64,000 nucleotides of DNA, from assembly GCA_015665415.1 (NCBI GenBank), contig JADFAE010000026.1, positions 1-64,000 of the forward strand, read 5' to 3'. A model generated the notes under the pieces. It saw only the letters and a program-made list of their open reading frames with translations. It was not told where the DNA came from and did not search any database. Source of the DNA: Roseobacter sp. GTDB taxonomy: Bacteria; Pseudomonadota; Alphaproteobacteria; Rhodobacterales; Rhodobacteraceae. Below are positions 1 through 64,000 of this stretch, piece after piece. Made by a program: the position numbers and the translations under genes. Each line of letters begins with the position of its first letter. Positions within the stretch are counted from its first letter, which is position 1.

Positions 1-597
1 TGGAGGCGGTCACAGTATAGCCCCCCGCCGTGGCATTGGCCGTCGCCGTCACCGAGGCCAGACCCGAGGCATCCGTCACATCCGAGGCCGCCGAGAGACC
101 GGCGCTGGCACCACTGCCCGGCGCGGCGAAGTTCACCGTCACCCCCGAGACCGGATTGCCCCCGGCATCCGTCACCAAGGCCGTGAGCGCGGTACCAAAG
201 CTGCTGGAGATCGCGGTCGACTGGCTGTCGCCGCTGCTCACCGCCAGGCTCGCCGCCGCCCCCGCAGTATTGGTCAGCGCAAATGTCACATCGCTCAAGC
301 CCGTGCTGGAGGCGGTCACAGTATAGCCCCCCGCCGTGGCATTGGCCGTCGCCGTCACCGAGGCCAGACCCGAGGCATCCGTCACATCCGAGGCCGCCGA
401 GAGACCGGCGCTGGCACCACTGCCCGGCGCGGCAAAATTCACCGTCACCCCCGAGACCGGATTGCCCCCGGCATCCGTCACCAAGGCCGTGAGCGCGGTA
501 CCAAAGCTGCTGGAGATCGAGGTGCTCTGGCTGTCACCGCTGCTCACCGCCAGACTCGCCGCCGCCCCCGCCGTATTGGTCAGCGCAAAAGTTTGAT
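1..597. repeat. Tandem 306-bp repeat encoding near-identical Ig-like domains
   Basis: The sequence at 1 (tggaggcggtcacagtatag) recurs at 307, so the period is 306 bp, or 102 codons. The two units differ at only a few scattered positions up to about 590, after which the sequence diverges into an older, less similar repeat. The array runs off the left edge, so the total number of copies cannot be known. Near-identity at DNA level implies recent duplication or gene conversion. Confidence 0.9.
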
Positions 598-1345
598 CGG
601 AAATCCCAGAACTTGTAGCCGTCACGTTGAAAGAACCGGCGGTGGAATTCGCCGTGAAGGTGCTGGAGGTCGCCACACCGGAGCCATCGGTTGTCACGGT
701 TTCACTTGCCGTGCCGGAACCGGAAAACGTGCCACTAGCACCGGATCCCGGAGCCGTGAAGGTCACCGAGGTTCCGGGCACGGGCGTGCCGCCGGAATCC
801 TCGACCACTACCGTGAGGACCGATGCATAGGAGGTTGAAATCGTAGCGCTTTGGCCGCCCCCGGTGGGGGAAGAGAAGGCAGCAGGCGGCCCCACCGAAC
901 TGCCTACAGATCCACTTGCACCAGAGGAGGTATAGGTAAAGTTGATCGACGTGCCGCCATGGGTGCCGGTGACGGAACAACCGCTGGAACAGTCAGGGAA
1001 CTGGGCCGGTGGAAAAGTTGAGCCATTCACCTGGACGGAGAGTACGGTTGCGTCGCCCCCGCCTTCAAAAGTTTGAAAAGTTGTGCCTCCGGAGCCATTC
1101 AGTACCGCGATCAGGATATAGTCTTCGCTTCCGTCAGAATTTCCTGTCGGTATGGACGAGGAAAAGTGACACTCATCGTCCGTGAGGTTCAAAGCGATTT
1201 CTTGCGCAACAGCGGTCATGGCCGGGCAATCGGTATAGGCCGCGTTTACCGGTCTAGACATTGCAACCATAAGAATCAAAAAACTCACTGCTGAAAATGC
1301 AGAGATGGTGTTTTGAATTGCCCTGAAATGTTTGATTTTATGCAA
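1..1345 (-). CDS. Secreted bacterial Ig-like (Big_1-type) repeat protein, partial
   Basis: This leftward reading frame is open from about 1345 to the window edge, so the C-terminus is missing. The N-terminus reads as a signal peptide: a basic stretch (KIKHFRAI), a hydrophobic core (ISAFSAVSFLILMVAM), then a likely cleavage near VNA-AY. A Cys-containing N-terminal domain of about 110 residues follows. After that come Ig-like domains rich in Thr, Ser, Gly and Val, with the repeated phrases FGTALTALVTDAGGNPVSGV and VTFALTNTAGAAASL. These are typical of bacterial Ig-like group 1 (invasin/intimin-type) domains in surface adhesins. The start is uncertain. TTG at 1345 keeps the whole signal peptide but has no clear ribosome-binding site; ATG at 1270 or 1261 would cut into it. 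Forward-strand frames here are shadows of the repeat. Adhesin is an inference. Confidence 0.75.
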   Translation of the reverse strand, partial: MHKIKHFRAIQNTISAFSAVSFLILMVAMSRPVNAAYTDCPAMTAVAQEIALNLTDDECHFSSSIPTGNSDGSEDYILIAVLNGSGGTTFQTFEGGGDATVLSVQVNGSTFPPAQFPDCSSGCSVTGTHGGTSINFTYTSSGASGSVGSSVGPPAAFSSPTGGGQSATISTSYASVLTVVVEDSGGTPVPGTSVTFTAPGSGASGTFSGSGTASETVTTDGSGVATSSTFTANSTAGSFNVTATSSGISDQTFALTNTAGAAASLAVSSGDSQSTSISSSFGTALTALVTDAGGNPVSGVTVNFAAPGSGASAGLSAASDVTDASGLASVTATANATAGGYTVTASSTGLSDVTFALTNTAGAAASLAVSSGDSQSTAISSSFGTALTALVTDAGGNPVSGVTVNFAAPGSGASAGLSAASDVTDASGLASVTATANATAGGYTVTAS

Positions 1346-1567
1346 TTTAATTATACAGATACTCAATATCTTACATCTTGGACTTTGAGCATCCCTCCCG
1401 CAAAATTTTTGTTTTCAATTTTAAATTGCGTTAATTTGTGAAAAATGCAAGCCTCTGCAAAGACGATTCATAATTAATAAAACTCACCTCAGAGGTGTTG
1501 CTCTTTACCTACAATGGATTTCCCGGAGAAATCACGACATTTCACGATCTTTTATTGGAGGCCCTAC
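1346..1567. other. AT-rich divergent intergenic region with a short palindrome
   Basis: This stretch separates the leftward Ig-like gene from the rightward tail-collar genes and is much richer in A and T than its surroundings, as expected for a divergent promoter region. It holds a perfect short palindrome, CACCTC-a-GAGGTG, at 1485-1497. The GTG start of the first collar gene lies about 70 bases further on. I cannot assign a -35/-10 pair with confidence. Confidence 0.4.
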
Positions 1568-2080
1568 GTGTCAGAACCATTTCTTGCTGAAGTCAGGATG
1601 GTAGGATTCAACTTCGCTCCACGTGGGTGGGCGTTTCTTGATGGACAAATCCTTCCTATCAATCAGAATCAATCCCTCTACTCGATTTTAGGAACAACCT
1701 ATGGAGGTGATGGCCGAACCTCCTTTGCGCTGCCTGATTTACGGGGCCGCACACCTTTGCATGTCGGTGACGGGCATGGGCTTGGCCAAAAGAGCGGGGC
1801 GGAAACGGTCACCCTGACAGCAGCAGAGATTGGCGCGCATACCCACGCCGTCAAAGCGTCATCGGCGACAGGCAACCAGACCACGCCCACAGGCCATTTG
1901 CTGGCCACAGAAGTTGCACCTGATGCAGCCTATCGCGATCCGGAGGCTGCGAACGCAACCGCGTTGCGCAGCGGCACCCTCACCAATGCAGGCGGCGGGC
2001 AAGCGCATAACAACATGCAGCCCTTTGTTGTGCTCAATTTCTGCATCGCTTTGCAGGGGCTGTTTCCTTCACGCAACTAG
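1568..2080 (+). CDS. Phage tail collar (Mdp-type) protein 1
   Basis: This 170-residue protein begins MSEPFLAEVRM when started at GTG 1568, which has a GGAG ribosome-binding site 8 bases upstream. The two neighbours start with the same MSEPF sequence. It contains the collar-domain signature of microcystin-dependent-protein (Mdp)-type proteins: NFAPRGWAFLDGQ near residue 15, ILGTTYGGDGRTSFALPDLRGR near 40-60, HTH near 85, and a C-terminal NMQPFVVLNFCIALQG. The family resembles the receptor-binding tips of phage tail fibres, but many bacterial members sit outside prophages and have no proven role. It is the first of three tandem paralogs. An upstream ATG at 1514 would add an unconserved 18-residue extension. 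Confidence 0.85.
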   Translation: MSEPFLAEVRMVGFNFAPRGWAFLDGQILPINQNQSLYSILGTTYGGDGRTSFALPDLRGRTPLHVGDGHGLGQKSGAETVTLTAAEIGAHTHAVKASSATGNQTTPTGHLLATEVAPDAAYRDPEAANATALRSGTLTNAGGGQAHNNMQPFVVLNFCIALQGLFPSRN

Positions 2081-2097
2081 GTCCCGGAGGACGCTAA

Positions 2098-2616
2098 ATG
2101 TCAGAACCCTTTGTTGGCGAAATTCGCATGTTTGCCGGAAATTTCGCACCACGCGGATGGGCCTTTTGTGACGGTCAGCTTTTGGCCGTTTCGCAAAACG
2201 ACGCTCTGTTTTCTTTGCTAGGGACCATCTACGGCGGCGATGGGAGGACCACATTTGGTCTACCCGATGTGCGTGGTCGCCTACCTGTTCATGCGGGCAC
2301 GGGTCCAGGCCTTAGCGCGCGCCGCTTGGGGGCCAAGGGAGGGGGCGAAACAGTCACTTTGACGACCAATCAACTGGCCAGTCACACCCATGACTTCAAC
2401 GCCAACAAGGCCTCCGCAACAGTCGTAGCGCCAGCTGGCAAAGTGGTTGCCAAGGGTGAAGCGGTCGCCTTTCTAAGCAATGTCGCGCAGAATACCGATT
2501 TGGCCTCCAACATGGTTGCCAATACAGGTGGCAGCCAGCCTCACACCAACCTGATGCCCGCGCTCTGCGTGAATTACATCATCGCTCTCTTTGGCATTTA
2601 CCCAAGCCGCACCTAG
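2098..2616 (+). CDS. Phage tail collar (Mdp-type) protein 2
   Basis: This 172-residue paralog of the preceding gene starts 17 bases after it with its own GGAGG site. It keeps the N-terminal MSEPFVGEIRMFAGNFAPRGWAFCDGQ, the GTIYGGDGRTTFGLPDVRGR core, an HTHDF motif near residue 100, and the C-terminal hydrophobic IIALFGIYPSR. The segment of about 50 residues between the HTH motif and the C-terminus differs from both neighbours, as expected if that part is the exposed, target-specific loop. The tight spacing argues for co-translation and stoichiometric or heteromeric use of the three proteins (inference). Confidence 0.85.
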   Translation: MSEPFVGEIRMFAGNFAPRGWAFCDGQLLAVSQNDALFSLLGTIYGGDGRTTFGLPDVRGRLPVHAGTGPGLSARRLGAKGGGETVTLTTNQLASHTHDFNANKASATVVAPAGKVVAKGEAVAFLSNVAQNTDLASNMVANTGGSQPHTNLMPALCVNYIIALFGIYPSRT

Positions 2617-2627
2617 GAGGTCTTCAA

Positions 2628-3161
2628 ATGTCAGAACCCTTTATTGCTGAAATTCGTATTTTTGCAGGTAATTTTGCCCCCCGGAGCTGGGCATTTTGCG
2701 ATGGTCAATTGCTACCAATCGCACAAAATACAGCGCTGTTTTCACTGATTGGGACCACCTATGGCGGTGACGGGCGCACAACCACGGCCCTGCCAAATCT
2801 GGAGGGGCGGGCACCAATGCACCCCGGCCGCGGCCCCGGCCTGACCGCGCGACGTCTAGGCGAGAGGACTGGCTCCGAAACAGCAACTTTGAGTGAGGCA
2901 CAGATTCCGTCACACAGCCATACAGCACGCGGCACAACCTCTGCTGGAACGCTGGGCCTGGTGCCTAATACCAATGCCTCTTTGTCTGCGCAGGGGTTTG
3001 GAGACAAACTCTACCAATCAGGAACCACCTCTAATCTGGTCGACATGGCGAGCGAGACGTTGAGCACCACCGGGGGTGGGCAGTCCCATACAAACGTACA
3101 GCCTTTTTTGACCCTGAATTTCATCATTGCCCTACAGGGGCTCTACCCCTCGCGAAGTTAA
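2628..3161 (+). CDS. Phage tail collar (Mdp-type) protein 3
   Basis: This is the third paralog, 177 residues, starting 11 bases after collar gene 2 with a TAGGAGG site. It shows MSEPFIAEIRIFAGNFAPRSWAFCDGQ, TTYGGDGRTTTALPNLEGR, a SHSHTA motif near residue 97 and a C-terminal FIIALQGLYPSRS. It is closest to protein 2 in the N-terminal half. No tail tube, sheath, baseplate, capsid or lysis gene is near, so the trio looks like a domesticated or stand-alone cassette and not part of a prophage. Function unknown. Confidence 0.85.
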   Translation: MSEPFIAEIRIFAGNFAPRSWAFCDGQLLPIAQNTALFSLIGTTYGGDGRTTTALPNLEGRAPMHPGRGPGLTARRLGERTGSETATLSEAQIPSHSHTARGTTSAGTLGLVPNTNASLSAQGFGDKLYQSGTTSNLVDMASETLSTTGGGQSHTNVQPFLTLNFIIALQGLYPSRS

Positions 3162-3280
3162 TTTCCCCTCACCGCAATTGCAGGCCCCCGGTTTTATCGA
3201 TGACAGCTTTCCGGGACATGCCTCTGTTTGCCTCTACAACGTTGCAAACCGTTCCACCTCACAGCGCAAGGACTTGAATT

Positions 3281-4531
3281 TTGCCAAATAGAGACAGCGT
3301 TTCCACAGATCTCACCGCGGCGGCCGACACCTCCTCCTCATATTTTCGCATCTTGGTGGCTGCGATCAACCGCTCTGGGGAACTGATCTATGCCGATCAG
3401 CTGAGTGAAAACGGTCCAATGCCGCAGGAGTTCACTCGGTTGGGGACCCAAAGCTACACCAGCGCAAACCTGCAGGCTTCCACAACCATGGACGGCTATG
3501 TCTCCATACTGGCCGCGCGTTCTGAGAACCACCACCTGATGTACTTTGCCGAGAGCCGGTCGGACACTGGCGGCGGCCGGTTTTCGGATCCGGAGGATCT
3601 TGGGCTACCCAAGTCAACATCTGGCTTTGATGGAACCAATTTGATCAACGGCCTAAACGGTCTTGCCAATATCTTTGGCGTCACCCCTGGTCACGAACCG
3701 GAAACCTGGTGGAAGTTCGAAAATCCATACACGGTTGAAACCGTCACTGAATTTGTGACACCACCGGGCATGAAACAGCCCATCGAAGTCACGGTCCAGG
3801 AAGTTGTCCCACCCAGCCAGCGCTGGTCAGATTGGGCCCAAATCCCGGGCAAGATGGTTTCCGTATCTGCCGCCAACAATGCGGACGGGCGCATCTTTCT
3901 CGCCGGGCTGGATGACCAGGGGTGCCCCTCGCTGAATGTTCAGACCGATAAGCACCCAGACAACCCGGAATTCTGGTCGGGCTGGACCCGGCTCGATCCC
4001 GGTGTTGGCACTGTAAGCCAGATTGAAATGATGCTGGATGCCAATTCCCTGCTCCACATCTTTGCCAGCTGCGGCCAGAACATCTATATGAAAGTACAGA
4101 CCGAAGTTGGCAAAACCAGCTTCACGAATTGGGTCATGTTTGCCATGTACAGCGCGCCGGTGAACGGATTCGCAGTCGGTGCCGGCGTTGATGGCCTGCT
4201 TTGCCTGACAGCCCAGATCGGCACCAAGGGCCCAACCGCCATTTTTGGCTCCTATCAACTGCCCGACGCACCGAACAGCTGGTCCCAACCAGCCAAGTTC
4301 GCCACGAACCCAGCGCTGAGCGAATTGGTGTTGCAGCCCAATGCCGATGCACGGATAAGCCTTTTTGCACGCAGTGCAGAGACGGGGTTGCTGCGCTCTT
4401 TGGATCAGGTGATCGGCAATTTCTGGTCGATGGAATGGAAGACCCTGCATGCGGACATTCGCAACTTTGCCACCACTCAGGACGTCACCCTCTCTGTCCA
4501 TCAATTGGCGGCGTCGCAGGGGACAGAATGA
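3281..4531 (+). CDS. Propeller-like repeat protein of unknown function
   Basis: This 416-residue protein has no evident signal peptide. The only start in frame with a site (AAGGA, 8 bases upstream) is TTG 3281. Loosely repeated units of about 45-60 residues carry the pattern 'W..W..........V......DGRI.LF..', for example WSDWAQIPG, FWSGWTRLDPG, FTNWVMF and WSMEWKTL. This resembles beta-propeller lectins of the PLL/tectonin sort; the assignment is from pattern only. It follows the three collar genes by 119 bases, and its stop codon overlaps the start of the next gene, so at least these two genes are translationally coupled. A carbohydrate-binding role is inferred. Confidence 0.6.
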   Translation: MPNRDSVSTDLTAAADTSSSYFRILVAAINRSGELIYADQLSENGPMPQEFTRLGTQSYTSANLQASTTMDGYVSILAARSENHHLMYFAESRSDTGGGRFSDPEDLGLPKSTSGFDGTNLINGLNGLANIFGVTPGHEPETWWKFENPYTVETVTEFVTPPGMKQPIEVTVQEVVPPSQRWSDWAQIPGKMVSVSAANNADGRIFLAGLDDQGCPSLNVQTDKHPDNPEFWSGWTRLDPGVGTVSQIEMMLDANSLLHIFASCGQNIYMKVQTEVGKTSFTNWVMFAMYSAPVNGFAVGAGVDGLLCLTAQIGTKGPTAIFGSYQLPDAPNSWSQPAKFATNPALSELVLQPNADARISLFARSAETGLLRSLDQVIGNFWSMEWKTLHADIRNFATTQDVTLSVHQLAASQGTE

Positions 4532-5076
4532 CGCCCTTGCCCAAACTAGATCACGCGGCCTGCCACCAAATCGGGTTTCGCGTGATCACCGAGGCCGACA
4601 TGGGCTTTCTGTCGCAGCTCTACCGCTCGTCCCGCGAGGAGGAGCTGACGCAGGTGCCGTGGAGCGAGGCAGAAAAACAGGCGTTTTGTGATATGCAGTT
4701 CGATGCACAGCATCAGCATTATCAAAAACACTACCCTGATGCGCTGTGGCTGATCATCGAACAGCAGCGCGTGCCAATCGGACGGCTCTATCTTGAACGC
4801 TGGCCAAAAGAGCACCGCGTGATCGATATCGCCCTCTGCCCGGCGGCACGGGGTCAAGGCATAGGCGGGGCCTTGCTGCGGGATTTACAGGCCGGAGCTG
4901 CGGCCGATGGGTCCAGGGGCCTTGGCATCCATGTGGAAAAGGCCAACCCGGCGATGGCGCTTTACCATCGTCTCGGCTTTGTCACGATAGAGGAGAAAGG
5001 GGTCTATGACCTGCTGCGCTGGACCCCCGCCCCAACCATGGATGTTACAGGTCAGGTAAAGACCGCCTCATACTGA
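4528..5076 (+). CDS. GNAT-family N-acetyltransferase
   Basis: This 182-residue protein starts at ATG 4528 inside an ATGA overlap with the propeller gene. It has the GNAT fold signature: acetyl-CoA loop ARGQGIGGALLRDLQ around residue 110, and the C-terminal VEKANPAMALYHRLGFV motif typical of RimI-like small acetyltransferases. Substrate unknown. Its coupling to the propeller and collar genes suggests it modifies a cassette protein or a small molecule bound by it (inference). Its last 25 bases overlap the convergent DUF6916-like gene. Confidence 0.85.
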   Translation: MTPLPKLDHAACHQIGFRVITEADMGFLSQLYRSSREEELTQVPWSEAEKQAFCDMQFDAQHQHYQKHYPDALWLIIEQQRVPIGRLYLERWPKEHRVIDIALCPAARGQGIGGALLRDLQAGAAADGSRGLGIHVEKANPAMALYHRLGFVTIEEKGVYDLLRWTPAPTMDVTGQVKTASY

Positions 5077-5345
5077 AAACCAGCCTCTGACTGCGCGACC
5101 GGAACCAGAAAAATTTCATGTGTTCCAAAACTTGCCTGCGAGAGAGAATAGGCACCCTGGGCCAGGCCTGGACTGGTAGGACCTTGCCACAGCGTCGAAA
5201 ACGCGCCGCCCTTGCGTTCCCCCGAGCCAAGTATCTTGACCTCGCTCAGCACAAGCGAAACATCGGCATCCAGGCCCGTGATGCAAAAGCTCTGCCCCTC
5301 AAGCGCGGCAAAATCTTCCGTGGTGGCATCTTTTATATCTAGCAA
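5052..5345 (-). CDS. DUF6916-like small protein
   Basis: This 97-residue leftward gene is read from TTG 5345, preceded by AGGGAG/GGGAAG. Its sequence pattern (EDFAALEGQSFCI, then a beta-rich middle, WQGPTSPGLAQGAYSL, and a final HEIFLVPV-YEAVF) matches my memory of the small DUF6916 family, which I associate with clusters encoding tail-collar proteins. It overlaps the 3' end of the GNAT gene by 25 bases in convergent orientation. There is no signal peptide or membrane segment. Family call moderately sure; function unknown. Confidence 0.6.
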   Translation of the reverse strand: MLDIKDATTEDFAALEGQSFCITGLDADVSLVLSEVKILGSGERKGGAFSTLWQGPTSPGLAQGAYSLSQASFGTHEIFLVPVAQSEAGFQYEAVFT

Positions 5346-5598
5346 CTTCCCTATCTCCCTTTGGCTGTTGTCTGCACCAACGTTGCCCGCTCAAGGCTCT
5401 CTTTCCAAGTGAATTCCAACGCCAAACTCCCCCTTTAAGTGCAGGGCGCCCGACCATAGCCGTCATTGCCAACCGCCCGAAGCACCGAAAATGAACACAC
5501 AACCATATCGCGAGTGCAGCATTCTCACGAAGCTTTCACAGACCAGTTCTTAAAATGCGACTCAATCACCAAAAGCTGGTGAAGTTCCGGAGGGGAAA
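5346..5598. other. Intergenic region, divergent promoters presumed
   Basis: This is about 250 bases between the leftward DUF6916-like gene and the rightward protease gene. Ribosome-binding sites are visible at both ends (AGGGAG for the left gene, GGAGGGG at about 5589-5595 for the right). I see no RNA gene, repeat or clear operator. Confidence 0.5.
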
Positions 5599-7155
5599 AT
5601 GACTAACAACAAGACGGCTGAAAAAGCCCCGAAAAACCCGTCGTATGCAGAGCTGACGCGGGTGCTGCGCAAAGCCCATCACGCTTTTGGAAATCGTGCG
5701 AATTTTCGCGGGCTTGATATCGGCTACCGCTGGCAACAAGGTCAGCCCACCGACGAGGTCTGCCTGCGCGTTCACGTTGACAGGAAACTGCCGTGCGACG
5801 CCTTGATGCCACCGCAGATTTTTCCCACAGAGGTGGACGGCATCAGGTTAGATGTAATCGCCGCCAGCTACAGTCCCTCGCTGGAGCCGGGGACCTCCCG
5901 CAGCGCCGCCGCCCGCCAACCCTATACCATGGGCGGGCTGTCCTGTGGTCGCCATGGTGAAGGAACCGGTACCATCGGCCTGGTGGTGATCGACAGCACC
6001 ACCGGCAAGCCTGGCATTTTGTCAAACTGGCATGTTTTGGCTGGCCCCCGCGCGCGGCGCAATGATCCGATCACCCAGCCAGGGGGCAACGATGGCGGCT
6101 TTGACCCGCGCGACCGCGTTGCCCGGCTGAAACGTTGGTTGCTGGACCGCAACGGCGATGCCGCCCTGGCAGAGCTCTTGCCCGACCAGCCCTGGCTGCC
6201 GCTGCAATTTGGCACGTTTGAGACCGTCACCAAGACCAGATCTGCCCGTCTTGGCGAAATCCTCACCAAAACTGGACGCTCCGGGCCGCTGCAACGCGCC
6301 CGCGTTGATGGCACCGGTCTCTACCGTCTCCCTTATGAAACGCGTCCCGGAATCTATGAATACCGCGACATCGAAGGCTTCAAGCTGGTGGCCATCGAGG
6401 AAAGCTCTGAGATCGCCGCTCCGATTTCCGCTGCCGGGGACAGTGGCGCGGCCTGGATCTCTGCCAGTTCCGGGGAGGCCGTAGGCCTGCAGTTTGGCGA
6501 AGATGTCCCACCCGGCCCACGCGTTGGAGCCGCATCGAGCGGGGCCATCGCCTGCGACCTCGGCACGGTATTTGAAAAGCTGGAAGTGCGTCTCGCTGAA
6601 TTTCGCGACCTGCTTGAGCAAAACAGCCCCAACCCGGTCCTGACCCCACATCAACGCGACCAGGCCAATATCTCGACGTCTGCAGATGCCCCTAGCCCCG
6701 GCTGGCCGCATCCAGCCCATTGGACAGATAACAGCCTTCAGGCAATGTCGATCTCAGGTCGCCCCGACCGCGCCCAGGGGCGGTCTCCAGCTGGGGATAT
6801 CGTGCCCTTGATCCGTGTGTCGCCCAATGGCCGATTGCCCAGTCCGATCCGCGATCATCACCGCAATATCGCACCACAGTTCAGTCTTGCCCAGGATATC
6901 TGGTTGATGCGGCTCTATCCGGCGCTGCTGGACTACGACGTCAACTTTCGCGGAGTTTTTCTGGACGAACCTATCGCGCAACGGATTTCGGCGGTGGACA
7001 GCCATGGCATGCACGCTTTTTTTGCCCGTCTCATCAACAGCACCCGGCATTTTGATGGCATTGGGCTGAAGCAGATGCAGCCCATCGATTTCGAAGGGGT
7101 CGTCACCTATTTTCAGGTCTGTCAACGTATCAATGCGCTGCTGGAGCAGCTCTGA
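5599..7155 (+). CDS. Trypsin-fold serine protease-like protein (Nal1-like)
   Basis: This is a 518-residue cytoplasmic-looking protein with no signal peptide and a strong GGAGGGG site. A chymotrypsin-type triad can be read: His145 in ILSNWHVLAG, Asp187 in RNGDAAL, and Ser282 in AAGDSGAAW. The arrangement (GxLSNxHV ... GDSGA) resembles the Nal1-type putative serine proteases known in plants and bacteria. The C-terminal 180 residues lack an obvious domain; a proline-rich linker at about 355-385 separates them. It lies just after the collar/propeller/GNAT cassette, beyond the convergent DUF6916-like gene. Processing of a cassette product is possible but unproven. Confidence 0.7.
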   Translation: MTNNKTAEKAPKNPSYAELTRVLRKAHHAFGNRANFRGLDIGYRWQQGQPTDEVCLRVHVDRKLPCDALMPPQIFPTEVDGIRLDVIAASYSPSLEPGTSRSAAARQPYTMGGLSCGRHGEGTGTIGLVVIDSTTGKPGILSNWHVLAGPRARRNDPITQPGGNDGGFDPRDRVARLKRWLLDRNGDAALAELLPDQPWLPLQFGTFETVTKTRSARLGEILTKTGRSGPLQRARVDGTGLYRLPYETRPGIYEYRDIEGFKLVAIEESSEIAAPISAAGDSGAAWISASSGEAVGLQFGEDVPPGPRVGAASSGAIACDLGTVFEKLEVRLAEFRDLLEQNSPNPVLTPHQRDQANISTSADAPSPGWPHPAHWTDNSLQAMSISGRPDRAQGRSPAGDIVPLIRVSPNGRLPSPIRDHHRNIAPQFSLAQDIWLMRLYPALLDYDVNFRGVFLDEPIAQRISAVDSHGMHAFFARLINSTRHFDGIGLKQMQPIDFEGVVTYFQVCQRINALLEQL

Positions 7156-9697
<2,542 letters not shown>

Positions 9698-9734
9698 ACC
9701 AGCCCAGCACATGCCACCCCAAAACATGCAAAAA

Positions 9735-9757
9735 GGGCCGCGCAAATCGCGCGGCCC
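9735..9757. terminator. Bidirectional rho-independent terminator
   Basis: A perfect 9-bp stem GGGCCGCGC / GCGCGGCCC with a 5-base loop is flanked by AAAA on the left and TTT on the right. It lies between convergent katG and the leftward aminotransferase gene and can serve both. Confidence 0.85.
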
Positions 9758-9777
9758 TTTCCGTTTATCAAAGACGG

Positions 9778-11106
9778 TTAAGCCGTCGGCAGCGCGGATG
9801 AAATCGCCTGATCCAGCTTATCCACCACTTCACCAATTTGAGCGTCAGAGATGATGAAAGGTGGCGCCAGCAGGATGTGATCCCCCAGACGCCCATCGCG
9901 GGTGCCCGACATCGGGTAACAGATCAAACCGGCGTCAAAGGCCGCTTTCTTGATTTTGCCGGCCAGCCCCAGTGCAGGGTCAAATGGTGCCTTGCTGTCA
10001 CGATCCGCCACCAGCTCCAGCCCACGGAACAGGCCTCGGCCGCGAATGTCGCCCACATGGGCATGCTGACCAAAGCGATCCTCCAGTGCAGCCTGCAACT
10101 GAAGGCCCATCTGTTGGCACCGCGCGATCAGGTCCCGCTGCTGCATCTGCTGGACCACGGCCAGACCAGCTGCGGTTGCCACCGGATGGCCAATATAGGT
10201 GTGTCCATGCTGGAAAAAGCCGCTGCCCCCGGCGATGGAATCGTAGATTTCACCACTGCACAGCATCGCGCCAATGGGCTGGTATCCTGCTCCCAAACCC
10301 TTGGCGATGCACAGGATATCAGGAGCGACCTCATCCGCGTCACAGGCAAAAAGATGACCGGTGCGCCCCATGCCGCACATGACCTCATCCAGGATCAGCA
10401 AAACGCCATATTGATCACAGATCTCGCGAATACGCTTGAAGTACCCCGCCACGGCAGGCACCGCGCCGGAGGTGGCCCCAACCACGGGTTCCGCCATGAA
10501 GGCCATGACAGTCTCCGGACCCAAGCGCAGAATTTCGGTCTCCAGCTCATTGGCGACGCGCTGACCATAGTCATGGCTGCTCTCACCTTCAGCCCGGTCG
10601 GCATATTCAAAACAAGGGGCGATATGCGACACCCCGATCAACAGCGGGTCAAACTGCTGCCTGCGCCAGGCATTGCCACCTGCCGCCAGCGCTCCAAGCG
10701 TGTTGCCATGATAGCTTTGGCGGCGCGCAATCAGGTGTCGACGCTCGGGCTCACCGCGCTCCAGATGGTACTGGCGCGCCAATTTGATCGCCGCTTCGGT
10801 GGCTTCAGAGCCGCCCGAGACAAAATAGACCCGATCCAGGCCATCAGGTGCCTGTGAAATCAACAGATCCGCCAGCGCCTCTGCCGGTTCGGAGGTCATG
10901 AACCCGGTATGGGCAAAGGCCAGCTTGCCGACTTGCTCCTGCACAGCAGCAATCACCGCTGCATCGCTATGCCCCAGACAAGAAACCGCCGCCCCGCCTG
11001 AGCCGTCAAAGTAGCGCTTGCCACCGGCATCGATCAGATAGCAGCCGTCACCTGCAACGGCCGTTGGCAGCTTGGCCTTGGTGTGGCGCGGAAATACATG
11101 GCTCAT
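9778..11106 (-). CDS. Class III (omega) aminotransferase
   Basis: This is a 442-residue PLP enzyme of the aspartate aminotransferase fold type I, class III. The cofactor motif LILDEVMCGMGRTG and the Schiff-base lysine in DILCIAKGLGAGYQPIGAM are intact. It lies 3 bases after the BKACE-type gene, so the two form an operon. An omega-aminotransferase followed by a beta-keto-acid cleavage enzyme would suit a route in which a beta-amino acid is deaminated to a beta-keto acid and then cleaved with acetyl-CoA. The pair is divergent from tpa, but the substrate cannot be read from sequence. It is clearly distinct from Tpa further right. Confidence 0.85.
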   Translation of the reverse strand: MSHVFPRHTKAKLPTAVAGDGCYLIDAGGKRYFDGSGGAAVSCLGHSDAAVIAAVQEQVGKLAFAHTGFMTSEPAEALADLLISQAPDGLDRVYFVSGGSEATEAAIKLARQYHLERGEPERRHLIARRQSYHGNTLGALAAGGNAWRRQQFDPLLIGVSHIAPCFEYADRAEGESSHDYGQRVANELETEILRLGPETVMAFMAEPVVGATSGAVPAVAGYFKRIREICDQYGVLLILDEVMCGMGRTGHLFACDADEVAPDILCIAKGLGAGYQPIGAMLCSGEIYDSIAGGSGFFQHGHTYIGHPVATAAGLAVVQQMQQRDLIARCQQMGLQLQAALEDRFGQHAHVGDIRGRGLFRGLELVADRDSKAPFDPALGLAGKIKKAAFDAGLICYPMSGTRDGRLGDHILLAPPFIISDAQIGEVVDKLDQAISSALPTA

Positions 11107-11109
11107 GTC

Positions 11110-11898
11110 TCAACCTTTTCTCAATTCGTGACCCGCGACAGACGCCGCCTTTATCAGCCCTGCTACCGAAGCCGCATTATCTGCCAACAAATCCCCTTGC
11201 GGGGTTTCGATGTTGTTTTCAAACCCGATGCGGGTATTGCCACCCGCCTGGATCGCGGCCAGCAGACAGGCCTGTTCCTGCCGCCCAAAAGCGCAGAGGC
11301 TCCAATTGAGCTGCATCGACTCTGCCACCTTCAAAAAGGGCAGCAAATCATCAGGCGCAGCAGCAACCGGGGGCACGTATTTGCCCAAGACAAAAATCGC
11401 ATCGCGCATCTGGGTTGGCACCAGTCCACTGTCATACCAGGCCTGAAGCTGCGCAATACATTTTGGTGAATAGAGAATATGCTGAACCTGCGTGCCCGCT
11501 TCATCGCAAAGCGCATAGGCCCGCGCCGCCCCCTGCGGATCCTGCGCCATCTCGCGCACCGAGACCGACGCCGCAGTAGGGCGCAGTTCCGCCAGACAGG
11601 AGAGCTGCTCTTGTGGCGTATAGATCCCGGCACTTTCGGTGGTGATCTGAATTGCCAGACCCGGAGCCGCCTCTGCAACGGCAGACATGGCCTCGCGGTA
11701 GCGTCCCGCATCCAGCGAATGACGCCCGGACCCATCGCGCACATGCAAATGGAATCCGCTGACGCCCAACTGCTGGCAAGCCCGCGCCACCTGCGCCAGC
11801 TCTGGGGCGGTCATCGGCAGCGCCGGGTGATCCGATTTCTGACGACGCGCCCCATTGGGGGCCACCATCACCTGATACTCTGCCACATCTGGCCTCAT
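11110..11898 (-). CDS. BKACE-family beta-keto acid cleavage enzyme (DUF849)
   Basis: This protein of about 262 residues belongs to the 3-keto-5-aminohexanoate cleavage (BKACE) family, which uses acetyl-CoA to split beta-keto acids into acetoacetate and a CoA ester. The metal-binding HLHVRDGSGRH motif and the C-terminal RIGFENN motif are present. I prefer the ATG at 11898 (MRPDVAEYQV), though TTG 11964 preceded by GGAAAG would give a 22-residue extension. The family has many substrate specificities, and the partner aminotransferase suggests a beta-amino acid-derived substrate (inference). It is divergent from tpa across about 360 bases. Confidence 0.8.
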   Translation of the reverse strand: MRPDVAEYQVMVAPNGARRQKSDHPALPMTAPELAQVARACQQLGVSGFHLHVRDGSGRHSLDAGRYREAMSAVAEAAPGLAIQITTESAGIYTPQEQLSCLAELRPTAASVSVREMAQDPQGAARAYALCDEAGTQVQHILYSPKCIAQLQAWYDSGLVPTQMRDAIFVLGKYVPPVAAAPDDLLPFLKVAESMQLNWSLCAFGRQEQACLLAAIQAGGNTRIGFENNIETPQGDLLADNAASVAGLIKAASVAGHELRKG

Positions 11899-12261
11899 GA
11901 CTTGTTTTGCAGCGCGACGATGGCCAGTCGCGCAGATGATCTCAAGATCCAACTTCAAGTACAAATGTTCTTTCCAGCTCGTTCCTCTACCCGCCTCGTC
12001 AATTTAGGAGCCTGATCAACCTGGCAAGTTTGGGGGCAGGACAGATCAATCAGTTGGGCCAAGGGAAAATTCCCATTCCCAACCATCTGATTAGGCTCCC
12101 CAAGACTGGTCTCAAGATTTGAAAAGATGCAACTGGCTGCAAAGCAGGGTATCATCTGGACCTAGAGTATCGGGCAAATATGGCGTTTCGTCAGGATAGA
12201 ACGACTCCGGCTGACAGGCAGCTGGCAGACACCCAACTCTTTTAATATGGAAGGACATGTC
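11899..12261. promoter_or_regulatory. Divergent region between the BKACE gene and tpa
   Basis: About 360 bases carry the TauR-like direct repeats described separately and the tpa ribosome-binding site (AAGGA at 12251-12255). A small inverted repeat, GGGAA-aa-TTCCC, lies at about 12063-12074. No leftward-facing TauR-like repeat of good quality precedes the BKACE gene, so its membership in the taurine regulon is unsupported. No RNA gene is seen. Confidence 0.5.
12133..12165 (+). promoter_or_regulatory. TauR-type direct repeats upstream of tpa
   Basis: CTGGCTGCAA (12133-12142) and CTGGACCTAG (12156-12165) are direct repeats 23 bases apart, about 96 bases before the tpa start. The second is close to the CTGGACTTAA-like half-site that I recall for TauR regulators in Rhodobacter relatives, where TauR is known to bind direct repeats upstream of tpa. 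A weaker copy, CTGGTCTCAA, lies at 12106. Confidence 0.6.
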
Positions 12262-13659
12262 ATGGACGGCACGTTCAACGAAAACGATCTCAGCCGGGTA
12301 GTTGCGGCTGACAAAGCTCATGTCTGGCATCACCTGGTACAGCATAAACCCTTTGAAGAAAGTGATCCTCGTATCATCGTCGAGGGCAAGGGTATGCGCG
12401 TCTGGGATCAGAACGGCAAAGAATACCTGGATGCGGTGTCCGGCGGCGTCTGGACCGTCAACGTCGGCTACGGCCGCGAAGAGATCTGCAAATCCGTCTA
12501 CGACCAGATGATGAAACTGTGCTATTTTGCCCAGTCCGCAGGCTCGATCCCCGGTGCATTGTTTGCCGAGAAACTGATCGAAAAGATGCCGGGCATGAGC
12601 CGCGTCTACTATAACAACTCCGGCTCCGAGGCGAATGAGAAAGCCTTTAAGATGGTGCGCCAGATCGCGCACAAGAAATACGGCGGCAAGAAAACCAAGA
12701 TCCTGTATCGCGACCGCGACTATCACGGCTCCACTCTGGCGGCGATGTCCGCTGGTGGCCAGGATGAGCGCAACGCGCAATACGGCCCCTTTGCGCCCGA
12801 CTTTGTCCGCGTGCCCCATTGCATGGAATACCGCAAGCATGAGTTGGGCCTGGAGCATCTGTCGGGTCGTGACTTTGGCATTGCCGCTGCCAATGCCATC
12901 GAAGAAGTAATCCTGCGCGAAGGCCCCGAAACCGTTGGTGCGCTCTGCCTGGAGCCCGTCACCGCGGGCGGTGGCGTGATCGAGGCCCCCGAAGGCTATT
13001 GGGAGCGCGTGCAGGAGATCTGCAAACAGTATGACGTGCTGCTGCACATCGATGAAGTGGTCTGTGGCGTTGGCCGCACCGGTACCTGGTTTGGCTATCA
13101 GCACTACGGGATCAAACCCGATTTTGTCACCATGGCCAAAGGTGTTGCCTCCGGCTATGCGGCGATTGCTCTATTGGTCACCACCGAAGAGGTCTTTGAC
13201 ATGTTCAAGGACGATGCCTCGGATCCGATGAGCTATTTCCGCGACATCTCTACCTTTGGCGGCTGCACCTCTGGCCCTGCTGCGGCGCTGGAAAACATGC
13301 GCATCATCGAAGATGAAGGCCTGCTGGAAAATTGCACCGCAATGGGTGAGCGGATGATGAACAATCTGTTGGCGCTGAAAGAAAAGCACCCTGTCATTGG
13401 CGATGTACGCGGCAAGGGTCTGTTCCTTGGTGCCGAACTGGTGAGCGACCGCGAGACCAAAGAGCCAGTGGACGAGAAACTCGCCCAGCAGGTGGTTGGC
13501 GATTGCGGGGCCCAAGGCGTTTTGATCGGTGTTACCAACCGCTCCATTCCCGGAAAGAACAACACGCTCTGCTTCAGCCCCGCGCTGATCGCTACTGCCG
13601 ATGACATCGATGCCATCACCGATGCCGTCGACAAGGCCCTGACCAAGGTCTTTGGCTAA
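12262..13659 (+). CDS. tpa: Taurine-pyruvate aminotransferase
   Basis: This 465-residue class III aminotransferase moves the amino group of taurine to pyruvate, giving sulfoacetaldehyde and alanine in the cytoplasm. The PLP motifs LLHIDEVVCGVGRTG and FVTMAKGVASGYAAI (Schiff-base Lys) are intact. The N-terminal VWHHLVQHKPF and the YFRDISTFGG segment are as I know them from Tpa. The start is ATG 12262, with GAAGGA 7 bases upstream; ATG 12247 lacks a site. TauR-like repeats precede it, and xsc, pta and the sulfite genes lie 5 kb downstream. No alanine dehydrogenase or tauABC importer is in the window. Confidence 0.93.
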   Translation: MDGTFNENDLSRVVAADKAHVWHHLVQHKPFEESDPRIIVEGKGMRVWDQNGKEYLDAVSGGVWTVNVGYGREEICKSVYDQMMKLCYFAQSAGSIPGALFAEKLIEKMPGMSRVYYNNSGSEANEKAFKMVRQIAHKKYGGKKTKILYRDRDYHGSTLAAMSAGGQDERNAQYGPFAPDFVRVPHCMEYRKHELGLEHLSGRDFGIAAANAIEEVILREGPETVGALCLEPVTAGGGVIEAPEGYWERVQEICKQYDVLLHIDEVVCGVGRTGTWFGYQHYGIKPDFVTMAKGVASGYAAIALLVTTEEVFDMFKDDASDPMSYFRDISTFGGCTSGPAAALENMRIIEDEGLLENCTAMGERMMNNLLALKEKHPVIGDVRGKGLFLGAELVSDRETKEPVDEKLAQQVVGDCGAQGVLIGVTNRSIPGKNNTLCFSPALIATADDIDAITDAVDKALTKVFG

Positions 13660-13687
13660 GAAACTCGGTCACATATCAATTTCGAAG

Positions 13688-13713
13688 CGCTCCGGTTTTG
13701 CCGGGGCGTTTTT
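13688..13713 (+). terminator. Rho-independent terminator after tpa
   Basis: The stem CGCTCCGG / CCGGGGCG (one G-T pair) has a short T-rich loop and is followed by TTTTT, 29 bases after the tpa stop. This makes tpa a single-gene transcript. Confidence 0.8.
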
Positions 13714-13798
13714 CATTTCAACTCAAAACAGAAGGCGCACCTTGAAAAGCAACCTAGAATCCCCATGTTAAGCTCCAGGCTTGGCTTCAAGGATTGCG

Positions 13799-14188
13799 AT
13801 GTTTTCATTTCTGACGCGCATACTCGGCCAATACAGGGCAGAAGTGCTGCGCTACTATGTCAGAGAATATGCTGTTCTTAGCATCGCAGCCATACTAGCC
13901 GTTGCTGGAATGCTTTCCCTGTTCCTTTTCTTGGACCCAGAGCGACACGTTCATGATAGCTATGTCATTGGCGATGTGTCCGGTGTGCTCCACACTTCAA
14001 GTGACATCAGTAATCGTTTCATTGTCGATGTTCGCCTCCCAGATGGCTCCAGCCACCGATTGACTACTCGACACGGAAATATCATGGGCTCGATCTCGGA
14101 CCGCGCGTGCCTCGAACGCAGGCGCAAAGAACCAAGTGGCCGCGTATTTTATTCCCTTTCCCCTGCCCAAAAGTGCAAGGACTGGTAA
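13799..14188 (+). CDS. Small membrane-anchored hypothetical protein
   Basis: This 129-residue protein is not recognised. The ATG at 13799 has AAGGA at the right distance; the upstream TTG at 13781 does not. Residues about 24-48 (AVLSIAAILAVAGMLSLFLFL) form one membrane segment. A soluble part of about 80 residues with beta-strand-like pattern follows (SYVIGDVSGVLHT, FIVDVRLPDGSS, HRLTTRHGNIMGSI). It ends with a basic Cys-containing tail. The base composition is poorer in GC than its neighbours. The gene stands alone between the tpa terminator and an acetyltransferase gene. Confidence 0.6.
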   Translation: MFSFLTRILGQYRAEVLRYYVREYAVLSIAAILAVAGMLSLFLFLDPERHVHDSYVIGDVSGVLHTSSDISNRFIVDVRLPDGSSHRLTTRHGNIMGSISDRACLERRRKEPSGRVFYSLSPAQKCKDW

Positions 14189-14308
14189 GGCCAATCCAGA
14201 TTGAGGCATCCCAATTGGACTGACACTTTTGAACAATAGTGGCTCTTTTCAGCGGGCCGCTTAACCTGCAGTCTGGCCCAAACACCACCTCGACGAAGGA
14301 CTTCTACC

Positions 14309-14890
14309 ATGTGGGCCAAACCCATCACTCTCTCCGGCAGCCAGGTCACACTTGCGCCGCTGTCCCAGGCCCATGCCGCAGATCTGGCCGAGGCCAGCGC
14401 CGATGGCAATCTCAGCCAGCTCTGGTACACCTCGGTTCCCGCCCCCGCTGATGTCCCAGCGGAAATCGACCGCCGCCTCGCGCTGCAACGGACAGGCAGC
14501 ATGGTGGCCTTTGCCATTCTGGATGCCCAGGGCCGCCCCGTCGGCATGACCACCTACATGAATATTGATGCCGCCAACCAGCGGCTGGAAATCGGCTCGA
14601 CCTGGTATCGTAAATCGGTGCAGCGTTCCGGCCTCAACACCGAATGCAAATTGCTGATGCTACGGCACGCCTTTGAGACCCTCGGTGCCATCGCGGTGGA
14701 GTTCCGCACCCATCGGCTCAATCAGCAAAGCCGCCGTGCGATCGAGCGTCTCGGGGCGCAGCTGGATGGTGTTTTGCGCGCCCATATGAAGATGCCCAAT
14801 GGCACCCTGCGCGACACTGCCGTCTATTCCATCACCGCCGCGGACTGGCCGACAATTCAGGCGCATCTGACCCATGCGCTGACCCGTTAA
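14309..14890 (+). CDS. RimJ/RimL-type GNAT acetyltransferase
   Basis: This 193-residue protein has the ribosomal-protein-serine/alanine acetyltransferase-like GNAT architecture: an N-terminal ITLSGSQVTLAPLSQAHAADL, the central GMTTYMNIDAANQRLEIGSTWYR, the NTECKLLMLRHAFE helix and the final FRTHRLNQQSRRAIERLGAQLDGVLR. Members acetylate N-termini of proteins or small metabolites; the target here cannot be told. It is a single gene, not evidently tied to the taurine genes on either side. Confidence 0.85.
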   Translation: MWAKPITLSGSQVTLAPLSQAHAADLAEASADGNLSQLWYTSVPAPADVPAEIDRRLALQRTGSMVAFAILDAQGRPVGMTTYMNIDAANQRLEIGSTWYRKSVQRSGLNTECKLLMLRHAFETLGAIAVEFRTHRLNQQSRRAIERLGAQLDGVLRAHMKMPNGTLRDTAVYSITAADWPTIQAHLTHALTR

Positions 14891-15249
14891 CCGCGGCGGC
14901 TTATCCTTGACGCAGATACTCTGCACAGACTGGCAACAGCCCCCTGAGGGGCGGGCCTGGCCTTCAGGGGCATCTCGGAAAAGCCCGCTTATCTTGTGGC
15001 GGCAACAGATCTTTCCACGCGCGCAAGATATGTCCAGCCACAACAGCGCCGCGCGGCAGCGCGGCGCCTGGCCCAACGGGAGGCAGGCATTCTGCGAATG
15101 ACAATCTCCGGGCGGGAGCCCCCTCTTTCCCAAGCGGGAGCCACGCCAAAACACTGTCGCCCCGCTGTCGGGTGAATGTCGTGTTGCTGTCGTGGCTCTT
15201 GGCGTAACATGCCCCTAACTGTCGGCACAGAACAGAAGGAACACCCTGC
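14891..15249. other. Intergenic region holding a structured repeat
   Basis: About 360 bases without a gene. The middle is occupied by copy A of the dispersed hairpin repeat described separately (15046-15118). The last 15 bases hold the GAAGGA site of the HTH-2TM gene. The first 100 bases contain CCCTGAGGGGCGGG-type GC-rich sequence with no clear function. No tRNA or coding frame with support is seen. Confidence 0.5.
15046..15118 (+). repeat. Dispersed hairpin repeat, copy A
   Basis: A 9-bp perfect stem GCGCCGCGC / GCGCGGCGC (15046-15067) is followed by GCCCAACGGGAGG at 15071-15083 and GGGCGGGAG at 15110-15118. The same order of hairpin, GGCCCAACGGGAG and GGGCGGGAG occurs at 47461-47535 and, inverted, at 42985-43064. 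It resembles a REP/BIME-like intergenic element. Confidence 0.75.
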
Positions 15250-15741
15250 GTGATTGTCAGAAAACTCCGTCTCGAAAAGGGATATTCGCAAGAGCAACTG
15301 GCCGAAATGGCCGGGATCAGCACCCGGACCCTGCAGCGCATTGAACGCGGTGCCACTGCCAGTCCGGAAACCCTGAAATGCATTGCCTCTGTTCTGGAAA
15401 CGGATTTCACCAATCTCAGAAAGGAGCCAGACATGCCAACTCAACCCGCCCCCGGATTGCCCGAACTTCCGGCCCATGAGCGCGAAGCCCTCGAATATGT
15501 GCGCGACATCAAGTCCTTTTACATGCATGCCCTGCAATACGGCGTTGTGATGTTGGGGCTCCTGGTGCTGAATTTGGTGACCAGCCCTGGTTATTTCTGG
15601 GTGATCTGGCCCGCCTTGGGCTGGGGCATAGGCGTCGTTGCCCATGGGCTCAGCACCTTTGAGGTGATCAATGTCTTTGGTGATGATTGGGAGCGACGCC
15701 AGATCGACAAGCGCATTCGCCGCAACAGGCGGCGCAGCTGA
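15250..15741 (+). CDS. XRE-type regulator fused to a 2TM domain
   Basis: This 163-residue protein starts at GTG 15250, with GAAGGA nearby. Residues 1-60 form a Cro/C1-type helix-turn-helix (VRKLRLEKGYSQEQLAEMAGISTRTLQRIERG). Residues about 75-163 match the 2TM domain: a short amphipathic lead, two membrane helices (YGVVMLGLLVLNLV and YFWVIWPALGWGIGVVAHGL), then a conserved WERRQIDKRI tail. Such proteins are membrane-tethered DNA-binding proteins of unknown signal. No obvious target gene is beside it; the convergent permease operon follows. Confidence 0.8.
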   Translation: MIVRKLRLEKGYSQEQLAEMAGISTRTLQRIERGATASPETLKCIASVLETDFTNLRKEPDMPTQPAPGLPELPAHEREALEYVRDIKSFYMHALQYGVVMLGLLVLNLVTSPGYFWVIWPALGWGIGVVAHGLSTFEVINVFGDDWERRQIDKRIRRNRRRS

Positions 15742-15764
15742 ACCGATACAGGCGGGTCACAGAA

Positions 15765-15788
15765 AACAGGGCCAAGAGCGGCCCTGTT
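15765..15788. terminator. Terminator hairpin between convergent genes
   Basis: A perfect 9-bp stem AACAGGGCC / GGCCCTGTT with a 6-base loop. Read leftward it is followed by TTTTCT, so it most likely ends the permease operon. It may also serve the HTH-2TM gene. Confidence 0.7.
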
Positions 15789-15810
15789 CGATCTTTATAC
15801 AAAACGCCGC

Positions 15811-16857
15811 TCAGATCATCTGGAACACGATGCCAGAGACAATGGCCCCGCTGACGCCCAGCCCCAGATAGGTGGCAAAGACCTGCGGCTTTACCAGAGA
15901 CCAGACCGCTGCCATCGCCGGGATAGAGCTCACCGCGCCGGCCACCATAAAGGCCATCGCCGCCCCCGGGGTCATCCCCTGCTCCAGCAGCCCGGCCAAC
16001 AGCGGCGGTGCAACATAGGAGTTGAGGTAAGCAGGCATGCCCACCAAGGCTGCAATAGCAATCGGCAACACCCCTTCGCCGCCCACAGCCTTGGCAATCA
16101 GATCGGCGGGAACATAGTTCACCAAAATGGCTTCCAACACATAGGCCAGTGCCAACCATTTCAACAGAAACAGCCCGTTGCTGACAAACTCCTCGCGAAA
16201 CGTCTGACGCCGCGCGTCCTGCTGCCAAAACCGCCAGTGCGGCTTGTCCTCCAGCCTGGGCCCAGCGCAGCCGCAGGCAGAACGGCTCTGCGCCTGTTTC
16301 AGCGGGCTGGAAAACGCTCCATGCCCCATGAGTGTTTTAATGAAGAAGCCGCCAAACAGCCCCAGCACGACGGCAATCACGGCCTTGCCGATGGCAAAAT
16401 CCCACCCCAACGCGCCTGCCGTAATCAACAGGGTGGGCGGGTCAATCAGCGGCGAGGCCAGCCAAAAGGCCATCACCGCCGACAGCGGCGCGCCCAGCGC
16501 CAAGAGCCCGGCAATAAAAGGGATCACCTCACAGGAACAAAACGGTGCCAAGCCCCCAAACAGAGCCGCCAGAAAAATCATCCGGGTTTCACGGCCCTCA
16601 AAAGCGCGCGCCACCATGACCTCTGCGCCGGTGGCCTTGAGGTAGGACAACAGCAGCACCGCAAAGAGAATATATTGCCCGGTATGGACCAGTGCAGCTG
16701 CTGCAAAGGACAGAACCGACATAAAGTTGCCCGGGTCCAACAGGGCCACAGCAATCAGGATCGCCACACTCAGCGTCCAGGGCGTTTTCAGCCAGGTCAG
16801 AGAAAAGCCAGCGCTCTTAGGTGCTTGCGAGGGGGAGTTTTGCGACAGATCAGCCAT
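15811..16857 (-). CDS. UPF0718/COG0701 permease (ArsP-like)
   Basis: This 348-residue integral membrane protein has about 8 to 10 membrane segments, starting LKTPWTLSVAILIAVALLDPG. It carries the family hallmark FGGLAPFCSCEVIPFIAGLLALGAPLSAVMAF and the matching C-terminal GMPAYLNSYVAPPLLAGLLEQG half. A cytoplasmic loop has CGCAGPR. Relatives include ArsP, an efflux permease for trivalent organoarsenicals, and permeases of unknown substrate. The start overlaps the arsR-like gene by 8 bases, so the two are one operon. TauR-like repeats lie upstream of the operon, so a role in sulfonate or sulfite metabolism is an alternative to metalloid export. Confidence 0.85.
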   Translation of the reverse strand: MADLSQNSPSQAPKSAGFSLTWLKTPWTLSVAILIAVALLDPGNFMSVLSFAAAALVHTGQYILFAVLLLSYLKATGAEVMVARAFEGRETRMIFLAALFGGLAPFCSCEVIPFIAGLLALGAPLSAVMAFWLASPLIDPPTLLITAGALGWDFAIGKAVIAVVLGLFGGFFIKTLMGHGAFSSPLKQAQSRSACGCAGPRLEDKPHWRFWQQDARRQTFREEFVSNGLFLLKWLALAYVLEAILVNYVPADLIAKAVGGEGVLPIAIAALVGMPAYLNSYVAPPLLAGLLEQGMTPGAAMAFMVAGAVSSIPAMAAVWSLVKPQVFATYLGLGVSGAIVSGIVFQMI

Positions 16858-17161
16858 CGTTTGCAGCCTCTTGTGTTTGGTCGGCGCAGCATTCGCTGAG
16901 GATGAAATCAGCCAATCTCTGCAACTGGTCGAAATTGGCCCGGTTGAGAATGCTGCGCCCGACGCGCTCTTGCTGGACGACGTCGGCGCCGGTCAGGAAT
17001 TTCAGATGATGGGCCAGCGTTGAAGGCGCAATACCGGTGCGGTCCTGGATTTCGCTGACGGTTACTCCCTGGTGTCCGGCCCGGATCAGACAGCGCAGCA
17101 CTTGCAAACGCGCCTCCGATCCCATTGCGGCAAAGCCCTGCGCCGCCTCTTCCCACAACAT
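16850..17161 (-). CDS. ArsR-family transcriptional regulator
   Basis: This 103-residue winged-helix repressor has an AMGSEARLQVLRCLIRAG N-terminal helix, the recognition helix TGIAPSTLAHHLKFLTGADVV, and the wing QQERVGRSILNRANF. A Cys pair near the C-terminus (LSECCADQ) may sense metal or thiol-reactive compounds. The ATG at 17161 has GGAGTGA upstream. It overlaps the permease gene and has a clear inverted-repeat operator 24 bases upstream, so it should autoregulate the operon. Confidence 0.88.
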   Translation of the reverse strand: MLWEEAAQGFAAMGSEARLQVLRCLIRAGHQGVTVSEIQDRTGIAPSTLAHHLKFLTGADVVQQERVGRSILNRANFDQLQRLADFILSECCADQTQEAANDG

Positions 17162-17184
17162 GTCATGTCACTCCAATTGATTCG

Positions 17185-17221
17185 ATAAAACTAGTTATAT
17201 AGTTTTATATTCACATTGCAA
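17185..17221 (-). promoter_or_regulatory. ArsR operator overlapping the arsR-permease promoter
   Basis: A perfect inverted repeat ATAAAACTA (17185-17193) and TAGTTTTAT (17200-17208) with a 6-base spacer. Read leftward, TTGCAA (17216-17221) and the TATAAC-like sequence inside the repeat make a plausible -35/-10 pair. A repressor bound here would block RNA polymerase. Confidence 0.65.
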
Positions 17222-17245
17222 CCCCATGGATTTCCACCCATCCGT

Positions 17246-17277
17246 CTAAGTCCAGATTGCACCCGCCTTATGTCCAC
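17246..17277 (-). promoter_or_regulatory. TauR-type direct repeats facing the arsR-permease operon
   Basis: On the minus strand, GTGGACATAA (17268-17277) and CTGGACTTAG (17246-17255) are direct repeats 22 bases apart. The proximal one is 84 bases from the arsR start, the same distance as the proximal repeat upstream of xsc from its start. The pair also lies just in front of the tauR start (17293), so it could mediate autorepression of tauR. Confidence 0.55.
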
Positions 17278-17292
17278 CTTAAGGTGCCCGTC

Positions 17293-18753
17293 ATGGCTAT
17301 ATCCGTTGACACCTTCTTTCTAAATCCCGACGCTCAGGGGACCCTGCAGGCCCAGATCCAGGAAATGATTGCCGAGGGCATTCTCTCCGGGCGTTTTCGC
17401 GTTGGGGAAAAACTGCCTTCCTCGCGAAAACTGGCTCTGCATCTTGGCATCAGCCGGATCACCGTGACGATGGCCTACACTGAACTTCTGGCCAATGACT
17501 ACCTGACCTCGCGCGGGCGCTCCGGGTATTATGTTTCGCAAACCGCCCCCGTGCCGCCCAGTTATACGCCTCCGGTGCAATCCGAAGACGCTGTCGACTG
17601 GGGCCATATGCTGGTGCGCAGTTTTACTGGCGGTGACACGCCCAAAAAAGCCCCCGACTGGCGCAGCTACAAATACCCCTTTATTTACGGCCAGGCCGAT
17701 CCGGCCCTGTTTGATCACGCCAATTGGCGGCTTTGTGCTTTGCGGGCGCTGGGGCAAAAGGATTTTGCCGCCCTTACCGATGATTATTTCGACCAGGATG
17801 ACCCGCTGCTGATCGAATATATCGCCCGCCATACCCTGCCCCGGCGCGGTGTCATTGCCCGCCCTGAACAGATTCTGATCACGCTGGGGGCGCAAAACGC
17901 CTTGTGGATGGCGGGCCAACTGTTGCTCAATCGCGGTCGCAAAGCCACCATCGAAGACCCCACCTATTACACCATGCGCGACCAGCTGCACCATGTCGGC
18001 TGTCAGATTGATTACATCCCGGTAGACCGGGACGGCTTGCCCCCGCAGGAAATCGCCGAAGACACTGATGTAATCTTCTGCACCCCAAGCCACCAGGCCC
18101 CAACAACCGCAACCATGCCGATGCCACGGCGCAAGGAATTGCTGCAACGCGCCCGCGACATCGATGCCGTTATCGTCGAGGATGATTACGAATTCGAGAT
18201 GTCCTTTCTCGGAGCCCCCTCACCCGCATTGAAATCCCTCGATACCGACGGCCGGGTCATCTATATCGGCAGCTTTTCCAAATCGCTGTTTCCCGGCCTG
18301 CGTCTGGGCTACATGGTCGGCTCAGAGGCCTTTATTCGCCAGGCCCGCGCCCTGCGGGCAAAAGTGCTGCGTCACCCGCCTGGTCATATTCAGCGCACGG
18401 TGGCCTATTTCCTCTCGCTGGGGCACTACGACGCCCAAATTCGCCGCACCGCCAAAGTGCTGCATGATCGCCGCAGCGTCATCGAAGAGGCGGTCAACCT
18501 ACATAACCTCTCGATTTCTGGCGTCGGCGTCTATGGGGGGTCCTCGCTGTGGATGCACGCCCCTGAAGGCACGGATATGGCGCAGGTGGCGCAGGATCTG
18601 AAACCCGACAGTGTCATCATCGAACCCGGTGCTCCTTTCTTTTCGGCAGGCAACCGGCAACATAACTTTTATCGGCTGGGATATTCCTCGATTTCCGCCA
18701 GCCGAATTACCCCCGGCCTCGCGCTTTTGGCCAAGGCCTTGAAGCAGGCGTGA
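17293..18753 (+). CDS. tauR: MocR-type taurine regulator TauR
   Basis: This 486-residue protein has a GntR winged helix at the N-terminus (GILSGRFRVGEKLPSSRKLALHLGISRITVTMAYTELLANDYL) and an aminotransferase-fold PLP domain. The PLP lysine lies in YIGSFSKSLFPGLRLGYM. MocR regulators of this type activate tpa and xsc in response to taurine in Rhodobacter relatives and bind direct repeats. The ATG at 17293 follows TAAGG; the longer frame uses a TTG without a site. Its neighbour xsc, and the direct repeats before tpa and xsc, support the TauR assignment over other MocR proteins. Confidence 0.9.
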   Translation: MAISVDTFFLNPDAQGTLQAQIQEMIAEGILSGRFRVGEKLPSSRKLALHLGISRITVTMAYTELLANDYLTSRGRSGYYVSQTAPVPPSYTPPVQSEDAVDWGHMLVRSFTGGDTPKKAPDWRSYKYPFIYGQADPALFDHANWRLCALRALGQKDFAALTDDYFDQDDPLLIEYIARHTLPRRGVIARPEQILITLGAQNALWMAGQLLLNRGRKATIEDPTYYTMRDQLHHVGCQIDYIPVDRDGLPPQEIAEDTDVIFCTPSHQAPTTATMPMPRRKELLQRARDIDAVIVEDDYEFEMSFLGAPSPALKSLDTDGRVIYIGSFSKSLFPGLRLGYMVGSEAFIRQARALRAKVLRHPPGHIQRTVAYFLSLGHYDAQIRRTAKVLHDRRSVIEEAVNLHNLSISGVGVYGGSSLWMHAPEGTDMAQVAQDLKPDSVIIEPGAPFFSAGNRQHNFYRLGYSSISASRITPGLALLAKALKQA

Positions 18754-18881
18754 ACACTGCGCATCTCAAGTTAATGATACAATTTATCTCATTTTTTGAA
18801 TGATAATCTGCGGTGTGAATTTCTTCTCACCCCCTGAAGCCATTGAAAGAATCCAGTTTCAGCTGCGTCCCAGATCAAATT

Positions 18882-18913
18882 CTGGATCTACTCGCGTTTG
18901 AAACTGGCCCTAA
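18882..18913 (+). promoter_or_regulatory. TauR-type direct repeats upstream of xsc
   Basis: CTGGATCTAC (18882-18891) and CTGGCCCTAA (18904-18913) are direct repeats 22 bases apart, ending 84 bases before the xsc start. A weaker CTGGCTCTGC lies at 18923. In the leader, GGGATTAATCCC (18940-18951) is a perfect palindrome of unknown role. Confidence 0.55.
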
Positions 18914-18997
18914 CTGACGGCGCTGGCTCTGCATAAACCGGGATTAATCCCCGGCATGAGACCGGGGCTCTATGCGTCTCACTTAGGAGCATCCGAC

Positions 18998-20770
18998 ATG
19001 AAAATGACCACCGAGGAAGCCTTTGTAAAAACCTTGCAAATGCATGGCATTCAACATGCCTTTGGAATTATCGGGTCGGCCATGATGCCAATTTCCGATA
19101 TCTTCCCCAAAGCCGGCATCACCTTCTGGGACTGCGCCCATGAGGGCTCTGGCGGCATGATGGCAGATGGGTACACCCGCGCCACCGGCAAAATGTCGAT
19201 GATGATTGCCCAGAACGGCCCCGGCATCACCAATTTTGTCACCGCCGTCAAAACCGCCTACTGGAACCACACACCGCTGTTGCTGGTGACCCCGCAGGCC
19301 GCCAACAAGACCATCGGTCAGGGTGGCTTTCAGGAAATGGAACAGATGCGCATGTTTGCCGACTGCGTCTGCTACCAGGAAGAAGTCCGCGACCCTTCGC
19401 GCGTTGCCGAAGTTCTCAGCCGGGTGATCATGCAGGCCAAACGCGCCTCGGCGCCGGCCCAGCTGAACATCCCGCGCGATATGTGGACCCAGGTGATCGA
19501 CATCGCCCTGCCGCAGATCGTCGAGTTTGAACGCCCCGGTGGCGGCGAGACCTCGCTGCAAGACGCTGCCGACCTGTTGTCGACGGCCAAATTCCCCGTC
19601 ATCCTGAACGGTGCCGGTGTGGTTCTGGCCGGTGGCATCGAGGCCTCCAAGGATCTGGCCGAACGCCTCGGCGCACCGGTCTGTGTTGGCTACCAGCACA
19701 ATGACGCCTTCCCCGGCTCCCACCCGCTGTTTGCCGGCCCCCTGGGCTACAACGGCTCCAAGGCCGGCATGGAGCTGATCTCCAAGGCCGACGTGGTCCT
19801 GGCCCTCGGTACCCGCCTGAACCCGTTCTCCACCCTGCCCGGATATGGCATTGATTACTGGCCAACAGAGGCCAAGATCATCCAGGTCGACATCAATCCT
19901 GATCGCATCGGCCTGACCAAAAAGGTCACCGTTGGCATCATCGGGGACGCCAAAAAGGTTGCCACCTCGATCCTCGCCAAGCTCTCGGACACCGCTGGTG
20001 ACGAAGGTCGTGATGAGCGCCTGACCCAGATCTCAACCGCAAAATCCACCTGGGCGCAGCAGCTCAGCTCGATGGACCACGAGGATGACGATCCCGGCAC
20101 CACCTGGAACCAGCGCGCGCGCGACGACAAACCAGAGTGGATGAGCCCCCGCATGGCCTGGCGCGCAATCCAGTCAGCCCTGCCCAAGGATGCGATCATT
20201 TCCTCGGACATCGGCAACAACTGCGCCATCGGCAACGCCTATCCTTCGTTTGACGACTCTCGCAAGTATCTTGCTCCCGGCCTGTTTGGTCCCTGTGGCT
20301 ATGGTCTGCCAGCGGTTGTTGGCGCCAAGATCGGCTGCCCAGATGTGCCGGTTGTCGGCTTCTCTGGCGACGGTGCCTTTGGCATCGCCGTGAACGAGCT
20401 GACAGCGATCGGCCGCGAAGAATGGCCCGCCGTGACCCAAGTGGTGTTCCGCAACTACCAGTGGGGCGCGGAAAAGCGCAACTCCACCCTGTGGTTTGAC
20501 GACAACTTTGTCGGCACCGAGCTGGACCAGCAGGTCTCCTATGCTGGCATCGCCAGCGCCTGTGGCCTGAAAGGCGTCATCGCCCGCACTCAGGACGAGC
20601 TGACAGCTGCCCTGGCACAGGCTTGCGAAGACCAGAAGAACGGCATCACCACCCTGATCGAAGCCATGATCAATCAGGAACTGGGTGAGCCCTTCCGCCG
20701 CGACGCGATGAAAAAGCCTGTCGCAGTTGCTGGTATCGACGCCGCAGACATGCGCGAACAGCAGGTCTGA
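18998..20770 (+). CDS. xsc: Sulfoacetaldehyde acetyltransferase
   Basis: This 590-residue thiamine diphosphate enzyme converts sulfoacetaldehyde and phosphate into acetyl phosphate and sulfite in the cytoplasm. The activating Glu lies in WDCAHEGSGG, and the ThDP/Mg motif in VVGFSGDGAFGIAVNELTAIGR extends to FRNYQWGAEKRN. The central NAD-fold-like domain (FPVILNGAGVVLAGG) is the usual acetolactate-synthase-like one. ATG 18998 has TAGGAG 8 bases upstream; the frame extends to an unconserved start at 18956. It is followed within 6 bases by the exporter gene and then pta, forming an xsc-tauE-pta operon. Confidence 0.97.
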   Translation: MKMTTEEAFVKTLQMHGIQHAFGIIGSAMMPISDIFPKAGITFWDCAHEGSGGMMADGYTRATGKMSMMIAQNGPGITNFVTAVKTAYWNHTPLLLVTPQAANKTIGQGGFQEMEQMRMFADCVCYQEEVRDPSRVAEVLSRVIMQAKRASAPAQLNIPRDMWTQVIDIALPQIVEFERPGGGETSLQDAADLLSTAKFPVILNGAGVVLAGGIEASKDLAERLGAPVCVGYQHNDAFPGSHPLFAGPLGYNGSKAGMELISKADVVLALGTRLNPFSTLPGYGIDYWPTEAKIIQVDINPDRIGLTKKVTVGIIGDAKKVATSILAKLSDTAGDEGRDERLTQISTAKSTWAQQLSSMDHEDDDPGTTWNQRARDDKPEWMSPRMAWRAIQSALPKDAIISSDIGNNCAIGNAYPSFDDSRKYLAPGLFGPCGYGLPAVVGAKIGCPDVPVVGFSGDGAFGIAVNELTAIGREEWPAVTQVVFRNYQWGAEKRNSTLWFDDNFVGTELDQQVSYAGIASACGLKGVIARTQDELTAALAQACEDQKNGITTLIEAMINQELGEPFRRDAMKKPVAVAGIDAADMREQQV

Positions 20771-20775
20771 TCGCA

Positions 20776-21522
20776 ATGGAACTGCCCTTTGATCTGACAG
20801 CAGGCCAAGGGGCATATCTGGCCGCCGCATTGTTTGTGGCGGCCTATATTCGCGGCTACTCCGGCTTTGGGTTTTCCGCGATCTTTATCATTCTGGCAGC
20901 ACTCACCACCAATCCGCTGCCGCTGATCCCCGTCATCTTTGCCTGCGAAATCGCCATGACCCTGTTTCAGGCCCGTGGCATCCGCGCCCATGTGGACTGG
21001 TCCCGTGTCCGCCCGCTGCTGATCGGAGCCGCGATTGCCACTGTTCCATCTGTGACCGTGATGGCGCGACTGGGTGAAGATCAGGCGCGGCTGGCGATCT
21101 CTACGGTCATTCTGGTGCTGAGCCTGATCCTGCTGAGCGGCTGGCAATTGCGCCGCCCGATTGGGTTCAAGGGCAATCTGTCGGTTGGCATTCTGTCCGG
21201 CATGGTCAACAGCGCCGGTGTGGGCGGGTTACCTGCTGCAGCCTTTCTGACCGCGCAGCCCCTGGCCCCGGCGGTGTTTCGCGCCACCATGATCGTGTTT
21301 TTGACCGGCATCGATATCTTTGCCCTGCCCGTAATGCATGCCAATGGGCTGACGGGCCCCAGCACGCTGGTTGGAGTGGGCCTTGCCTTTCCCATACTCG
21401 GGCTTGGTGTCTGGGCCGGAGGGCTGCGGTTTTCCTCAGCCTCGCAATCGCAATTTCGCCGCGTGATCGTGATCCTGCTCACGCTGTTTTCCATCCTCAA
21501 CATCGCCAAGGTCGTCGCATGA
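20776..21522 (+). CDS. TSUP-family sulfite exporter (TauE/SafE-like)
   Basis: This 248-residue integral membrane protein has 7 or 8 predicted helices in two related halves, with YIRGYSGFGFSAIFIILAAL near the N-terminus and GILSGMVNSAGVGGLPAAAFLT in the second half, both typical of the TauE/SafE (TSUP) family. Members export sulfite or sulfoacetate in sulfonate-degrading bacteria. It lies between xsc, which releases sulfite, and pta, and overlaps pta by 4 bases. Here it would relieve sulfite when SoeABC is saturated (inference). Confidence 0.88.
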   Translation: MELPFDLTAGQGAYLAAALFVAAYIRGYSGFGFSAIFIILAALTTNPLPLIPVIFACEIAMTLFQARGIRAHVDWSRVRPLLIGAAIATVPSVTVMARLGEDQARLAISTVILVLSLILLSGWQLRRPIGFKGNLSVGILSGMVNSAGVGGLPAAAFLTAQPLAPAVFRATMIVFLTGIDIFALPVMHANGLTGPSTLVGVGLAFPILGLGVWAGGLRFSSASQSQFRRVIVILLTLFSILNIAKVVA

Positions 21523-22535
21523 CAAAAACCCTGTCTCCTTCGGCTCTTCTGGGCCAATCCCCCGCCGCGGTGCCCGCTGTTGTGGCGCTCAGCGAAGGCA
21601 GTGATCCGCGCATTGTCGCCGGAGCAATTGCCGCAAGATCAGCGGGGCTGGCCCATATCATTCTGGTAGGCCCCAAGGCAGAGGTAGAAGCGGAACTTGT
21701 GGCCCAGGGGGCCAGTTCCGCCCCCGGTCTGGATATTCATGACCCCAGCCAGTCGCCTCATCACCAGGATTTTGCCCAGGCCTTTCACGCTTTGCGCCAG
21801 CACAAGGGCGTTACCCCAGAGATGGCAGCCAAGGCAGTGCAGGATCCGCTGGTCTATGCCGCCCTGCTGGTGCGAGAAGGGCATGCTACTGGCACCGTTG
21901 GCGGCGCCGTCGCCACCACATCTGATGTGGTGCGCACTGCGCTGCAGGTCATTGGCAAGGCACCGGAGGCCGCGATGGTCTCTAGCTTTTTCCTGATGTA
22001 TCCGCCCGACGACGCCCCCACCACCCATGGCCGCGCCATGCTCTATTCCGATTGCGGCTTGGTCATCGACCCAAGCGCCAACGACCTGGTGGCCATAGCA
22101 GAGGCCTCGGCCCGCTCCTGCCAAAGCCTGCTGCGCCAGGAGGCCAAGATAGCGATGCTGTCCTTTTCGACCAAAGGCAGTGCCAGCCATCCCGCTGTCA
22201 GCAAGGTCAGCAAAGCAACCAAAATACTGCACCAGAGCCGTCCGGATCTGGCCGTAGACGGAGAGCTGCAGTTTGATGCCGCCTTTGCGCCAGAGGTCGG
22301 CGACAAAAAGTCCCCGGGCTCCAGCGTTGCAGGCCATGCCAATGTGATGATCTTTCCCAATCTGGATGCCGGCAACATCGGCTATAAGATCAGCCAGCGC
22401 TTGGGTGGCTACAGTGCCATCGGCCCCATCCTGCAGGGGCTGTCACAGCCTGCCAATGATCTCTCACGCGGCTGCAGTGCCAAAGACGTGCTGGAAATGA
22501 TTGCCGTTACTGTCCTGCAGGCCGGGGAGAATTGA
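21519..22535 (+). CDS. pta: Phosphate acetyltransferase
   Basis: This 338-residue short-form Pta converts acetyl phosphate to acetyl-CoA, so it takes the carbon product of Xsc into central metabolism. It carries only the PTA_PTB catalytic domain, as is usual for taurine-locus enzymes: ALSEGSDPRIVAGA, GGAVATTSDVVRTALQVIGK, the MLSFSTKGSASH motif, GELQFDAAFAPEVGDKKSPGS, and the final NVMIFPNLDAGNIGYKISQRLGG. Translational coupling with the exporter (ATGA) and closeness to xsc fix its role. Confidence 0.95.
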   Translation: MTKTLSPSALLGQSPAAVPAVVALSEGSDPRIVAGAIAARSAGLAHIILVGPKAEVEAELVAQGASSAPGLDIHDPSQSPHHQDFAQAFHALRQHKGVTPEMAAKAVQDPLVYAALLVREGHATGTVGGAVATTSDVVRTALQVIGKAPEAAMVSSFFLMYPPDDAPTTHGRAMLYSDCGLVIDPSANDLVAIAEASARSCQSLLRQEAKIAMLSFSTKGSASHPAVSKVSKATKILHQSRPDLAVDGELQFDAAFAPEVGDKKSPGSSVAGHANVMIFPNLDAGNIGYKISQRLGGYSAIGPILQGLSQPANDLSRGCSAKDVLEMIAVTVLQAGEN

Positions 22536-22688
22536 CGTCAAATCACGCCGCCTCCCGCAGAGAAATTCGGACTGCAACCGCCGCAATATCCGGAACTTTG
22601 TTGTGAAACCCACCTAAGATACAGAAAACCCTCGCCAAAAGCCCGGCATTCGACCTAGCCTGCGCCAACGCCACAAACAAGGAAGACC

Positions 22689-23087
22689 ATGGCCCTATTC
22701 CCGCCACAGACCAAGCCTGCCCTGCCAGCCAACTGGACGGCCCAGGCAAAGGCACAATCGCAGGATCACGTTGGTGGGCTTGCGGTGGCGGTCCCTGTGA
22801 TGGCTTTGGCCCTTTTTCTGGCGGCGCAATCCGCCATGCCTGTACCCAGTTGGCCTATGCTTCGCTTTTCTGGACCGATTGCGGCGACCGGGGTCGATTT
22901 TTTCAACCAGCCTGCGTGCTGGCTGCTGCTCGCAGCCATCGCGGCTTTGGGCATGAAGACCAATCTGAAACAACTGCGGGTCCCAGGACAGGCGGCCAGC
23001 ACCATGATCATCAAAAACACACTGTTCAGTGCCGGGTTGATCCTGGCCGGGCGCTTGGGTCTGACCAGCCCCGATAAGAACAGATAA
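22689..23087 (+). pseudogene. Probable remnant of a YeiH-type putative sulfate exporter
   Basis: This 132-residue frame has a start at ATG 22689 but lacks the length (about 330-350) and most helices of any transporter. Its last 60 residues (ACWLLLAAIAALGMKTNLKQLRVPGQAASTMIIKNTLFSAGLILAGRLG) read like the C-terminus of YeiH/UPF0324 'putative sulfate exporter' proteins, where a penultimate helix is followed by AIAALGLKT. The N-terminal 60 residues include one more hydrophobic helix. It sits in the operon between pta and soeA, 10 bases before soeA, and so may survive as a short gene or as decaying sequence. The family call is from memory of the pattern. Confidence 0.5.
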
Positions 23088-23097
23088 GGGAGGCGAG

Positions 23098-25938
23098 ATG
23101 ACGTTCCAGCAACCCCGGGTGGAAACATCCCCAAAGGTATCAGACGAAATCCGTCAGACCACCTGCTACATGTGTGCATGCCGCTGCGGCATCAATGTGC
23201 ACATGAAGACCAATGAGGACGGCAAGAAAGAGGTCGCCTATATCGAGGGCAACCGCAATCACCCCGTCAACAAAGGGGTGCTCTGCGCCAAAGGCTCGGC
23301 GGGGATCATGCAGGTCAACGCCCCTTCGCGGCTGCGGGCACCGCTGAAACGGGTCGGCCCGCGTGGGTCTGGCGAATTCGAAGAGATCTCCTGGGATGAA
23401 GCACTGGAGATTGCTGCCGGTTGGCTCAAGCCGATCCGCGAGGATGATCCTTCAAAACTGGCGTTCTTTACCGGGCGCGATCAGTCGCAAAGCTTCACCA
23501 GCTTTTGGGCGCAGAATTTTGGCACCCCCAACTATGCAGCCCATGGCGGGTTTTGCTCTGTCAATATGGCAGCGGCCGGCATCTACACTATGGGTGGTGC
23601 CTTTTGGGAGTTTGGCCAGCCGGATTGGGACCACACCAAACTGTTCATGCTGTTTGGCGTTGCCGAGGATCACGACAGCAACCCGATCAAGATGGGGCTG
23701 GGCAAGATCAAGGCGCGCGGCGCGCGGGTGATTGGCGTCAATCCGATCCGCTCTGGCTACAACGCCATTGCCGATGACTGGGTTGGTATCACCCCAGGCA
23801 CCGATGGGCTGTTCATCCTGTCGCTGGTGCATGTGCTGATGAAGGCCGGCAAGATCGATCTGGACTACCTCAGCCGCTTTACCAATGCCCCGGTTCTGGT
23901 GAACCAGGATCCGGATTCTCCTGACAAGGGCCTGTTCCTGCGCGATGACCACGGCGCGCCTTTGGTGATCAACCGCAAGACCGGCAAGCTGGCTCCCTTT
24001 GACATGGCGGGCGTGCGGCCCGACCTGGGCGGCAGCTTCAAGATGGGTGATGTCACCCATGTCTCTGTCTTCCAGCTGATGGCTGAACGCTATCTCAAAG
24101 ACGAATACGCCCCCGAAGCGGTGGCAGAGCGCTGCGGCATCCCAGCCACGCGCATCCGCGCCATTGCCAGCGAGATCGCCCGTGTCGCCTTTGATGAGGC
24201 CTTTGAGCTGGACCAGGAATGGACCGATTTCCGCGGCGAAAAACATGACAAGATGATTGGCCGCCCGGTCTCATTCCACTCCATGCGCGGGGTTTCGGCC
24301 CATGCCAATGGGTTCCAGACCTGCCGCGCCTTGCATGTGTTGCAGATCCTGCTGGGCACCGTCGAGGCCCCCGGGGGCTTCCGCTTCAAACCGCCCTACC
24401 CAAAGCCGGTCGAGGCGCATCCCGCGCCGCACTCTCGCGTGACAGCCAACAAACCGCTGGATGGCCCGCACCTGGGCTTTGTGCATGGACCAGAGCATCT
24501 GGCGCTCAAGAGCGATGGTACCGCCGCACGCATCGACAAGGCCTTTACCTGGGAAAATCCGATGTCCAGCCACGGGCTGATGCATATGGTGATTTCCAAC
24601 GCCCATGCGGGTGATCCCTACAAGATCGACACCTTGTTCATGTATATGGCCAATATGTCCTGGAATTCTTCCATGAACACCAAGGGTGTGATGGAGATGC
24701 TGACGGACAAGGGCGAGGATGGCGAATACAAGATTCCGCGCATCATCTATTCAGATGCCTATTCCTCGGAAATGGTGGCCTATGCCGATCTGATTTTGCC
24801 CGACACCACGTATCTGGAGCGCCACGATTGCATCAGCCTGCTGGATCGCCCGATCTGCGAGGCCGATGGTGCTGCCGATGCCATCCGCTGGCCAGTGATC
24901 GAACCGGATCGCGACGTGCGCGGGTTCCAGACCGTACTGGTGCAACTGGCCAACAAGATGGGCCTGCCAGGCTTCACCGCCGAGGATGGCAGCGCCAAAT
25001 GGCAGGACTATGCCGACTACATCGTCAACCATGAGCGCAAGCCGGGTATTGGCCCGCTGGCGGGTTTCCGCGGGCCTGATGGCGACAAGGCCGGGCGCGG
25101 TGAAGTGAACCCGGACCAGCTCGACCGTTATATCGAAAATGGCGGCTTCTTTGTTGAGCATATCCCAACCGAGGCAAGCTATTTCAAACCCTGGAACATG
25201 GCCTATCAGGACTGGGCGGTGAACCTCGGATTGTTCGACAGCCCGCAGCCCTATCTGTTCCAGCTCTATGTGGAACCGATGCGCAAGTTCCAGCTGGCCG
25301 CCGAAGGCCATGGCGAGCGCCAACCACCCGAGCATCTGCGCGCGCGCATCAAGGACACCATGGACCCGCTGCCGATCTGGTACGAGACCGATCAGCAGGG
25401 CAACGAAGGCTTTACCGTCAACGCCCTGACCCAGCGCCCCATGGCGATGTATCACTCCTGGGGCACGCAGAACGCCTGGCTACGCCAGCTGCACGGGCGC
25501 AATCCGCTGTATGTACCCACCAAACTGATGCGCGAAAATGATCTCCAGGATGGCGACTGGGCCAAGGTTTCCTCGCCACATGGCAGTATCACGGTGCCGG
25601 TAATGGAAATGGCGGCGCTGAACGAAAACACCGTCTGGACCTGGAATGCCATCGGCAAGCGCAAGGGCGCTTGGGCGCTGGAAGAAGATGCCCCCGAAGC
25701 AACCAAGGGTTTTTTGTTGAACCATCTGATCCACGAGCTTTTGCCTGCCAAGGGCGACGGTATGCGATGGGCCAATTCGGACCCGATTACCGGACAGGCC
25801 GCCTGGTTCGACTTGAAGGTAAAGATCGAAAAAGTCGGCGCACCAGAGGATCTCGCCGAAAGCCAACCTGAGTTGCCGCCAATCAAATCTCCGGTTGGCA
25901 CCGGCCCCAAAGACCTGAAATGGAAGGTGGGGAAATGA
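23098..25938 (+). CDS. soeA: Sulfite dehydrogenase (quinone) molybdopterin subunit SoeA
   Basis: This 946-residue DMSO-reductase-family enzyme oxidises sulfite to sulfate. The N-terminal [4Fe-4S] site is Cys23, Cys26, Cys30 and Cys63 (CYMCACRC ... GVLCAKG). Cys153 in HGGFCSVN is at the position of the molybdenum ligand. There is no twin-arginine signal, so the enzyme is cytoplasmic, as known for SoeABC of purple sulfur bacteria and roseobacters. A GGGAGG site precedes ATG 23098. It follows tauR, xsc, tauE and pta, and the SoeB and SoeC subunits lie just downstream, so the sulfite from Xsc is the expected substrate. Formate dehydrogenase and polysulfide reductase relatives are less likely in this setting. 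Confidence 0.88.
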   Translation: MTFQQPRVETSPKVSDEIRQTTCYMCACRCGINVHMKTNEDGKKEVAYIEGNRNHPVNKGVLCAKGSAGIMQVNAPSRLRAPLKRVGPRGSGEFEEISWDEALEIAAGWLKPIREDDPSKLAFFTGRDQSQSFTSFWAQNFGTPNYAAHGGFCSVNMAAAGIYTMGGAFWEFGQPDWDHTKLFMLFGVAEDHDSNPIKMGLGKIKARGARVIGVNPIRSGYNAIADDWVGITPGTDGLFILSLVHVLMKAGKIDLDYLSRFTNAPVLVNQDPDSPDKGLFLRDDHGAPLVINRKTGKLAPFDMAGVRPDLGGSFKMGDVTHVSVFQLMAERYLKDEYAPEAVAERCGIPATRIRAIASEIARVAFDEAFELDQEWTDFRGEKHDKMIGRPVSFHSMRGVSAHANGFQTCRALHVLQILLGTVEAPGGFRFKPPYPKPVEAHPAPHSRVTANKPLDGPHLGFVHGPEHLALKSDGTAARIDKAFTWENPMSSHGLMHMVISNAHAGDPYKIDTLFMYMANMSWNSSMNTKGVMEMLTDKGEDGEYKIPRIIYSDAYSSEMVAYADLILPDTTYLERHDCISLLDRPICEADGAADAIRWPVIEPDRDVRGFQTVLVQLANKMGLPGFTAEDGSAKWQDYADYIVNHERKPGIGPLAGFRGPDGDKAGRGEVNPDQLDRYIENGGFFVEHIPTEASYFKPWNMAYQDWAVNLGLFDSPQPYLFQLYVEPMRKFQLAAEGHGERQPPEHLRARIKDTMDPLPIWYETDQQGNEGFTVNALTQRPMAMYHSWGTQNAWLRQLHGRNPLYVPTKLMRENDLQDGDWAKVSSPHGSITVPVMEMAALNENTVWTWNAIGKRKGAWALEEDAPEATKGFLLNHLIHELLPAKGDGMRWANSDPITGQAAWFDLKVKIEKVGAPEDLAESQPELPPIKSPVGTGPKDLKWKVGK

Positions 25939-26118
25939 CCCGGCTGCGCGCCCACCCTCAGCTCCCCTCCAGATCCGAGAACGCACGGCGGGGCCCTGCC
26001 CGAAAACGCTCGACTTGGCCCAATGCCAAAATGGCCTACCTTGTTCCCCGTGCAACTGCAGGGGGGGCGACAGTTTGCCAAGAGCTGGTTTCGCCTTCCC
26101 TCCATTGGGGGGGGAACA

Positions 26119-26802
26119 ATGAAATACGTGGTCTTTCATTTACTTTTACGGCTGAAAAAGCCCTTTTCTCATGCGGCTCGCAGGCGTCGCATGGCTGAAT
26201 TTGTCAAACGCATGAACCTTAACGGCGGTGAGCGGGTCATCGACCTGGGCGGCACCCCGGAATTCTGGGCCGATTGTCCGGTGCCCTTGGACATCACCGT
26301 GATGAACCTGCCCGGGTTCAACGCGCCCAAGCAGACCGCAAAGAACATCACCCTATGCGAGGGCGATGCTTGCGGCACGGGTTTTGCCGATCAAAGCTTT
26401 GATATCGCGTTTTCCAATAGTGTCATCGAACATGTCGGAGACGAGAGCAAGCAACAGCAGATGGCCCATGAGGCGCGCCGACTTGCCCCCGCCTATTGGG
26501 TGCAAACCCCGTCGATCTGGTTTCCCATCGAAGCGCATAATCACATGCCCTTCTGGTGGTTCTACCCGGCCCGGCTGCAACAGCATTTTATTCGCAACTG
26601 GCGCAAAAAGCTGCCCGAATGGACCAAAATGGTCGAAACAACCCGGGTGCTCCTGCGCTCCTCTCTGCGCCGTCTGTTCCCGGATGGCGAGATCTGGACT
26701 GAACGCAAATTCGGCTTTCCCAAATCCTATGTGCTCTATAAACGCCCCCCCGGGCATCAGGCATCAGGATTGCGACAGCCCCTCTTCGAAGGCAGACAGT
26801 AA
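26119..26802 (+). CDS. Class I SAM-dependent methyltransferase inside the soe operon
   Basis: This 227-residue protein starts at ATG 26119, after a G-rich site. It has a basic N-terminus (LLLRLKKPFSHAARRRR), motif I RVIDLGGTPEFW and the post-motif FDIAFSNSVIEHVGDESKQQQMAHEARRL of methyltransferase type 11 proteins. A W-rich central segment (SIWFPIEAHNHMPFWWFYPARLQQHF) resembles enzymes acting on sugars or lipids at the membrane. It interrupts soeA and soeB, 180 bases after soeA and 4 before soeB, without disturbing either frame. I know of no role in sulfite oxidation, and a recent insertion is likely. Confidence 0.8.
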   Translation: MKYVVFHLLLRLKKPFSHAARRRRMAEFVKRMNLNGGERVIDLGGTPEFWADCPVPLDITVMNLPGFNAPKQTAKNITLCEGDACGTGFADQSFDIAFSNSVIEHVGDESKQQQMAHEARRLAPAYWVQTPSIWFPIEAHNHMPFWWFYPARLQQHFIRNWRKKLPEWTKMVETTRVLLRSSLRRLFPDGEIWTERKFGFPKSYVLYKRPPGHQASGLRQPLFEGRQ

Positions 26803-26805
26803 GAC

Positions 26806-27582
26806 ATGACCACTCTCCCCTCAGCCACTGAAAAGAAGCTTGGCCTGGTGATCGATCTGGACACCTGCGTCGGTTGCCACGCCTGCGTGATTTCCTGCAA
26901 AGGCTGGAACACCGAAAACTATGGCGCTCCGCTGTCTGATCAAGACGCCTATGGCGCGGATCCCTCCGGCACCTTTCTTAATCGCGTCCACAGTTTCGAG
27001 GTACAGCCGCCCGAGGGCCACGCTCAGCTGGTGCATTTCCCGAAATCCTGCCTGCATTGCGAAGATGCCCCCTGCGTCACGGTCTGTCCCACCGGTGCCA
27101 GCTACAAACGCGTCGAGGACGGTATCGTTCTGGTCAACGAAGACAATTGCATCGGCTGCGGTCTCTGCGCCTGGTCCTGCCCCTATGGCGCGCGCGAGTT
27201 GGACCTGGCCGAAGGGGTGATGAAGAAATGCACCCTCTGCGTGGACCGCATCTACAACGAAAACCTGCCAGAGGTGGACCGGGTGCCCTCCTGCGTGCGC
27301 ACATGCCCTGCCGGGGCCCGTCACTTTGGCGATCTCGGCGATCCTGACAGCGATGTCTCCAAGCTGGTCGCAGAACGCGAAGGCATGGATTTGATGCCTG
27401 AGATGGGCACCAAGCCGGTGAACAAATATCTGCCGCCCCGTCCCAAGGACCAGATCGAAGACCAAATCGACATTCTGGCACCGCTGCTGGCCCCGGTCAC
27501 CGAAGGTCCCGGCGGCTTTATGGGCTGGCTCGACAAGGCGCTCGACAAACTCCCGGGTCAATCTTCAGGAGGGACTGCCTGA
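26806..27582 (+). CDS. soeB: Sulfite dehydrogenase iron-sulfur subunit SoeB
   Basis: This 258-residue electron-transfer subunit has four cysteine clusters for four [4Fe-4S] centres: CVGCHACVISCK (around residue 20), CLHCEDAPCVTVCP (around 80), CIGCGLCAWSCP (around 115), and CTLC with a later CVRTCP (around 140-165). It links SoeA with the quinone-reducing membrane subunit. The start follows the methyltransferase stop by 3 bases, and its stop overlaps soeC (ATGA). The length agrees with DmsB/PsrB/SoeB proteins. Confidence 0.92.
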   Translation: MTTLPSATEKKLGLVIDLDTCVGCHACVISCKGWNTENYGAPLSDQDAYGADPSGTFLNRVHSFEVQPPEGHAQLVHFPKSCLHCEDAPCVTVCPTGASYKRVEDGIVLVNEDNCIGCGLCAWSCPYGARELDLAEGVMKKCTLCVDRIYNENLPEVDRVPSCVRTCPAGARHFGDLGDPDSDVSKLVAEREGMDLMPEMGTKPVNKYLPPRPKDQIEDQIDILAPLLAPVTEGPGGFMGWLDKALDKLPGQSSGGTA

Positions 27583-28469
27583 TGCACCCCGCACCCTCTG
27601 TCATTGTTTTCACAACGCTCTCCGGTCTTGGCTTTGGTCTTTTGGCCTATCTTGGCCTGGGTTATCCGCCCGTGACCGGCTGGGTGGCCTTTGTCTTTTA
27701 CCTCATCGGCTTTGGCCTGGCCGTGGGCGGCCTGCTGGCCTCGACCTTTCACCTTGGCCGCCCTGAACGCGCCTGGCGGGCGCTTACACAGTGGAAAACC
27801 AGCTGGCTCAGCCGCGAAGGGCTTTGCGCCGTCGCCGCGCTTCTAGTCATGGGGCTCTATGCCATTGGCGCCATCTTTCTGGACCAGCACTGGACCCTGC
27901 TGGGGCTATTGGGGGCGGTGCTCAGCATCGCCACGGTTTTCACCACCTCGATGATCTATACCCAGCTCAAGACCATTCCGCGCTGGAACATGCCGCTGAC
28001 CCCGGTGCTGTTTCTCAGCTTCTCGCTGGCGGGCGGCGCGCTGCTGGCTGGACAGGAACGCCTTGCCCCCTGGCTGTTGCTGGTGGCAGGGGCAGTACAA
28101 CTGGCCTATTGGGCCAAGGGCGATCAGGCCTTTGCCAGTTCCGGCACCAGCATGGCCACGGCCACTGGCCTAGGAGACCGTGGTGCGGTGCGCGCTTTTG
28201 AGCCACCGCACACAGGCAGCAACTACCTGTTGCGGGAATTCGTGCATGTGGTGGGCCGCAAACATGCCCTGAAGCTGCGTGTCTTTGCCTTTGGCCTTGG
28301 CTTTGTGCTGCCAGTGCTGTGCCTCTGGCTGCCAACCGAGTCGAGCCTTGCCAAGCACCTGATGGCCGCCGTCGCGGTCTTGGCGCATCTGGCCGGCGTT
28401 GTGGTGTCACGCTGGCTGTTCTTTGCCCAGGCTGAACATGTGGTCGGCCTCTATTACGGCAAACGCTGA
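27582..28469 (+). CDS. soeC: Sulfite dehydrogenase membrane anchor SoeC
   Basis: This 295-residue DmsC-type membrane protein has about eight hydrophobic helices, for example VIVFTTLSGLGFGLLAYLGLG at the N-terminus and LMAAVAVLAHLAGVVVSRWLFFAQAEHVVGLYYG at the end. It anchors the cytoplasmic SoeAB at the inner face of the membrane and passes electrons to the quinone pool. Conserved family features are STFHLGRPERAWRAL, WLSREGL and LRE(F)VHVVGRKHA. It is the last gene of the sulfite operon and is followed 27 bases later by a strong terminator. Confidence 0.92.
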   Translation: MHPAPSVIVFTTLSGLGFGLLAYLGLGYPPVTGWVAFVFYLIGFGLAVGGLLASTFHLGRPERAWRALTQWKTSWLSREGLCAVAALLVMGLYAIGAIFLDQHWTLLGLLGAVLSIATVFTTSMIYTQLKTIPRWNMPLTPVLFLSFSLAGGALLAGQERLAPWLLLVAGAVQLAYWAKGDQAFASSGTSMATATGLGDRGAVRAFEPPHTGSNYLLREFVHVVGRKHALKLRVFAFGLGFVLPVLCLWLPTESSLAKHLMAAVAVLAHLAGVVVSRWLFFAQAEHVVGLYYGKR

Positions 28470-28495
28470 CCAGGCCAACGCGCGATCAAACACAA

Positions 28496-28523
28496 GGGCA
28501 TCCCGATGGGGTGCCCTTTTTTT
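28496..28523 (+). terminator. Rho-independent terminator after soeC
   Basis: Stem GGGCATCCC / GGGGTGCCC (one G-T pair), loop gat, followed by a run of seven T. It closes the taurine/sulfite transcription unit. Confidence 0.9.
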
Positions 28524-28532
28524 CTGCTGTGA

Positions 28533-28559
28533 TGTCACAGACAGCGGGGCTGTCTCGTC
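28533..28559 (+). promoter_or_regulatory. ECF41-type promoter
   Basis: TGTCACA (28533-28539), a 16-base spacer, and CGTC (28556-28559) fit the -35/-10 pattern reported for ECF41 sigma factors. It lies 33 bases before the start of the gene partnered with the ECF41 sigma factor just downstream, which supports autoregulation of the pair. Confidence 0.8.
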
Positions 28560-28591
28560 CTGTTTACATGTCACCAAAACAGGAGAAGACA

Positions 28592-29053
28592 ATGACGGCC
28601 CGTATCGACCATTTTTCTGCCGCCCCGGATCTGATGAAAGCCATGCTTGCCATGGAAGAGACCGTTGCCAACAGCGGGCTGGAGCACAGCCTGATCGAGT
28701 TGGTGAAGCTGCGGGCCTCACAGATCAATCACTGCGCCTTTTGCATCCACATGCACAGCCATGACGCCCGCAAAAACGGTGAAAGCGACACCCGCATGCA
28801 GCTGCTCCATGCCTGGCGCGAGTCATCGCTGTTCACCTCCCGTGAATGCGCCGCTCTGGCCTGGACGGAATGCCTGACCGAAGTGGCCACCATGGGCGCG
28901 CCCGACGACACCTATCAGGCCCTGGCCGCGCATTTTGACAGTCGCGAACAGGTGGCGCTGTCGCTGTTGATCACCACCATCAATGCCTGGAACCGGCTTG
29001 CCATCGGGTTTGCAGTGCCACATCCTGAAACCCAGGAGGCCAATGCCGCGTGA
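28592..29053 (+). CDS. Carboxymuconolactone decarboxylase-family (AhpD-like) protein
   Basis: This 153-residue protein has the AhpD/CMD fold motif LIELVKLRASQINHCAFCIHMHSHDAR, with the CxxC and the downstream His as redox or catalytic residues. Such proteins act as hydroperoxidases or as yet unassigned redox enzymes. The ATG at 28592 has AGGAG upstream. It overlaps the following sigma factor gene by 4 bases and has the ECF41-type promoter in front. This is the typical ECF41 gene pair, in which the CMD-type protein is the target gene. Confidence 0.9.
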   Translation: MTARIDHFSAAPDLMKAMLAMEETVANSGLEHSLIELVKLRASQINHCAFCIHMHSHDARKNGESDTRMQLLHAWRESSLFTSRECAALAWTECLTEVATMGAPDDTYQALAAHFDSREQVALSLLITTINAWNRLAIGFAVPHPETQEANAA

Positions 29054-29937
29054 CAGCCCGGACACAAAATCAGGAAATCGAGAGTTTCCTACATCTGCGG
29101 CCGCGTTTGTTTGCGGCCGCCTATCGCATGCTGGGCAGTGTCAGTGATGCCGAGGATATTCTACAGGAAGCCTTTTTGCGCTGGCAGGGGGTCGACCAGG
29201 CCCAGGTGCGGGACGCCACCGGCTATCTGATACGTGTGACCACCCGGCTGTGTTTGGACCAGCTGAAATCCGCACGGGCGCGCCGGGAGACCTACCCTGG
29301 TGAATGGTTGCCTGAGCCGATTTTGACCGAAGACCCCGCCGAGCTGCTGGATCATGACGTGACCGTTGCCCTGCTTTTGGCGCTGGAGCGGCTCTCCCCG
29401 CTGGAGCGCGCAGCCTTTCTGCTGCATGATATCTTTGACGGTGCCTATGACGACATTGCGCAGGCCCTGGAGCGCAGCCCGGCGGCCTGTCGCCAGCTGG
29501 CCACGCGTGCCCGGCGCAAGCTGCGCCAGGATCCGCCAAAGACACCGGAAAAGACGGAACAGGGGATGGCGCTGGCCGAGGCCTTTTTCCGCGCCTCCAA
29601 AACCGGAGATACTGAGGCCCTGACGCGCATGCTGTCGCAGGATGTCCAGCTGATTTCAGATGGCGGCGGCAAGGCCATAGCGGCGCTCAACCCGATCTAT
29701 GGATTGGATCGGGTGCTGCGCCTGTTGGAGGGGATCGCGCGTAAAAACGGCCGAAAAATCCCATCTGACTGGCGTCTGTGTCAGTTGAACGGGATGCCTG
29801 CCATCTTGAACCGGGATGCAGAGGATGTGCTGGAAACGGCAGCCATTGAAATTCGACAGGGACGGATTGCGCGGATTTATGTCACCCGCAACCCCGACAA
29901 GACCGCGCATCTGAGTGACGCGCTGGCAACACAGTGA
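29050..29937 (+). CDS. ECF41-group RNA polymerase sigma factor
   Basis: This 295-residue sigma factor starts at GTG 29050. Region 2 (LFAAAYRMLGSVSDAEDILQEAFLRWQG) and region 4 (LSPLERAAFLLHDIFDGAYDDIAQALERSPAACRQLATRARRKL) are clear. A C-terminal extension of about 110 residues (SnoaL-like) contains LISDGGGKAIAALNPIYG. The DGGGK motif marks ECF41 proteins and modulates activity; these have no separate anti-sigma factor, so the extension regulates it. The partner gene and the promoter just upstream agree. The inducing signal is unknown. Confidence 0.93.
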   Translation: MTARTQNQEIESFLHLRPRLFAAAYRMLGSVSDAEDILQEAFLRWQGVDQAQVRDATGYLIRVTTRLCLDQLKSARARRETYPGEWLPEPILTEDPAELLDHDVTVALLLALERLSPLERAAFLLHDIFDGAYDDIAQALERSPAACRQLATRARRKLRQDPPKTPEKTEQGMALAEAFFRASKTGDTEALTRMLSQDVQLISDGGGKAIAALNPIYGLDRVLRLLEGIARKNGRKIPSDWRLCQLNGMPAILNRDAEDVLETAAIEIRQGRIARIYVTRNPDKTAHLSDALATQ

Positions 29938-30010
29938 GGGGCCAGCCCCTCTGCGCGCGATGCGCGCATTCACCCCGGGATATTTATAGCCAAATGAAAC
30001 TGGAAAAGAC

Positions 30011-30038
30011 AAAGGCCCTGCGATGATGCAGGGCCTTT
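30011..30038. terminator. Bidirectional terminator
   Basis: A perfect 11-bp stem AAAGGCCCTGC / GCAGGGCCTTT with loop gatgat lies between the convergent sigma factor gene and dapA. The A and T tracts are part of the stem, so it can act in both directions. Confidence 0.85.
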
Positions 30039-30063
30039 GCAGAAAGGATTGGGAGGGGGCCGG

Positions 30064-30936
30064 TTACAGCAGGCCCGCATAATCCATGGCAGCGTCGATG
30101 GCCGCCTTGGTGCTGTCCTCGAGACCAGTCAGGGGGGTGCGCACTTCTTCGCTGCACAGGCCCAGCTTGGAGAGGCCATATTTGGCACCGACAAGGCCTG
30201 GTTCGATAAAGATTGCCTCGTGCAGGGGCATCAGCTTGTCCTGATACGCCAGCGCCTTTGCATAATCGCCTGCCAGGGTCGCGGCCTGGAATTCGGCACA
30301 GAGGCGCGGGGCCACATTGGCGGTGACCGAGATGCAGCCGATGCCGCCATGGGCGTTAAAGCCAAGTGCGGTGGCATCTTCGCCTGAGAGCTGTACAAAA
30401 TCAGCCCCGCAAGCTGCTCGCTGCTGGCTGACCCGGGCGATATCGCCGGTGGCATCCTTGACCCCGATGATACGGGGCAACTTGGCCAGCTCTCCCATGG
30501 TGGCAGGGGTCATGTCGACAATCGAGCGACCGGGAATGTTATAGATGATGATTGGCACATCGGCACAATCATGGGCCGCCTGAAAATGCGCCAGAAGGCC
30601 ACGTTGGGTTGGCTTGTTATAATAGGGCGTCACCACCAGAGCGGCATCGGCACCGACCTTCTGGGCGAATTCGACAAAGCGAATCGTCTCAACCGTGTTG
30701 TTGGAGCCCGCGCCCGCAATCACCGGCACCCGACCTGCGGCGGCCTTGACCACCTCGGCAATCACCGCTTCGTGTTCATCATGGGTCAGGGTGGGGCTTT
30801 CACCGGTGGTGCCGACAGGCACAAGGGCGCTGGAGCCTTCGGCAATATGCCATTCCACCAAGCGTTTAAGTGCGTCCAGATCCAACTCGCCGTTGTTGAA
30901 CGGGGTGACGAGGGCTGGCATAGAGCCTTTGAACAT
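30064..30936 (-). CDS. dapA: 4-hydroxy-tetrahydrodipicolinate synthase
   Basis: This 290-residue protein condenses pyruvate with aspartate semialdehyde in lysine and diaminopimelate synthesis. The family motifs are complete: [56 protein letters not shown] with the catalytic Tyr, [14 protein letters not shown], and [10 protein letters not shown] with the Schiff-base Lys. I place the start at ATG 30936, where GGAG is 7 bases away; the GTG 6 bases earlier sits too close. Divergent from the lytic transglycosylase gene. Confidence 0.95.
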
Positions 30937-31075
30937 GGGCACGCTCCTTTAGCAGTGGTCTTTGGCAGGCGAAGGCCCGCCGTCTTGGTGGACATGACTG
31001 GAATTTGTGTTGATACCAGCCCTTCACGGATTATCGTCAATGCCTCTATCCCCGGTTCCACCATAAAAGCAAGCC

Positions 31076-33034
31076 ATGACACGAATTCTGCTCCTCTTCT
31101 CGCTGATCTTTACGCTTGGCTGTGCCGCAAATGTACAGGCGCGTTCTTTGGAACGGGCGCTGGAACTGATGCGCGCCGAAAAATGGCCCGAGGCCCTGAC
31201 GGAGGCCGGAGCCGTAGGATCAGTGGCGCGCGACATCATCGAATGGCATCGGTTGCGCGCCAAGGAAGGAAGCGCCTTTGAGGTCGAAGCCTTTCTGGCG
31301 CGACGTCCCGATTGGCCGGGATTGCCCTATCTGCGCCGCCGCAACGAAGAGATCATTGTAGAGAAGTCCCACAAGCGGGTGCTGATGTTTTTTGCCAATG
31401 AGCCGCCGCAAACACCCGAAGGGGCTGCAAGTCTGGCGCGGGCCTATTTCAACACAGGGGACCGCGCCGCAGGCGAGGCCGAGCTGATACGGGCCTGGAC
31501 CCTCATGCCGATGAGCGCAGAGACCCAAGCGGCCTATCTTGCCGACCATGCCGAGGTGCTGAAGCCGCATCACGGGGCACGGCTTGATCAGTTGCTCTGG
31601 GCCGGGCACGACGTCAGTGCCACCCGCATGTTGCCCTTGGTGGCGGAGGGCCCCCGTGCCCTGGCAGAGGCGCGCATCGCCCTGCAAAAACAGTCCAAAG
31701 GCGTGGATGCCAAGATCGAAGCCATTCCCGCCACGCTGGCGAGTGATGCAGGCCTGGCCTATGACCGCTTTGCCTGGCGCGATCAAAAGCGGCGGCAGGA
31801 TGCGGCTGTGGCGCTGATGATGGACCGCAGCACCAGTGCCGCCGCGTTGGGACAGCCGGAAAAATGGCTGCGCCGTCGTCGTGATCTGGCGCGTCAGTTG
31901 ATGCGTGACGGCAAGCATGAGCAAGCCTATCAACTGGCCGCACATCATTTTGCCAGCCCCGAAGCGGGCTATGGCTATTCCGATTGCGAATGGCTGGCAG
32001 GCTATATCGCCCTGCGCAAGCTCAATGATCCGGAACTGGCCGTGCATCATTTTGAGCGCTTCCTGGCCTCGGTTGAAACCCCGATTTCGGTTGGTCGCGG
32101 CGGCTATTGGCTGGGCCGTGCCCATGCCGCCCTCGGGCAAGTCGACGAGGCGCATCAGGCCTATGCCCGTGGCGCCGAATTCCAGAGCTCCTTTTATGGC
32201 TTGCTGGCAGCTGAAACCCTGGGGCGCGGCTTTGATCCTGCGCTGGCCGCACCACCACAACTGCCGCCCTGGCGTCAGGCTGCTTTTCTCGACTCCTCCG
32301 TTGTGGAGGCTGGATTGCTTTTGCTGCAAGCCGGCGATCTCAGCCTGGCGGAACGCTTTTTCACCCATCAGGTCGAAAGCCTGTCGCAGGTTCAGGCCCA
32401 GCAATTGGGCCAGATGGCGGTGGAGCTGAAAGAGCCGCATCTGGCGGTGATGATCGCCAAACGGGCCGCACGGGCGGGCCTTGAGCTGCATGGTGCCTAT
32501 TACCCCCTGCATCCGGTCGCCCAGCAAGATCTGCCCATGGCCCCTGAGATGACCCTGGCGATTGCGCGCCGCGAAAGCGAATTCGACCCGGTGGTGGTCA
32601 GCCATGCTGGCGCACGCGGGCTGATGCAGCTGATGCCGGCCACGGCAAAACTGGTAGCCGGACAGTTGGACATTTTGGCCAAGCACGAGACCGCTCGCCT
32701 GACTGCAGAATGGGACTACAATGCCAAGCTGGGCAGCCAGTATCTAGCCGCTCTGGCCGAGACATTTGACGGAAATGTGGTGCTGATGGCCGCAGGCTAC
32801 AACGCCGGGCCACATCGCCCGCTAGCCTGGATGGAACGCTATGGTGACCCCCGCGATGGCACTCCGGACATCATCGACTGGATCGAACATATCCCCTTTA
32901 ACGAGACCCGCAATTACGTGATGCGGGTCACCGAAAGCCTGCCTGTCTATCGTGCACGATTGGGCAAGGCAGCGCTGCCGGTGCCCTTCTCAAAGGAACT
33001 GTCAGGCGCGAGCCTTGCGGCTTTCGCGCCATAG
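31076..33034 (+). CDS. Soluble lytic murein transglycosylase (Slt70-type)
   Basis: This 652-residue periplasmic enzyme has an N-terminal signal (ILLLFSLIFTLGCAANVQA). A long helical solenoid spans residues 30-470. The C-terminal lysozyme-like SLT domain shows ARRESEFDPVVVSHAGARGLMQLMPATAK with the catalytic Glu, followed by LGSQYLAAL, VLMAAGYNAGP and FNETRNYVMRV. It cleaves peptidoglycan glycan strands to 1,6-anhydro products. The Cys at about position 16 could be a lipidation site, but the box TLGC is poor. Its 3' end overlaps the convergent transporter gene by 33 bases. Confidence 0.93.
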   Translation: MTRILLLFSLIFTLGCAANVQARSLERALELMRAEKWPEALTEAGAVGSVARDIIEWHRLRAKEGSAFEVEAFLARRPDWPGLPYLRRRNEEIIVEKSHKRVLMFFANEPPQTPEGAASLARAYFNTGDRAAGEAELIRAWTLMPMSAETQAAYLADHAEVLKPHHGARLDQLLWAGHDVSATRMLPLVAEGPRALAEARIALQKQSKGVDAKIEAIPATLASDAGLAYDRFAWRDQKRRQDAAVALMMDRSTSAAALGQPEKWLRRRRDLARQLMRDGKHEQAYQLAAHHFASPEAGYGYSDCEWLAGYIALRKLNDPELAVHHFERFLASVETPISVGRGGYWLGRAHAALGQVDEAHQAYARGAEFQSSFYGLLAAETLGRGFDPALAAPPQLPPWRQAAFLDSSVVEAGLLLLQAGDLSLAERFFTHQVESLSQVQAQQLGQMAVELKEPHLAVMIAKRAARAGLELHGAYYPLHPVAQQDLPMAPEMTLAIARRESEFDPVVVSHAGARGLMQLMPATAKLVAGQLDILAKHETARLTAEWDYNAKLGSQYLAALAETFDGNVVLMAAGYNAGPHRPLAWMERYGDPRDGTPDIIDWIEHIPFNETRNYVMRVTESLPVYRARLGKAALPVPFSKELSGASLAAFAP

Positions 33035-33901
33035 GGTGAACAGGCCGGCCGCCATGATGATTGCAGCCCCCGTGGCCACGTTGATGCGGATCACCTCGCC
33101 AAAGATACTGACGCCGAGGATGGCCGCCCAGACCAGGTGGAAATAGGCAAAGGGCTGCACTGCACTGGCCTCCGCGACCTCATAGCATTTGATCAGCAGC
33201 CAATGCCCGGTGACGCCAGACACACAAAGCAGCGCCATCCAGAACCAATCGCCCTGGCTCATCGGCTCCCAGAACCAGATGCCAATCGAGGTCATAAAAA
33301 CCATGCCAGCGATACCGGTCCAGAAAAAGCTGGTGGCCGTGCTGTCCTTACGGGCTGCATACCGCGTGACAAGACCATAGACCGCAAACATCAGTGCCGA
33401 GGCAAAAGGGATCAAGGCTGCGGGATCAAACACACCTGCCCCGGGTTGCAGAATGACCAACACCCCGATGAGCCCGACGCCAATTGCCGCCCAGCGCCGC
33501 CAGCCGACACGCTCCCCCAACACCGGGCCACTGAGGGCCGCCACCAACAACGGATAGCAGATAAAGACGGCCTGGCTTTCGACCAGCCCCAACAGAGTAA
33601 AGCCATATACGGCCACGCAGATCTCGCCCACCAGCAGAATGCCGCGAAAGATCTGAAGCCCCAGTTGGCTGGTCTGCGCCACCGCCTTGATCCCGCCGGG
33701 TGCACGCATAGCCAGAAACACCACAAAGGCAGCAAAGAACCAATAGCGCACCATCACCACCATATAGGTGTTGTAGGTCCCCGCCAGATGGCGCGAGATC
33801 CCGTCCTGCAAGGCAAAAACAACCGTCGCCCCAATCATCAACAAAATGCCAAATGGGACATTGTTGCTTTGGGTCTCGCTGCCGGTTGCCACGTTGCTCA
33901 T
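33002..33901 (-). CDS. EamA/DMT-family transporter
   Basis: This 299-residue membrane protein has ten predicted helices in two EamA repeats, starting GILLMIGATVVFALQDGISRHL and ending LVWAAILGVSIFGEVIRINVATGAAIIMAAGLFTLWRE. DMT exporters move small metabolites or amino acids; the substrate is unknown. It begins inside an overlap of 4 bases with the mnmD gene stop, so the two genes form a leftward operon. It overlaps the slt gene by 33 bases at the 3' end. Confidence 0.88.
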   Translation of the reverse strand: MSNVATGSETQSNNVPFGILLMIGATVVFALQDGISRHLAGTYNTYMVVMVRYWFFAAFVVFLAMRAPGGIKAVAQTSQLGLQIFRGILLVGEICVAVYGFTLLGLVESQAVFICYPLLVAALSGPVLGERVGWRRWAAIGVGLIGVLVILQPGAGVFDPAALIPFASALMFAVYGLVTRYAARKDSTATSFFWTGIAGMVFMTSIGIWFWEPMSQGDWFWMALLCVSGVTGHWLLIKCYEVAEASAVQPFAYFHLVWAAILGVSIFGEVIRINVATGAAIIMAAGLFTLWRESRKARA

Positions 33902-34581
33902 TCAGGTCTCGCCTCTGTTTTAATCGCCTGGGTCATATGACGTTTGCGCCCAAACCCAGAGATACGGTCCACGGTGAAACCCGCCGCCTCCAACCCTCGC
34001 CGCACAAACCCCGCCGCCGTATAGGTCGCTGCACTGCCTCCCGGCTTGGTGTGATCCGCCACCGCCTGCAACAAATCCTCCTGCCACAGTTCCGGGTTCT
34101 TCGCCGGCGAGAACCCGTCCAGAAACCAGGCATCGGCCTCACCTGTCCACTCCGGCAGCGACACACGGGCGTCGCCGGTGATCACCTCCAGCTGCAATGT
34201 GCCCAGATCGCAAGCGCCGCTGCCCTGCCAGCCATCCAGAAAACGCGCAGCCCAGGGGGCGACTTCCGGAAAGGCTGCCAGCGCTTTTGCCATATCGGCT
34301 GGTGCCATGGGGAAGGCCTCAAAACTGGTAAAGCGCAGCGCGCCTTGCTGGCCGCTCTGCTCCCAGGCCCGCCAGGCCGCCAGCATGTTCAAACCGGTGC
34401 CAAAGCCCAGCTCTGCGACCTGAAACCCGGGGGCAAACCGCGCAGGCAGATCATTGCCCGCCAGAAACACATGACAGGTTTCAGCCAGTCCGTCCTGGAT
34501 CGAGAAATAGGGATCGTCAAACTGCTCGGAAACCGGAATACGGTCTTCGCGCCAGCTGAGCCGCGCCTGCTGGTCTGCCAT
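33898..34581 (-). CDS. mnmD: tRNA (5-methylaminomethyl-2-thiouridine)-methyltransferase MnmD
   Basis: This 227-residue SAM enzyme has the MnmC(m)/MnmD (DUF752) sequence: FDDPYFSIQDGLAETCHVFLAGNDLP, VAELGFGTGLNMLAAW as motif I, FTSFEAFPM, and WFLDGFSPAKNPELW. It methylates nm5s2U34 in tRNA. It contains only the methyltransferase half of the bifunctional MnmC; the FAD half is coded by a divergent neighbour 58 bases away. ATG 34581 is used since the longer frame to 34818 adds an unconserved segment. It leads a two-gene operon with the DMT transporter. Confidence 0.92.
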   Translation of the reverse strand: MADQQARLSWREDRIPVSEQFDDPYFSIQDGLAETCHVFLAGNDLPARFAPGFQVAELGFGTGLNMLAAWRAWEQSGQQGALRFTSFEAFPMAPADMAKALAAFPEVAPWAARFLDGWQGSGACDLGTLQLEVITGDARVSLPEWTGEADAWFLDGFSPAKNPELWQEDLLQAVADHTKPGGSAATYTAAGFVRRGLEAAGFTVDRISGFGRKRHMTQAIKTEARPE

Positions 34582-34639
34582 GCTATTATCCCCTAAGTGA
34601 GCTTTGGAAGTGGCGCGACACTGGCGAAAGGGCTGGAAA

Positions 34640-35680
34640 ATGGCAATGGCAGATATCACCATCCGGGGCGCGGGTGCCTTTGGGCTTTCGATTGCCTGGG
34701 CCTGTGCCCGCAGGGGCGCCAGGGTGCAGGTCATCGACCCGCATGGGGCCGGTGCCGGTTCCAGCGGCGGGCTGGTGGGGGCCCTGGCCCCGCATGTGCC
34801 CGAAAACTGGAATGCCAAGAAACAGTTCCAGCTGGAAAGCCTGCTGATGGCCGAAGCCTTCTGGGCCGAAGTCGAGACAACCGGGGGCGTCTCGCCGGGC
34901 TATGGCCGCACCGGGCGGCTGCAACCGCTAAAGGATGCGCGCGCGGTTGCTCTGGCCCGGCAACGTGAAGGCACCGCCCGGACGTTATGGCAACACCATG
35001 CGCAGTGGCGGGTTTGCAAGACCAAAGACATCGGCCCCTGGTGCCCGCCCAGCGCCACCGGCTTGGTGGTTCACGACACCTTGAGCGGACGCATGCACCC
35101 ACGTCAGGCCTGCGCTGCCCTGGTTGCCGCCCTGGCGGTACGCGGCATCTCACTGGTGCCCGAGGCCCGCGACGCGGGTCAGGTGGTTCACGCCAAAGGC
35201 TATGCTGGATTGCTTGAGCTGAATCAAGCCTTTGCTCGCACTGTGGGCGGCGGTGTCAAAGGACAGGCCGCGTTGCTGCGCTTTGATGCTGGCGCTGTGC
35301 CACAGCTCTATGCAGATGGGCTGCACATCATTCCCCATGCCGATGGCACCCTGGCGATTGGCTCCACCAGCGAGCGGGAGTTTGACGACCCCAGCAGCAC
35401 CGATGCTCAGCTCGATGATGTGGTCAGACGCGCCCAGGAAGCCGTGCCAGTCCTGCACGGGGCCGAGGTGATCGAACGTTGGGCGGGGATCCGTCCACGT
35501 GCCAAAAGCCGCGCGCCAATGCTGGGGCCCTGGCCCGACCGCCCGGGTCATTACATCGCCAATGGCGGGTTCAAGATCGGCTTTGGCATGGCCCCCAAGG
35601 TGGCAGAGGTCCTGGCCGATCTGATCCTCGAGGGCATCGACCAGATCCCCCAAGGCTTCCGCGTGACCGACAATCTCTGA
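34640..35680 (+). CDS. FAD-dependent oxidoreductase, MnmC2/DAO-type
   Basis: This 346-residue protein binds FAD through ITIRGAGAFGLSIAWACARRGARVQVID. It has the D-amino-acid-oxidase fold seen in the FAD half of MnmC: a GLVGALAPHVPENWN segment, HADGTLAIGSTSERE, AGIRPRAKSRAPMLGP and GGFKIGFGMAPKVAE. In bifunctional MnmC this domain removes the carboxymethyl group of cmnm5s2U34. Divergent placement next to mnmD supports this role. The start may be ATG 34640 or 34646. Confidence 0.82.
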   Translation: MAMADITIRGAGAFGLSIAWACARRGARVQVIDPHGAGAGSSGGLVGALAPHVPENWNAKKQFQLESLLMAEAFWAEVETTGGVSPGYGRTGRLQPLKDARAVALARQREGTARTLWQHHAQWRVCKTKDIGPWCPPSATGLVVHDTLSGRMHPRQACAALVAALAVRGISLVPEARDAGQVVHAKGYAGLLELNQAFARTVGGGVKGQAALLRFDAGAVPQLYADGLHIIPHADGTLAIGSTSEREFDDPSSTDAQLDDVVRRAQEAVPVLHGAEVIERWAGIRPRAKSRAPMLGPWPDRPGHYIANGGFKIGFGMAPKVAEVLADLILEGIDQIPQGFRVTDNL

Positions 35681-35937
35681 TCCGCCCTCTTCCTCCGTTG
35701 GTCTTTTCCGGGTCAAGGGCGGCGCCAGCCGCCGCGCGACGCGCGGCTTGCCCTTGAGGCGTCAAAGACCACTTACACTGGAAACGGCGCTTTGAAGGGC
35801 AGCCCTGCCCTTCAAACGCTTCTCAGCAAATTCTTTTCCTTTTCCCTGCGCCGCGCAGCGGCGCCAGGCCCAAGGCTGGTTTTGACGAGCAGCTCCGCTG
35901 GTCTTCAAACAGGCGCGGGAGCCTTTGCTTTTCTGGC
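35681..35937. other. Intergenic region with two GC-rich hairpins
   Basis: About 250 bases between convergent genes. CAAGGGC (35714-35720) pairs with GCCCTTG (35750-35756), with GC-rich inverted sequence inside. A second hairpin, GCGCCGC (35848-35854) / GCGGCGC (35858-35864), is followed by AGGCCCAAGGC, a partial match to the dispersed repeat at 15.1, 43.0 and 47.5 kb. These hairpins may act as terminators. No coding frame is supported. Confidence 0.5.
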
Positions 35938-36771
35938 CTAGCCAACAGGCCCGGGCTGGGCCTGTGCAATCATGCATTGCCGCCCGTCCGGGGCCCGCAC
36001 CCAAAGATCCTGCCCGCTGCAGCACAGCGTCGCCGCCTCAAAATGCATCAGGGGTGCTGTGGCGCGAAAGGAAAACTCCGCCAGGGGACCCATCAGCTCC
36101 TGCGCCAGCAACATCAACTGCTGCGCCAAAAGTGGCCCATGCACCACCAACCCGCCATAGCCCTCCACATCGCGGGCATAGTCCAGATCATAGTGGATGC
36201 GATGGCCATTGAAGGTCAGCGCCGAATAGCGAAACAGCAAGGTGGAACTAAATGAGACCTGCCGCGTCACCTGCGCATCCTCTCGTACCTCCGGTGGCTG
36301 TGGCGGGGGCGCCGCAGGGTCCGGGTCTTTGCGATAGACCAGATCATGCCATTCGCTGAGGCATCGCGCCCCCTGTTGCCAGATCTCGTGCAGCAGAGTG
36401 ACAAAGCCCAGCGGGCCAGTCCGCCCGGTCTTGGTACTTTGGCTTTCCAGCACCGAGCGTTTTTCCGCATCCAGCCCGGCCCGCAGGGTCTGATCAAAAC
36501 GCAAACGCCCCCCGGCCCACATCCGGCGCGGCAGGCCCAGATCCGGGATCAAGCCACCCGGGGCCAGGCGGGGATGACCATCGCGGCCCAAATCACCGGG
36601 CATCTGCGGTGTCCAGAAATAGAGCTGATGGAAAAAAGGCGGCAGCTCTGATCCGGCAACAATAGACGGCTCCTGCCCCAGGGCCACCTGCAGGGCAGCG
36701 GCGCGGGCCGGGTCCATCACATCGCGTTGGGACAGCTCCCCTTGAAGCTGGTTGTCTTGAATTTGGGGCAC
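35938..36771 (-). CDS. HTD2/MaoC-type dehydratase (mesaconyl-C4-CoA hydratase-like)
   Basis: This 277-residue protein consists of an N-terminal FAS1-like dehydratase part (ELPPFFHQLYFWTPQMPGDLGRDGHPRLAPGGLIPDLGLPRRMWAGGRL) and a C-terminal hot-dog part with YSALTFNGHRIHYDLDYARDVEGYGGLVVHGPLLAQQL, where the NxHxxHxD hydratase dyad and loop are clear. Family members hydrate mesaconyl-C4-CoA or itaconyl/3-hydroxyacyl-CoA esters. The start is taken as GTG 36771 without a clear ribosome-binding site; a downstream ATG in RDVMDPARAA is possible. It is a single gene, so the substrate is unknown. Confidence 0.8.
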   Translation of the reverse strand: MPQIQDNQLQGELSQRDVMDPARAAALQVALGQEPSIVAGSELPPFFHQLYFWTPQMPGDLGRDGHPRLAPGGLIPDLGLPRRMWAGGRLRFDQTLRAGLDAEKRSVLESQSTKTGRTGPLGFVTLLHEIWQQGARCLSEWHDLVYRKDPDPAAPPPQPPEVREDAQVTRQVSFSSTLLFRYSALTFNGHRIHYDLDYARDVEGYGGLVVHGPLLAQQLMLLAQELMGPLAEFSFRATAPLMHFEAATLCCSGQDLWVRAPDGRQCMIAQAQPGPVG

Positions 36772-36859
36772 GGTCAGGTCTTTGTTTACATCACTTTGAA
36801 TGACCGCGAGCCTAGCTCAACACGTGCCAAGCACAAGCCATCCCCGGTGATTTTGCCAC

Positions 36860-37402
36860 CTATCCAGGCAAAGTCGCGCGCAGTTTATCCATCAACCGCT
36901 GCAGGCTTGTCTGATAGTGTTCGCTCAACAATTGCCCCGCATCATCAAAGGCCCCGCCAGAGCCCGCTAAATGCAGCTCTGGCCCGGTGAGCAGATGCGG
37001 CTGAAACGGCACCAGAAACCCCCGCAGAACCATCTGCGCACGCTCGCCGCCCGCGCGCCCTGCCGCCGCGGACATCACCGCCACCGGCTTGTCCTGCCAG
37101 GGATTTTCCTTGGTGCGGCTGACCCAATCCAATGCATTTTTCAGCACGCCCGATGGGCCCTTGTTGTATTCCGGTGTCGAGATCAGCACCGCATCTGCAG
37201 CTGCGATTTGATCCGCCAGCCGTTGCACGGCCTCTGGAATGCCCTCGACGGCCTCCTGATCGCCATCATAGAGCGGCAGCTTGAGATCTGCTTCCAGGTG
37301 AGTGCAGTCGCCAAAAAGCCGCACAGCCTCGCGCAGAAGCTTGGTATTGGTGGCCTCTTTGCGAAGTGAGCCCGAAATGGTCAGCAGATGCGGGTGCGCC
37401 AT
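36860..37402 (-). CDS. NADPH-dependent FMN reductase
   Basis: This 180-residue flavodoxin-like protein has the family motifs LTISGSLRKEATNTKLLREA (FMN phosphate loop), ADAVLISTPEYNKGPSGVLKNALDWVSR, and VAVMSAAAGRAGGERA. Such enzymes reduce FMN or quinones (ChrR/YieF-like). ATG 37402 follows a GAGGA site; an upstream start in the longer frame is less likely. Located next to the MaoC-type gene in the same orientation, but 88 bases apart, so co-transcription is possible and not certain. Confidence 0.9.
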   Translation of the reverse strand: MAHPHLLTISGSLRKEATNTKLLREAVRLFGDCTHLEADLKLPLYDGDQEAVEGIPEAVQRLADQIAAADAVLISTPEYNKGPSGVLKNALDWVSRTKENPWQDKPVAVMSAAAGRAGGERAQMVLRGFLVPFQPHLLTGPELHLAGSGGAFDDAGQLLSEHYQTSLQRLMDKLRATLPG

Positions 37403-37524
37403 GAGATCCTCAGTCCTTCCATGTGTGATCATGGTTTCAAACCTAGGGTCTGCGTTTCATTTGCACAGGGGCAGAAATGCGCACGCGATGTGCATGGTTT
37501 GCGCAGTGGTCAGGATGCCACAGC

Positions 37525-37551
37525 AAAAAGGGCCACACCTGGGTGCAGCCC
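37525..37551 (-). terminator. Terminator after the OmpA-family lipoprotein gene
   Basis: Read leftward, stem GGGCTGCAC / GTGTGGCCC with a 4-base loop is followed by TTTTT, 26 bases after the stop of the leftward gene at 37577. Confidence 0.75.
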
Positions 37552-37576
37552 TTAGTCAAGCGCCAGGCAATCGAGA

Positions 37577-38236
37577 TCAGGCCGCAGTTGGCACAATCAC
37601 GATCTCGACCCGGCGGTTTTGCGCCTTGCCTTCCGGGGTCAGGTTGCTGGCCACGGGCTGGTCTTCACCGCGACCTAATGTCTGCAACCGGTTGTAGGGC
37701 ACACCCCCAGCCTGGATCTGATCCGCCACCGCATTGGCGCGGCGTTCGGACAGGTTTTGATTGTAGTCGGCACTGCCGTCGCTATCGGCATGGCCAATGA
37801 CCTGCACGGTGCTGTCGGGATAGCGCACCAGGCTTTCCGAGACGCTGCGCAGATCCGCCTGCATCGCAGGATTGATCGAGGCACTGTCGGTGCCAAAGGT
37901 CAGATCATTGGGCAGCGAGACAATCAGCCGATCACCGGTATTGACGATACTGATGCCACTGTTGGACAGATTGGACCGCAACTCGCGCTCCTGAGCATCC
38001 AGTCGGTTGCCGATAACACCGCCTGCAGTCGCCCCGACCAAGGCACCCGTTACCGCCCCCAGCCCACGATCTGAATCATTGGCAATGGCCCCGACACCGG
38101 CCCCGATAATTCCACCAAGGATCGCGCCCTGCTGGGTATTGCTGCCCGGCGTGCCGATCGTGGCCGGATCGGTACAGGCCCCAAGGGCAAGGGTGGCACC
38201 AAGCGCTGCCGCACTGGAGATTTTCAAAATGGTCAT
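37577..38236 (-). CDS. OmpA-family glycine-zipper lipoprotein (YiaD-like)
   Basis: This 219-residue outer-membrane lipoprotein has a signal and lipobox ATLALGAC. A glycine-zipper stretch follows (GAILGGIIGAGVGAIANDSDRGLGAVTGALVGATAGGVIG). The C-terminal OmpA-like peptidoglycan-binding domain shows SINPAMQADLRSVSESL, VQVIGHADSDGSADYNQNLSERRANAVADQI and NRRVEIVI. It anchors the outer membrane to peptidoglycan. ATG 38236 is chosen so that the signal peptide starts properly. A terminator follows it. Confidence 0.9.
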   Translation of the reverse strand: MTILKISSAAALGATLALGACTDPATIGTPGSNTQQGAILGGIIGAGVGAIANDSDRGLGAVTGALVGATAGGVIGNRLDAQERELRSNLSNSGISIVNTGDRLIVSLPNDLTFGTDSASINPAMQADLRSVSESLVRYPDSTVQVIGHADSDGSADYNQNLSERRANAVADQIQAGGVPYNRLQTLGRGEDQPVASNLTPEGKAQNRRVEIVIVPTAA

Positions 38237-38376
38237 TTCGACACCTTTTCTGCTCATTCGGCACGCGCAGCGTACCGCTTTGCCCATATATCGGCCTTCC
38301 AGGCCGTTGGCTCAAGCTCACGTGCTGCGCCTTCGGCGGAATGCTGCGCAACATTCGCGCCTCCTATGGGGCCACG

Positions 38377-39066
38377 TCAGCTTGGCTGCCACAGGGACAG
38401 CCGCTCCTGTTCCTGCCACAGACGTCGCAACACCGGGGCCTCCTGCGAGAACTCCGCCTCCAAGATCTCTGCGCTGAACATCCTGTCACTGCGAAAGTGA
38501 CGAAAGGCCCCGCGCAATTCGCACCAGGCAACCAGCAGCGTGACGTCGATGTGATAGATCACGGCCAAGGGCCGCAAGACCCGCTGCGTCTCATCTCCAT
38601 CCAGGCTGAGGTAGGTGATTTTCAACTTGCGCGACCCACGCACGGCCTGACGCAGCAGTGCTTTGGAGACACAGCCCTTTTCCGGGTCGTCCAGAGAGGC
38701 CCCCCAGGGCGCGACCTGCAACCAATCCGCGCCCGTGTTCAACTCTTCGATCTTGCGGATGACCCGTTGAGCGGCCTGCTGCAAGGCGCCATCCCCGGTG
38801 CGCATCAGCATGGCCAAGCCCACATGCAGGGCTTCGATCTCTTCGCCATCAAAATTGAGTGGAGGCAAATCATAGCCCCGGCGCAACAGATAGCCGATCC
38901 CCGCCTCTCCCTCTACGGGCGTGCCCATCATCTGCAAGGCAGCTATATCACGATAGATCGTCCGCTTGGAGACCTCCAGTTTCGCCGCCAGATCCTCAGC
39001 CCGCATCGGAGATGAGGCCGCCCGCAGGATCTGAATCACTTCAAATAATCTGTCCGAGCGTGCCAT
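38377..39066 (-). CDS. HTH-WYL domain transcriptional regulator (YafY-type)
   Basis: This 229-residue protein has a DeoR-type winged helix (MRAEDLAAKLEVSKRTIYRDIAALQMMGTPVEGEAGIGYLLRRGY), then the WYL domain (LKITYLSLDGDETQRVLRPLAVIYHIDVTLLVAWCELRGAFRHFRSDRM). WYL domains sense ligands such as nucleotides. It is divergent from a tiny gene 112 bases away, the likely target. The ligand is unknown. Confidence 0.88.
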   Translation of the reverse strand: MARSDRLFEVIQILRAASSPMRAEDLAAKLEVSKRTIYRDIAALQMMGTPVEGEAGIGYLLRRGYDLPPLNFDGEEIEALHVGLAMLMRTGDGALQQAAQRVIRKIEELNTGADWLQVAPWGASLDDPEKGCVSKALLRQAVRGSRKLKITYLSLDGDETQRVLRPLAVIYHIDVTLLVAWCELRGAFRHFRSDRMFSAEILEAEFSQEAPVLRRLWQEQERLSLWQPS

Positions 39067-39178
39067 CTGCGCCCCTTGCTGCTGTCAATCCTACTGACAC
39101 AATACCATGCGCTGCTGACAGCAGTCTGTCAGCAGCCTTGCGGCAATCTACTCTCCACAGCTTCAACGGAGAGAGCCG

Positions 39179-39379
39179 ATGTATTCCTATGACTGGATCA
39201 CCCTTGTCACCCTGGGCCTCGACCGCTGGCAGCAGCAGCGCAATCGCAAACCCGGCTATCAGATCGAGCTGGAAGAGGCCGAAGCCCGACACCGGCTGCA
39301 ACACCAGGGCAAGATCAAAAAGCTGACGCCCCCGACCGCTGTCCTGCCAAGGGCACCCACTGTATCCAAGACCTGCTAG
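39179..39379 (+). CDS. Small hypothetical protein next to a WYL regulator
   Basis: This 66-residue protein has a good ribosome-binding site (CGGAGAG) and a charged, helical composition: MYSYDWITLVTLGLDRWQQQRNR, then RKPGYQIELEEAEARHRLQHQGKIKKL. No signal, membrane segment or known motif is seen. It is divergent from the YafY-type regulator and its last 4 bases overlap the convergent ada-like gene. It is probably real but unassigned. Confidence 0.5.
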   Translation: MYSYDWITLVTLGLDRWQQQRNRKPGYQIELEEAEARHRLQHQGKIKKLTPPTAVLPRAPTVSKTC

Positions 39380-40230
39380 GCGACGCCATCCAGCGCTTCA
39401 CTGCGGGCAGTTTCATAGGCCAGCAGAGCGCGTTTCACGGGCTGCCCCCAATGATAGCCGCCCAGATCGCCGGATTTCTTCAGCGCCCGGTGGCAGGGGA
39501 TGAGCCAGCTGATCGGATTGCGCCCTACGGCGGTTCCCACCGCGCGCACGGCCTTGGGATTGCCAATCGCCGTGGCGATCTCGGAATAGCTGGTGACATG
39601 GCCCGTGGGGATCGACAGCAGCGCCTCCCAGACCTTGAGCTGCAGGGGCGCACCAATCAAGTGCAAGGCCGTTTCGCCTTTGCCGGAAAACGCTGCATCA
39701 ACCAGTGAGCGCAGGGCCATGGGGTCTTCGATGAATGTTGCCTGCGGCCAGCGCGCCCGCATATCCGCCATGGTTGGCTCTGCACCGGTTTCGGCGGCAA
39801 AGCCCAACCCGCAAATGCCCTTGGCCGTCCCCATCACCAGGGCCAGGCCAAAGGGGCTGTCAAACCAGCCCCACAGGACTTCGAGCCCCTCCCCTTTGCG
39901 GGCATATTCTCCGGGGCTCATCGCCTCCCAGCGCAGGAACAGATCGTGCAACCGGCCAGAGCCGGACAATCCAACAGCATGGGCGGTCTCCAGGGTCGAA
40001 AACCGCTCCCGCAGCAGGGTCTTGGCATGGCCGAGCCGCAGGTATTGCTGATAGCGTTTGGGCGAAACCCCGACCCAGGCCGAAAACACACGTTGAAAAT
40101 GGGCCGGGCTCATATCCATATGGCTGGCCAATTGCTCCAGCGTCAGGTTGTCACCGCCAGCATCGATCAGCTCGATCGCGCGTCGCATGACGCCGTAATG
40201 GTAGCTCTGCTCGCTGGGCTGGATGTTCAT
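39376..40230 (-). CDS. AraC-domain methylated-DNA-protein cysteine methyltransferase (Ada-like)
   Basis: This 284-residue protein joins an AraC-type DNA-binding domain (LTLEQLASHMDMSPAHFQRVFSAWVGVSPKRYQQYLRL) to an O6-alkylguanine methyltransferase domain (GHVTSYSEIATAIGNPKAVRAVGTAVGRNPISWLIPCHRALKKSG), with the acceptor Cys in PCHR. It removes alkyl groups from guanine. It lacks the N-terminal zinc domain of E. coli Ada that senses methylphosphotriesters. Start ATG 40230; the frame extends further upstream without a site. Confidence 0.9.
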   Translation of the reverse strand: MNIQPSEQSYHYGVMRRAIELIDAGGDNLTLEQLASHMDMSPAHFQRVFSAWVGVSPKRYQQYLRLGHAKTLLRERFSTLETAHAVGLSGSGRLHDLFLRWEAMSPGEYARKGEGLEVLWGWFDSPFGLALVMGTAKGICGLGFAAETGAEPTMADMRARWPQATFIEDPMALRSLVDAAFSGKGETALHLIGAPLQLKVWEALLSIPTGHVTSYSEIATAIGNPKAVRAVGTAVGRNPISWLIPCHRALKKSGDLGGYHWGQPVKRALLAYETARSEALDGVA

Positions 40231-40360
40231 GGCTTTTCTTTCTCGTAAATGTTGTTTTGACCATAGCCCTTCGACAGTCCAAGCAGCGACCCGAAACTTG
40301 CGAAAACCCCACCCCTGGTCCATGGCTGTAAGACCTAAGCATCACGGAGAACCTGTGCAA

Positions 40361-41251
40361 ATGACAATAGCGGTCTTGAACAGGGCAGGAGATTTGCTGC
40401 GTGATGACCTGCCGCAGGCGGTGTTCCCCTGGTGGAGTTTTACCAAACCGGTTTTGGCCGCTTTGGTCCTGCGTGCCGCAGACAGAGGTGACTGCGATCT
40501 GGACGCAGAACTGTCAAACCGCCCCTATAGCTTACGTCAGGTGCTGCAACACCGCGCAGGCGTGCCGGAATATGGAGGATTGCCCCGGTACAAGGCTGCT
40601 GTGGCCAAGGTTGAGCCCGCTTGGCCCGCAGAACGCCTGCTGCAAGAGGTGCAGGCTGATCATCTGGATTTCCCTCCCGGACAGGGCTGGAATTACTCCA
40701 ATACCGGCTACCTGATCCTGCGACAAGAATTGGAGGCCCTGCACCAGCAAGACCTGGCAGCGATCATGCGGGAGGAGATTCTGGAACCACTGGGCCTCGA
40801 GACGCGATTGGCGCAGGTGCCTGCGGATTTCACGACGCTGCACTATCCCGCACAGGGCTACCATCCCGGCTGGGTCTATCATGGCTGCCTAATGGGCACG
40901 GAGCAGGACGCCGCCCGCCTGCTTTGGGCCCTGCTGTATGGAGATCTGCTGAGCCCGGGTGCGCGCCAGCAAATGCTGCTGCAAGACATGAAGGGCAGCG
41001 CAATCCCTGGACGCGTCTGGAGCGAGATCGGCTATGGGCTGGGAATGATGATTGGTGCGGTGCCGCAGGCCGGACAAATGATCGGCCACACCGGATCTGG
41101 GCCATTCAGCGCCAATCTGGTCGCCGCTTTTCCAGAGCTGTCCAACCAACCCATCGTAGCGGCCTTTTGCACCGGCACAGATGAGTCTGTAGCAGAATTC
41201 GCCGCCGTCAAGGCTGCTGTGGCCAAAGAACAAGCTGGAAAGCCCTTGTAA
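40361..41251 (+). CDS. Serine hydrolase of the beta-lactamase class C/DD-peptidase family
   Basis: This 296-residue protein has the penicillin-binding fold motifs: SxxK in WWSFTKPVLAAL, YxN in WNYSNTGYLILRQ, and HTG in MIGHTGSGPFSANL. There is no signal peptide, so it is cytoplasmic and probably an esterase or peptidase, not a beta-lactamase conferring resistance. ATG 40361 is chosen, with CGGAGA 10 bases before it; a longer frame from 40223 overlaps the divergent ada-like gene and is unlikely. Confidence 0.82.
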   Translation: MTIAVLNRAGDLLRDDLPQAVFPWWSFTKPVLAALVLRAADRGDCDLDAELSNRPYSLRQVLQHRAGVPEYGGLPRYKAAVAKVEPAWPAERLLQEVQADHLDFPPGQGWNYSNTGYLILRQELEALHQQDLAAIMREEILEPLGLETRLAQVPADFTTLHYPAQGYHPGWVYHGCLMGTEQDAARLLWALLYGDLLSPGARQQMLLQDMKGSAIPGRVWSEIGYGLGMMIGAVPQAGQMIGHTGSGPFSANLVAAFPELSNQPIVAAFCTGTDESVAEFAAVKAAVAKEQAGKPL

Positions 41252-41308
41252 ACCGCCCTGACGCTTTGTCGTTGCAGCAGCGCGGGCAAAGCGGCAATAA
41301 GGCCGGTG

Positions 41309-41953
41309 ATGGCAAAGCAACTCGATTATCATACCATTCGCGAAATCTTTTCGCGGTTTCAGGCAGCGGAACCAGAGCCCAAGGGCGAGCTGGAGCATGT
41401 CAATGTCTACACCCTGGTGGTGGCCGTGGCGCTGTCAGCGCAGGCCACGGACGCCGGGGTGAACAAGGCCACGCGCGCCTTGTTCAAAATCGCCGACACG
41501 CCGCAAAAAATGCTGGATCTCGGCATCGAGGGCGTCACGGATCATATCAAGACCATTGGGTTGTTCCGTCAAAAGGCCAAGAACGTGATCAAGCTGAGTC
41601 AGATCCTGGTCGATGACTACGGCGGCGAGGTGCCAAATTCTCGCGCCGCGCTGCAGTCGCTGCCCGGGGTGGGTCGCAAGACCGCCAATGTGGTGCTCAA
41701 CATGTGGTGGAAACAGCCCGCCCAGGCGGTGGACACGCATATTTTTCGCGTCGGCAACCGATCCGGCATTGCGCCGGGCAAGGATGTGGATGCGGTGGAA
41801 CGCGCCGTCGAAGACAATATTCCCGCAGATTTTCAGCAACATGCCCATCACTGGCTGATTCTGCATGGTCGCTATCATTGCAAGGCCCGCAAACCGCTTT
41901 GCGCTGCCTGTCTGATCCGCGACCTCTGTCAATATGAGGACAAGAACCTATGA
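41309..41953 (+). CDS. nth: Endonuclease III
   Basis: This 214-residue base-excision repair enzyme removes oxidised pyrimidines and cuts at abasic sites. The helix-hairpin-helix and catalytic Lys lie in LPGVGRKTANVVLNMW, the catalytic Asp in VDTHIFRVGNR, and the [4Fe-4S] ligands in CKARKPLCAACLIRDLC. The ATG at 41309 follows AAGG; the GTG 3 bases earlier is possible. It overlaps the kinase gene by 4 bases, an operon arrangement of the kind common in this group. Confidence 0.95.
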   Translation: MAKQLDYHTIREIFSRFQAAEPEPKGELEHVNVYTLVVAVALSAQATDAGVNKATRALFKIADTPQKMLDLGIEGVTDHIKTIGLFRQKAKNVIKLSQILVDDYGGEVPNSRAALQSLPGVGRKTANVVLNMWWKQPAQAVDTHIFRVGNRSGIAPGKDVDAVERAVEDNIPADFQQHAHHWLILHGRYHCKARKPLCAACLIRDLCQYEDKNL

Positions 41954-42939
41954 AAACCTATCAGATCGTCGGCATTGGCAATGCGGTTGTTGATGTGATT
42001 TCGCAAAGCGACGACAGCTTTCTCGCCCATATGGGCATCGAGAAGGGCATCATGCAGCTGATCGAGCGTGAGCGCGGCGAAGTGCTTTATGGTGCGATGG
42101 AAGGCCGGGTGCAAACCCCCGGTGGATCTGTTGCAAATACCATTGCCGGTGCCGGGGCGCTGGGTCTGGATGCCGGTTTCATCGGCCGGGTGCAGGATGA
42201 TGCGCTGGGGCATTTCTATGCCGATGCGATGAACGAGGATGGGGTTGATTTCGTCAACCCGCCGGTTGCAGGCGGTGAGCTGCCGACCTCGCGGTCGATG
42301 ATCTTTGTCTCCCCCGACGGGGAGCGCTCGATGAACACCTATCTGGGTATTTCCTCAGAGCTGAGCAGCGCCGACGTCCCCGCCGAGGTGGCAGGCAATG
42401 CACAGATCATGTTCCTTGAGGGCTATCTGTTTGACAAGGACAAGGGCAAATCAGCCTTTCTGGAGGCCGCCCGCGATTGCCGCAAGGGCGGCGGCAAATC
42501 CGGCATCGCCATCTCTGATCCCTTTTGCGTCGAGCGCCACCGGGCCGATTTCCTGTCGCTGATCGAGCATGATCTGGATTTTGTCATCGGCAATGAGGCT
42601 GAGCTCAAATCGCTGTTTGAAACCGAAGACCTTGAGGTGGCGCTGACCAAGACCGCTGCCATCTGCCCCTTGGTGGTCTGCACCCGCTCAGGCGATGGCG
42701 TCAGCGTCATCAGCGGCGAAACCCGGATCGACGTGCCGGTCACCAAAGTGGTGCCCGTGGATGCAACAGGTGCCGGCGATCAGTTTGCCGCGGGCTTCCT
42801 TTTTGGGCTGGCCAAAGGCAAGGATCTGGAGACCTGCGCCAAAATCGGCAACATCTGTGCCGCCGAGGTGATCAGCCACATCGGCCCACGGCCCGAGGCC
42901 AACATGCAAGAGATGCTGCGCGAAGCGGGGCTTTTGTAG
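41950..42939 (+). CDS. PfkB-family carbohydrate/adenosine kinase
   Basis: This 329-residue kinase of the ribokinase/PfkB family has the N-terminal signature GGSVANTIAGAGALGLDAGFIGRVQDD and the catalytic VPVDATGAGDQFAAGFLFGLA (Asp base, anion hole). Bacterial members with this sequence are usually labelled adenosine kinase or sugar kinase; the true substrate is not visible. It is translationally coupled to nth (ATGA). Confidence 0.88.
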   Translation: MKTYQIVGIGNAVVDVISQSDDSFLAHMGIEKGIMQLIERERGEVLYGAMEGRVQTPGGSVANTIAGAGALGLDAGFIGRVQDDALGHFYADAMNEDGVDFVNPPVAGGELPTSRSMIFVSPDGERSMNTYLGISSELSSADVPAEVAGNAQIMFLEGYLFDKDKGKSAFLEAARDCRKGGGKSGIAISDPFCVERHRADFLSLIEHDLDFVIGNEAELKSLFETEDLEVALTKTAAICPLVVCTRSGDGVSVISGETRIDVPVTKVVPVDATGAGDQFAAGFLFGLAKGKDLETCAKIGNICAAEVISHIGPRPEANMQEMLREAGLL

Positions 42940-42984
42940 ACCCCTGAGTAAGTCACTGATGGTCAACAGGCGATGCAGGCGGTA

Positions 42985-43064
42985 CTCCCGCCCGTCGCCA
43001 CCCCCACCAAAGGTGGGAGCGCTCCCGTTGGGCCAGGCAGGGTGCGGCAAAGCCGCCCCCTGCG
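42985..43064 (-). repeat. Dispersed hairpin repeat, copy C (inverted)
   Basis: On the minus strand the order is a hairpin (GCAGGG-GCGGC type, near 43036-43064), GGCCCAACGGGAG at 43034-43022, and GGGCGGGAG at 42993-42985. This is the same architecture as copies at 15046-15118 and 47461-47535. Confidence 0.7.
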
Positions 43065-43167
43065 CCCGCGCGCTGAGGCCAACGGCGGCTTGCGGCAATG
43101 GGTTTTCTTTTTTTCGGATATTGCCAAGTCTCACGGTCACGCAATTGAACCAAAGTGATGTTCAGGC

Positions 43168-43665
43168 CTAATCCGCTGCAGCCAGATCCGCTGCGGCCTG
43201 GGCCTGCGTGAGCAGGGTCTGAAATGCCGCGCGTTCTGCCTTGGGCATAGCGGCCAGCAGGGCGTCCTGCGTCGCCACATGTTCTTCGACCGCCTGATCA
43301 ATCATCGCCAAGCCCTGGGGGCTGAGTTCGATCAGGAAGCTGCGGCTGTCCTCCGGGTTGATCTGGCGCAGCACCAGACCATCCGCTTCTAGTCGGGCAA
43401 TACGGTTTGTCATCGTCCCCGAAGCCACCATGGTTGCCTTGAGCAGATCCCCGGGCGAGAGCCGATAAGGCGCGCCCGCCCTGCGCAGGGTGGCCAGAAC
43501 GTCAAACTTGGCCGCATTCAGACCAAAGCGGGCAAAGGTTTTCTGCATGCCCTCCTGATAGGCCAGATAGAGCAGCGCCACCCGACCGATGATGCCCATG
43601 GCACTGACATCGAGGTCTGGTCGCTCTTGCGCCCATTGGGAGGTGATAAAGTCCACATGATCCAT
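43168..43665 (-). CDS. MarR-family transcriptional regulator
   Basis: This 165-residue winged-helix regulator has the MarR core FARFGLNAAKFDVLATLRRAGAPYRLSPGDLLKATMVASGTMTNRIARLEADGLVLRQINPEDSRSFLIELSPQG. Start ATG 43665; the longer frame to 43791 covers the palindromic operators and is unlikely. It is divergent from an EamA transporter gene across about 80 bases that hold two operator-like palindromes, so it should control both itself and the transporter. Confidence 0.9.
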   Translation of the reverse strand: MDHVDFITSQWAQERPDLDVSAMGIIGRVALLYLAYQEGMQKTFARFGLNAAKFDVLATLRRAGAPYRLSPGDLLKATMVASGTMTNRIARLEADGLVLRQINPEDSRSFLIELSPQGLAMIDQAVEEHVATQDALLAAMPKAERAAFQTLLTQAQAAADLAAAD

Positions 43666-43685
43666 ATTGGCACTTGTATCACGGA

Positions 43686-43731
43686 TTATCTTGACATCAA
43701 GATAAATAGAGTTATCTCGACATGAAGATAA
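43686..43731. promoter_or_regulatory. Two palindromic MarR-type operators
   Basis: A perfect palindrome TTATCTTGA-CA-TCAAGATAA (43686-43705) and a second, imperfect copy TTATCTCGA-CA-TGAAGATAA (43712-43731), 26 bases apart. They fill the intergenic region between marR and the DMT transporter start. Confidence 0.8.
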
Positions 43732-43747
43732 AATGGAGATCACGCCC

Positions 43748-44617
43748 ATGCCACGTCTGGATCTATTGCTCACCGCCCTGGCCCCGGCCATCTGGGGCAG
43801 CAGCTACATCATCACCACCAGCCTGCTCCCGGGCCAATCGCCTCTGCTGGTCGCACTGCTGAGGGCGTTGCCCGCCGGCCTGTTGCTGTTGCTGCTTGTG
43901 CGACAGTTGCCACCGCTGAGCTGGATACCAAAACTGCTCATTTTGGGGGCGCTCAATTTCTCGCTATTCTGGACCCTGCTCTTTGTCTCCGCCTATCGCT
44001 TGCCCGGCGGGGTGGCCGCGACGCTGGGGGCGGCGCAGCCGCTGCTGGTGGTTTTCTTCTCTGCCTATGCCCTGAAGACGGCGATCCGGCCTGCTGCGCT
44101 GATTGCTGCGGGACTCAGCATCCTTGGCGTGGCCTTACTGGTCCTGACACCGGCAGCAACGCTGGACCCTTGGGGCGTATTCGCCGGATTGGGCGGAGCT
44201 GCCTCCATGGCGGCGGGTGTTGTGCTGACCCGCAAATGGCAGCCGCCAGTGCCGCCGCTGGTCTTTACCGCCTGGCAGCTGACCGCCGGAGGGCTGTTGC
44301 TGATCCCCTTTGCCCTCATCGGCCTGGATGGGGTTCCCTCCTTCACTAGCGCCAATCTCCTTGGGCTGGCCTATATGAGCCTGATTGGTGGTGCCTTCAC
44401 CTATATCCTGTGGTTTCGCGGGCTGTCCCGGATCGATCCCACCAAGGTGTCGCTGCTGGGTGTCCTGAGCCCGCTTTCGGCGGTGCTGCTGGGCTGGGGG
44501 CTGATTGGCGAGAGCCTGTCGCCCCTGCAAATCACAGGTGCTGCCCTGGCGCTGTTCAGCCTCTGGCTGGGACAGAGCAACCTGCGCCTGGCCCGCTTTG
44601 GCCAAAAAACAGCCTGA
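43748..44617 (+). CDS. EamA/DMT-family exporter under MarR control
   Basis: This 289-residue protein has ten membrane segments in two EamA halves (LLLTALAPAIWGSSYIITTSLL ... LSPLSAVLLGWGLIGESLSPLQITGAALALFSLWLGQ). The start is ATG 43748, with GGAG 9 bases earlier. It is divergent from the MarR regulator and shares the operator region. It probably exports the regulator's ligand (inference). The gene ends before a terminator-like hairpin. Confidence 0.88.
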   Translation: MPRLDLLLTALAPAIWGSSYIITTSLLPGQSPLLVALLRALPAGLLLLLLVRQLPPLSWIPKLLILGALNFSLFWTLLFVSAYRLPGGVAATLGAAQPLLVVFFSAYALKTAIRPAALIAAGLSILGVALLVLTPAATLDPWGVFAGLGGAASMAAGVVLTRKWQPPVPPLVFTAWQLTAGGLLLIPFALIGLDGVPSFTSANLLGLAYMSLIGGAFTYILWFRGLSRIDPTKVSLLGVLSPLSAVLLGWGLIGESLSPLQITGAALALFSLWLGQSNLRLARFGQKTA

Positions 44618-44630
44618 TACCAGGAACAAC

Positions 44631-44661
44631 GGGAACTGGGCGCACAGGTTGCCCTGTTCCC
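44631..44661. terminator. Terminator-like hairpin between convergent genes
   Basis: GGGAAC-t-GGGC pairs with GCCC-t-GTTCCC around a 9-base loop, between the convergent DMT transporter and rppH genes. No long T-run follows, so strength is uncertain. Confidence 0.6.
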
Positions 44662-44667
44662 AACTAG

Positions 44668-47339
<2,672 letters not shown>

Positions 47340-47460
47340 TACGGCCCAACGCCTTTGCCCCCCCTTTCAAGGCTGGCAAAGGCGGCAAATAAGAGGCAGG
47401 GCTCCCGCGCCCGCAGACCTCCCGGCTTCGCCGGGCCACCTTCCGTGCGACCTTGGGCCT

Positions 47461-47535
47461 GGCACCGCGCGCCTGCGCGCGCGGTGCCAGGCCCAACGGG
47501 AGGCGGCTTTGACAAAAGCCAACGACGGGCGGGAG
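47461..47535 (+). repeat. Dispersed hairpin repeat, copy B
   Basis: A perfect 12-bp stem GGCACCGCGCGC / GCGCGCGGTGCC with a 4-base loop (47461-47488), then GCCCAACGGGAGG (47491-47503) and GGGCGGGAG (47527-47535). Copies A and C share both motifs and their order. Confidence 0.8.
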
Positions 47536-47564
47536 AGCCTCGGATTTATTTGTCAGCCTTAGGG

Positions 47565-47915
47565 TCAGGACCCGATGTGCAGCAAATGACTGTCCGGTGG
47601 CGCCTCTTTGCGGTCGTTCAGCCCATAGTCCCGCATCACCTCAGCCACCCTCAACCGATAGTCTGAGAAAATAACATCACGCCCTTTACTCTGTGCCACA
47701 CGATGCTCTGCCAGACGCCGCCAGGCCTGAACAGCCTCTTCATCGCGAAAAAAGGACAGTGACACCAGCTTGCCCGGGTTGCTCAGGCTCTGGAACCGCT
47801 CCACGGAGATAAATCCCGGGATCTCTTCCAGCAGCGGCCGAAGCTCAGCCGCCACATCAAGGTAGCTCTGCTGCTGCCCCTCTGCGATCTCAACTTCAAA
47901 AATGACCGCAATCAT
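47565..47915 (-). CDS. Antibiotic biosynthesis monooxygenase (ABM) domain protein
   Basis: This 116-residue protein has the ABM fold (MIAVIFEVEIAEGQQQSYLDVAAELRPLLEEIPGFISVERFQSLSNPGKLVSLSFFRDEEAVQAWRR). Family members are small dimeric heme or quinone monooxygenases, or proteins of unknown role. Its start overlaps the NIPSNAP gene stop by 4 bases (ATGA), so both come from one transcript and probably act together. Confidence 0.85.
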   Translation of the reverse strand: MIAVIFEVEIAEGQQQSYLDVAAELRPLLEEIPGFISVERFQSLSNPGKLVSLSFFRDEEAVQAWRRLAEHRVAQSKGRDVIFSDYRLRVAEVMRDYGLNDRKEAPPDSHLLHIGS

Positions 47916-48262
47916 GTCACCCGCCCCACCGATGACACGTCGCCCGTCGCCCCCTCTGAGGCGGATGCAAGCTTTAGAAAATTGCGTTCCTCTCGCAGAA
48001 TGAACCGCTTGCGCTGAGCGAACTCATAGTTCTCCCGTCCCAAGGGATCTGCTGCAAGGCGGGCCCGATAGCTTTCATAAGCAGCCAGGCTGGGTATATT
48101 GTAGATCCCATAGGCCTCAGTGGCGGATCCTTCGTGGGGGGCGAAATACCCTATCAGGTCAGCACCATTGCGCGGAATGGCGTCTCCCCAATTGCGCGCG
48201 TAAAGGCAAAAAGCCTCTCTCTGGGTCGGGTCAATCTGGTAGCGAATAATGCAGGTCAGCAT
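47912..48262 (-). CDS. NIPSNAP-family protein
   Basis: This 116-residue protein has the NIPSNAP pattern (TCIIRYQIDPTQREAFCLYARNWGDAIPRNGADLIGYFAPHEGSATEAYGIYNIPSLAAYESYRARLAADP), a ferredoxin-like dimeric alpha-beta fold related to the ABM fold. Function unknown. It is the first gene of a two-gene operon with the ABM protein. Confidence 0.85.
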   Translation of the reverse strand: MLTCIIRYQIDPTQREAFCLYARNWGDAIPRNGADLIGYFAPHEGSATEAYGIYNIPSLAAYESYRARLAADPLGRENYEFAQRKRFILREERNFLKLASASEGATGDVSSVGRVT

Positions 48263-48425
48263 CTCTGGATTCCTTTCCTTGGAACCCGGTTGCTAGCGCG
48301 GCAGAAGTGGGGAACGCTTCGTTCTGGATCGAAGCGTTCCCCACCGTATGAGCTCCCGAGGAGCCGCGCAGCTGCGACATCAGGCCCAAGGCCTATAAGC
48401 AATCAAGCCGGGCTGTCCTGTGCGC

Positions 48426-48881
48426 TTACTCGGATACGGTAATCGTGATCACGTCAGAGACAATTGGCGTCGTATGCGGCACATGTCCCAAATCCCCCAA
48501 TACCAGCTGCAGGGTATGCGACCCAGGTGTCAATTCCACCTGCGTCTCGGTCTGACCACCGCCAAAATGCACGTGATGCTCATCCGCAGGCAATCCATAA
48601 GACAGCTCATCCGCACCATCCTCGCCCTGACCCAGAGGAGGGCGATCAATCAGCAAATGATGATGGCCGGTATTTTCCTTTTCTGTGCCCGCTGGGGCCA
48701 CGCCCATGCCAGAAAGGCCAAAGACAACCGTGACCGGAGATGCCACTGTCGCCCCATCTTCGAGATTGACGAAGTAGACCTTTGCCTCCGGGTTCGAGGG
48801 TGTCTCACCCCCGGCCCAACTTGCTGTGGCAAGCCCCAAAGCCAAGCCCAATGCGGTACCGAATGTTGTAATTGCCTTCAT
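48426..48881 (-). CDS. DUF4399 periplasmic protein
   Basis: This 151-residue protein has a signal peptide (MKAITTFGTALGLALGLATASWA). It has a DUF4399 pattern: KVYFVNLEDGATVASPVTVVFGLSGMGV, then NTGHHHLLID and ADEHHVHFGGGQTETQVELTPGSHTLQLVLGDLGH. The two His-rich motifs suggest metal binding, perhaps iron or copper (inference). The ATG at 48881 is preferred since the signal peptide starts there. Stand-alone gene. Confidence 0.85.
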   Translation of the reverse strand: MKAITTFGTALGLALGLATASWAGGETPSNPEAKVYFVNLEDGATVASPVTVVFGLSGMGVAPAGTEKENTGHHHLLIDRPPLGQGEDGADELSYGLPADEHHVHFGGGQTETQVELTPGSHTLQLVLGDLGHVPHTTPIVSDVITITVSE

Positions 48882-49083
48882 CCTTTCCCCTCCCAAACAA
48901 GTGTCCATCCTGAAAGCTTAGCCCAAATCAGATCTGCGCAAAGGGGAAGAGACCTCAGCGAAGCCCCCCAATGCATAAATTCTTCGCAAAGCGCCCTGTT
49001 CCAGAGGCAGGCAACACAGCTCTCTTGCCAAGCCCCTCTTGCCAGAGCAATCTGCGCCCGAATAGATACAAGCCGAGGCCTCC

Positions 49084-49998
49084 ATGATCTTTGCCACAAT
49101 TCTACTGGGCCTCATTCCCAGCTTTCTGATGGTGGCCATCGGGGGGCTGATGCGCAAACGTCTCAGCCCTGAAGCCTGGCAAGGCCTCGACAAGCTCAAC
49201 TTCGAGATCTTATTCCCGGCTCTGCTGTTTTTTGCGGCCTCCAGCCGCCCCATCGCCCCCGGCGAAGTGCTGCGTATCGGCCCGGCGGTCTGGGGTATCA
49301 TCGCACTGGCCCTGGCTCTAGGCTATCTTGGCCGCCGCCTGGGCCCGGCACGCTTTCTTGATTTTGCAGGTGCCTGGCAGACCAGCTGGCGTTTCAACAC
49401 CGCCATTGCCTTTGTTGCCGTGCCGACCCTGACGCCAGAATTGCTTGGCCCAATGGCCATTGCCATCGGCATGGCGGTGCCGGTGGCCAATATCCTGGCT
49501 GTATCGGCGCTGTCGCGCGGCAGCAGCCTTAGCCCTGTCGCCACCCTTGCCAAGGTTCTGAGCAATCCCTTTCTGCTCGCCTCGATTGCCGGTCTTGCGG
49601 TGGGCCTGTCCGGCTACACCCTGCCTGCCGCCTTGCTGGCCCCAGCCGAGATGCTGGCCAAGGCTGCCATCCCCATTGCCTTGCTATCGATTGGCGCAAC
49701 CATGAATTGGCGCGCCTTGACCCGGTTGGATCGCTTCAACGGCTTCCTGTGTCTTGTGCGGCTTGTCTTGGTACCTGCGGTGGTGTTTGCATCTTGCCTG
49801 CTGCTGCCGCAGGGATCGACACTGCCGGCAGTCTTCATCCTGTTTGCGGCCTTGCCGACGGCCTCCGCCGCCCATGTTCTGGCCTCGGGCTTTGGGGCGG
49901 ACCGACAATTGGTGGCCACATTGATTGCCCAGTCCACATTGCTAGCGGCCTTTACACTGCCGCTTTGGATTCTAGCTATCAAACTGGTTTTTCAGTAA
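49084..49998 (+). CDS. AEC-family transporter
   Basis: This 304-residue membrane protein of the auxin efflux carrier family has ten helices: FATILLGLIPSFLMVAIGGLMRK at the N-terminus, a NPFLLASIAGLAVGLSGYTLP centre and LVATLIAQSTLLAAFTLPLWIL at the end. Bacterial members export or import malonate, malate or other carboxylates; the substrate is unknown. A LysR gene follows 149 bases downstream in the same direction. Confidence 0.9.
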   Translation: MIFATILLGLIPSFLMVAIGGLMRKRLSPEAWQGLDKLNFEILFPALLFFAASSRPIAPGEVLRIGPAVWGIIALALALGYLGRRLGPARFLDFAGAWQTSWRFNTAIAFVAVPTLTPELLGPMAIAIGMAVPVANILAVSALSRGSSLSPVATLAKVLSNPFLLASIAGLAVGLSGYTLPAALLAPAEMLAKAAIPIALLSIGATMNWRALTRLDRFNGFLCLVRLVLVPAVVFASCLLLPQGSTLPAVFILFAALPTASAAHVLASGFGADRQLVATLIAQSTLLAAFTLPLWILAIKLVFQ

Positions 49999-50147
49999 AA
50001 AACTCACAATACCCCCAGATTGTTTCACCGTTTCCCCTATGGGAACGATCCCGTGAAAACCCTGCAATTATCCCACCATCGCCCCGTTATCGCCCGATTT
50101 CAGCGTCAAACCGAGACTGAGAAAAGACATATCTGAGGAACCTGTTG

Positions 50148-51065
50148 ATGGATCGACTGACCGAAATGGAGGCCTTTGCCAATGTCGTGGACCAAGGCGG
50201 TTTCACTGATGCGGCAAAGAAGATGGGGATTTCAAAATCCGCCGTATCAAAACATGTATCCAGCCTGGAAACCCGTCTAGGAGCCCGGCTGCTGAACCGC
50301 ACCACCCGCCGGGTTTCGCCCACCGAAATTGGCCTCGCCTATTACGACCGCGCCCGGCGGGTGTTGAATGACGCTGGAGAGGCCGATGCCCTGGTGACCT
50401 CGATGCAATCGGCCCCATCCGGCCTCTTGCGGATCTCTGTGGCCACTGACTTTGGCGTCAACCACCTGTCACCGGTGCTGTCCGATTTCCTGCGCGACTT
50501 TCCAGAGATCACCGTCAACATGGTGCTGAACAACCGCTACGTTGAGCTGATTTCCGAGGGCTTTGACATGGCTCTGCGCATTGGGGAGCTGGAAGACAGC
50601 TCTCTCAAGGCACGCAAGCTCACCGAGACCACCAAACGGATGATTGCCTCGCCCGGTTACCTGGAGCAGTTTGGCCGTCCACAAAAAATCGACGATCTGA
50701 ACACCCACAAGCTGTTGCACTACTCTAACCAGTCCAGCGGCAATGTCTGGAAGATCACCGCGCCATCAGGTGAGAAACGCCAGGTGCGCACCACCGGTTG
50801 GCTTTCGGTGAACGACGGGCAATCGCTGCTCAACGCTGCAATCTCAGGGCTCGGCATCGCCTATCTGCCCAGCTATCTCTATTCCGAGGCTATGGAAGAG
50901 GGGTTGGTCGAAGACGTCATGCCGAATCTTCCGATGGAGACCCAAGGCATCTATGCGGTCTATCCTCCCGGCAAATTCACCCAACCCAAGGTCCGCGCCT
51001 TCATCGACTTTCTGGCCCATTCCTTTGCAGGCAAGGATGCCGAAGACTGGCGTCAATCCGCCTGA
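50148..51065 (+). CDS. LysR-family transcriptional regulator
   Basis: This 305-residue protein has an N-terminal LysR helix-turn-helix (RLTEMEAFANVVDQGGFTDAAKKMGISKSAVSKHVSSLETRLGARLLNRTTRRVSPTEIG) and a periplasmic-binding-like effector domain. The sequence LLNRTTRRVSPTEIG and VNDGQSLLNAAISGLGIAYLPSYL are usual for the group near DsdC/PgrR. Start ATG 50148, with GAGGA 8 bases before. Its target is likely elsewhere. A terminator hairpin follows. Confidence 0.93.
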   Translation: MDRLTEMEAFANVVDQGGFTDAAKKMGISKSAVSKHVSSLETRLGARLLNRTTRRVSPTEIGLAYYDRARRVLNDAGEADALVTSMQSAPSGLLRISVATDFGVNHLSPVLSDFLRDFPEITVNMVLNNRYVELISEGFDMALRIGELEDSSLKARKLTETTKRMIASPGYLEQFGRPQKIDDLNTHKLLHYSNQSSGNVWKITAPSGEKRQVRTTGWLSVNDGQSLLNAAISGLGIAYLPSYLYSEAMEEGLVEDVMPNLPMETQGIYAVYPPGKFTQPKVRAFIDFLAHSFAGKDAEDWRQSA

Positions 51066-51101
51066 GGTCAGTAGACGAAACCTCGACACCTCTAAGCAAA
51101 A

Positions 51102-51128
51102 CGCCCCAGCGGATAGCCGGGGCGTTTT
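51102..51128 (+). terminator. Terminator after the LysR gene
   Basis: Inverted repeat CGCCCC / GGGGCG (51102-51107 and 51119-51124) is followed by TTTT, 36 bases past the lysR stop. Confidence 0.75.
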
Positions 51129-51169
51129 CGTTTTGCACCGGGCCAGGCATGGTTGTTCTGGCCAAACGG

Positions 51170-52132
51170 CTATTCAGTGACCAGAACCACCTCGACCCGG
51201 CGGTTGGTTTGCCGTCCTGCCGCCGTCAGGTTGCTGGCGATCGGGGCCATATAGCCGGCACCAGCAACCTCGACACGATCCCCATCGATGTCATGGGTCT
51301 GGATCAGGGCCTCCTTGATTCTGGAGGCCCGACGCTGCGACAAAGATATGTTGTCAGCCAGCGTGCCGACCGTGTCGGTATGCCCAACGATCAGAATGCG
51401 GGCTGTAGGCTCGGCCTCCAGAAAAGCAGCAAGATCTTGGAGGATGGCGCTGGCTTCGGGGCCCACCTCCGCATCTCCGGTGTTGAATTCCAGCCCCTTG
51501 AGCACCGCATGCCCCTGCTGCAGTAATTGATCACCTAGGGATACTGCCACCACTTGCGCGGGCGGCGTATCCGGTGCCACCAGCTCCAGCGGAGGCTGCC
51601 TGTCGGGGGAGACTTCGATCAGTTGAACGTAGTTGGCGGTGCCACTGCGCGACACCAGCAGGGAGACCACAGCGGGGACGCCATCTTGCGCCCCGGAACC
51701 TTCAGGACCTATGGCTGCCAGAAAGTAATAATCGGACAGGCTCACCACCATATCCGGGGCCGGCACCACTTCGATGCCAAAGCGGAAATCAAAGCCGCCG
51801 CATTGCCGGGCCGCGCATTGAAACTCGATCTCATAGCCCTGCACCACAAGCTGACGGCGCAGCGGCTCCAGCACCTGCAGCGCTGTGGCATCGCCCCGCA
51901 ACTGCCAGGTGCGCCGCAAGATATGGCCTTCTGTCAGGCGCTGCGCAATGCCCGTCGGGCCAAAGGGGCCAACCGGCAAAGCATAGGTTCCCAAAGCTGT
52001 TTCGCGCTGCGACAACGGGAGGCTGCCTGCAGGCAATTGCAGACCGGCTGCAGTGGGTTCCTCCGCCCCAGCCGGTTGCAGCTGCAGGCTCAGACTACAG
52101 CCCAGAGCAAAGGCAACAAGACTGCGTCTCAT
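51170..52132 (-). CDS. OmpA-family protein with DUF4892-like N-terminal domain
   Basis: This 320-residue exported protein has a signal peptide (MRRSLVAFALGCSLSLQLQPAGA). The N-terminal 190 residues contain a DUF4892-like region (YALPVGPFG, YEIEFQCAARQCGGFDFRFGIEV with a Cys pair, YYFLAAIGPEG, VSLLVSRSG). The C-terminal OmpA domain shows LEFNTGDAEVGPEASAILQDLAAFLE, ILIVGHTDTVGTLADNISLSQRRASRIKEALI and NRRVEVVLV. It probably resides in the outer membrane or periplasm and binds peptidoglycan. ATG 52132 is preferred over 52144. Confidence 0.85.
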   Translation of the reverse strand: MRRSLVAFALGCSLSLQLQPAGAEEPTAAGLQLPAGSLPLSQRETALGTYALPVGPFGPTGIAQRLTEGHILRRTWQLRGDATALQVLEPLRRQLVVQGYEIEFQCAARQCGGFDFRFGIEVVPAPDMVVSLSDYYFLAAIGPEGSGAQDGVPAVVSLLVSRSGTANYVQLIEVSPDRQPPLELVAPDTPPAQVVAVSLGDQLLQQGHAVLKGLEFNTGDAEVGPEASAILQDLAAFLEAEPTARILIVGHTDTVGTLADNISLSQRRASRIKEALIQTHDIDGDRVEVAGAGYMAPIASNLTAAGRQTNRRVEVVLVTE

Positions 52133-52140
52133 CCTTCCTC

Positions 52141-52713
52141 TCATCTGGACTGGGCGTGGTATTCGTCGTTGGGCACCATGCCGGTGGCAGAGGCCGCCCG
52201 ATTGGACATATTGTAAAACCCGGTGACATTGGCGATGTCCCAAATGTCGCGCTCACTAAAGCCGTGCTGGCGCAGAACCTCACGGTCCGCCTCTTCCACC
52301 TCAGCGCTGGCCTTGGTGACTTTGACGGCAAAATCCAGCATCGCCCGCTGCCGCGGCTCCAGCGGGGCGACCCGGTAGTTCATCACCAGCATTTCACCCA
52401 GTTTCGGATCCCCAGACAGGGCCCGCACGGCAGCCCCATGCGAGGCCAGACAATAAAAACAACTGTTCACGGCGGACACCACCACAGCAATCATCTCGCG
52501 CTCCAGCTTGCTGAGGCCGCTGTCGCCCAGCATCAGCTCATTGTACAGCGCGCTAAAGGCATTGAGCTTGTTTTCATCAAAGGCATGGGCGCGCAGGACA
52601 TTGGGCACCATGCCCAGTTTCTCTTGGCAGATGTCAAAATACTTCTGCATGCCTGCGGGCAGCGGATCCAGCGGCGGCAGATCCAACGCAGTCGGGGCTT
52701 TGAGATCAGTCAT
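52141..52713 (-). CDS. AhpD-like peroxidase-related protein
   Basis: This 190-residue AhpD-fold protein has the redox motif NSCFYCLASHGAAVR, a family typical of 'peroxidase-related enzymes'. The long N-terminal helix region (AGMQKYFDICQEKLGMVPNVLRAHAFDENKLNAFSALYNELML) is standard. It starts where the GNAT gene ends (shared base), so the CinA-domain, GNAT and AhpD-like genes form one leftward operon. Confidence 0.9.
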   Translation of the reverse strand: MTDLKAPTALDLPPLDPLPAGMQKYFDICQEKLGMVPNVLRAHAFDENKLNAFSALYNELMLGDSGLSKLEREMIAVVVSAVNSCFYCLASHGAAVRALSGDPKLGEMLVMNYRVAPLEPRQRAMLDFAVKVTKASAEVEEADREVLRQHGFSERDIWDIANVTGFYNMSNRAASATGMVPNDEYHAQSR

Positions 52714-53459
52714 TACAATTCTTCTCCGGTTGGCAAAATGCGATAGTGGTACTGTCCGCTCTGTTGCATCCCGAGGGAAGCATAAAGCCCGTTGGCACCG
52801 GTGTTACGTTTGGTGCAAAGAACTGCCATTTCCCTCGCCCCGTTTTCTGCCGCCCAGAATGCCGCTTGTCGCATCATCCAGACGCCCATTCCCTTGCGAC
52901 GTTGATGCGGCAGGATCTCCAGAGCATGCACCATGGCGATGCCGTCATGCACGGCAACAAACCCCGCCCCGGCCGGTTTGTCGTCATAGCGTCCCAGCAG
53001 GGCCGCTTTGGGACCAGAGACACGCTCCATCACCGCCTGGCGTCCAGCCCCAATGCCGCCCGAGATCCAGATCTCACGTTGAATTTCAAGCGGCGACCAC
53101 AGAGCAAAGGTAGTGACCCGCGGGATCTCCACATCCATCAGAGCTTCAACCGGACAGGTCCACAGATTGACCGGGTCCTTGATCTCATATCCCAGCGCCG
53201 CAAGCTGGCTGTCCAGATCCTCTTGTCCATCCCGGATCATGAACAAACTGTCCTGCCCCATCGCGCGCATCGCCTCTTGTGCCGCCGAGATCTCGCTGTC
53301 ACTGGCCACACCATCGACACTGGCGGCCGAGACCCGGCTGCCCCCGTCCTGCCCTTCGCGCAGGGTCACAGCGCCCAAGCTGCGCTTGGCGGCAGAGGGC
53401 CAGGTGGCCTCGACGACCGCGTAGTATTTGGCATCGGTCCAAACAGCAGTTGCGTTCAT
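52713..53459 (-). CDS. GNAT-family N-acetyltransferase, two-domain
   Basis: This 248-residue protein has an N-terminal degenerate GNAT-like half and a C-terminal active half: VHALEILPHQRRKGMGVWMMRQAAFWAAENGAREMAVLCTKRNTGANGLYASLGMQQSGQYHYR, with the acetyl-CoA loop QRRKGMG. Substrate unknown. It overlaps both neighbours by 1-4 bases in a compact operon of CinA-like, GNAT and AhpD-like genes. Confidence 0.88.
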   Translation of the reverse strand: MNATAVWTDAKYYAVVEATWPSAAKRSLGAVTLREGQDGGSRVSAASVDGVASDSEISAAQEAMRAMGQDSLFMIRDGQEDLDSQLAALGYEIKDPVNLWTCPVEALMDVEIPRVTTFALWSPLEIQREIWISGGIGAGRQAVMERVSGPKAALLGRYDDKPAGAGFVAVHDGIAMVHALEILPHQRRKGMGVWMMRQAAFWAAENGAREMAVLCTKRNTGANGLYASLGMQQSGQYHYRILPTGEEL

Positions 53460-54178
53460 AGCCCCATCTCCTGCGCCAATTCCCGCATCGCCCGGTCAAC
53501 CCCAACGCCATTGTGGCCCCGGATCACCACATTGGCGCCATAGGCCCCATTGTGCTGGAACGGATAGCAGCCAATTGAAAGATCCCTATGGCGGGCGGCA
53601 AGATCGGCCAGAAAATCGGCGATCTCTCCTTCGCCGCGCATCAGGCGCAGGCTTTGTGACAGCAGCGGCTCGCCACCGGTGAGCCCCGGCAGCACGCTGG
53701 CCACCATGGCCTGAAACACCATTGGCACCCCGGCCATGACATGCACATTGTTCAAGGTGAAACCGGGAGCCGAAGAGACCGGGTTGTCGATCAGATCTGC
53801 CCCATCGGGGATCCGGGCCATACGCAGGCGGGCGGAATTCAGCTCCTGCCCGGATTTTTCGTAATGCGCGGCCAGGATCGCACGAGCATCATCGCGCACG
53901 TCGAGATGGGCATCAAAGGCCTTGGCAATGCAATCCGCCGTGATGTCATCATGGGTGGGGCCAATGCCGCCACTGGTAAAGACATGATCAAAATCCGCGC
54001 TCAGCCTCTGCACCGCCGCAATGATCACGGGTTCATCATCGCTGACAACCCGCACTTCTTTCAGATCAATACCGTGTTTGGTCAGCTCACCGGCTAAAAA
54101 ATGCGTATTGGTATCGCGGGTCCGCCCGGACAGGATCTCATCACCGATCACCAGCATTGCGGCACTGGGGTTGGGCAT
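53456..54178 (-). CDS. CinA N-terminal (MoCF) domain protein
   Basis: This 240-residue protein is the molybdopterin-binding/COG1058 domain of CinA: AMLVIGDEILSGRTRDTNTHFLAGELTKHGIDLKEVRVVSDDEP and FDHVFTSGGIGPTHDDITADCIAKAF. The C-terminal amidohydrolase half of full CinA is absent, as in many stand-alone members. It may be an ADP-ribose pyrophosphatase-like enzyme. ATG 54178 has AGGAG 7 bases ahead. First gene of the operon. Confidence 0.9.
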   Translation of the reverse strand: MPNPSAAMLVIGDEILSGRTRDTNTHFLAGELTKHGIDLKEVRVVSDDEPVIIAAVQRLSADFDHVFTSGGIGPTHDDITADCIAKAFDAHLDVRDDARAILAAHYEKSGQELNSARLRMARIPDGADLIDNPVSSAPGFTLNNVHVMAGVPMVFQAMVASVLPGLTGGEPLLSQSLRLMRGEGEIADFLADLAARHRDLSIGCYPFQHNGAYGANVVIRGHNGVGVDRAMRELAQEMGL

Positions 54179-54377
54179 CATCTCTCTCCTTGCTGAGGCA
54201 TATTTCTGGCTTTGGGCTGCAAGATAGCCGCTCCTGCTACAGGAGCAAGCAGGCATCCCACCTCAGGCCTGCAAACATCTGTGGTTTGCAGCTTATTTGG
54301 ACCTCAGTTTTAGCAGCCGCCCCACTTTGGGCGCAGGCGCAGATTGACATCCCGTCAGCCTGCGTTACCCAAAGCAT

Positions 54378-55079
54378 ATGGAATTCACCACGCCCCTGAT
54401 CCCCGCCAGACTGATCCGCCGCTACAAGCGCTTCCTTGCCGATTGCCGTCTCGAGGATGGCCGCGAGATTACCGCCCATTGCGCCAACCCCGGCTCGATG
54501 CTGGGACTGGCCGAGCCGGGTATGAAACTCTGGCTAGAGCCCAATGACGATCCCAAGAAAAAACTGAAATACGGCTGGCGTCTGGTCGACCATGAAAACG
54601 GGCATTGCACCGGGGTTGATACCTCGGTGCCCAACCGGGCCCTGCGCGCGGCGCTGTTTGCCCGCGAGATCCCCGAGCTGGCCGCCTATGAGACAATCCG
54701 CCCCGAAGTGAAATACGGCGAGAACAGCCGCATCGATTTCCTGTTGCAGCAGGAGGGCTTGCCCGATTGCTATGTCGAAGTCAAAAGCGTGACCCTGTCG
54801 CGCCAGCAGGGCCTGGCCGAATTTCCCGACAGCGTCACTGCACGCGGCACCAAACATCTGGGCGAGTTGATCAATATGGTCGAAGCCGGGCATCGCGCGG
54901 TGATGCTCTATCTGGTGCAACGCAGCGATTGCGACCGGTTTGCCCTGGCCGCCGATATCGACCCCTCCTATGCCGCCGCCTTTGATCGTGCTCAAGCTGC
55001 CGGAGTGGAGCGCTTTATCTATACCACTTGCCTCTCGCCCCAGGAAATCACCATCGGGGGGCCCATCCCCGCGGCCTGA
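54378..55079 (+). CDS. sfsA: DNA/RNA nuclease SfsA
   Basis: This 233-residue protein is SfsA in full length: LIPARLIRRYKRFLADCRLEDGREITAHCANPGSM, GVDTSVPNRAL, YGENSRIDFLL, CYVEVKSVTLSRQQGLAEFPDSVTARGTKHL, and MLYLVQRSDCDRFALAADIDPSYAAAF. It was named for sugar fermentation stimulation, but newer work shows a PD-(D/E)XK-like nuclease, with D in RIDFLL and the E-x-K in YVEVKSVT. It stands upstream of map in the same direction. Confidence 0.93.
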   Translation: MEFTTPLIPARLIRRYKRFLADCRLEDGREITAHCANPGSMLGLAEPGMKLWLEPNDDPKKKLKYGWRLVDHENGHCTGVDTSVPNRALRAALFAREIPELAAYETIRPEVKYGENSRIDFLLQQEGLPDCYVEVKSVTLSRQQGLAEFPDSVTARGTKHLGELINMVEAGHRAVMLYLVQRSDCDRFALAADIDPSYAAAFDRAQAAGVERFIYTTCLSPQEITIGGPIPAA

Positions 55080-55224
55080 GGCTCAGTAATCATCCAGGCC
55101 CTGTTTCAACCAAGCGGCCCGGATCTGTTTTACGGGCGGCCCTCTGGTTCTTTCGCCCAAATCCGCTTACATAGCGGTACAAGACAGATTGCCTACAAGA
55201 CACAAGCGCACGGAGCCCAGCTTG

Positions 55225-56034
55225 ATGAGATCGAAAGACGGCCGTACCACCAAAGACGGCATCCGCATTTACCAGGAGGCCGATTTTGTCGGCATGCATG
55301 TGGCTGGCAAGCTGGCCGCCCAGATCCTGGACGACATTGGCCAGCATGTCTTTCCCGGCCAGACCACCGGCGAAATCGACCGCATCATCACCAATATGGT
55401 GGATGAGGCTGGCGCAAAATCCGCCACCATCGGCTACAAAGGCTATCAGCACGCCAGCTGCATCTCGGTGAACCATGTGGTTTGCCACGGGATCCCCAGC
55501 GACAAAAAACTGAAAGACGGCGACATTCTCAATATCGACGTCACGGTGATTGTGGACGGCTGGTTTGGCGACACCTCGCGCATGTTCGTGGCCGGCAAGC
55601 TGCCGCGCAAGGCCGAACGTCTGATCCAGATCACCCATGACAGCCTGATGAAGGGGATCGAGGCGGTAAAGCCCGGAAATACCTTTGGCGACATCGGCCA
55701 TGCGATCCAATCCTATGTGGAAAGCCAGCGCATGAGCGTGGTGCGTGATTTCTGCGGCCACGGATTGGGCCAGGTGTTTCATGCCCCCCCCAACGTGTTG
55801 CACTATGGCCGCCCCGGCACCGGTCCACGGCTTGAGGAAGGCATGTTCTTTACCATCGAACCGATGGTGAACTTGGGCCGCGCCGAGACCAAGATCCTGG
55901 CCGATGAATGGACAGCCGTCACCCGTGACAAATCCCTGTCGGCGCAGTTTGAACACTCCATCGGTGTGACCGCAGATGGGTTCGACATTTTCACTCTCTC
56001 GCCTGGTGGCAAGTTCGATACATCCTTTCGCTGA
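55225..56034 (+). CDS. map: Type I methionine aminopeptidase
   Basis: This 269-residue enzyme removes the initiator methionine from new proteins. Metal ligands and motifs are visible: NHVVCHGIPSDKKLKDGDILNIDVTVIVDGWFGDTSRMF (two Asp), RDFCGHGLGQVFHAPPNV (His), EEGMFFTIEPMVN (Glu), and SAQFEHSIGVT (Glu). The start ATG 55225 is read with GGAG 10 bases earlier; an upstream TTG extends the frame without support. Confidence 0.95.
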   Translation: MRSKDGRTTKDGIRIYQEADFVGMHVAGKLAAQILDDIGQHVFPGQTTGEIDRIITNMVDEAGAKSATIGYKGYQHASCISVNHVVCHGIPSDKKLKDGDILNIDVTVIVDGWFGDTSRMFVAGKLPRKAERLIQITHDSLMKGIEAVKPGNTFGDIGHAIQSYVESQRMSVVRDFCGHGLGQVFHAPPNVLHYGRPGTGPRLEEGMFFTIEPMVNLGRAETKILADEWTAVTRDKSLSAQFEHSIGVTADGFDIFTLSPGGKFDTSFR

Positions 56035-56129
56035 CTTGATCTGAAAGAAGTCTTGCTTGAGTGGATAAATGATTGACCCACCCCCTTTGGACGCTACCCT
56101 CGCCGGATTAGCACCCAAAGGGGATGAAT

Positions 56130-56825
56130 ATGTTTTTCAAGACAATCCAAACCTGTTTGACAGCTTTAACCTTGCTCATCGGGGCGTCCAGCTCCCCCTG
56201 GGCTGAGACTTCCGGCTCGGGCAGCATTGCCTTTAATCTGCTTTCCTACGAAGGCGTCTATCTCAACCGCATTTTTCGCTTTGACGCAGGCTACACCGAA
56301 AAATACGGCATTCCGGTTCCGGTCCCCTTTGTTCTGGAGGTCCCAATCCGTCAGGACGTCGAGCTGATCGCCGATGGCCGTCCCTCTGGTGGCTTGGTCA
56401 AGTTCACTTTTGCCACCAAAGACACCGAACCGCGCGCCTTTATCGAGAATTTTCATGTGGTTGGTGCGGTATTTCCGCGCCAGGGTGAGGGCACAGAGGC
56501 CCAGACGGCGCGCCAGGAGATCGCCGCCAGAGCCTTGATCAATTCCGCCTTCCCCGCCGCAACCAAAGGATTTTCGCAGGCAAAAATCCTGACCAGCCGG
56601 GCGATAGAGGTCAATGGCATTGCCGCGGTGGAAGTGATCGGCACCTATCAGGATGCCGCCAATGGCCCCATGGTCCTGCGCCTCGTGGCGCTGCCGCACC
56701 CAGACCGTGATGAGAGCTATTTTATCATTCACAATATCAGCCAGACATTGGTTCCCATCACCGGACCGGAACAGATGCCGCAAACCCTGGGCGGGCGAGT
56801 GCTGAACAGTTTTACCTACGAGTAA
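56130..56825 (+). CDS. Exported hypothetical protein
   Basis: This 231-residue protein has a signal peptide (MFFKTIQTCLTALTLLIGASSSPWAE), cleaved after WA or near. The mature part (SIAFNLLSYEGVYLNRIFRFDAGYTEKYG, VLEVPIRQDVELIADG, IAAVEVIGTYQDA, DESYFIIHNISQTLVPI) is beta-rich and has no family that I recognise. ATG 56130 after AAAGGGG is chosen over the ATG at 56124, which leaves no spacing. It follows map in the same direction, 95 bases later. Confidence 0.65.
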   Translation: MFFKTIQTCLTALTLLIGASSSPWAETSGSGSIAFNLLSYEGVYLNRIFRFDAGYTEKYGIPVPVPFVLEVPIRQDVELIADGRPSGGLVKFTFATKDTEPRAFIENFHVVGAVFPRQGEGTEAQTARQEIAARALINSAFPAATKGFSQAKILTSRAIEVNGIAAVEVIGTYQDAANGPMVLRLVALPHPDRDESYFIIHNISQTLVPITGPEQMPQTLGGRVLNSFTYE

Positions 56826-56849
56826 GCACCTCGGGGCGGACCACCCCCC

Positions 56850-57518
56850 TCAGCGGACAAGGCCAATCAGCTGCGGAATATCGCCCATTCTGGTGAAAAC
56901 CTCAGCGCCATTGGCGCGCAAGTGTTGCCCGCGGCCTTCGGGGGCAAAGCCCAGACACCGCATACCGGCGCGCGCCGCCGCCATGACCCCGGTGGCACTG
57001 TCCTCCACCACCAGGCACTCGCGCGCCTGAACGCCAAAATGGCTGGCGGCGGCCAGAAACAGCCCCGGATCGGGTTTGGCCACGCCCAATGCGTGGGCCG
57101 AAAACATCGCCGTGGGGTGAAACCGCTCCCACAAACCGTTCTGCCCCAGAGTGATGCGCATCTTGTCTTCGCTGCCATTGGAGGCCACGCAGATGGGGAT
57201 CTGGTTCTGATCCAGGAGCGCCAGAAGATCCGAAACACCGGGCATCAGATCAACGCCTTGGCCCAAGGCGGCGTAGGTATCGCTGTAGACCTCCTCGATC
57301 CAGCCCTCGTGCAGATCCGCGCCCAGGGCGATGGCCTTTTGCATCACCCCGGACATGGTGCCGCCGACAAACAACTCCATCGCCCGCTCCAGCGTCAGTT
57401 TCAGCCCGTGGCGGGCCAGATTATCCACCAAGGCCTGATTGGAGGTCGGTTCGCTGTCAACCAGCACCCCGTCACAGTCAAAGATGATCAGCTGAGGTGT
57501 GGGAAAGGTTGTCGGCAT
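56850..57518 (-). CDS. HAD-superfamily hydrolase (phosphatase/phosphomutase-like)
   Basis: This 222-residue protein has HAD subfamily IA motifs: FDCDGVLVDSEP (nucleophile Asp and acid Asp), ICVASNGS, and VEDSATGVMAAARAGMRCLGF. Members are phosphoglycolate phosphatases, beta-phosphoglucomutases or similar; the substrate is unknown. ATG 57518 follows AGGA. Convergent to the exported hypothetical gene by a gap of 24 bases. Confidence 0.9.
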   Translation of the reverse strand: MPTTFPTPQLIIFDCDGVLVDSEPTSNQALVDNLARHGLKLTLERAMELFVGGTMSGVMQKAIALGADLHEGWIEEVYSDTYAALGQGVDLMPGVSDLLALLDQNQIPICVASNGSEDKMRITLGQNGLWERFHPTAMFSAHALGVAKPDPGLFLAAASHFGVQARECLVVEDSATGVMAAARAGMRCLGFAPEGRGQHLRANGAEVFTRMGDIPQLIGLVR

Positions 57519-57609
57519 CTTTTGGCATCCTGTCGTGAAGCCCGGACATCCTGCCCCGCCCCCTTGCCCAATGCAAACGCGGGCCCGGCGCAAAGCTGCC
57601 CGCAGTGTT

Positions 57610-58170
57610 TCACTGTGAAACGTTGCGCAACATCAGGGTGATATGACTGTCACCATATTTGCGTGCATCGCGCAGCTCATAGCCATCGGGGGGTGACATC
57701 GCTGCGTTTTCTTCCCAGATGATAAGGGCATCCTGCGCGATCCAGCCCCCGGCCTGTGCGGCCTGCAACGCTTTGCCTCCCAGCCCCTTGCCGTAGGGTG
57801 GGTCCAGAAACACCACATCATAGGGCGCGTCGGGGTTGGCCCCCAGCCTGAGTGCATTGCGGCGGATCAGGGTACAGCAATCCGCAGCGCGGCAGATGTC
57901 GATATTCTTGGCGATCAGCCCCTGTGACACCCGGCCATCATCCACAAAGGCAACGGTTTCGGCCCCACGCGACAGGGCCTCCAGCCCCAATGCGCCAGTG
58001 CCTGCAAACAGATCCAGCACCCGCATGCCGTCAAAATCCACCTGATGTGCAAGCACGTTGAACAGGCTTTCGCGCACCCGATCAGTGGTCGGGCGCAGAT
58101 GCGCACCAGTATCCCCCTTGCCCAGGGCCGCCAAAGCACGACCCCGGAAGTCTCCGGCGATGATCCTCAC
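57610..58170 (-). CDS. rsmD: 16S rRNA (guanine966-N2)-methyltransferase
   Basis: This 186-residue enzyme methylates G966 of 16S rRNA. It has the RsmD N-terminal MRIIAGDFRGRALAALGKGDTGAHLRPTTDRVRESLFNVLAH, SAM motif VLDLFAGTGALGLEALSRGA, and catalytic VVFLDPPYGKG. It overlaps the start of the flavoprotein operon gene (its ATG lies in the stop of the upstream gene). Confidence 0.95.
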   Translation of the reverse strand: MRIIAGDFRGRALAALGKGDTGAHLRPTTDRVRESLFNVLAHQVDFDGMRVLDLFAGTGALGLEALSRGAETVAFVDDGRVSQGLIAKNIDICRAADCCTLIRRNALRLGANPDAPYDVVFLDPPYGKGLGGKALQAAQAGGWIAQDALIIWEENAAMSPPDGYELRDARKYGDSHITLMLRNVSQ

Positions 58171-59378
58171 GCTTTCAAAAGCGGCTTCAGATCCGCTGCA
58201 GCATCTGCCACGATCGTTTTATCCGCCGTTTTCCCCATGTCGATCAGCCGCTTGCCCACCATATAGGCACGAGGATCATTCATCGCATCCACCGCAACCA
58301 GCTGATCGCCCTTGTAGTACCAAAAAGAGGTTGTGCGTCCGGCACCGGCGCGGGTGACCACATTGTCAAAGCCGGTGTTGAGTCCGGCAATCTGCAGTTT
58401 GACGTCATATTGATCGGACCAGAACCAGGGTGTTGCCACATAATCCTTGCCTGCACCCATCATGTTCTGCGCCACCACCTCAGCCTGATCGATGGCATTG
58501 GGCACGCTCTCCAGCCGAATCCTCCCCCCTTTGTAAGGGAAAGATGCGCAATCGCCAGCCGACCAGATCGCGGCATCCGAGGTGCGCCCCTGTGCATCGG
58601 TCTTGATGCCATTCTCCAGCTCCAACCCGGCCAGTTCAGCCAGTTGGGTGCCCGGCGTGATACCCGCGCCGACAACAACAAAATCGACGTCCACAGTCGA
58701 TCCATCCGTAAGAGCTGCCCGCGTCACCTGACCCTCTGTCCCCTCAAGCCGGTCCAGCCCGATGCCTTCGCGAATATCAACCCCATGCTCTGTGTGCAGC
58801 GCGCGGAAATAATCAGAGGTCTCGGGGGCCGCCACCCGCTGCAAGATGCGATCTGCCATCTCGACCAGCGTCACCGCAACTCCGCGCTTGGCACAGACCG
58901 CCGCCGCCTCAAGCCCGATGTAGCCGCCGCCAACGATCAGCGCGCGCTTGCCTTCGCTGACATGGGGGGCCATGGCGTCGACGTCGCCCAGGCTGCGCAC
59001 CACAAAGACGCCGCCCAGATCACCGCCAATAGCCGCAGGTAGATGACGCGGATCGGATCCAGTGGTCAGGGCCAGTTGATCATAGGCGACAACCTCACCG
59101 CCCAGGCTCACGGTCTTGGCAGCCGGATCGATCGCGGTGACACGGCTTCCCAGACGCAGCGTAATATTGTTGTCAGTGTAAAAGCTCTCGGGGCGCAGGA
59201 ACAGACGCTCCAACTCCATCTCCCCCAGCAGATAGGCCTTGGACAGGGGGGGACGCTGATAGGGCAATGCTGTTTCGGCCCCTATCAGGGTGATTTCCCC
59301 GTCAAAGCCGTCCTTGCGCAGTTTCGCCACCAGCGAAGATCCCGCCTGCCCTGCCCCGATCACAACGATATGACTCAT
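58167..59378 (-). CDS. Ferredoxin/rubredoxin reductase-type FAD oxidoreductase
   Basis: This 403-residue flavoprotein has two Rossmann motifs (IVVIGAGQAGSSLVAKLRKDGFDGEITLIGAE and RALIVGGGYIGLEAAAVCAKRGVAVTLVE), and the C-terminal WFWSDQYDVKLQIAGL segment typical of bacterial NAD(P)H ferredoxin reductases such as ThcD and CamA. Its electron acceptor is not encoded nearby. It forms a leftward operon with rsmD (overlap 4 bases) and is divergent from a peroxiredoxin gene, 100 bases apart. Confidence 0.9.
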   Translation of the reverse strand: MSHIVVIGAGQAGSSLVAKLRKDGFDGEITLIGAETALPYQRPPLSKAYLLGEMELERLFLRPESFYTDNNITLRLGSRVTAIDPAAKTVSLGGEVVAYDQLALTTGSDPRHLPAAIGGDLGGVFVVRSLGDVDAMAPHVSEGKRALIVGGGYIGLEAAAVCAKRGVAVTLVEMADRILQRVAAPETSDYFRALHTEHGVDIREGIGLDRLEGTEGQVTRAALTDGSTVDVDFVVVGAGITPGTQLAELAGLELENGIKTDAQGRTSDAAIWSAGDCASFPYKGGRIRLESVPNAIDQAEVVAQNMMGAGKDYVATPWFWSDQYDVKLQIAGLNTGFDNVVTRAGAGRTTSFWYYKGDQLVAVDAMNDPRAYMVGKRLIDMGKTADKTIVADAAADLKPLLKA

Positions 59379-59478
59379 TTGGCCCCTTGCCTCCCACGTA
59401 AATTCTGGTCTCCTGTTGGGCAGACCCTATAGGGGCGATGAAGCAAAACGCAATCACCAGATAGAGAGGAAACGCGCA

Positions 59479-59967
59479 ATGATTTCAGCAGGAGAGAAAC
59501 TGCCCGACGCCACATTGACCATGATGGGCGCTGAAGGCCCCCAGCAGGTGCAGATGGCGGATAAGGTAAGGGGTAGAAAAGTCGCGATTTTTGCTGTCCC
59601 TGGTGCCTTTACACCAACCTGCCATTCCGCCCATGTGCCAAGCTTTATCCGAACCAAGGATCAGTTTTTTGCGAAAGGTGTCGATGAAATCATCTGCATC
59701 TCGGCCAATGATCCCTTTGTCATGCATGCCTGGGGCGAGGCCACGGGCGCCAATACCGCTGGTATCACCATGCTGGCCGATGCCGAGAGCGCCTTTACCG
59801 ATGCCATCGGCATGCGCTTTGACGCGCCACCTGCCGGGCTGATCGGCCGTTCCCTGCGCTATGCCATGCTGGTCGAGGACGGCACCGTTTCGATCCTGAA
59901 CATGGAAGAAACCCCCGGCCAATGCGAACTGTCCGCCGGAGAGGGCCTGCTGGACTCCATGGGCTGA
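59479..59967 (+). CDS. Peroxiredoxin (Prx5/hybrid type)
   Basis: This 162-residue thiol peroxidase has the peroxidatic Cys48 in VPGAFTPTCHSAHVPSF and the typical FAVPGAFTPTC segment of Prx5-like proteins. A later Cys in GQCELS may resolve it. The start ATG 59479 has GAGAGGA upstream. It is divergent from a ferredoxin reductase-like gene, so both may answer to oxidative stress (inference). Confidence 0.93.
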   Translation: MISAGEKLPDATLTMMGAEGPQQVQMADKVRGRKVAIFAVPGAFTPTCHSAHVPSFIRTKDQFFAKGVDEIICISANDPFVMHAWGEATGANTAGITMLADAESAFTDAIGMRFDAPPAGLIGRSLRYAMLVEDGTVSILNMEETPGQCELSAGEGLLDSMG

Positions 59968-60054
59968 CGCAAAAATGGCTGCGCCGGGGTTTCCCTTGCG
60001 CAGCCACAAATCAGCGGCAGAGAGTTTTAGGGGCAGAACCCCTTCATCCTGACC

Positions 60055-60348
60055 CTATGCCAGGCTGTCCATTTTGCGCGCCAGTTTTGCGTCCTGCGCC
60101 GAAATCCCATCCACGTCATGGGTTGTCAGCACTACAGTCACCCGGTTGTAGGTATTGCTCCACTCCGGGTGGTGGTTCCATTTTTCGGCCCAGATCGCGG
60201 CGCGGGTCATCCAGCCAAAAGCTTCGACAAACCCGTCGAATTTATAAGTCTTGGTGATCGCGTCCCGCCCCTCGACCATGGTCCAGCCGCTTTGAAACAA
60301 CGGGTCCAACAAAGGGCCACGAGTGGCCTCTGATAGTTTTTCAGTCAT
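60055..60348 (-). CDS. phhB: Pterin-4a-carbinolamine dehydratase
   Basis: This 97-residue protein has the DCoH/PhhB signature [57 protein letters not shown], with the active-site HHPEW. It dehydrates 4a-hydroxytetrahydrobiopterin, though no phhA is present here. It shares a 4-base overlap with the DUF482 GNAT gene. Confidence 0.92.
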
Positions 60349-61532
60349 TCCTGTTCCTCCACTTGCGCTTTGCGAAACGGCCCATAGCTGGTCAGGACCT
60401 CCACCTCATCCGCGATAGCGGCCCGTTCGGCTTCCAGATAGCGCGCGACCGCTTCCGCAAAACCCGGATCCCCCAGCCAATGCAGGCTATGGGTCTCCAC
60501 CGGCAGATAGCCGCGCGCCAGTTTGTGCTCACCCTGGGCACCAGCCTCGACTCGGCCCAAGCCATGGGCGATGGCAAAATCAATCGCCTGATAGTAGCAC
60601 ATTTCAAAATGCAGGCAGGGGTGGTGTTCCAAACAGCCCCAATAGCGCCCAAACAGCACATCCCGGCCAATGAAATTCAGCGCGCCTGCGACCGGATAGC
60701 CATCGCGCTCCGCCAGAATGAGATGCAGATCGTCGGCCATGGTTTCGTGAAGGATCGCAAAGAATTCGCGAGTCAGATAGGGACGCCCCCATTTGCGAGA
60801 CCCGGTATCCTGGTAAAACGCCCAAAAGGCATCCCAATGCTCAGACCGAAGCTCGGCACCGGTGTAGCTGCGGATGTCACCACCAAACCCCTGCGCCTGG
60901 GCGCGTTCCTTGCGGATATTCTTGCGTTTACGCGATGACAGCTCGGCCAGAAAGGCGTCAAAATTCACATAGCCCGGATTGGACCAATGGAACTGCTGGC
61001 TCACCCGATGCATCAGCCCCATTTCCGCACCAACCCTTGCCTCCTCAGCCGTGCAGAAGGTCACATGCAACGAGGAGACCTGGTTGTCCGCCGCCAGCTG
61101 CACCGCGCCCTGTACCAGGGCAGATTGACCAATCGCCTCATAGCCGGGCCGCACCAACAACCGCCGCCCTGTTGCCGGGGTAAAGGGCACCGCGATCTGC
61201 AGCTTGGGGTAATAGCGCCCCCCGGCCTGCTCATAGGCATGGGCCCAGTTGTGATCAAAGATGTACTCGCCCTGGCTGTGGGTTTTGGCATAGAGTGGCG
61301 CGCAGCCAATCAGGGTCTCATCAAGATAGGCGGTCAGATATTGCGACTGCCAGCCTGTGCCCGCCCCAACAGAGCCGCTTTGCTCCAGCGCGTGCAAGAA
61401 CCGATAGGTGGTAAAGGGATCAATGGCGCGCGTGCCCTGCGCCACCTCAGGGCAGGCGCAGGCATCCCAGTCCTCTGCCGCAATCTGCGACAGCGAGCCA
61501 AGTACGCGGATTTCAATCGGTTTCTGGTCCAT
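60345..61532 (-). CDS. DUF482/COG3146 GNAT-family protein
   Basis: This 395-residue protein is a FemAB-like GNAT member of the COG3146 group: [77 protein letters not shown]-like segments, and [64 protein letters not shown]. Biochemical role unknown. Starting at ATG 61532 after GGGAGAG. Confidence 0.88.
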
Positions 61533-61577
61533 CTGCTCTCCCTGTTCCATCAGTATTTGGGCAGAGCGGCAGGGGGA

Positions 61578-62351
61578 TCAACCCGGAAGCGGCGAAAGAT
61601 ATTGCTCGAAGGTGACATTATCGACCCAGGCCCGCGACTCTGCCTCGATCTCGGAGGATGTGACCGTCCAGCACAGCACTGGCACACCCGCGCTGCGCAA
61701 CTCCTGCACCCGCTGGCGCGACAAATCACCCACCTCGTGGCTGATAAAGCAGGACTCGCTGCTGTCAAAATCGGGGATGTCGCGCAGGTGGTCACAAACC
61801 GCCGGTGAGACCGGAACCCAGTCTTTGGCAAGATAGGAACTGGTCACCAGCCCCCGGGGGATGTCCGGCGCATATTGAGCCAGAGCCGTGACCGAATGCG
61901 GGTTAAAGGACATCAAGGCAACCACCCCGCCGTAGCCCTCCAGCACCTTGGCCGTGGCCTTTTCCAGGGTGCCGATATCCGGTCCCAGATTGCCATCCTG
62001 ATCTTTGAGCTCGATCAGAAGCGGCACCTGGCCTGCCACCAGATCCAATACTTCGGCCAAAGTCGGAATGCCTTCGCCATCGCCGCCCGTCAGCGCAATC
62101 CCGGCCAGTTCGGACTGACTTCGCAACCGGATCGCGCCCTTGGCTTCGGCCAGGCGATCCAGCGCATAGTCGTGAAAGACCATCGGCACATCATCGCTGG
62201 ACAGCTGCAGATCGATCTCGATGGCATAGCCGCCGGCGATCGCCGCGCGAATGGCCGCGCGGCTGTTTTCCGGCCGCCCGTCCGTCACATCATGCAGGGC
62301 ACGATGCGCAATCGGAACAGAGAGGAGTTGGACGGGCAGCTGCGGTCTCAT
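61578..62351 (-). CDS. Glycerophosphodiester phosphodiesterase
   Basis: This 257-residue TIM-barrel enzyme hydrolyses glycerophosphodiesters. The active-site motifs AHRALHDVTDGRPENSRAAIRAAIAGGYAIEIDLQLSSDDVPMVFHDYALDRLA (His, Glu-x-Asp, His) are complete. Later LLIELK and WTV motifs agree. There is no signal peptide, so it is cytoplasmic. Its start overlaps the RidA gene by 4 bases. Confidence 0.93.
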   Translation of the reverse strand: MRPQLPVQLLSVPIAHRALHDVTDGRPENSRAAIRAAIAGGYAIEIDLQLSSDDVPMVFHDYALDRLAEAKGAIRLRSQSELAGIALTGGDGEGIPTLAEVLDLVAGQVPLLIELKDQDGNLGPDIGTLEKATAKVLEGYGGVVALMSFNPHSVTALAQYAPDIPRGLVTSSYLAKDWVPVSPAVCDHLRDIPDFDSSESCFISHEVGDLSRQRVQELRSAGVPVLCWTVTSSEIEAESRAWVDNVTFEQYLSPLPG

Positions 62352-62806
62352 TTGATCTGGAACACCGCGTCGATTTCCACCGCCACACCCAGTGGCAGCG
62401 AAGGGGAGCTGACAGCAGACCGCGCATGACGTCCGGCATCGCCCAGCGCTTCGACCAAGAAGTCAGAGGCTCCGTTCACTACCTGTGGCTGCTGAGTGAA
62501 ATCCGCTGTGGAATTCACAAAGGCCCCCAGTTTGACCACCCGCACCAGGCGTTCGAGATCACCACCACAAGCGGCCTTGAGCTGCGCCAACAGCGAAATG
62601 GCGCAGCGTTTGGCTGCCGCCTGGCCCGCATCCACATCCAGGTCATCGCCCAGGGTGCCGGTGATCAGCCCGTTTTCATCAGCCGAGATCTGGCCAGAGA
62701 CATAGACCATGTCGCCCGCCACAACAAAGGGCACATAATTGGCGGCCGGGGCCGGGGCCTCGGGCAGGGTGACGCCCAGTTCCTGCAGTTTTGCTTCGAT
62801 GCTCAT
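62348..62806 (-). CDS. RidA-family enamine/imine deaminase
   Basis: This 152-residue protein is of the longer RidA subfamily: EAPAPAANYVPFVVAGDMVYVSGQISADENG and ARSAVSSPSLPLGVAVEIDAVFQI. In true RidA an Arg binds the substrate carboxylate; here HARSAV occupies that place. It removes reactive enamines from PLP enzymes. Operon with the GDPD gene. Confidence 0.9.
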   Translation of the reverse strand: MSIEAKLQELGVTLPEAPAPAANYVPFVVAGDMVYVSGQISADENGLITGTLGDDLDVDAGQAAAKRCAISLLAQLKAACGGDLERLVRVVKLGAFVNSTADFTQQPQVVNGASDFLVEALGDAGRHARSAVSSPSLPLGVAVEIDAVFQIK

Positions 62807-62902
62807 TGTCGCGCTCCTTCAAGCCAAGTTCGGCGGCGACGCTAGCGCCGAAGCGCGGCGGCGAAAAGAGCAAATCCGCAGCTAAGCGCTCCTAATCAGG
62901 CT

Positions 62903-64000
62903 TCAGTCCTCGCGGAAGGCTTTGACGAAATAATCTGCCAATGGTTTGACCAGATAGGCCAGAGGCGAGCGATCCTGCGTGCGGATGTAACTTTCCACCG
63001 GCATGCCGGGGATCAGCACGGTCCCCGCGGGCAGCCGGTGCGCCTCCCCTTCGTTCAACTCGATTTCGGCGCGGTAGTAGGAAACCCGGGTGCCTTCGTC
63101 CTCAAATGCATCCGCCGAGACCTGGGTGACGGTGCCAAACAGATCCGGGGTGTTGCGCTGATCCAACGCAGAAAACCGTAGCGTCACATCCTGACCGACA
63201 TAGATCTGATCGATATCGGTGGGGGTGACCTGGGCTGCAATCACAAGGGGGCGATCCTGTGGCACCAGAAACAACACCGGATCGGCCGGACGAATGACCG
63301 AACGCGGGGTATGAACCTGCAGATCATAGACAATGCCGGACACAGGCGCGGTGATATCCAGCCGATCCAACCGCTCCAGCAGCGTGCGCCGATTTTCCAC
63401 CAGCTCCAGCTCCTGGTAGCGCAGATCGCGCAGCTGGGTGATCGCCTCCTCGCGCCGGGTGGAGCCCAGCTTCAGGATCTCGATTTCGGTTTCGGTGATC
63501 CGCCCCAGGGCCTGGGCCTCGCTGGCGACCAGCTCTCCCAATCGGCCACTCAGATCCGCCTGGGTGCGCCGCAGGTTAAGCACGGTGCCGGCCTGAGCCA
63601 GCCCGCGTTCCAGCAGCGTCACCTGATTGCGCAGCTCTTCGGCGATCAGCTCCAGCTGCAACTCCATCGAGTCCTGCTGCGCCTTGATCCCGGTGATCTG
63701 GTCCCCTGTCTGGGCGCTGCGCTTGTCCAGTTGCTCAATCTCGCGGCTGATGGATTCGCTGCGAGCCAGGAAGAGACGCCGCTGCCCCTCAACCAGATCG
63801 GCCACGTCAGGGCGCTCGGCCGCCATAGTCAATAGTGCCTCATCAAACACAACTCCCTCGCCGCTGTCCCGCTCCGCTTCCAACCGCCCCCGCCGCGCCA
63901 TCATTTCAAACAGCTGACCCTCGGTGATGGCCAATTGGGAGCGCAGCTCTTTGGCATCCAGACGCAAAAGCACCGCGCCATCCGCAACACGGTCGCCCTC
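62903..64000 (-). CDS. HlyD-type type I secretion periplasmic adaptor, partial
   Basis: This leftward frame is open at the right window edge, so the N-terminus with its membrane segment is missing; 365 residues remain. It starts here with a lipoyl-like DGAVLLRLD and a long alpha-helical coiled coil (residues about 10-190, rich in Leu, Glu, Gln, Arg). The second lipoyl half and beta-barrel follow: LDRLDITAPVSGIVYDLQVHTPRSVIRPADPVLFLVPQDRPLVIAAQV, then the family C-terminus GMPVESYIRTQDRSPLAYLVKPLADYFVKAFRED. It links an ABC exporter to TolC; the ABC partner would lie to the right, beyond the window. Confidence 0.93.
   Translation of the reverse strand, partial: EGDRVADGAVLLRLDAKELRSQLAITEGQLFEMMARRGRLEAERDSGEGVVFDEALLTMAAERPDVADLVEGQRRLFLARSESISREIEQLDKRSAQTGDQITGIKAQQDSMELQLELIAEELRNQVTLLERGLAQAGTVLNLRRTQADLSGRLGELVASEAQALGRITETEIEILKLGSTRREEAITQLRDLRYQELELVENRRTLLERLDRLDITAPVSGIVYDLQVHTPRSVIRPADPVLFLVPQDRPLVIAAQVTPTDIDQIYVGQDVTLRFSALDQRNTPDLFGTVTQVSADAFEDEGTRVSYYRAEIELNEGEAHRLPAGTVLIPGMPVESYIRTQDRSPLAYLVKPLADYFVKAFRED

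Follow-up and report, generated by a model that had tools for sequence, protein, structure and literature searches.

Collar domains are a typical feature of phage tail fibres, and trimers of phage-fibre type also serve bacteria themselves: the chimeric fibre (MAT) proteins of Bdellovibrio are chromosomal phage-fibre-like trimers used for recognition. According to the accessible parts of the respective reports, the collar domain of RhiB is found in a rhizobial quorum-sensing gene cluster (PMC13133039), MrpB carries the annotation of a phage tail gene and is co-transcribed with mrpA (PMC11448079), and the exoproteome of Ruegeria pomeroyi DSS-3 includes a collar protein (PMC4949626). Our literature search returned these single-collar relatives, and not the cassette described here. 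The locus lies in a 64,000-nucleotide stretch of a Roseobacter sp. genome (GCA_015665415.1, contig JADFAE010000026.1), hereafter the window. The gene set is a widely conserved non-phage cassette, the core of which recurs in distant bacteria, and it is probably an undescribed surface-recognition device.

Three tandem collar genes are present on the forward strand, separated by 17 and 11 bases: collar 1 (1568..2080, 170 aa, the first position of the triplet), collar 2 (2098..2616, 172 aa, PF07484 E 2e-30) and collar 3 (2628..3161, 177 aa, the third position). Collar 1 has a GTG start with an upstream GGAGG, and an in-frame ATG is found at 1514. All three carry the collar domain (PF07484, E 4e-27 to 2e-30; 94-105 bits versus a curated cut-off of 24), start with MSEPF and have PSR followed by a single residue at the C-terminus; identity to collar 1 is 52% for collar 2 and 51% for collar 3. 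Public records annotate such collar genes as 'tail fiber protein'. The 'HTH motif' of the first-pass annotation is not a helix-turn-helix; the residues are a His-x-His pair (HTH, HTH and HSH). This pair is conserved in all 237 sequences from the triplet loci, in a head that follows the collar as in gp12-type proteins. The loop between His-x-His and GGxQxH is the divergent part of the collars, as had been noted. Averaged over eight congeneric genomes (window included), paralogs share 20% identity in the loop versus 64% in the N-terminal core, and orthologs 50-55% versus 86-92%. This divergence is consistent with the earlier suggestion that each collar may bind differently.

We compared 182 collar loci, comprising the window, 30 loci from the family, 80 from genome contigs (the best 80 by similarity, hence a biased set with many metagenome bins) and 71 from a phylum-level sample. 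Of the 398 genomes sampled from the phylum, 70 have collars; GNAT lies beside 47 of the 71 phylum-set loci and DUF6916 beside 35. The gene order is conserved across phyla. Relatives keep the genes linked, rather than single and unlinked or inside a prophage, which supports a dedicated, phage-free cassette as the first-pass annotation had proposed.

The matches of PHROG tail families to all three window collars could also suggest a prophage or tailocin remnant or cargo, with the collars as tips of a tail that has been lost or lies far away. We consider this very improbable. A PHROGs scan of the nine following genes found no tail, head or lysis family, in line with the reported absence of phage genes; the only matches were to general enzymes or to uncharacterized families, and no virion families are annotated around the copy in Ruegeria sp. 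TM1040. In that strain, TM1040_RS01850-01860 encode the three collars and RS01870 the GNAT. All 444 matching phage records are below 60% identity (the 15 listed are at 37-40%), whereas collar 2 matches proteins from cellular records of other phyla (Chloroflexi and Acidobacteria) at 70-72%. The conserved cellular partners and their fixed order also argue against this origin.

The three triplet positions are separate lineages. In a tree of 79 loci from several phyla, each with exactly three near-complete collars on one strand, gaps below 600 bases and a GNAT, only 28 label changes separate the positions, versus 100-121 in 20 shuffles. Open reading frames with more than one collar were found in six of the 182 loci; the total per locus is three collars in every case, which suggests three collars per unit, and some of these fused chains are permuted. 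Fused collars are accompanied by RTX repeats in L169, by a PEP-CTERM end in L179 and by a VPLPA-CTERM-like end that narrowly misses its cut-off in L069. In L067 the collars are fused to an RTX/DUF4214 giant, with the first collar divided between two frames. L064 was rejected as a multi-collar frame: it encodes a single collar interrupted by a long insert, the pieces being successive parts of the profile with one core motif. These observations point to a single head that may be a heterotrimer of the three paralogs. The collars may instead form homotrimers, as many loci (60 of 181) hold a single collar.

The GNAT acetyltransferase gene (4528..5076, forward strand, 182 aa; Acetyltransf_1, scanned as the longer frame 4201-5076) belongs to the GNAT superfamily. 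Its RimI-like and N-terminal-acetyltransferase matches are weak, and at 38.3 bits versus a RimI cut-off of 86.4 it is not assigned to RimI. Its tie to the collars is borne out by linkage and by one natural collar-collar-GNAT fusion (L166). With a profile built from the same loci in which it was counted, 117 family matches fall in the 1,934 kb that lie no more than 6 kb from a collar, versus none in 780 kb farther out. The likeliest target of the enzyme may be the alpha-amine of the collar N-terminus. Position 2 is Ser or Ala in 171 of 188 collars of an earlier set; in a random set a small residue is found in 66 of 101 and Met-Asp/Glu in 26, which weakens the rule, so the N-terminus is retained as no more than the likeliest target. 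Lysine was also considered as the target. No column of the triplet-locus collars exceeds 22% Lys and 45 of 237 proteins have none, but collars without GNAT are equally Lys-poor, and the scarcity is thus no proof about the target.

The end of the GNAT gene overlaps by 25 bases the convergent gene for DUF6916 (5052..5345, reverse strand; PF21880 E 8e-23), a small all-beta protein and, as stated from the first reading, a convergent neighbour. Its model (pLDDT 94) has six strands, and a fold search gave nothing better than E 0.4 in the PDB or 0.08 among viral models. No second copy was found in its own genome. DUF6916 is present in 40 of 398 phylum-level genomes, of which 38 are on the collar list and two lack a listed collar (the collar and DUF6916 draws are taken as the same genomes from their shared handles), and 41 of its 45 places are within 4 kb of a collar.

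Two further genes had been counted as parts of the cassette. The propeller gene (3281..4531, forward strand), which overlaps the GNAT gene by four bases as reported, encodes a beta-propeller related to PLL lectins by both sequence (profile match to PLL2, E 5.8e-28) and predicted fold (model pLDDT 80; match to PLL2 at E 9.9e-16, TM 0.81 by target length). It is a lectin-type, accessory part rather than a standing one: it is found in five of 182 loci (window included) and in none of seven congeners, and also in two of five plasmid loci read. The other gene encodes a NAL1-like trypsin-type protease (5599..7155, forward strand, 518 aa; PHROG protease 4e-31), with SNWHV and GDSG present and a NAL1_N match below its cut-off. 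It adjoins the cassette in six of seven triplet-bearing congeners, a genus-level neighbour. Its proposed role as a processing part is not supported, as it is absent from 181 of 181 other collar loci searched and five protease loci taken from the bacterial family lack a collar. On these locus and congener counts, both genes were rejected as core parts.

Divergent from the collars is the N-terminal part of a giant secreted protein (1..1366, reverse strand) with a hydrophobic leader and Ig-like repeats of about 102 aa. The first-pass annotation does not mention it. Its start codon is not fixed and its frame runs off the contig end; the C-terminal part, with a barrel-like domain, is at the start of another contig (C21) of the same genome. 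The gene is one open frame in three congeneric loci, L237 (1783 aa), L238 (2117 aa) and L240 (789 aa), as well as in L042. The counterpart in TM1040 matches the Pfam Autotransporter model (E 1.5e-23, 84 bits versus a cut-off of 26), which did not match the C-terminal part in this genome, L042 or L237. Adhesin-like giant frames (at least 900 aa, within 2.5 kb of the block) accompany 60 of 115 loci with GNAT versus 15 of 66 without; contig and locus ends contribute to the 55 of 115 in which they are missing. Of 67 such frames anywhere in GNAT-bearing loci, 45 are within 500 bases of the block and one overlaps it. A Pfam scan of 22 of the 27 phylum-set giants (taken in order of increasing length to a total of 48,000 residues) detected DUF4347 (12), Big_9 (7), Cadherin (4) and Autotransporter (3).

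The window collars have no predicted signal peptide, and no Tat-like partner was found in the block. Many collars without GNAT bear Sec-type leaders. Among 160 loci with a full-length collar, of which eight GNAT-undecidable contig-end loci were dropped to leave 152, GNAT is present in none of 21 leader loci versus 107 of 131 leaderless ones; this exclusion rests on few tree changes and is not significant when loci are paired by phylogeny. Leaders were scored with a stricter per-locus table, as a looser rule wrongly gives leaders to fused proteins in L169, L176 and L187. DUF6916 paralogs with Tat-like leaders occur in 16 of 116 GNAT-bearing loci versus none of 66 others. We rely only on these 16, since Tat-like calls overall (32 GNAT-bearing loci and four of 66 without GNAT) include several that look spurious.

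GNAT enzymes are expected in the cytoplasm. Together with the absence of leaders in all 107 classified GNAT-bearing loci (the looser rule flagged two collars), this would fit leaderless collars that stay inside the cell, for example as a sensor or decoy, partnered there by GNAT and DUF6916, and with the adhesin as a separate surface gene. This is unlikely given the collar fusions to RTX, PEP-CTERM and giant proteins, the leaders of GNAT-less relatives, the adjacent giant frames, the Tat-type DUF6916, the lack of any PADLOC match to a defence system and the R. pomeroyi relative reported as exported (PMC4949626). GNAT is absent near the collars in five of the six fused loci (L067, L069, L167, L169 and L179), so the export seen there may not extend to the GNAT branch; as exported forms mostly lack GNAT, an intracellular role could still apply to that branch. 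The settings of RhiB and MrpB and the exoproteome finding, as far as their sources describe them, would also fit a secreted protein linked to matrix or signalling, with free collar trimers in the medium unattached to the adhesin. We give this little credence in view of the giant neighbours and the direct fusions to anchored or giant proteins.

We lean towards a surface-recognition cassette of domesticated phage-tail collars, with a GNAT-modified head displayed with the giant adhesin. The paralogs would form one head of gp12-like collar fold, each chain could bind metal at its His-x-His site, and the fast-evolving loop after it may contact the target. The GNAT appears dedicated to the collars, and DUF6916 might serve as adaptor, chaperone or export partner. 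From its relatives, the head is likely to act outside the cell, together with giant Ig/cadherin-repeat adhesins whose ends are probably autotransporter-like here and of RTX/T1SS or T9SS type elsewhere. In this species, the propeller would add a probable glycan-binding module. A stricter version, which we find rather doubtful, is a surface organ in which an obligate 1:1:1 heterotrimer, N-terminally acetylated by its own GNAT, is folded and metal-loaded in the cytoplasm. It would leave the cell with DUF6916, in some lineages by Tat piggyback, and sit on giant repeat adhesins of any secretion system; DUF6916 would then be defined by that organ.

Such genes are easily mistaken for phage debris. 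If the favoured reading is correct, a broad class of 'phage genes' would be a bacterial adhesion or recognition system, DUF6916 would gain a context, and what a dedicated acetyltransferase does could be tested in tractable strains such as Ruegeria sp. TM1040 or Sinorhizobium meliloti.

The cassette differs from each of the known systems that it resembles. The Bdellovibrio MAT proteins have different domains and a different gene set. The short tail fibre gp12 of phage T4 (1ocy, E 4.5e-6), which has a collar and a receptor-binding head, and the long tail fibre 8kec (E 5.4e-11, with its H-x-H aligned in LPSHQHG) are alike by sequence in the collar region, and the T4 entries align to the window collars only up to the collar; here, the proteins are stand-alone chromosomal chains of 170-177 aa that fall into three paralogous lineages and are accompanied by GNAT and DUF6916, without a tail. 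RhiB (rhiABCD operon, rhizobia) and MrpB (Microcystis) are likewise bacterial, non-virion proteins of collar or phage-tail type (PMC13133039, PMC11448079). Compared by description only, each is a lone gene of this kind whose partners are rhi genes or mrpA, and the accessible parts of those sources mention neither a triplet, GNAT nor DUF6916. The PLL/PHL lectins of Photorhabdus resemble the window propeller in sequence and predicted fold, at 16-20% identity in the fold match, but the window propeller adjoins a collar triplet. Finally, giant bacterial adhesins with Ig or cadherin repeats and autotransporter, RTX or T9SS ends share the size, repeats and secretion-type ends of the giant neighbours, which in these loci have a collar triplet and an acetyltransferase as companions.

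The three collar genes of the window (PF07484 phage-tail-collar proteins; 1568-2080, 2098-2616, and 2628-3161) are followed by a propeller gene (3281-4531), which overlaps the GNAT gene by 4 bases, and then by a DUF6916 gene in convergent orientation and a gene for a protease. The first-pass annotation had taken these genes for a dedicated cassette and proposed a search for conservation of the gene order, which bears the idea out: the cassette is real and widespread. The collar triplet was found in 7 of the 11 congeners searched (no collar match in the other four), and all seven keep the order divergent Ig-repeat gene, collars 1-2-3, GNAT, convergent DUF6916, then katG. The protease is present in six of the seven and the propeller in none. 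The Ruegeria sp. TM1040 megaplasmid keeps the order of the congeners and has the propeller as well (identities of 72-75% for the collars, 40% for the propeller, 59% for GNAT, and 58% for DUF6916); variants of the cassette also occur in Pontibrevibacter, Aminobacter, S. meliloti, and Paenibacillus, again on plasmids. Farther along the window, at 12247-22535, presumed genes for an aminotransferase, a MocR-type regulator, a thiamine-diphosphate enzyme, a permease, and a phosphotransacetylase resemble a taurine/sulfoacetaldehyde route.

Collar matches were detected in 33 of 198 family genomes and 70 of 398 phylum genomes, the window's own counted in both. A GNAT lies near the collars in 64 of the 80 contig loci chosen by similarity, 47 of 71 phylum loci, and 4 of 30 family loci, and DUF6916 in 51, 35, and 4 of these, respectively. 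The median distance is 190 bases from GNAT to collar and 67 bases from DUF6916 to collar or GNAT. All 117 GNAT-family matches are within 6 kb of collars; the 780 kb of more distant flank has none. DUF6916 was detected in 40 of 398 phylum genomes, of which 38 also have a listed collar, and 41 of its 45 places are at most 4 kb from a collar; one genome has a split cassette, with DUF6916 47 kb from the collars (G248:C2:115035). On a tree of 237 collars, the three positions behave as old lineages: the position label changes 28 times, versus 100-121 times in 20 within-locus shuffles. A protein family recurring near collars in six family loci (L049, L051, L059, L065, L066, and L069) is presumably Hint-type.

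ORFs with more than one collar occur in 6 of the 182 loci, each of which totals three collars. In L179 (7547-9067), one chain opens with a leader-like stretch and the C-terminal half of a collar, continues with two collars and then an N-terminal half, and ends in a PEP-CTERM signal; we read it as three circularly permuted collars. The chains of L069 (9086-10834; its VPLPA-type end is just below the cut-off) and L169 (7529-9757; RTX repeats at the end) likewise begin with the C-terminal half and finish with the N-terminal half. In L067, two collars are fused to a 1767-aa RTX/DUF4214 frame and the third is split over frames; in L167, two collars are fused to each other and the third stands alone. 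These five loci have no GNAT near the collars; the sixth, L166, encodes a collar-collar-GNAT fusion as a single ORF (7198-9048, minus strand) adjacent to a free third collar. The fusions are the principal grounds for supposing that a unit comprises three collars, that it would work outside the cell, and that GNAT acts together with the collars.

The collar paralogs had been described as differing in the loop after an 'HTH' motif, in fact a His-x-His pair, and this divergence is confirmed across eight congeneric genomes, where paralogs share 20% identity in the loop versus 64% in the core and orthologs 50-55% versus 86-92%. As judged from these alignments, the pattern would fit a binding surface. 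In one collar (L064, ORF of 426 aa), the variable loop is enlarged by an insert of ~150 residues. Both the sequence of the propeller (E 5.8e-28) and its predicted fold (E 9.9e-16; model of pLDDT 80 built from a three-row alignment) match PLL lectins. DUF6916 is predicted to be a small six-strand protein (pLDDT 94) with no clear relative in fold searches, and an additional copy with a Tat-like leader is encoded in 16 of 116 loci with GNAT.

A phage reading of the collars was rejected, given that all 444 matching phage records are below 60% identity (39% for the best-ranked), whereas cellular records from other phyla reach 70-72%, and no virion family is found among the scanned genes following the cassette.

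The window starts at a contig end, which truncates an open frame on the minus strand (1-1366); this frame encodes a hydrophobic leader and Ig-like repeats of ~102 aa. The start of a second contig of the same genome (C21) encodes the same repeat, then a barrel-like domain with terminal Phe. Because the congeners L237, L238, and L240 hold leader-side repeats and barrel in a single frame (1783, 2117, and 789 aa), the two contigs (C9 and C21) probably carry both ends of one gene split by assembly. The repeat unit is 306 bases with copies 96% matching; it is present at both contig ends (window 1-589 and, for C21, L160 1-1541), and the break lies inside the Ig-repeat gene. The number of repeat matches differs among congeners, one of which (L241) has the frame interrupted near the barrel. 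In TM1040, the divergent counterpart (1895 aa) combines Ig-like domains with an autotransporter barrel recognized by Pfam (E 1.5e-23).

Giant ORFs were counted as adhesin-like if they reached 900 aa and had a composition typical of adhesins, a criterion set for this analysis. Such an ORF is present within 2.5 kb at 60 of the 115 loci with GNAT versus 15 of the 66 others, and 45 of the 67 in loci with GNAT are at most 500 bases from the block. Domains in 22 of these ORFs comprise DUF4347, Ig-like, cadherin, Calx-beta, autotransporter, and RTX, and one Flavobacterium ORF has a T9SS-type tail. At L044 (5489-8862, minus strand), presumed oxidase-like genes with a LodA-like N-terminus adjoin one collar, which lacks a GNAT, and an Ig-repeat protein whose end is barrel-like.

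Many GNAT-less collars have Sec-type leaders. Counted per locus, GNAT accompanies 0 of 21 leader-bearing versus 107 of 131 leaderless collars, an exclusion that is non-significant after phylogenetic pairing, since leader and GNAT change rarely along the tree (5 and 14 times, respectively). Residue 2 is Ser or Ala in 171 of 188 collars of the first set of loci with GNAT; in the random set it is S/A/G/T in 66 of 101, with Met-Asp/Glu in 26. No collar column exceeds 22% lysine, and GNAT-less collars are equally lysine-poor. GNAT may acetylate the collar N-termini, a suggestion we keep tentative given the weaker residue-2 pattern of the random set and the lysine scarcity also without GNAT.

Surface recognition is the best-supported function of the cassette. 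Widespread as it is, no description of the cassette was found in the open PMC literature searched (few subscription journals, preprints outside its scope). In PMC12724201 and PMC4727817, 'tail collar' denotes phage or pyocin-type genes. Related reports concern single genes: YP_165745.1 of R. pomeroyi, detected in the exoproteome with Synechococcus (PMC4949626), RhiB (PMC13133039), and MrpB (PMC11448079).
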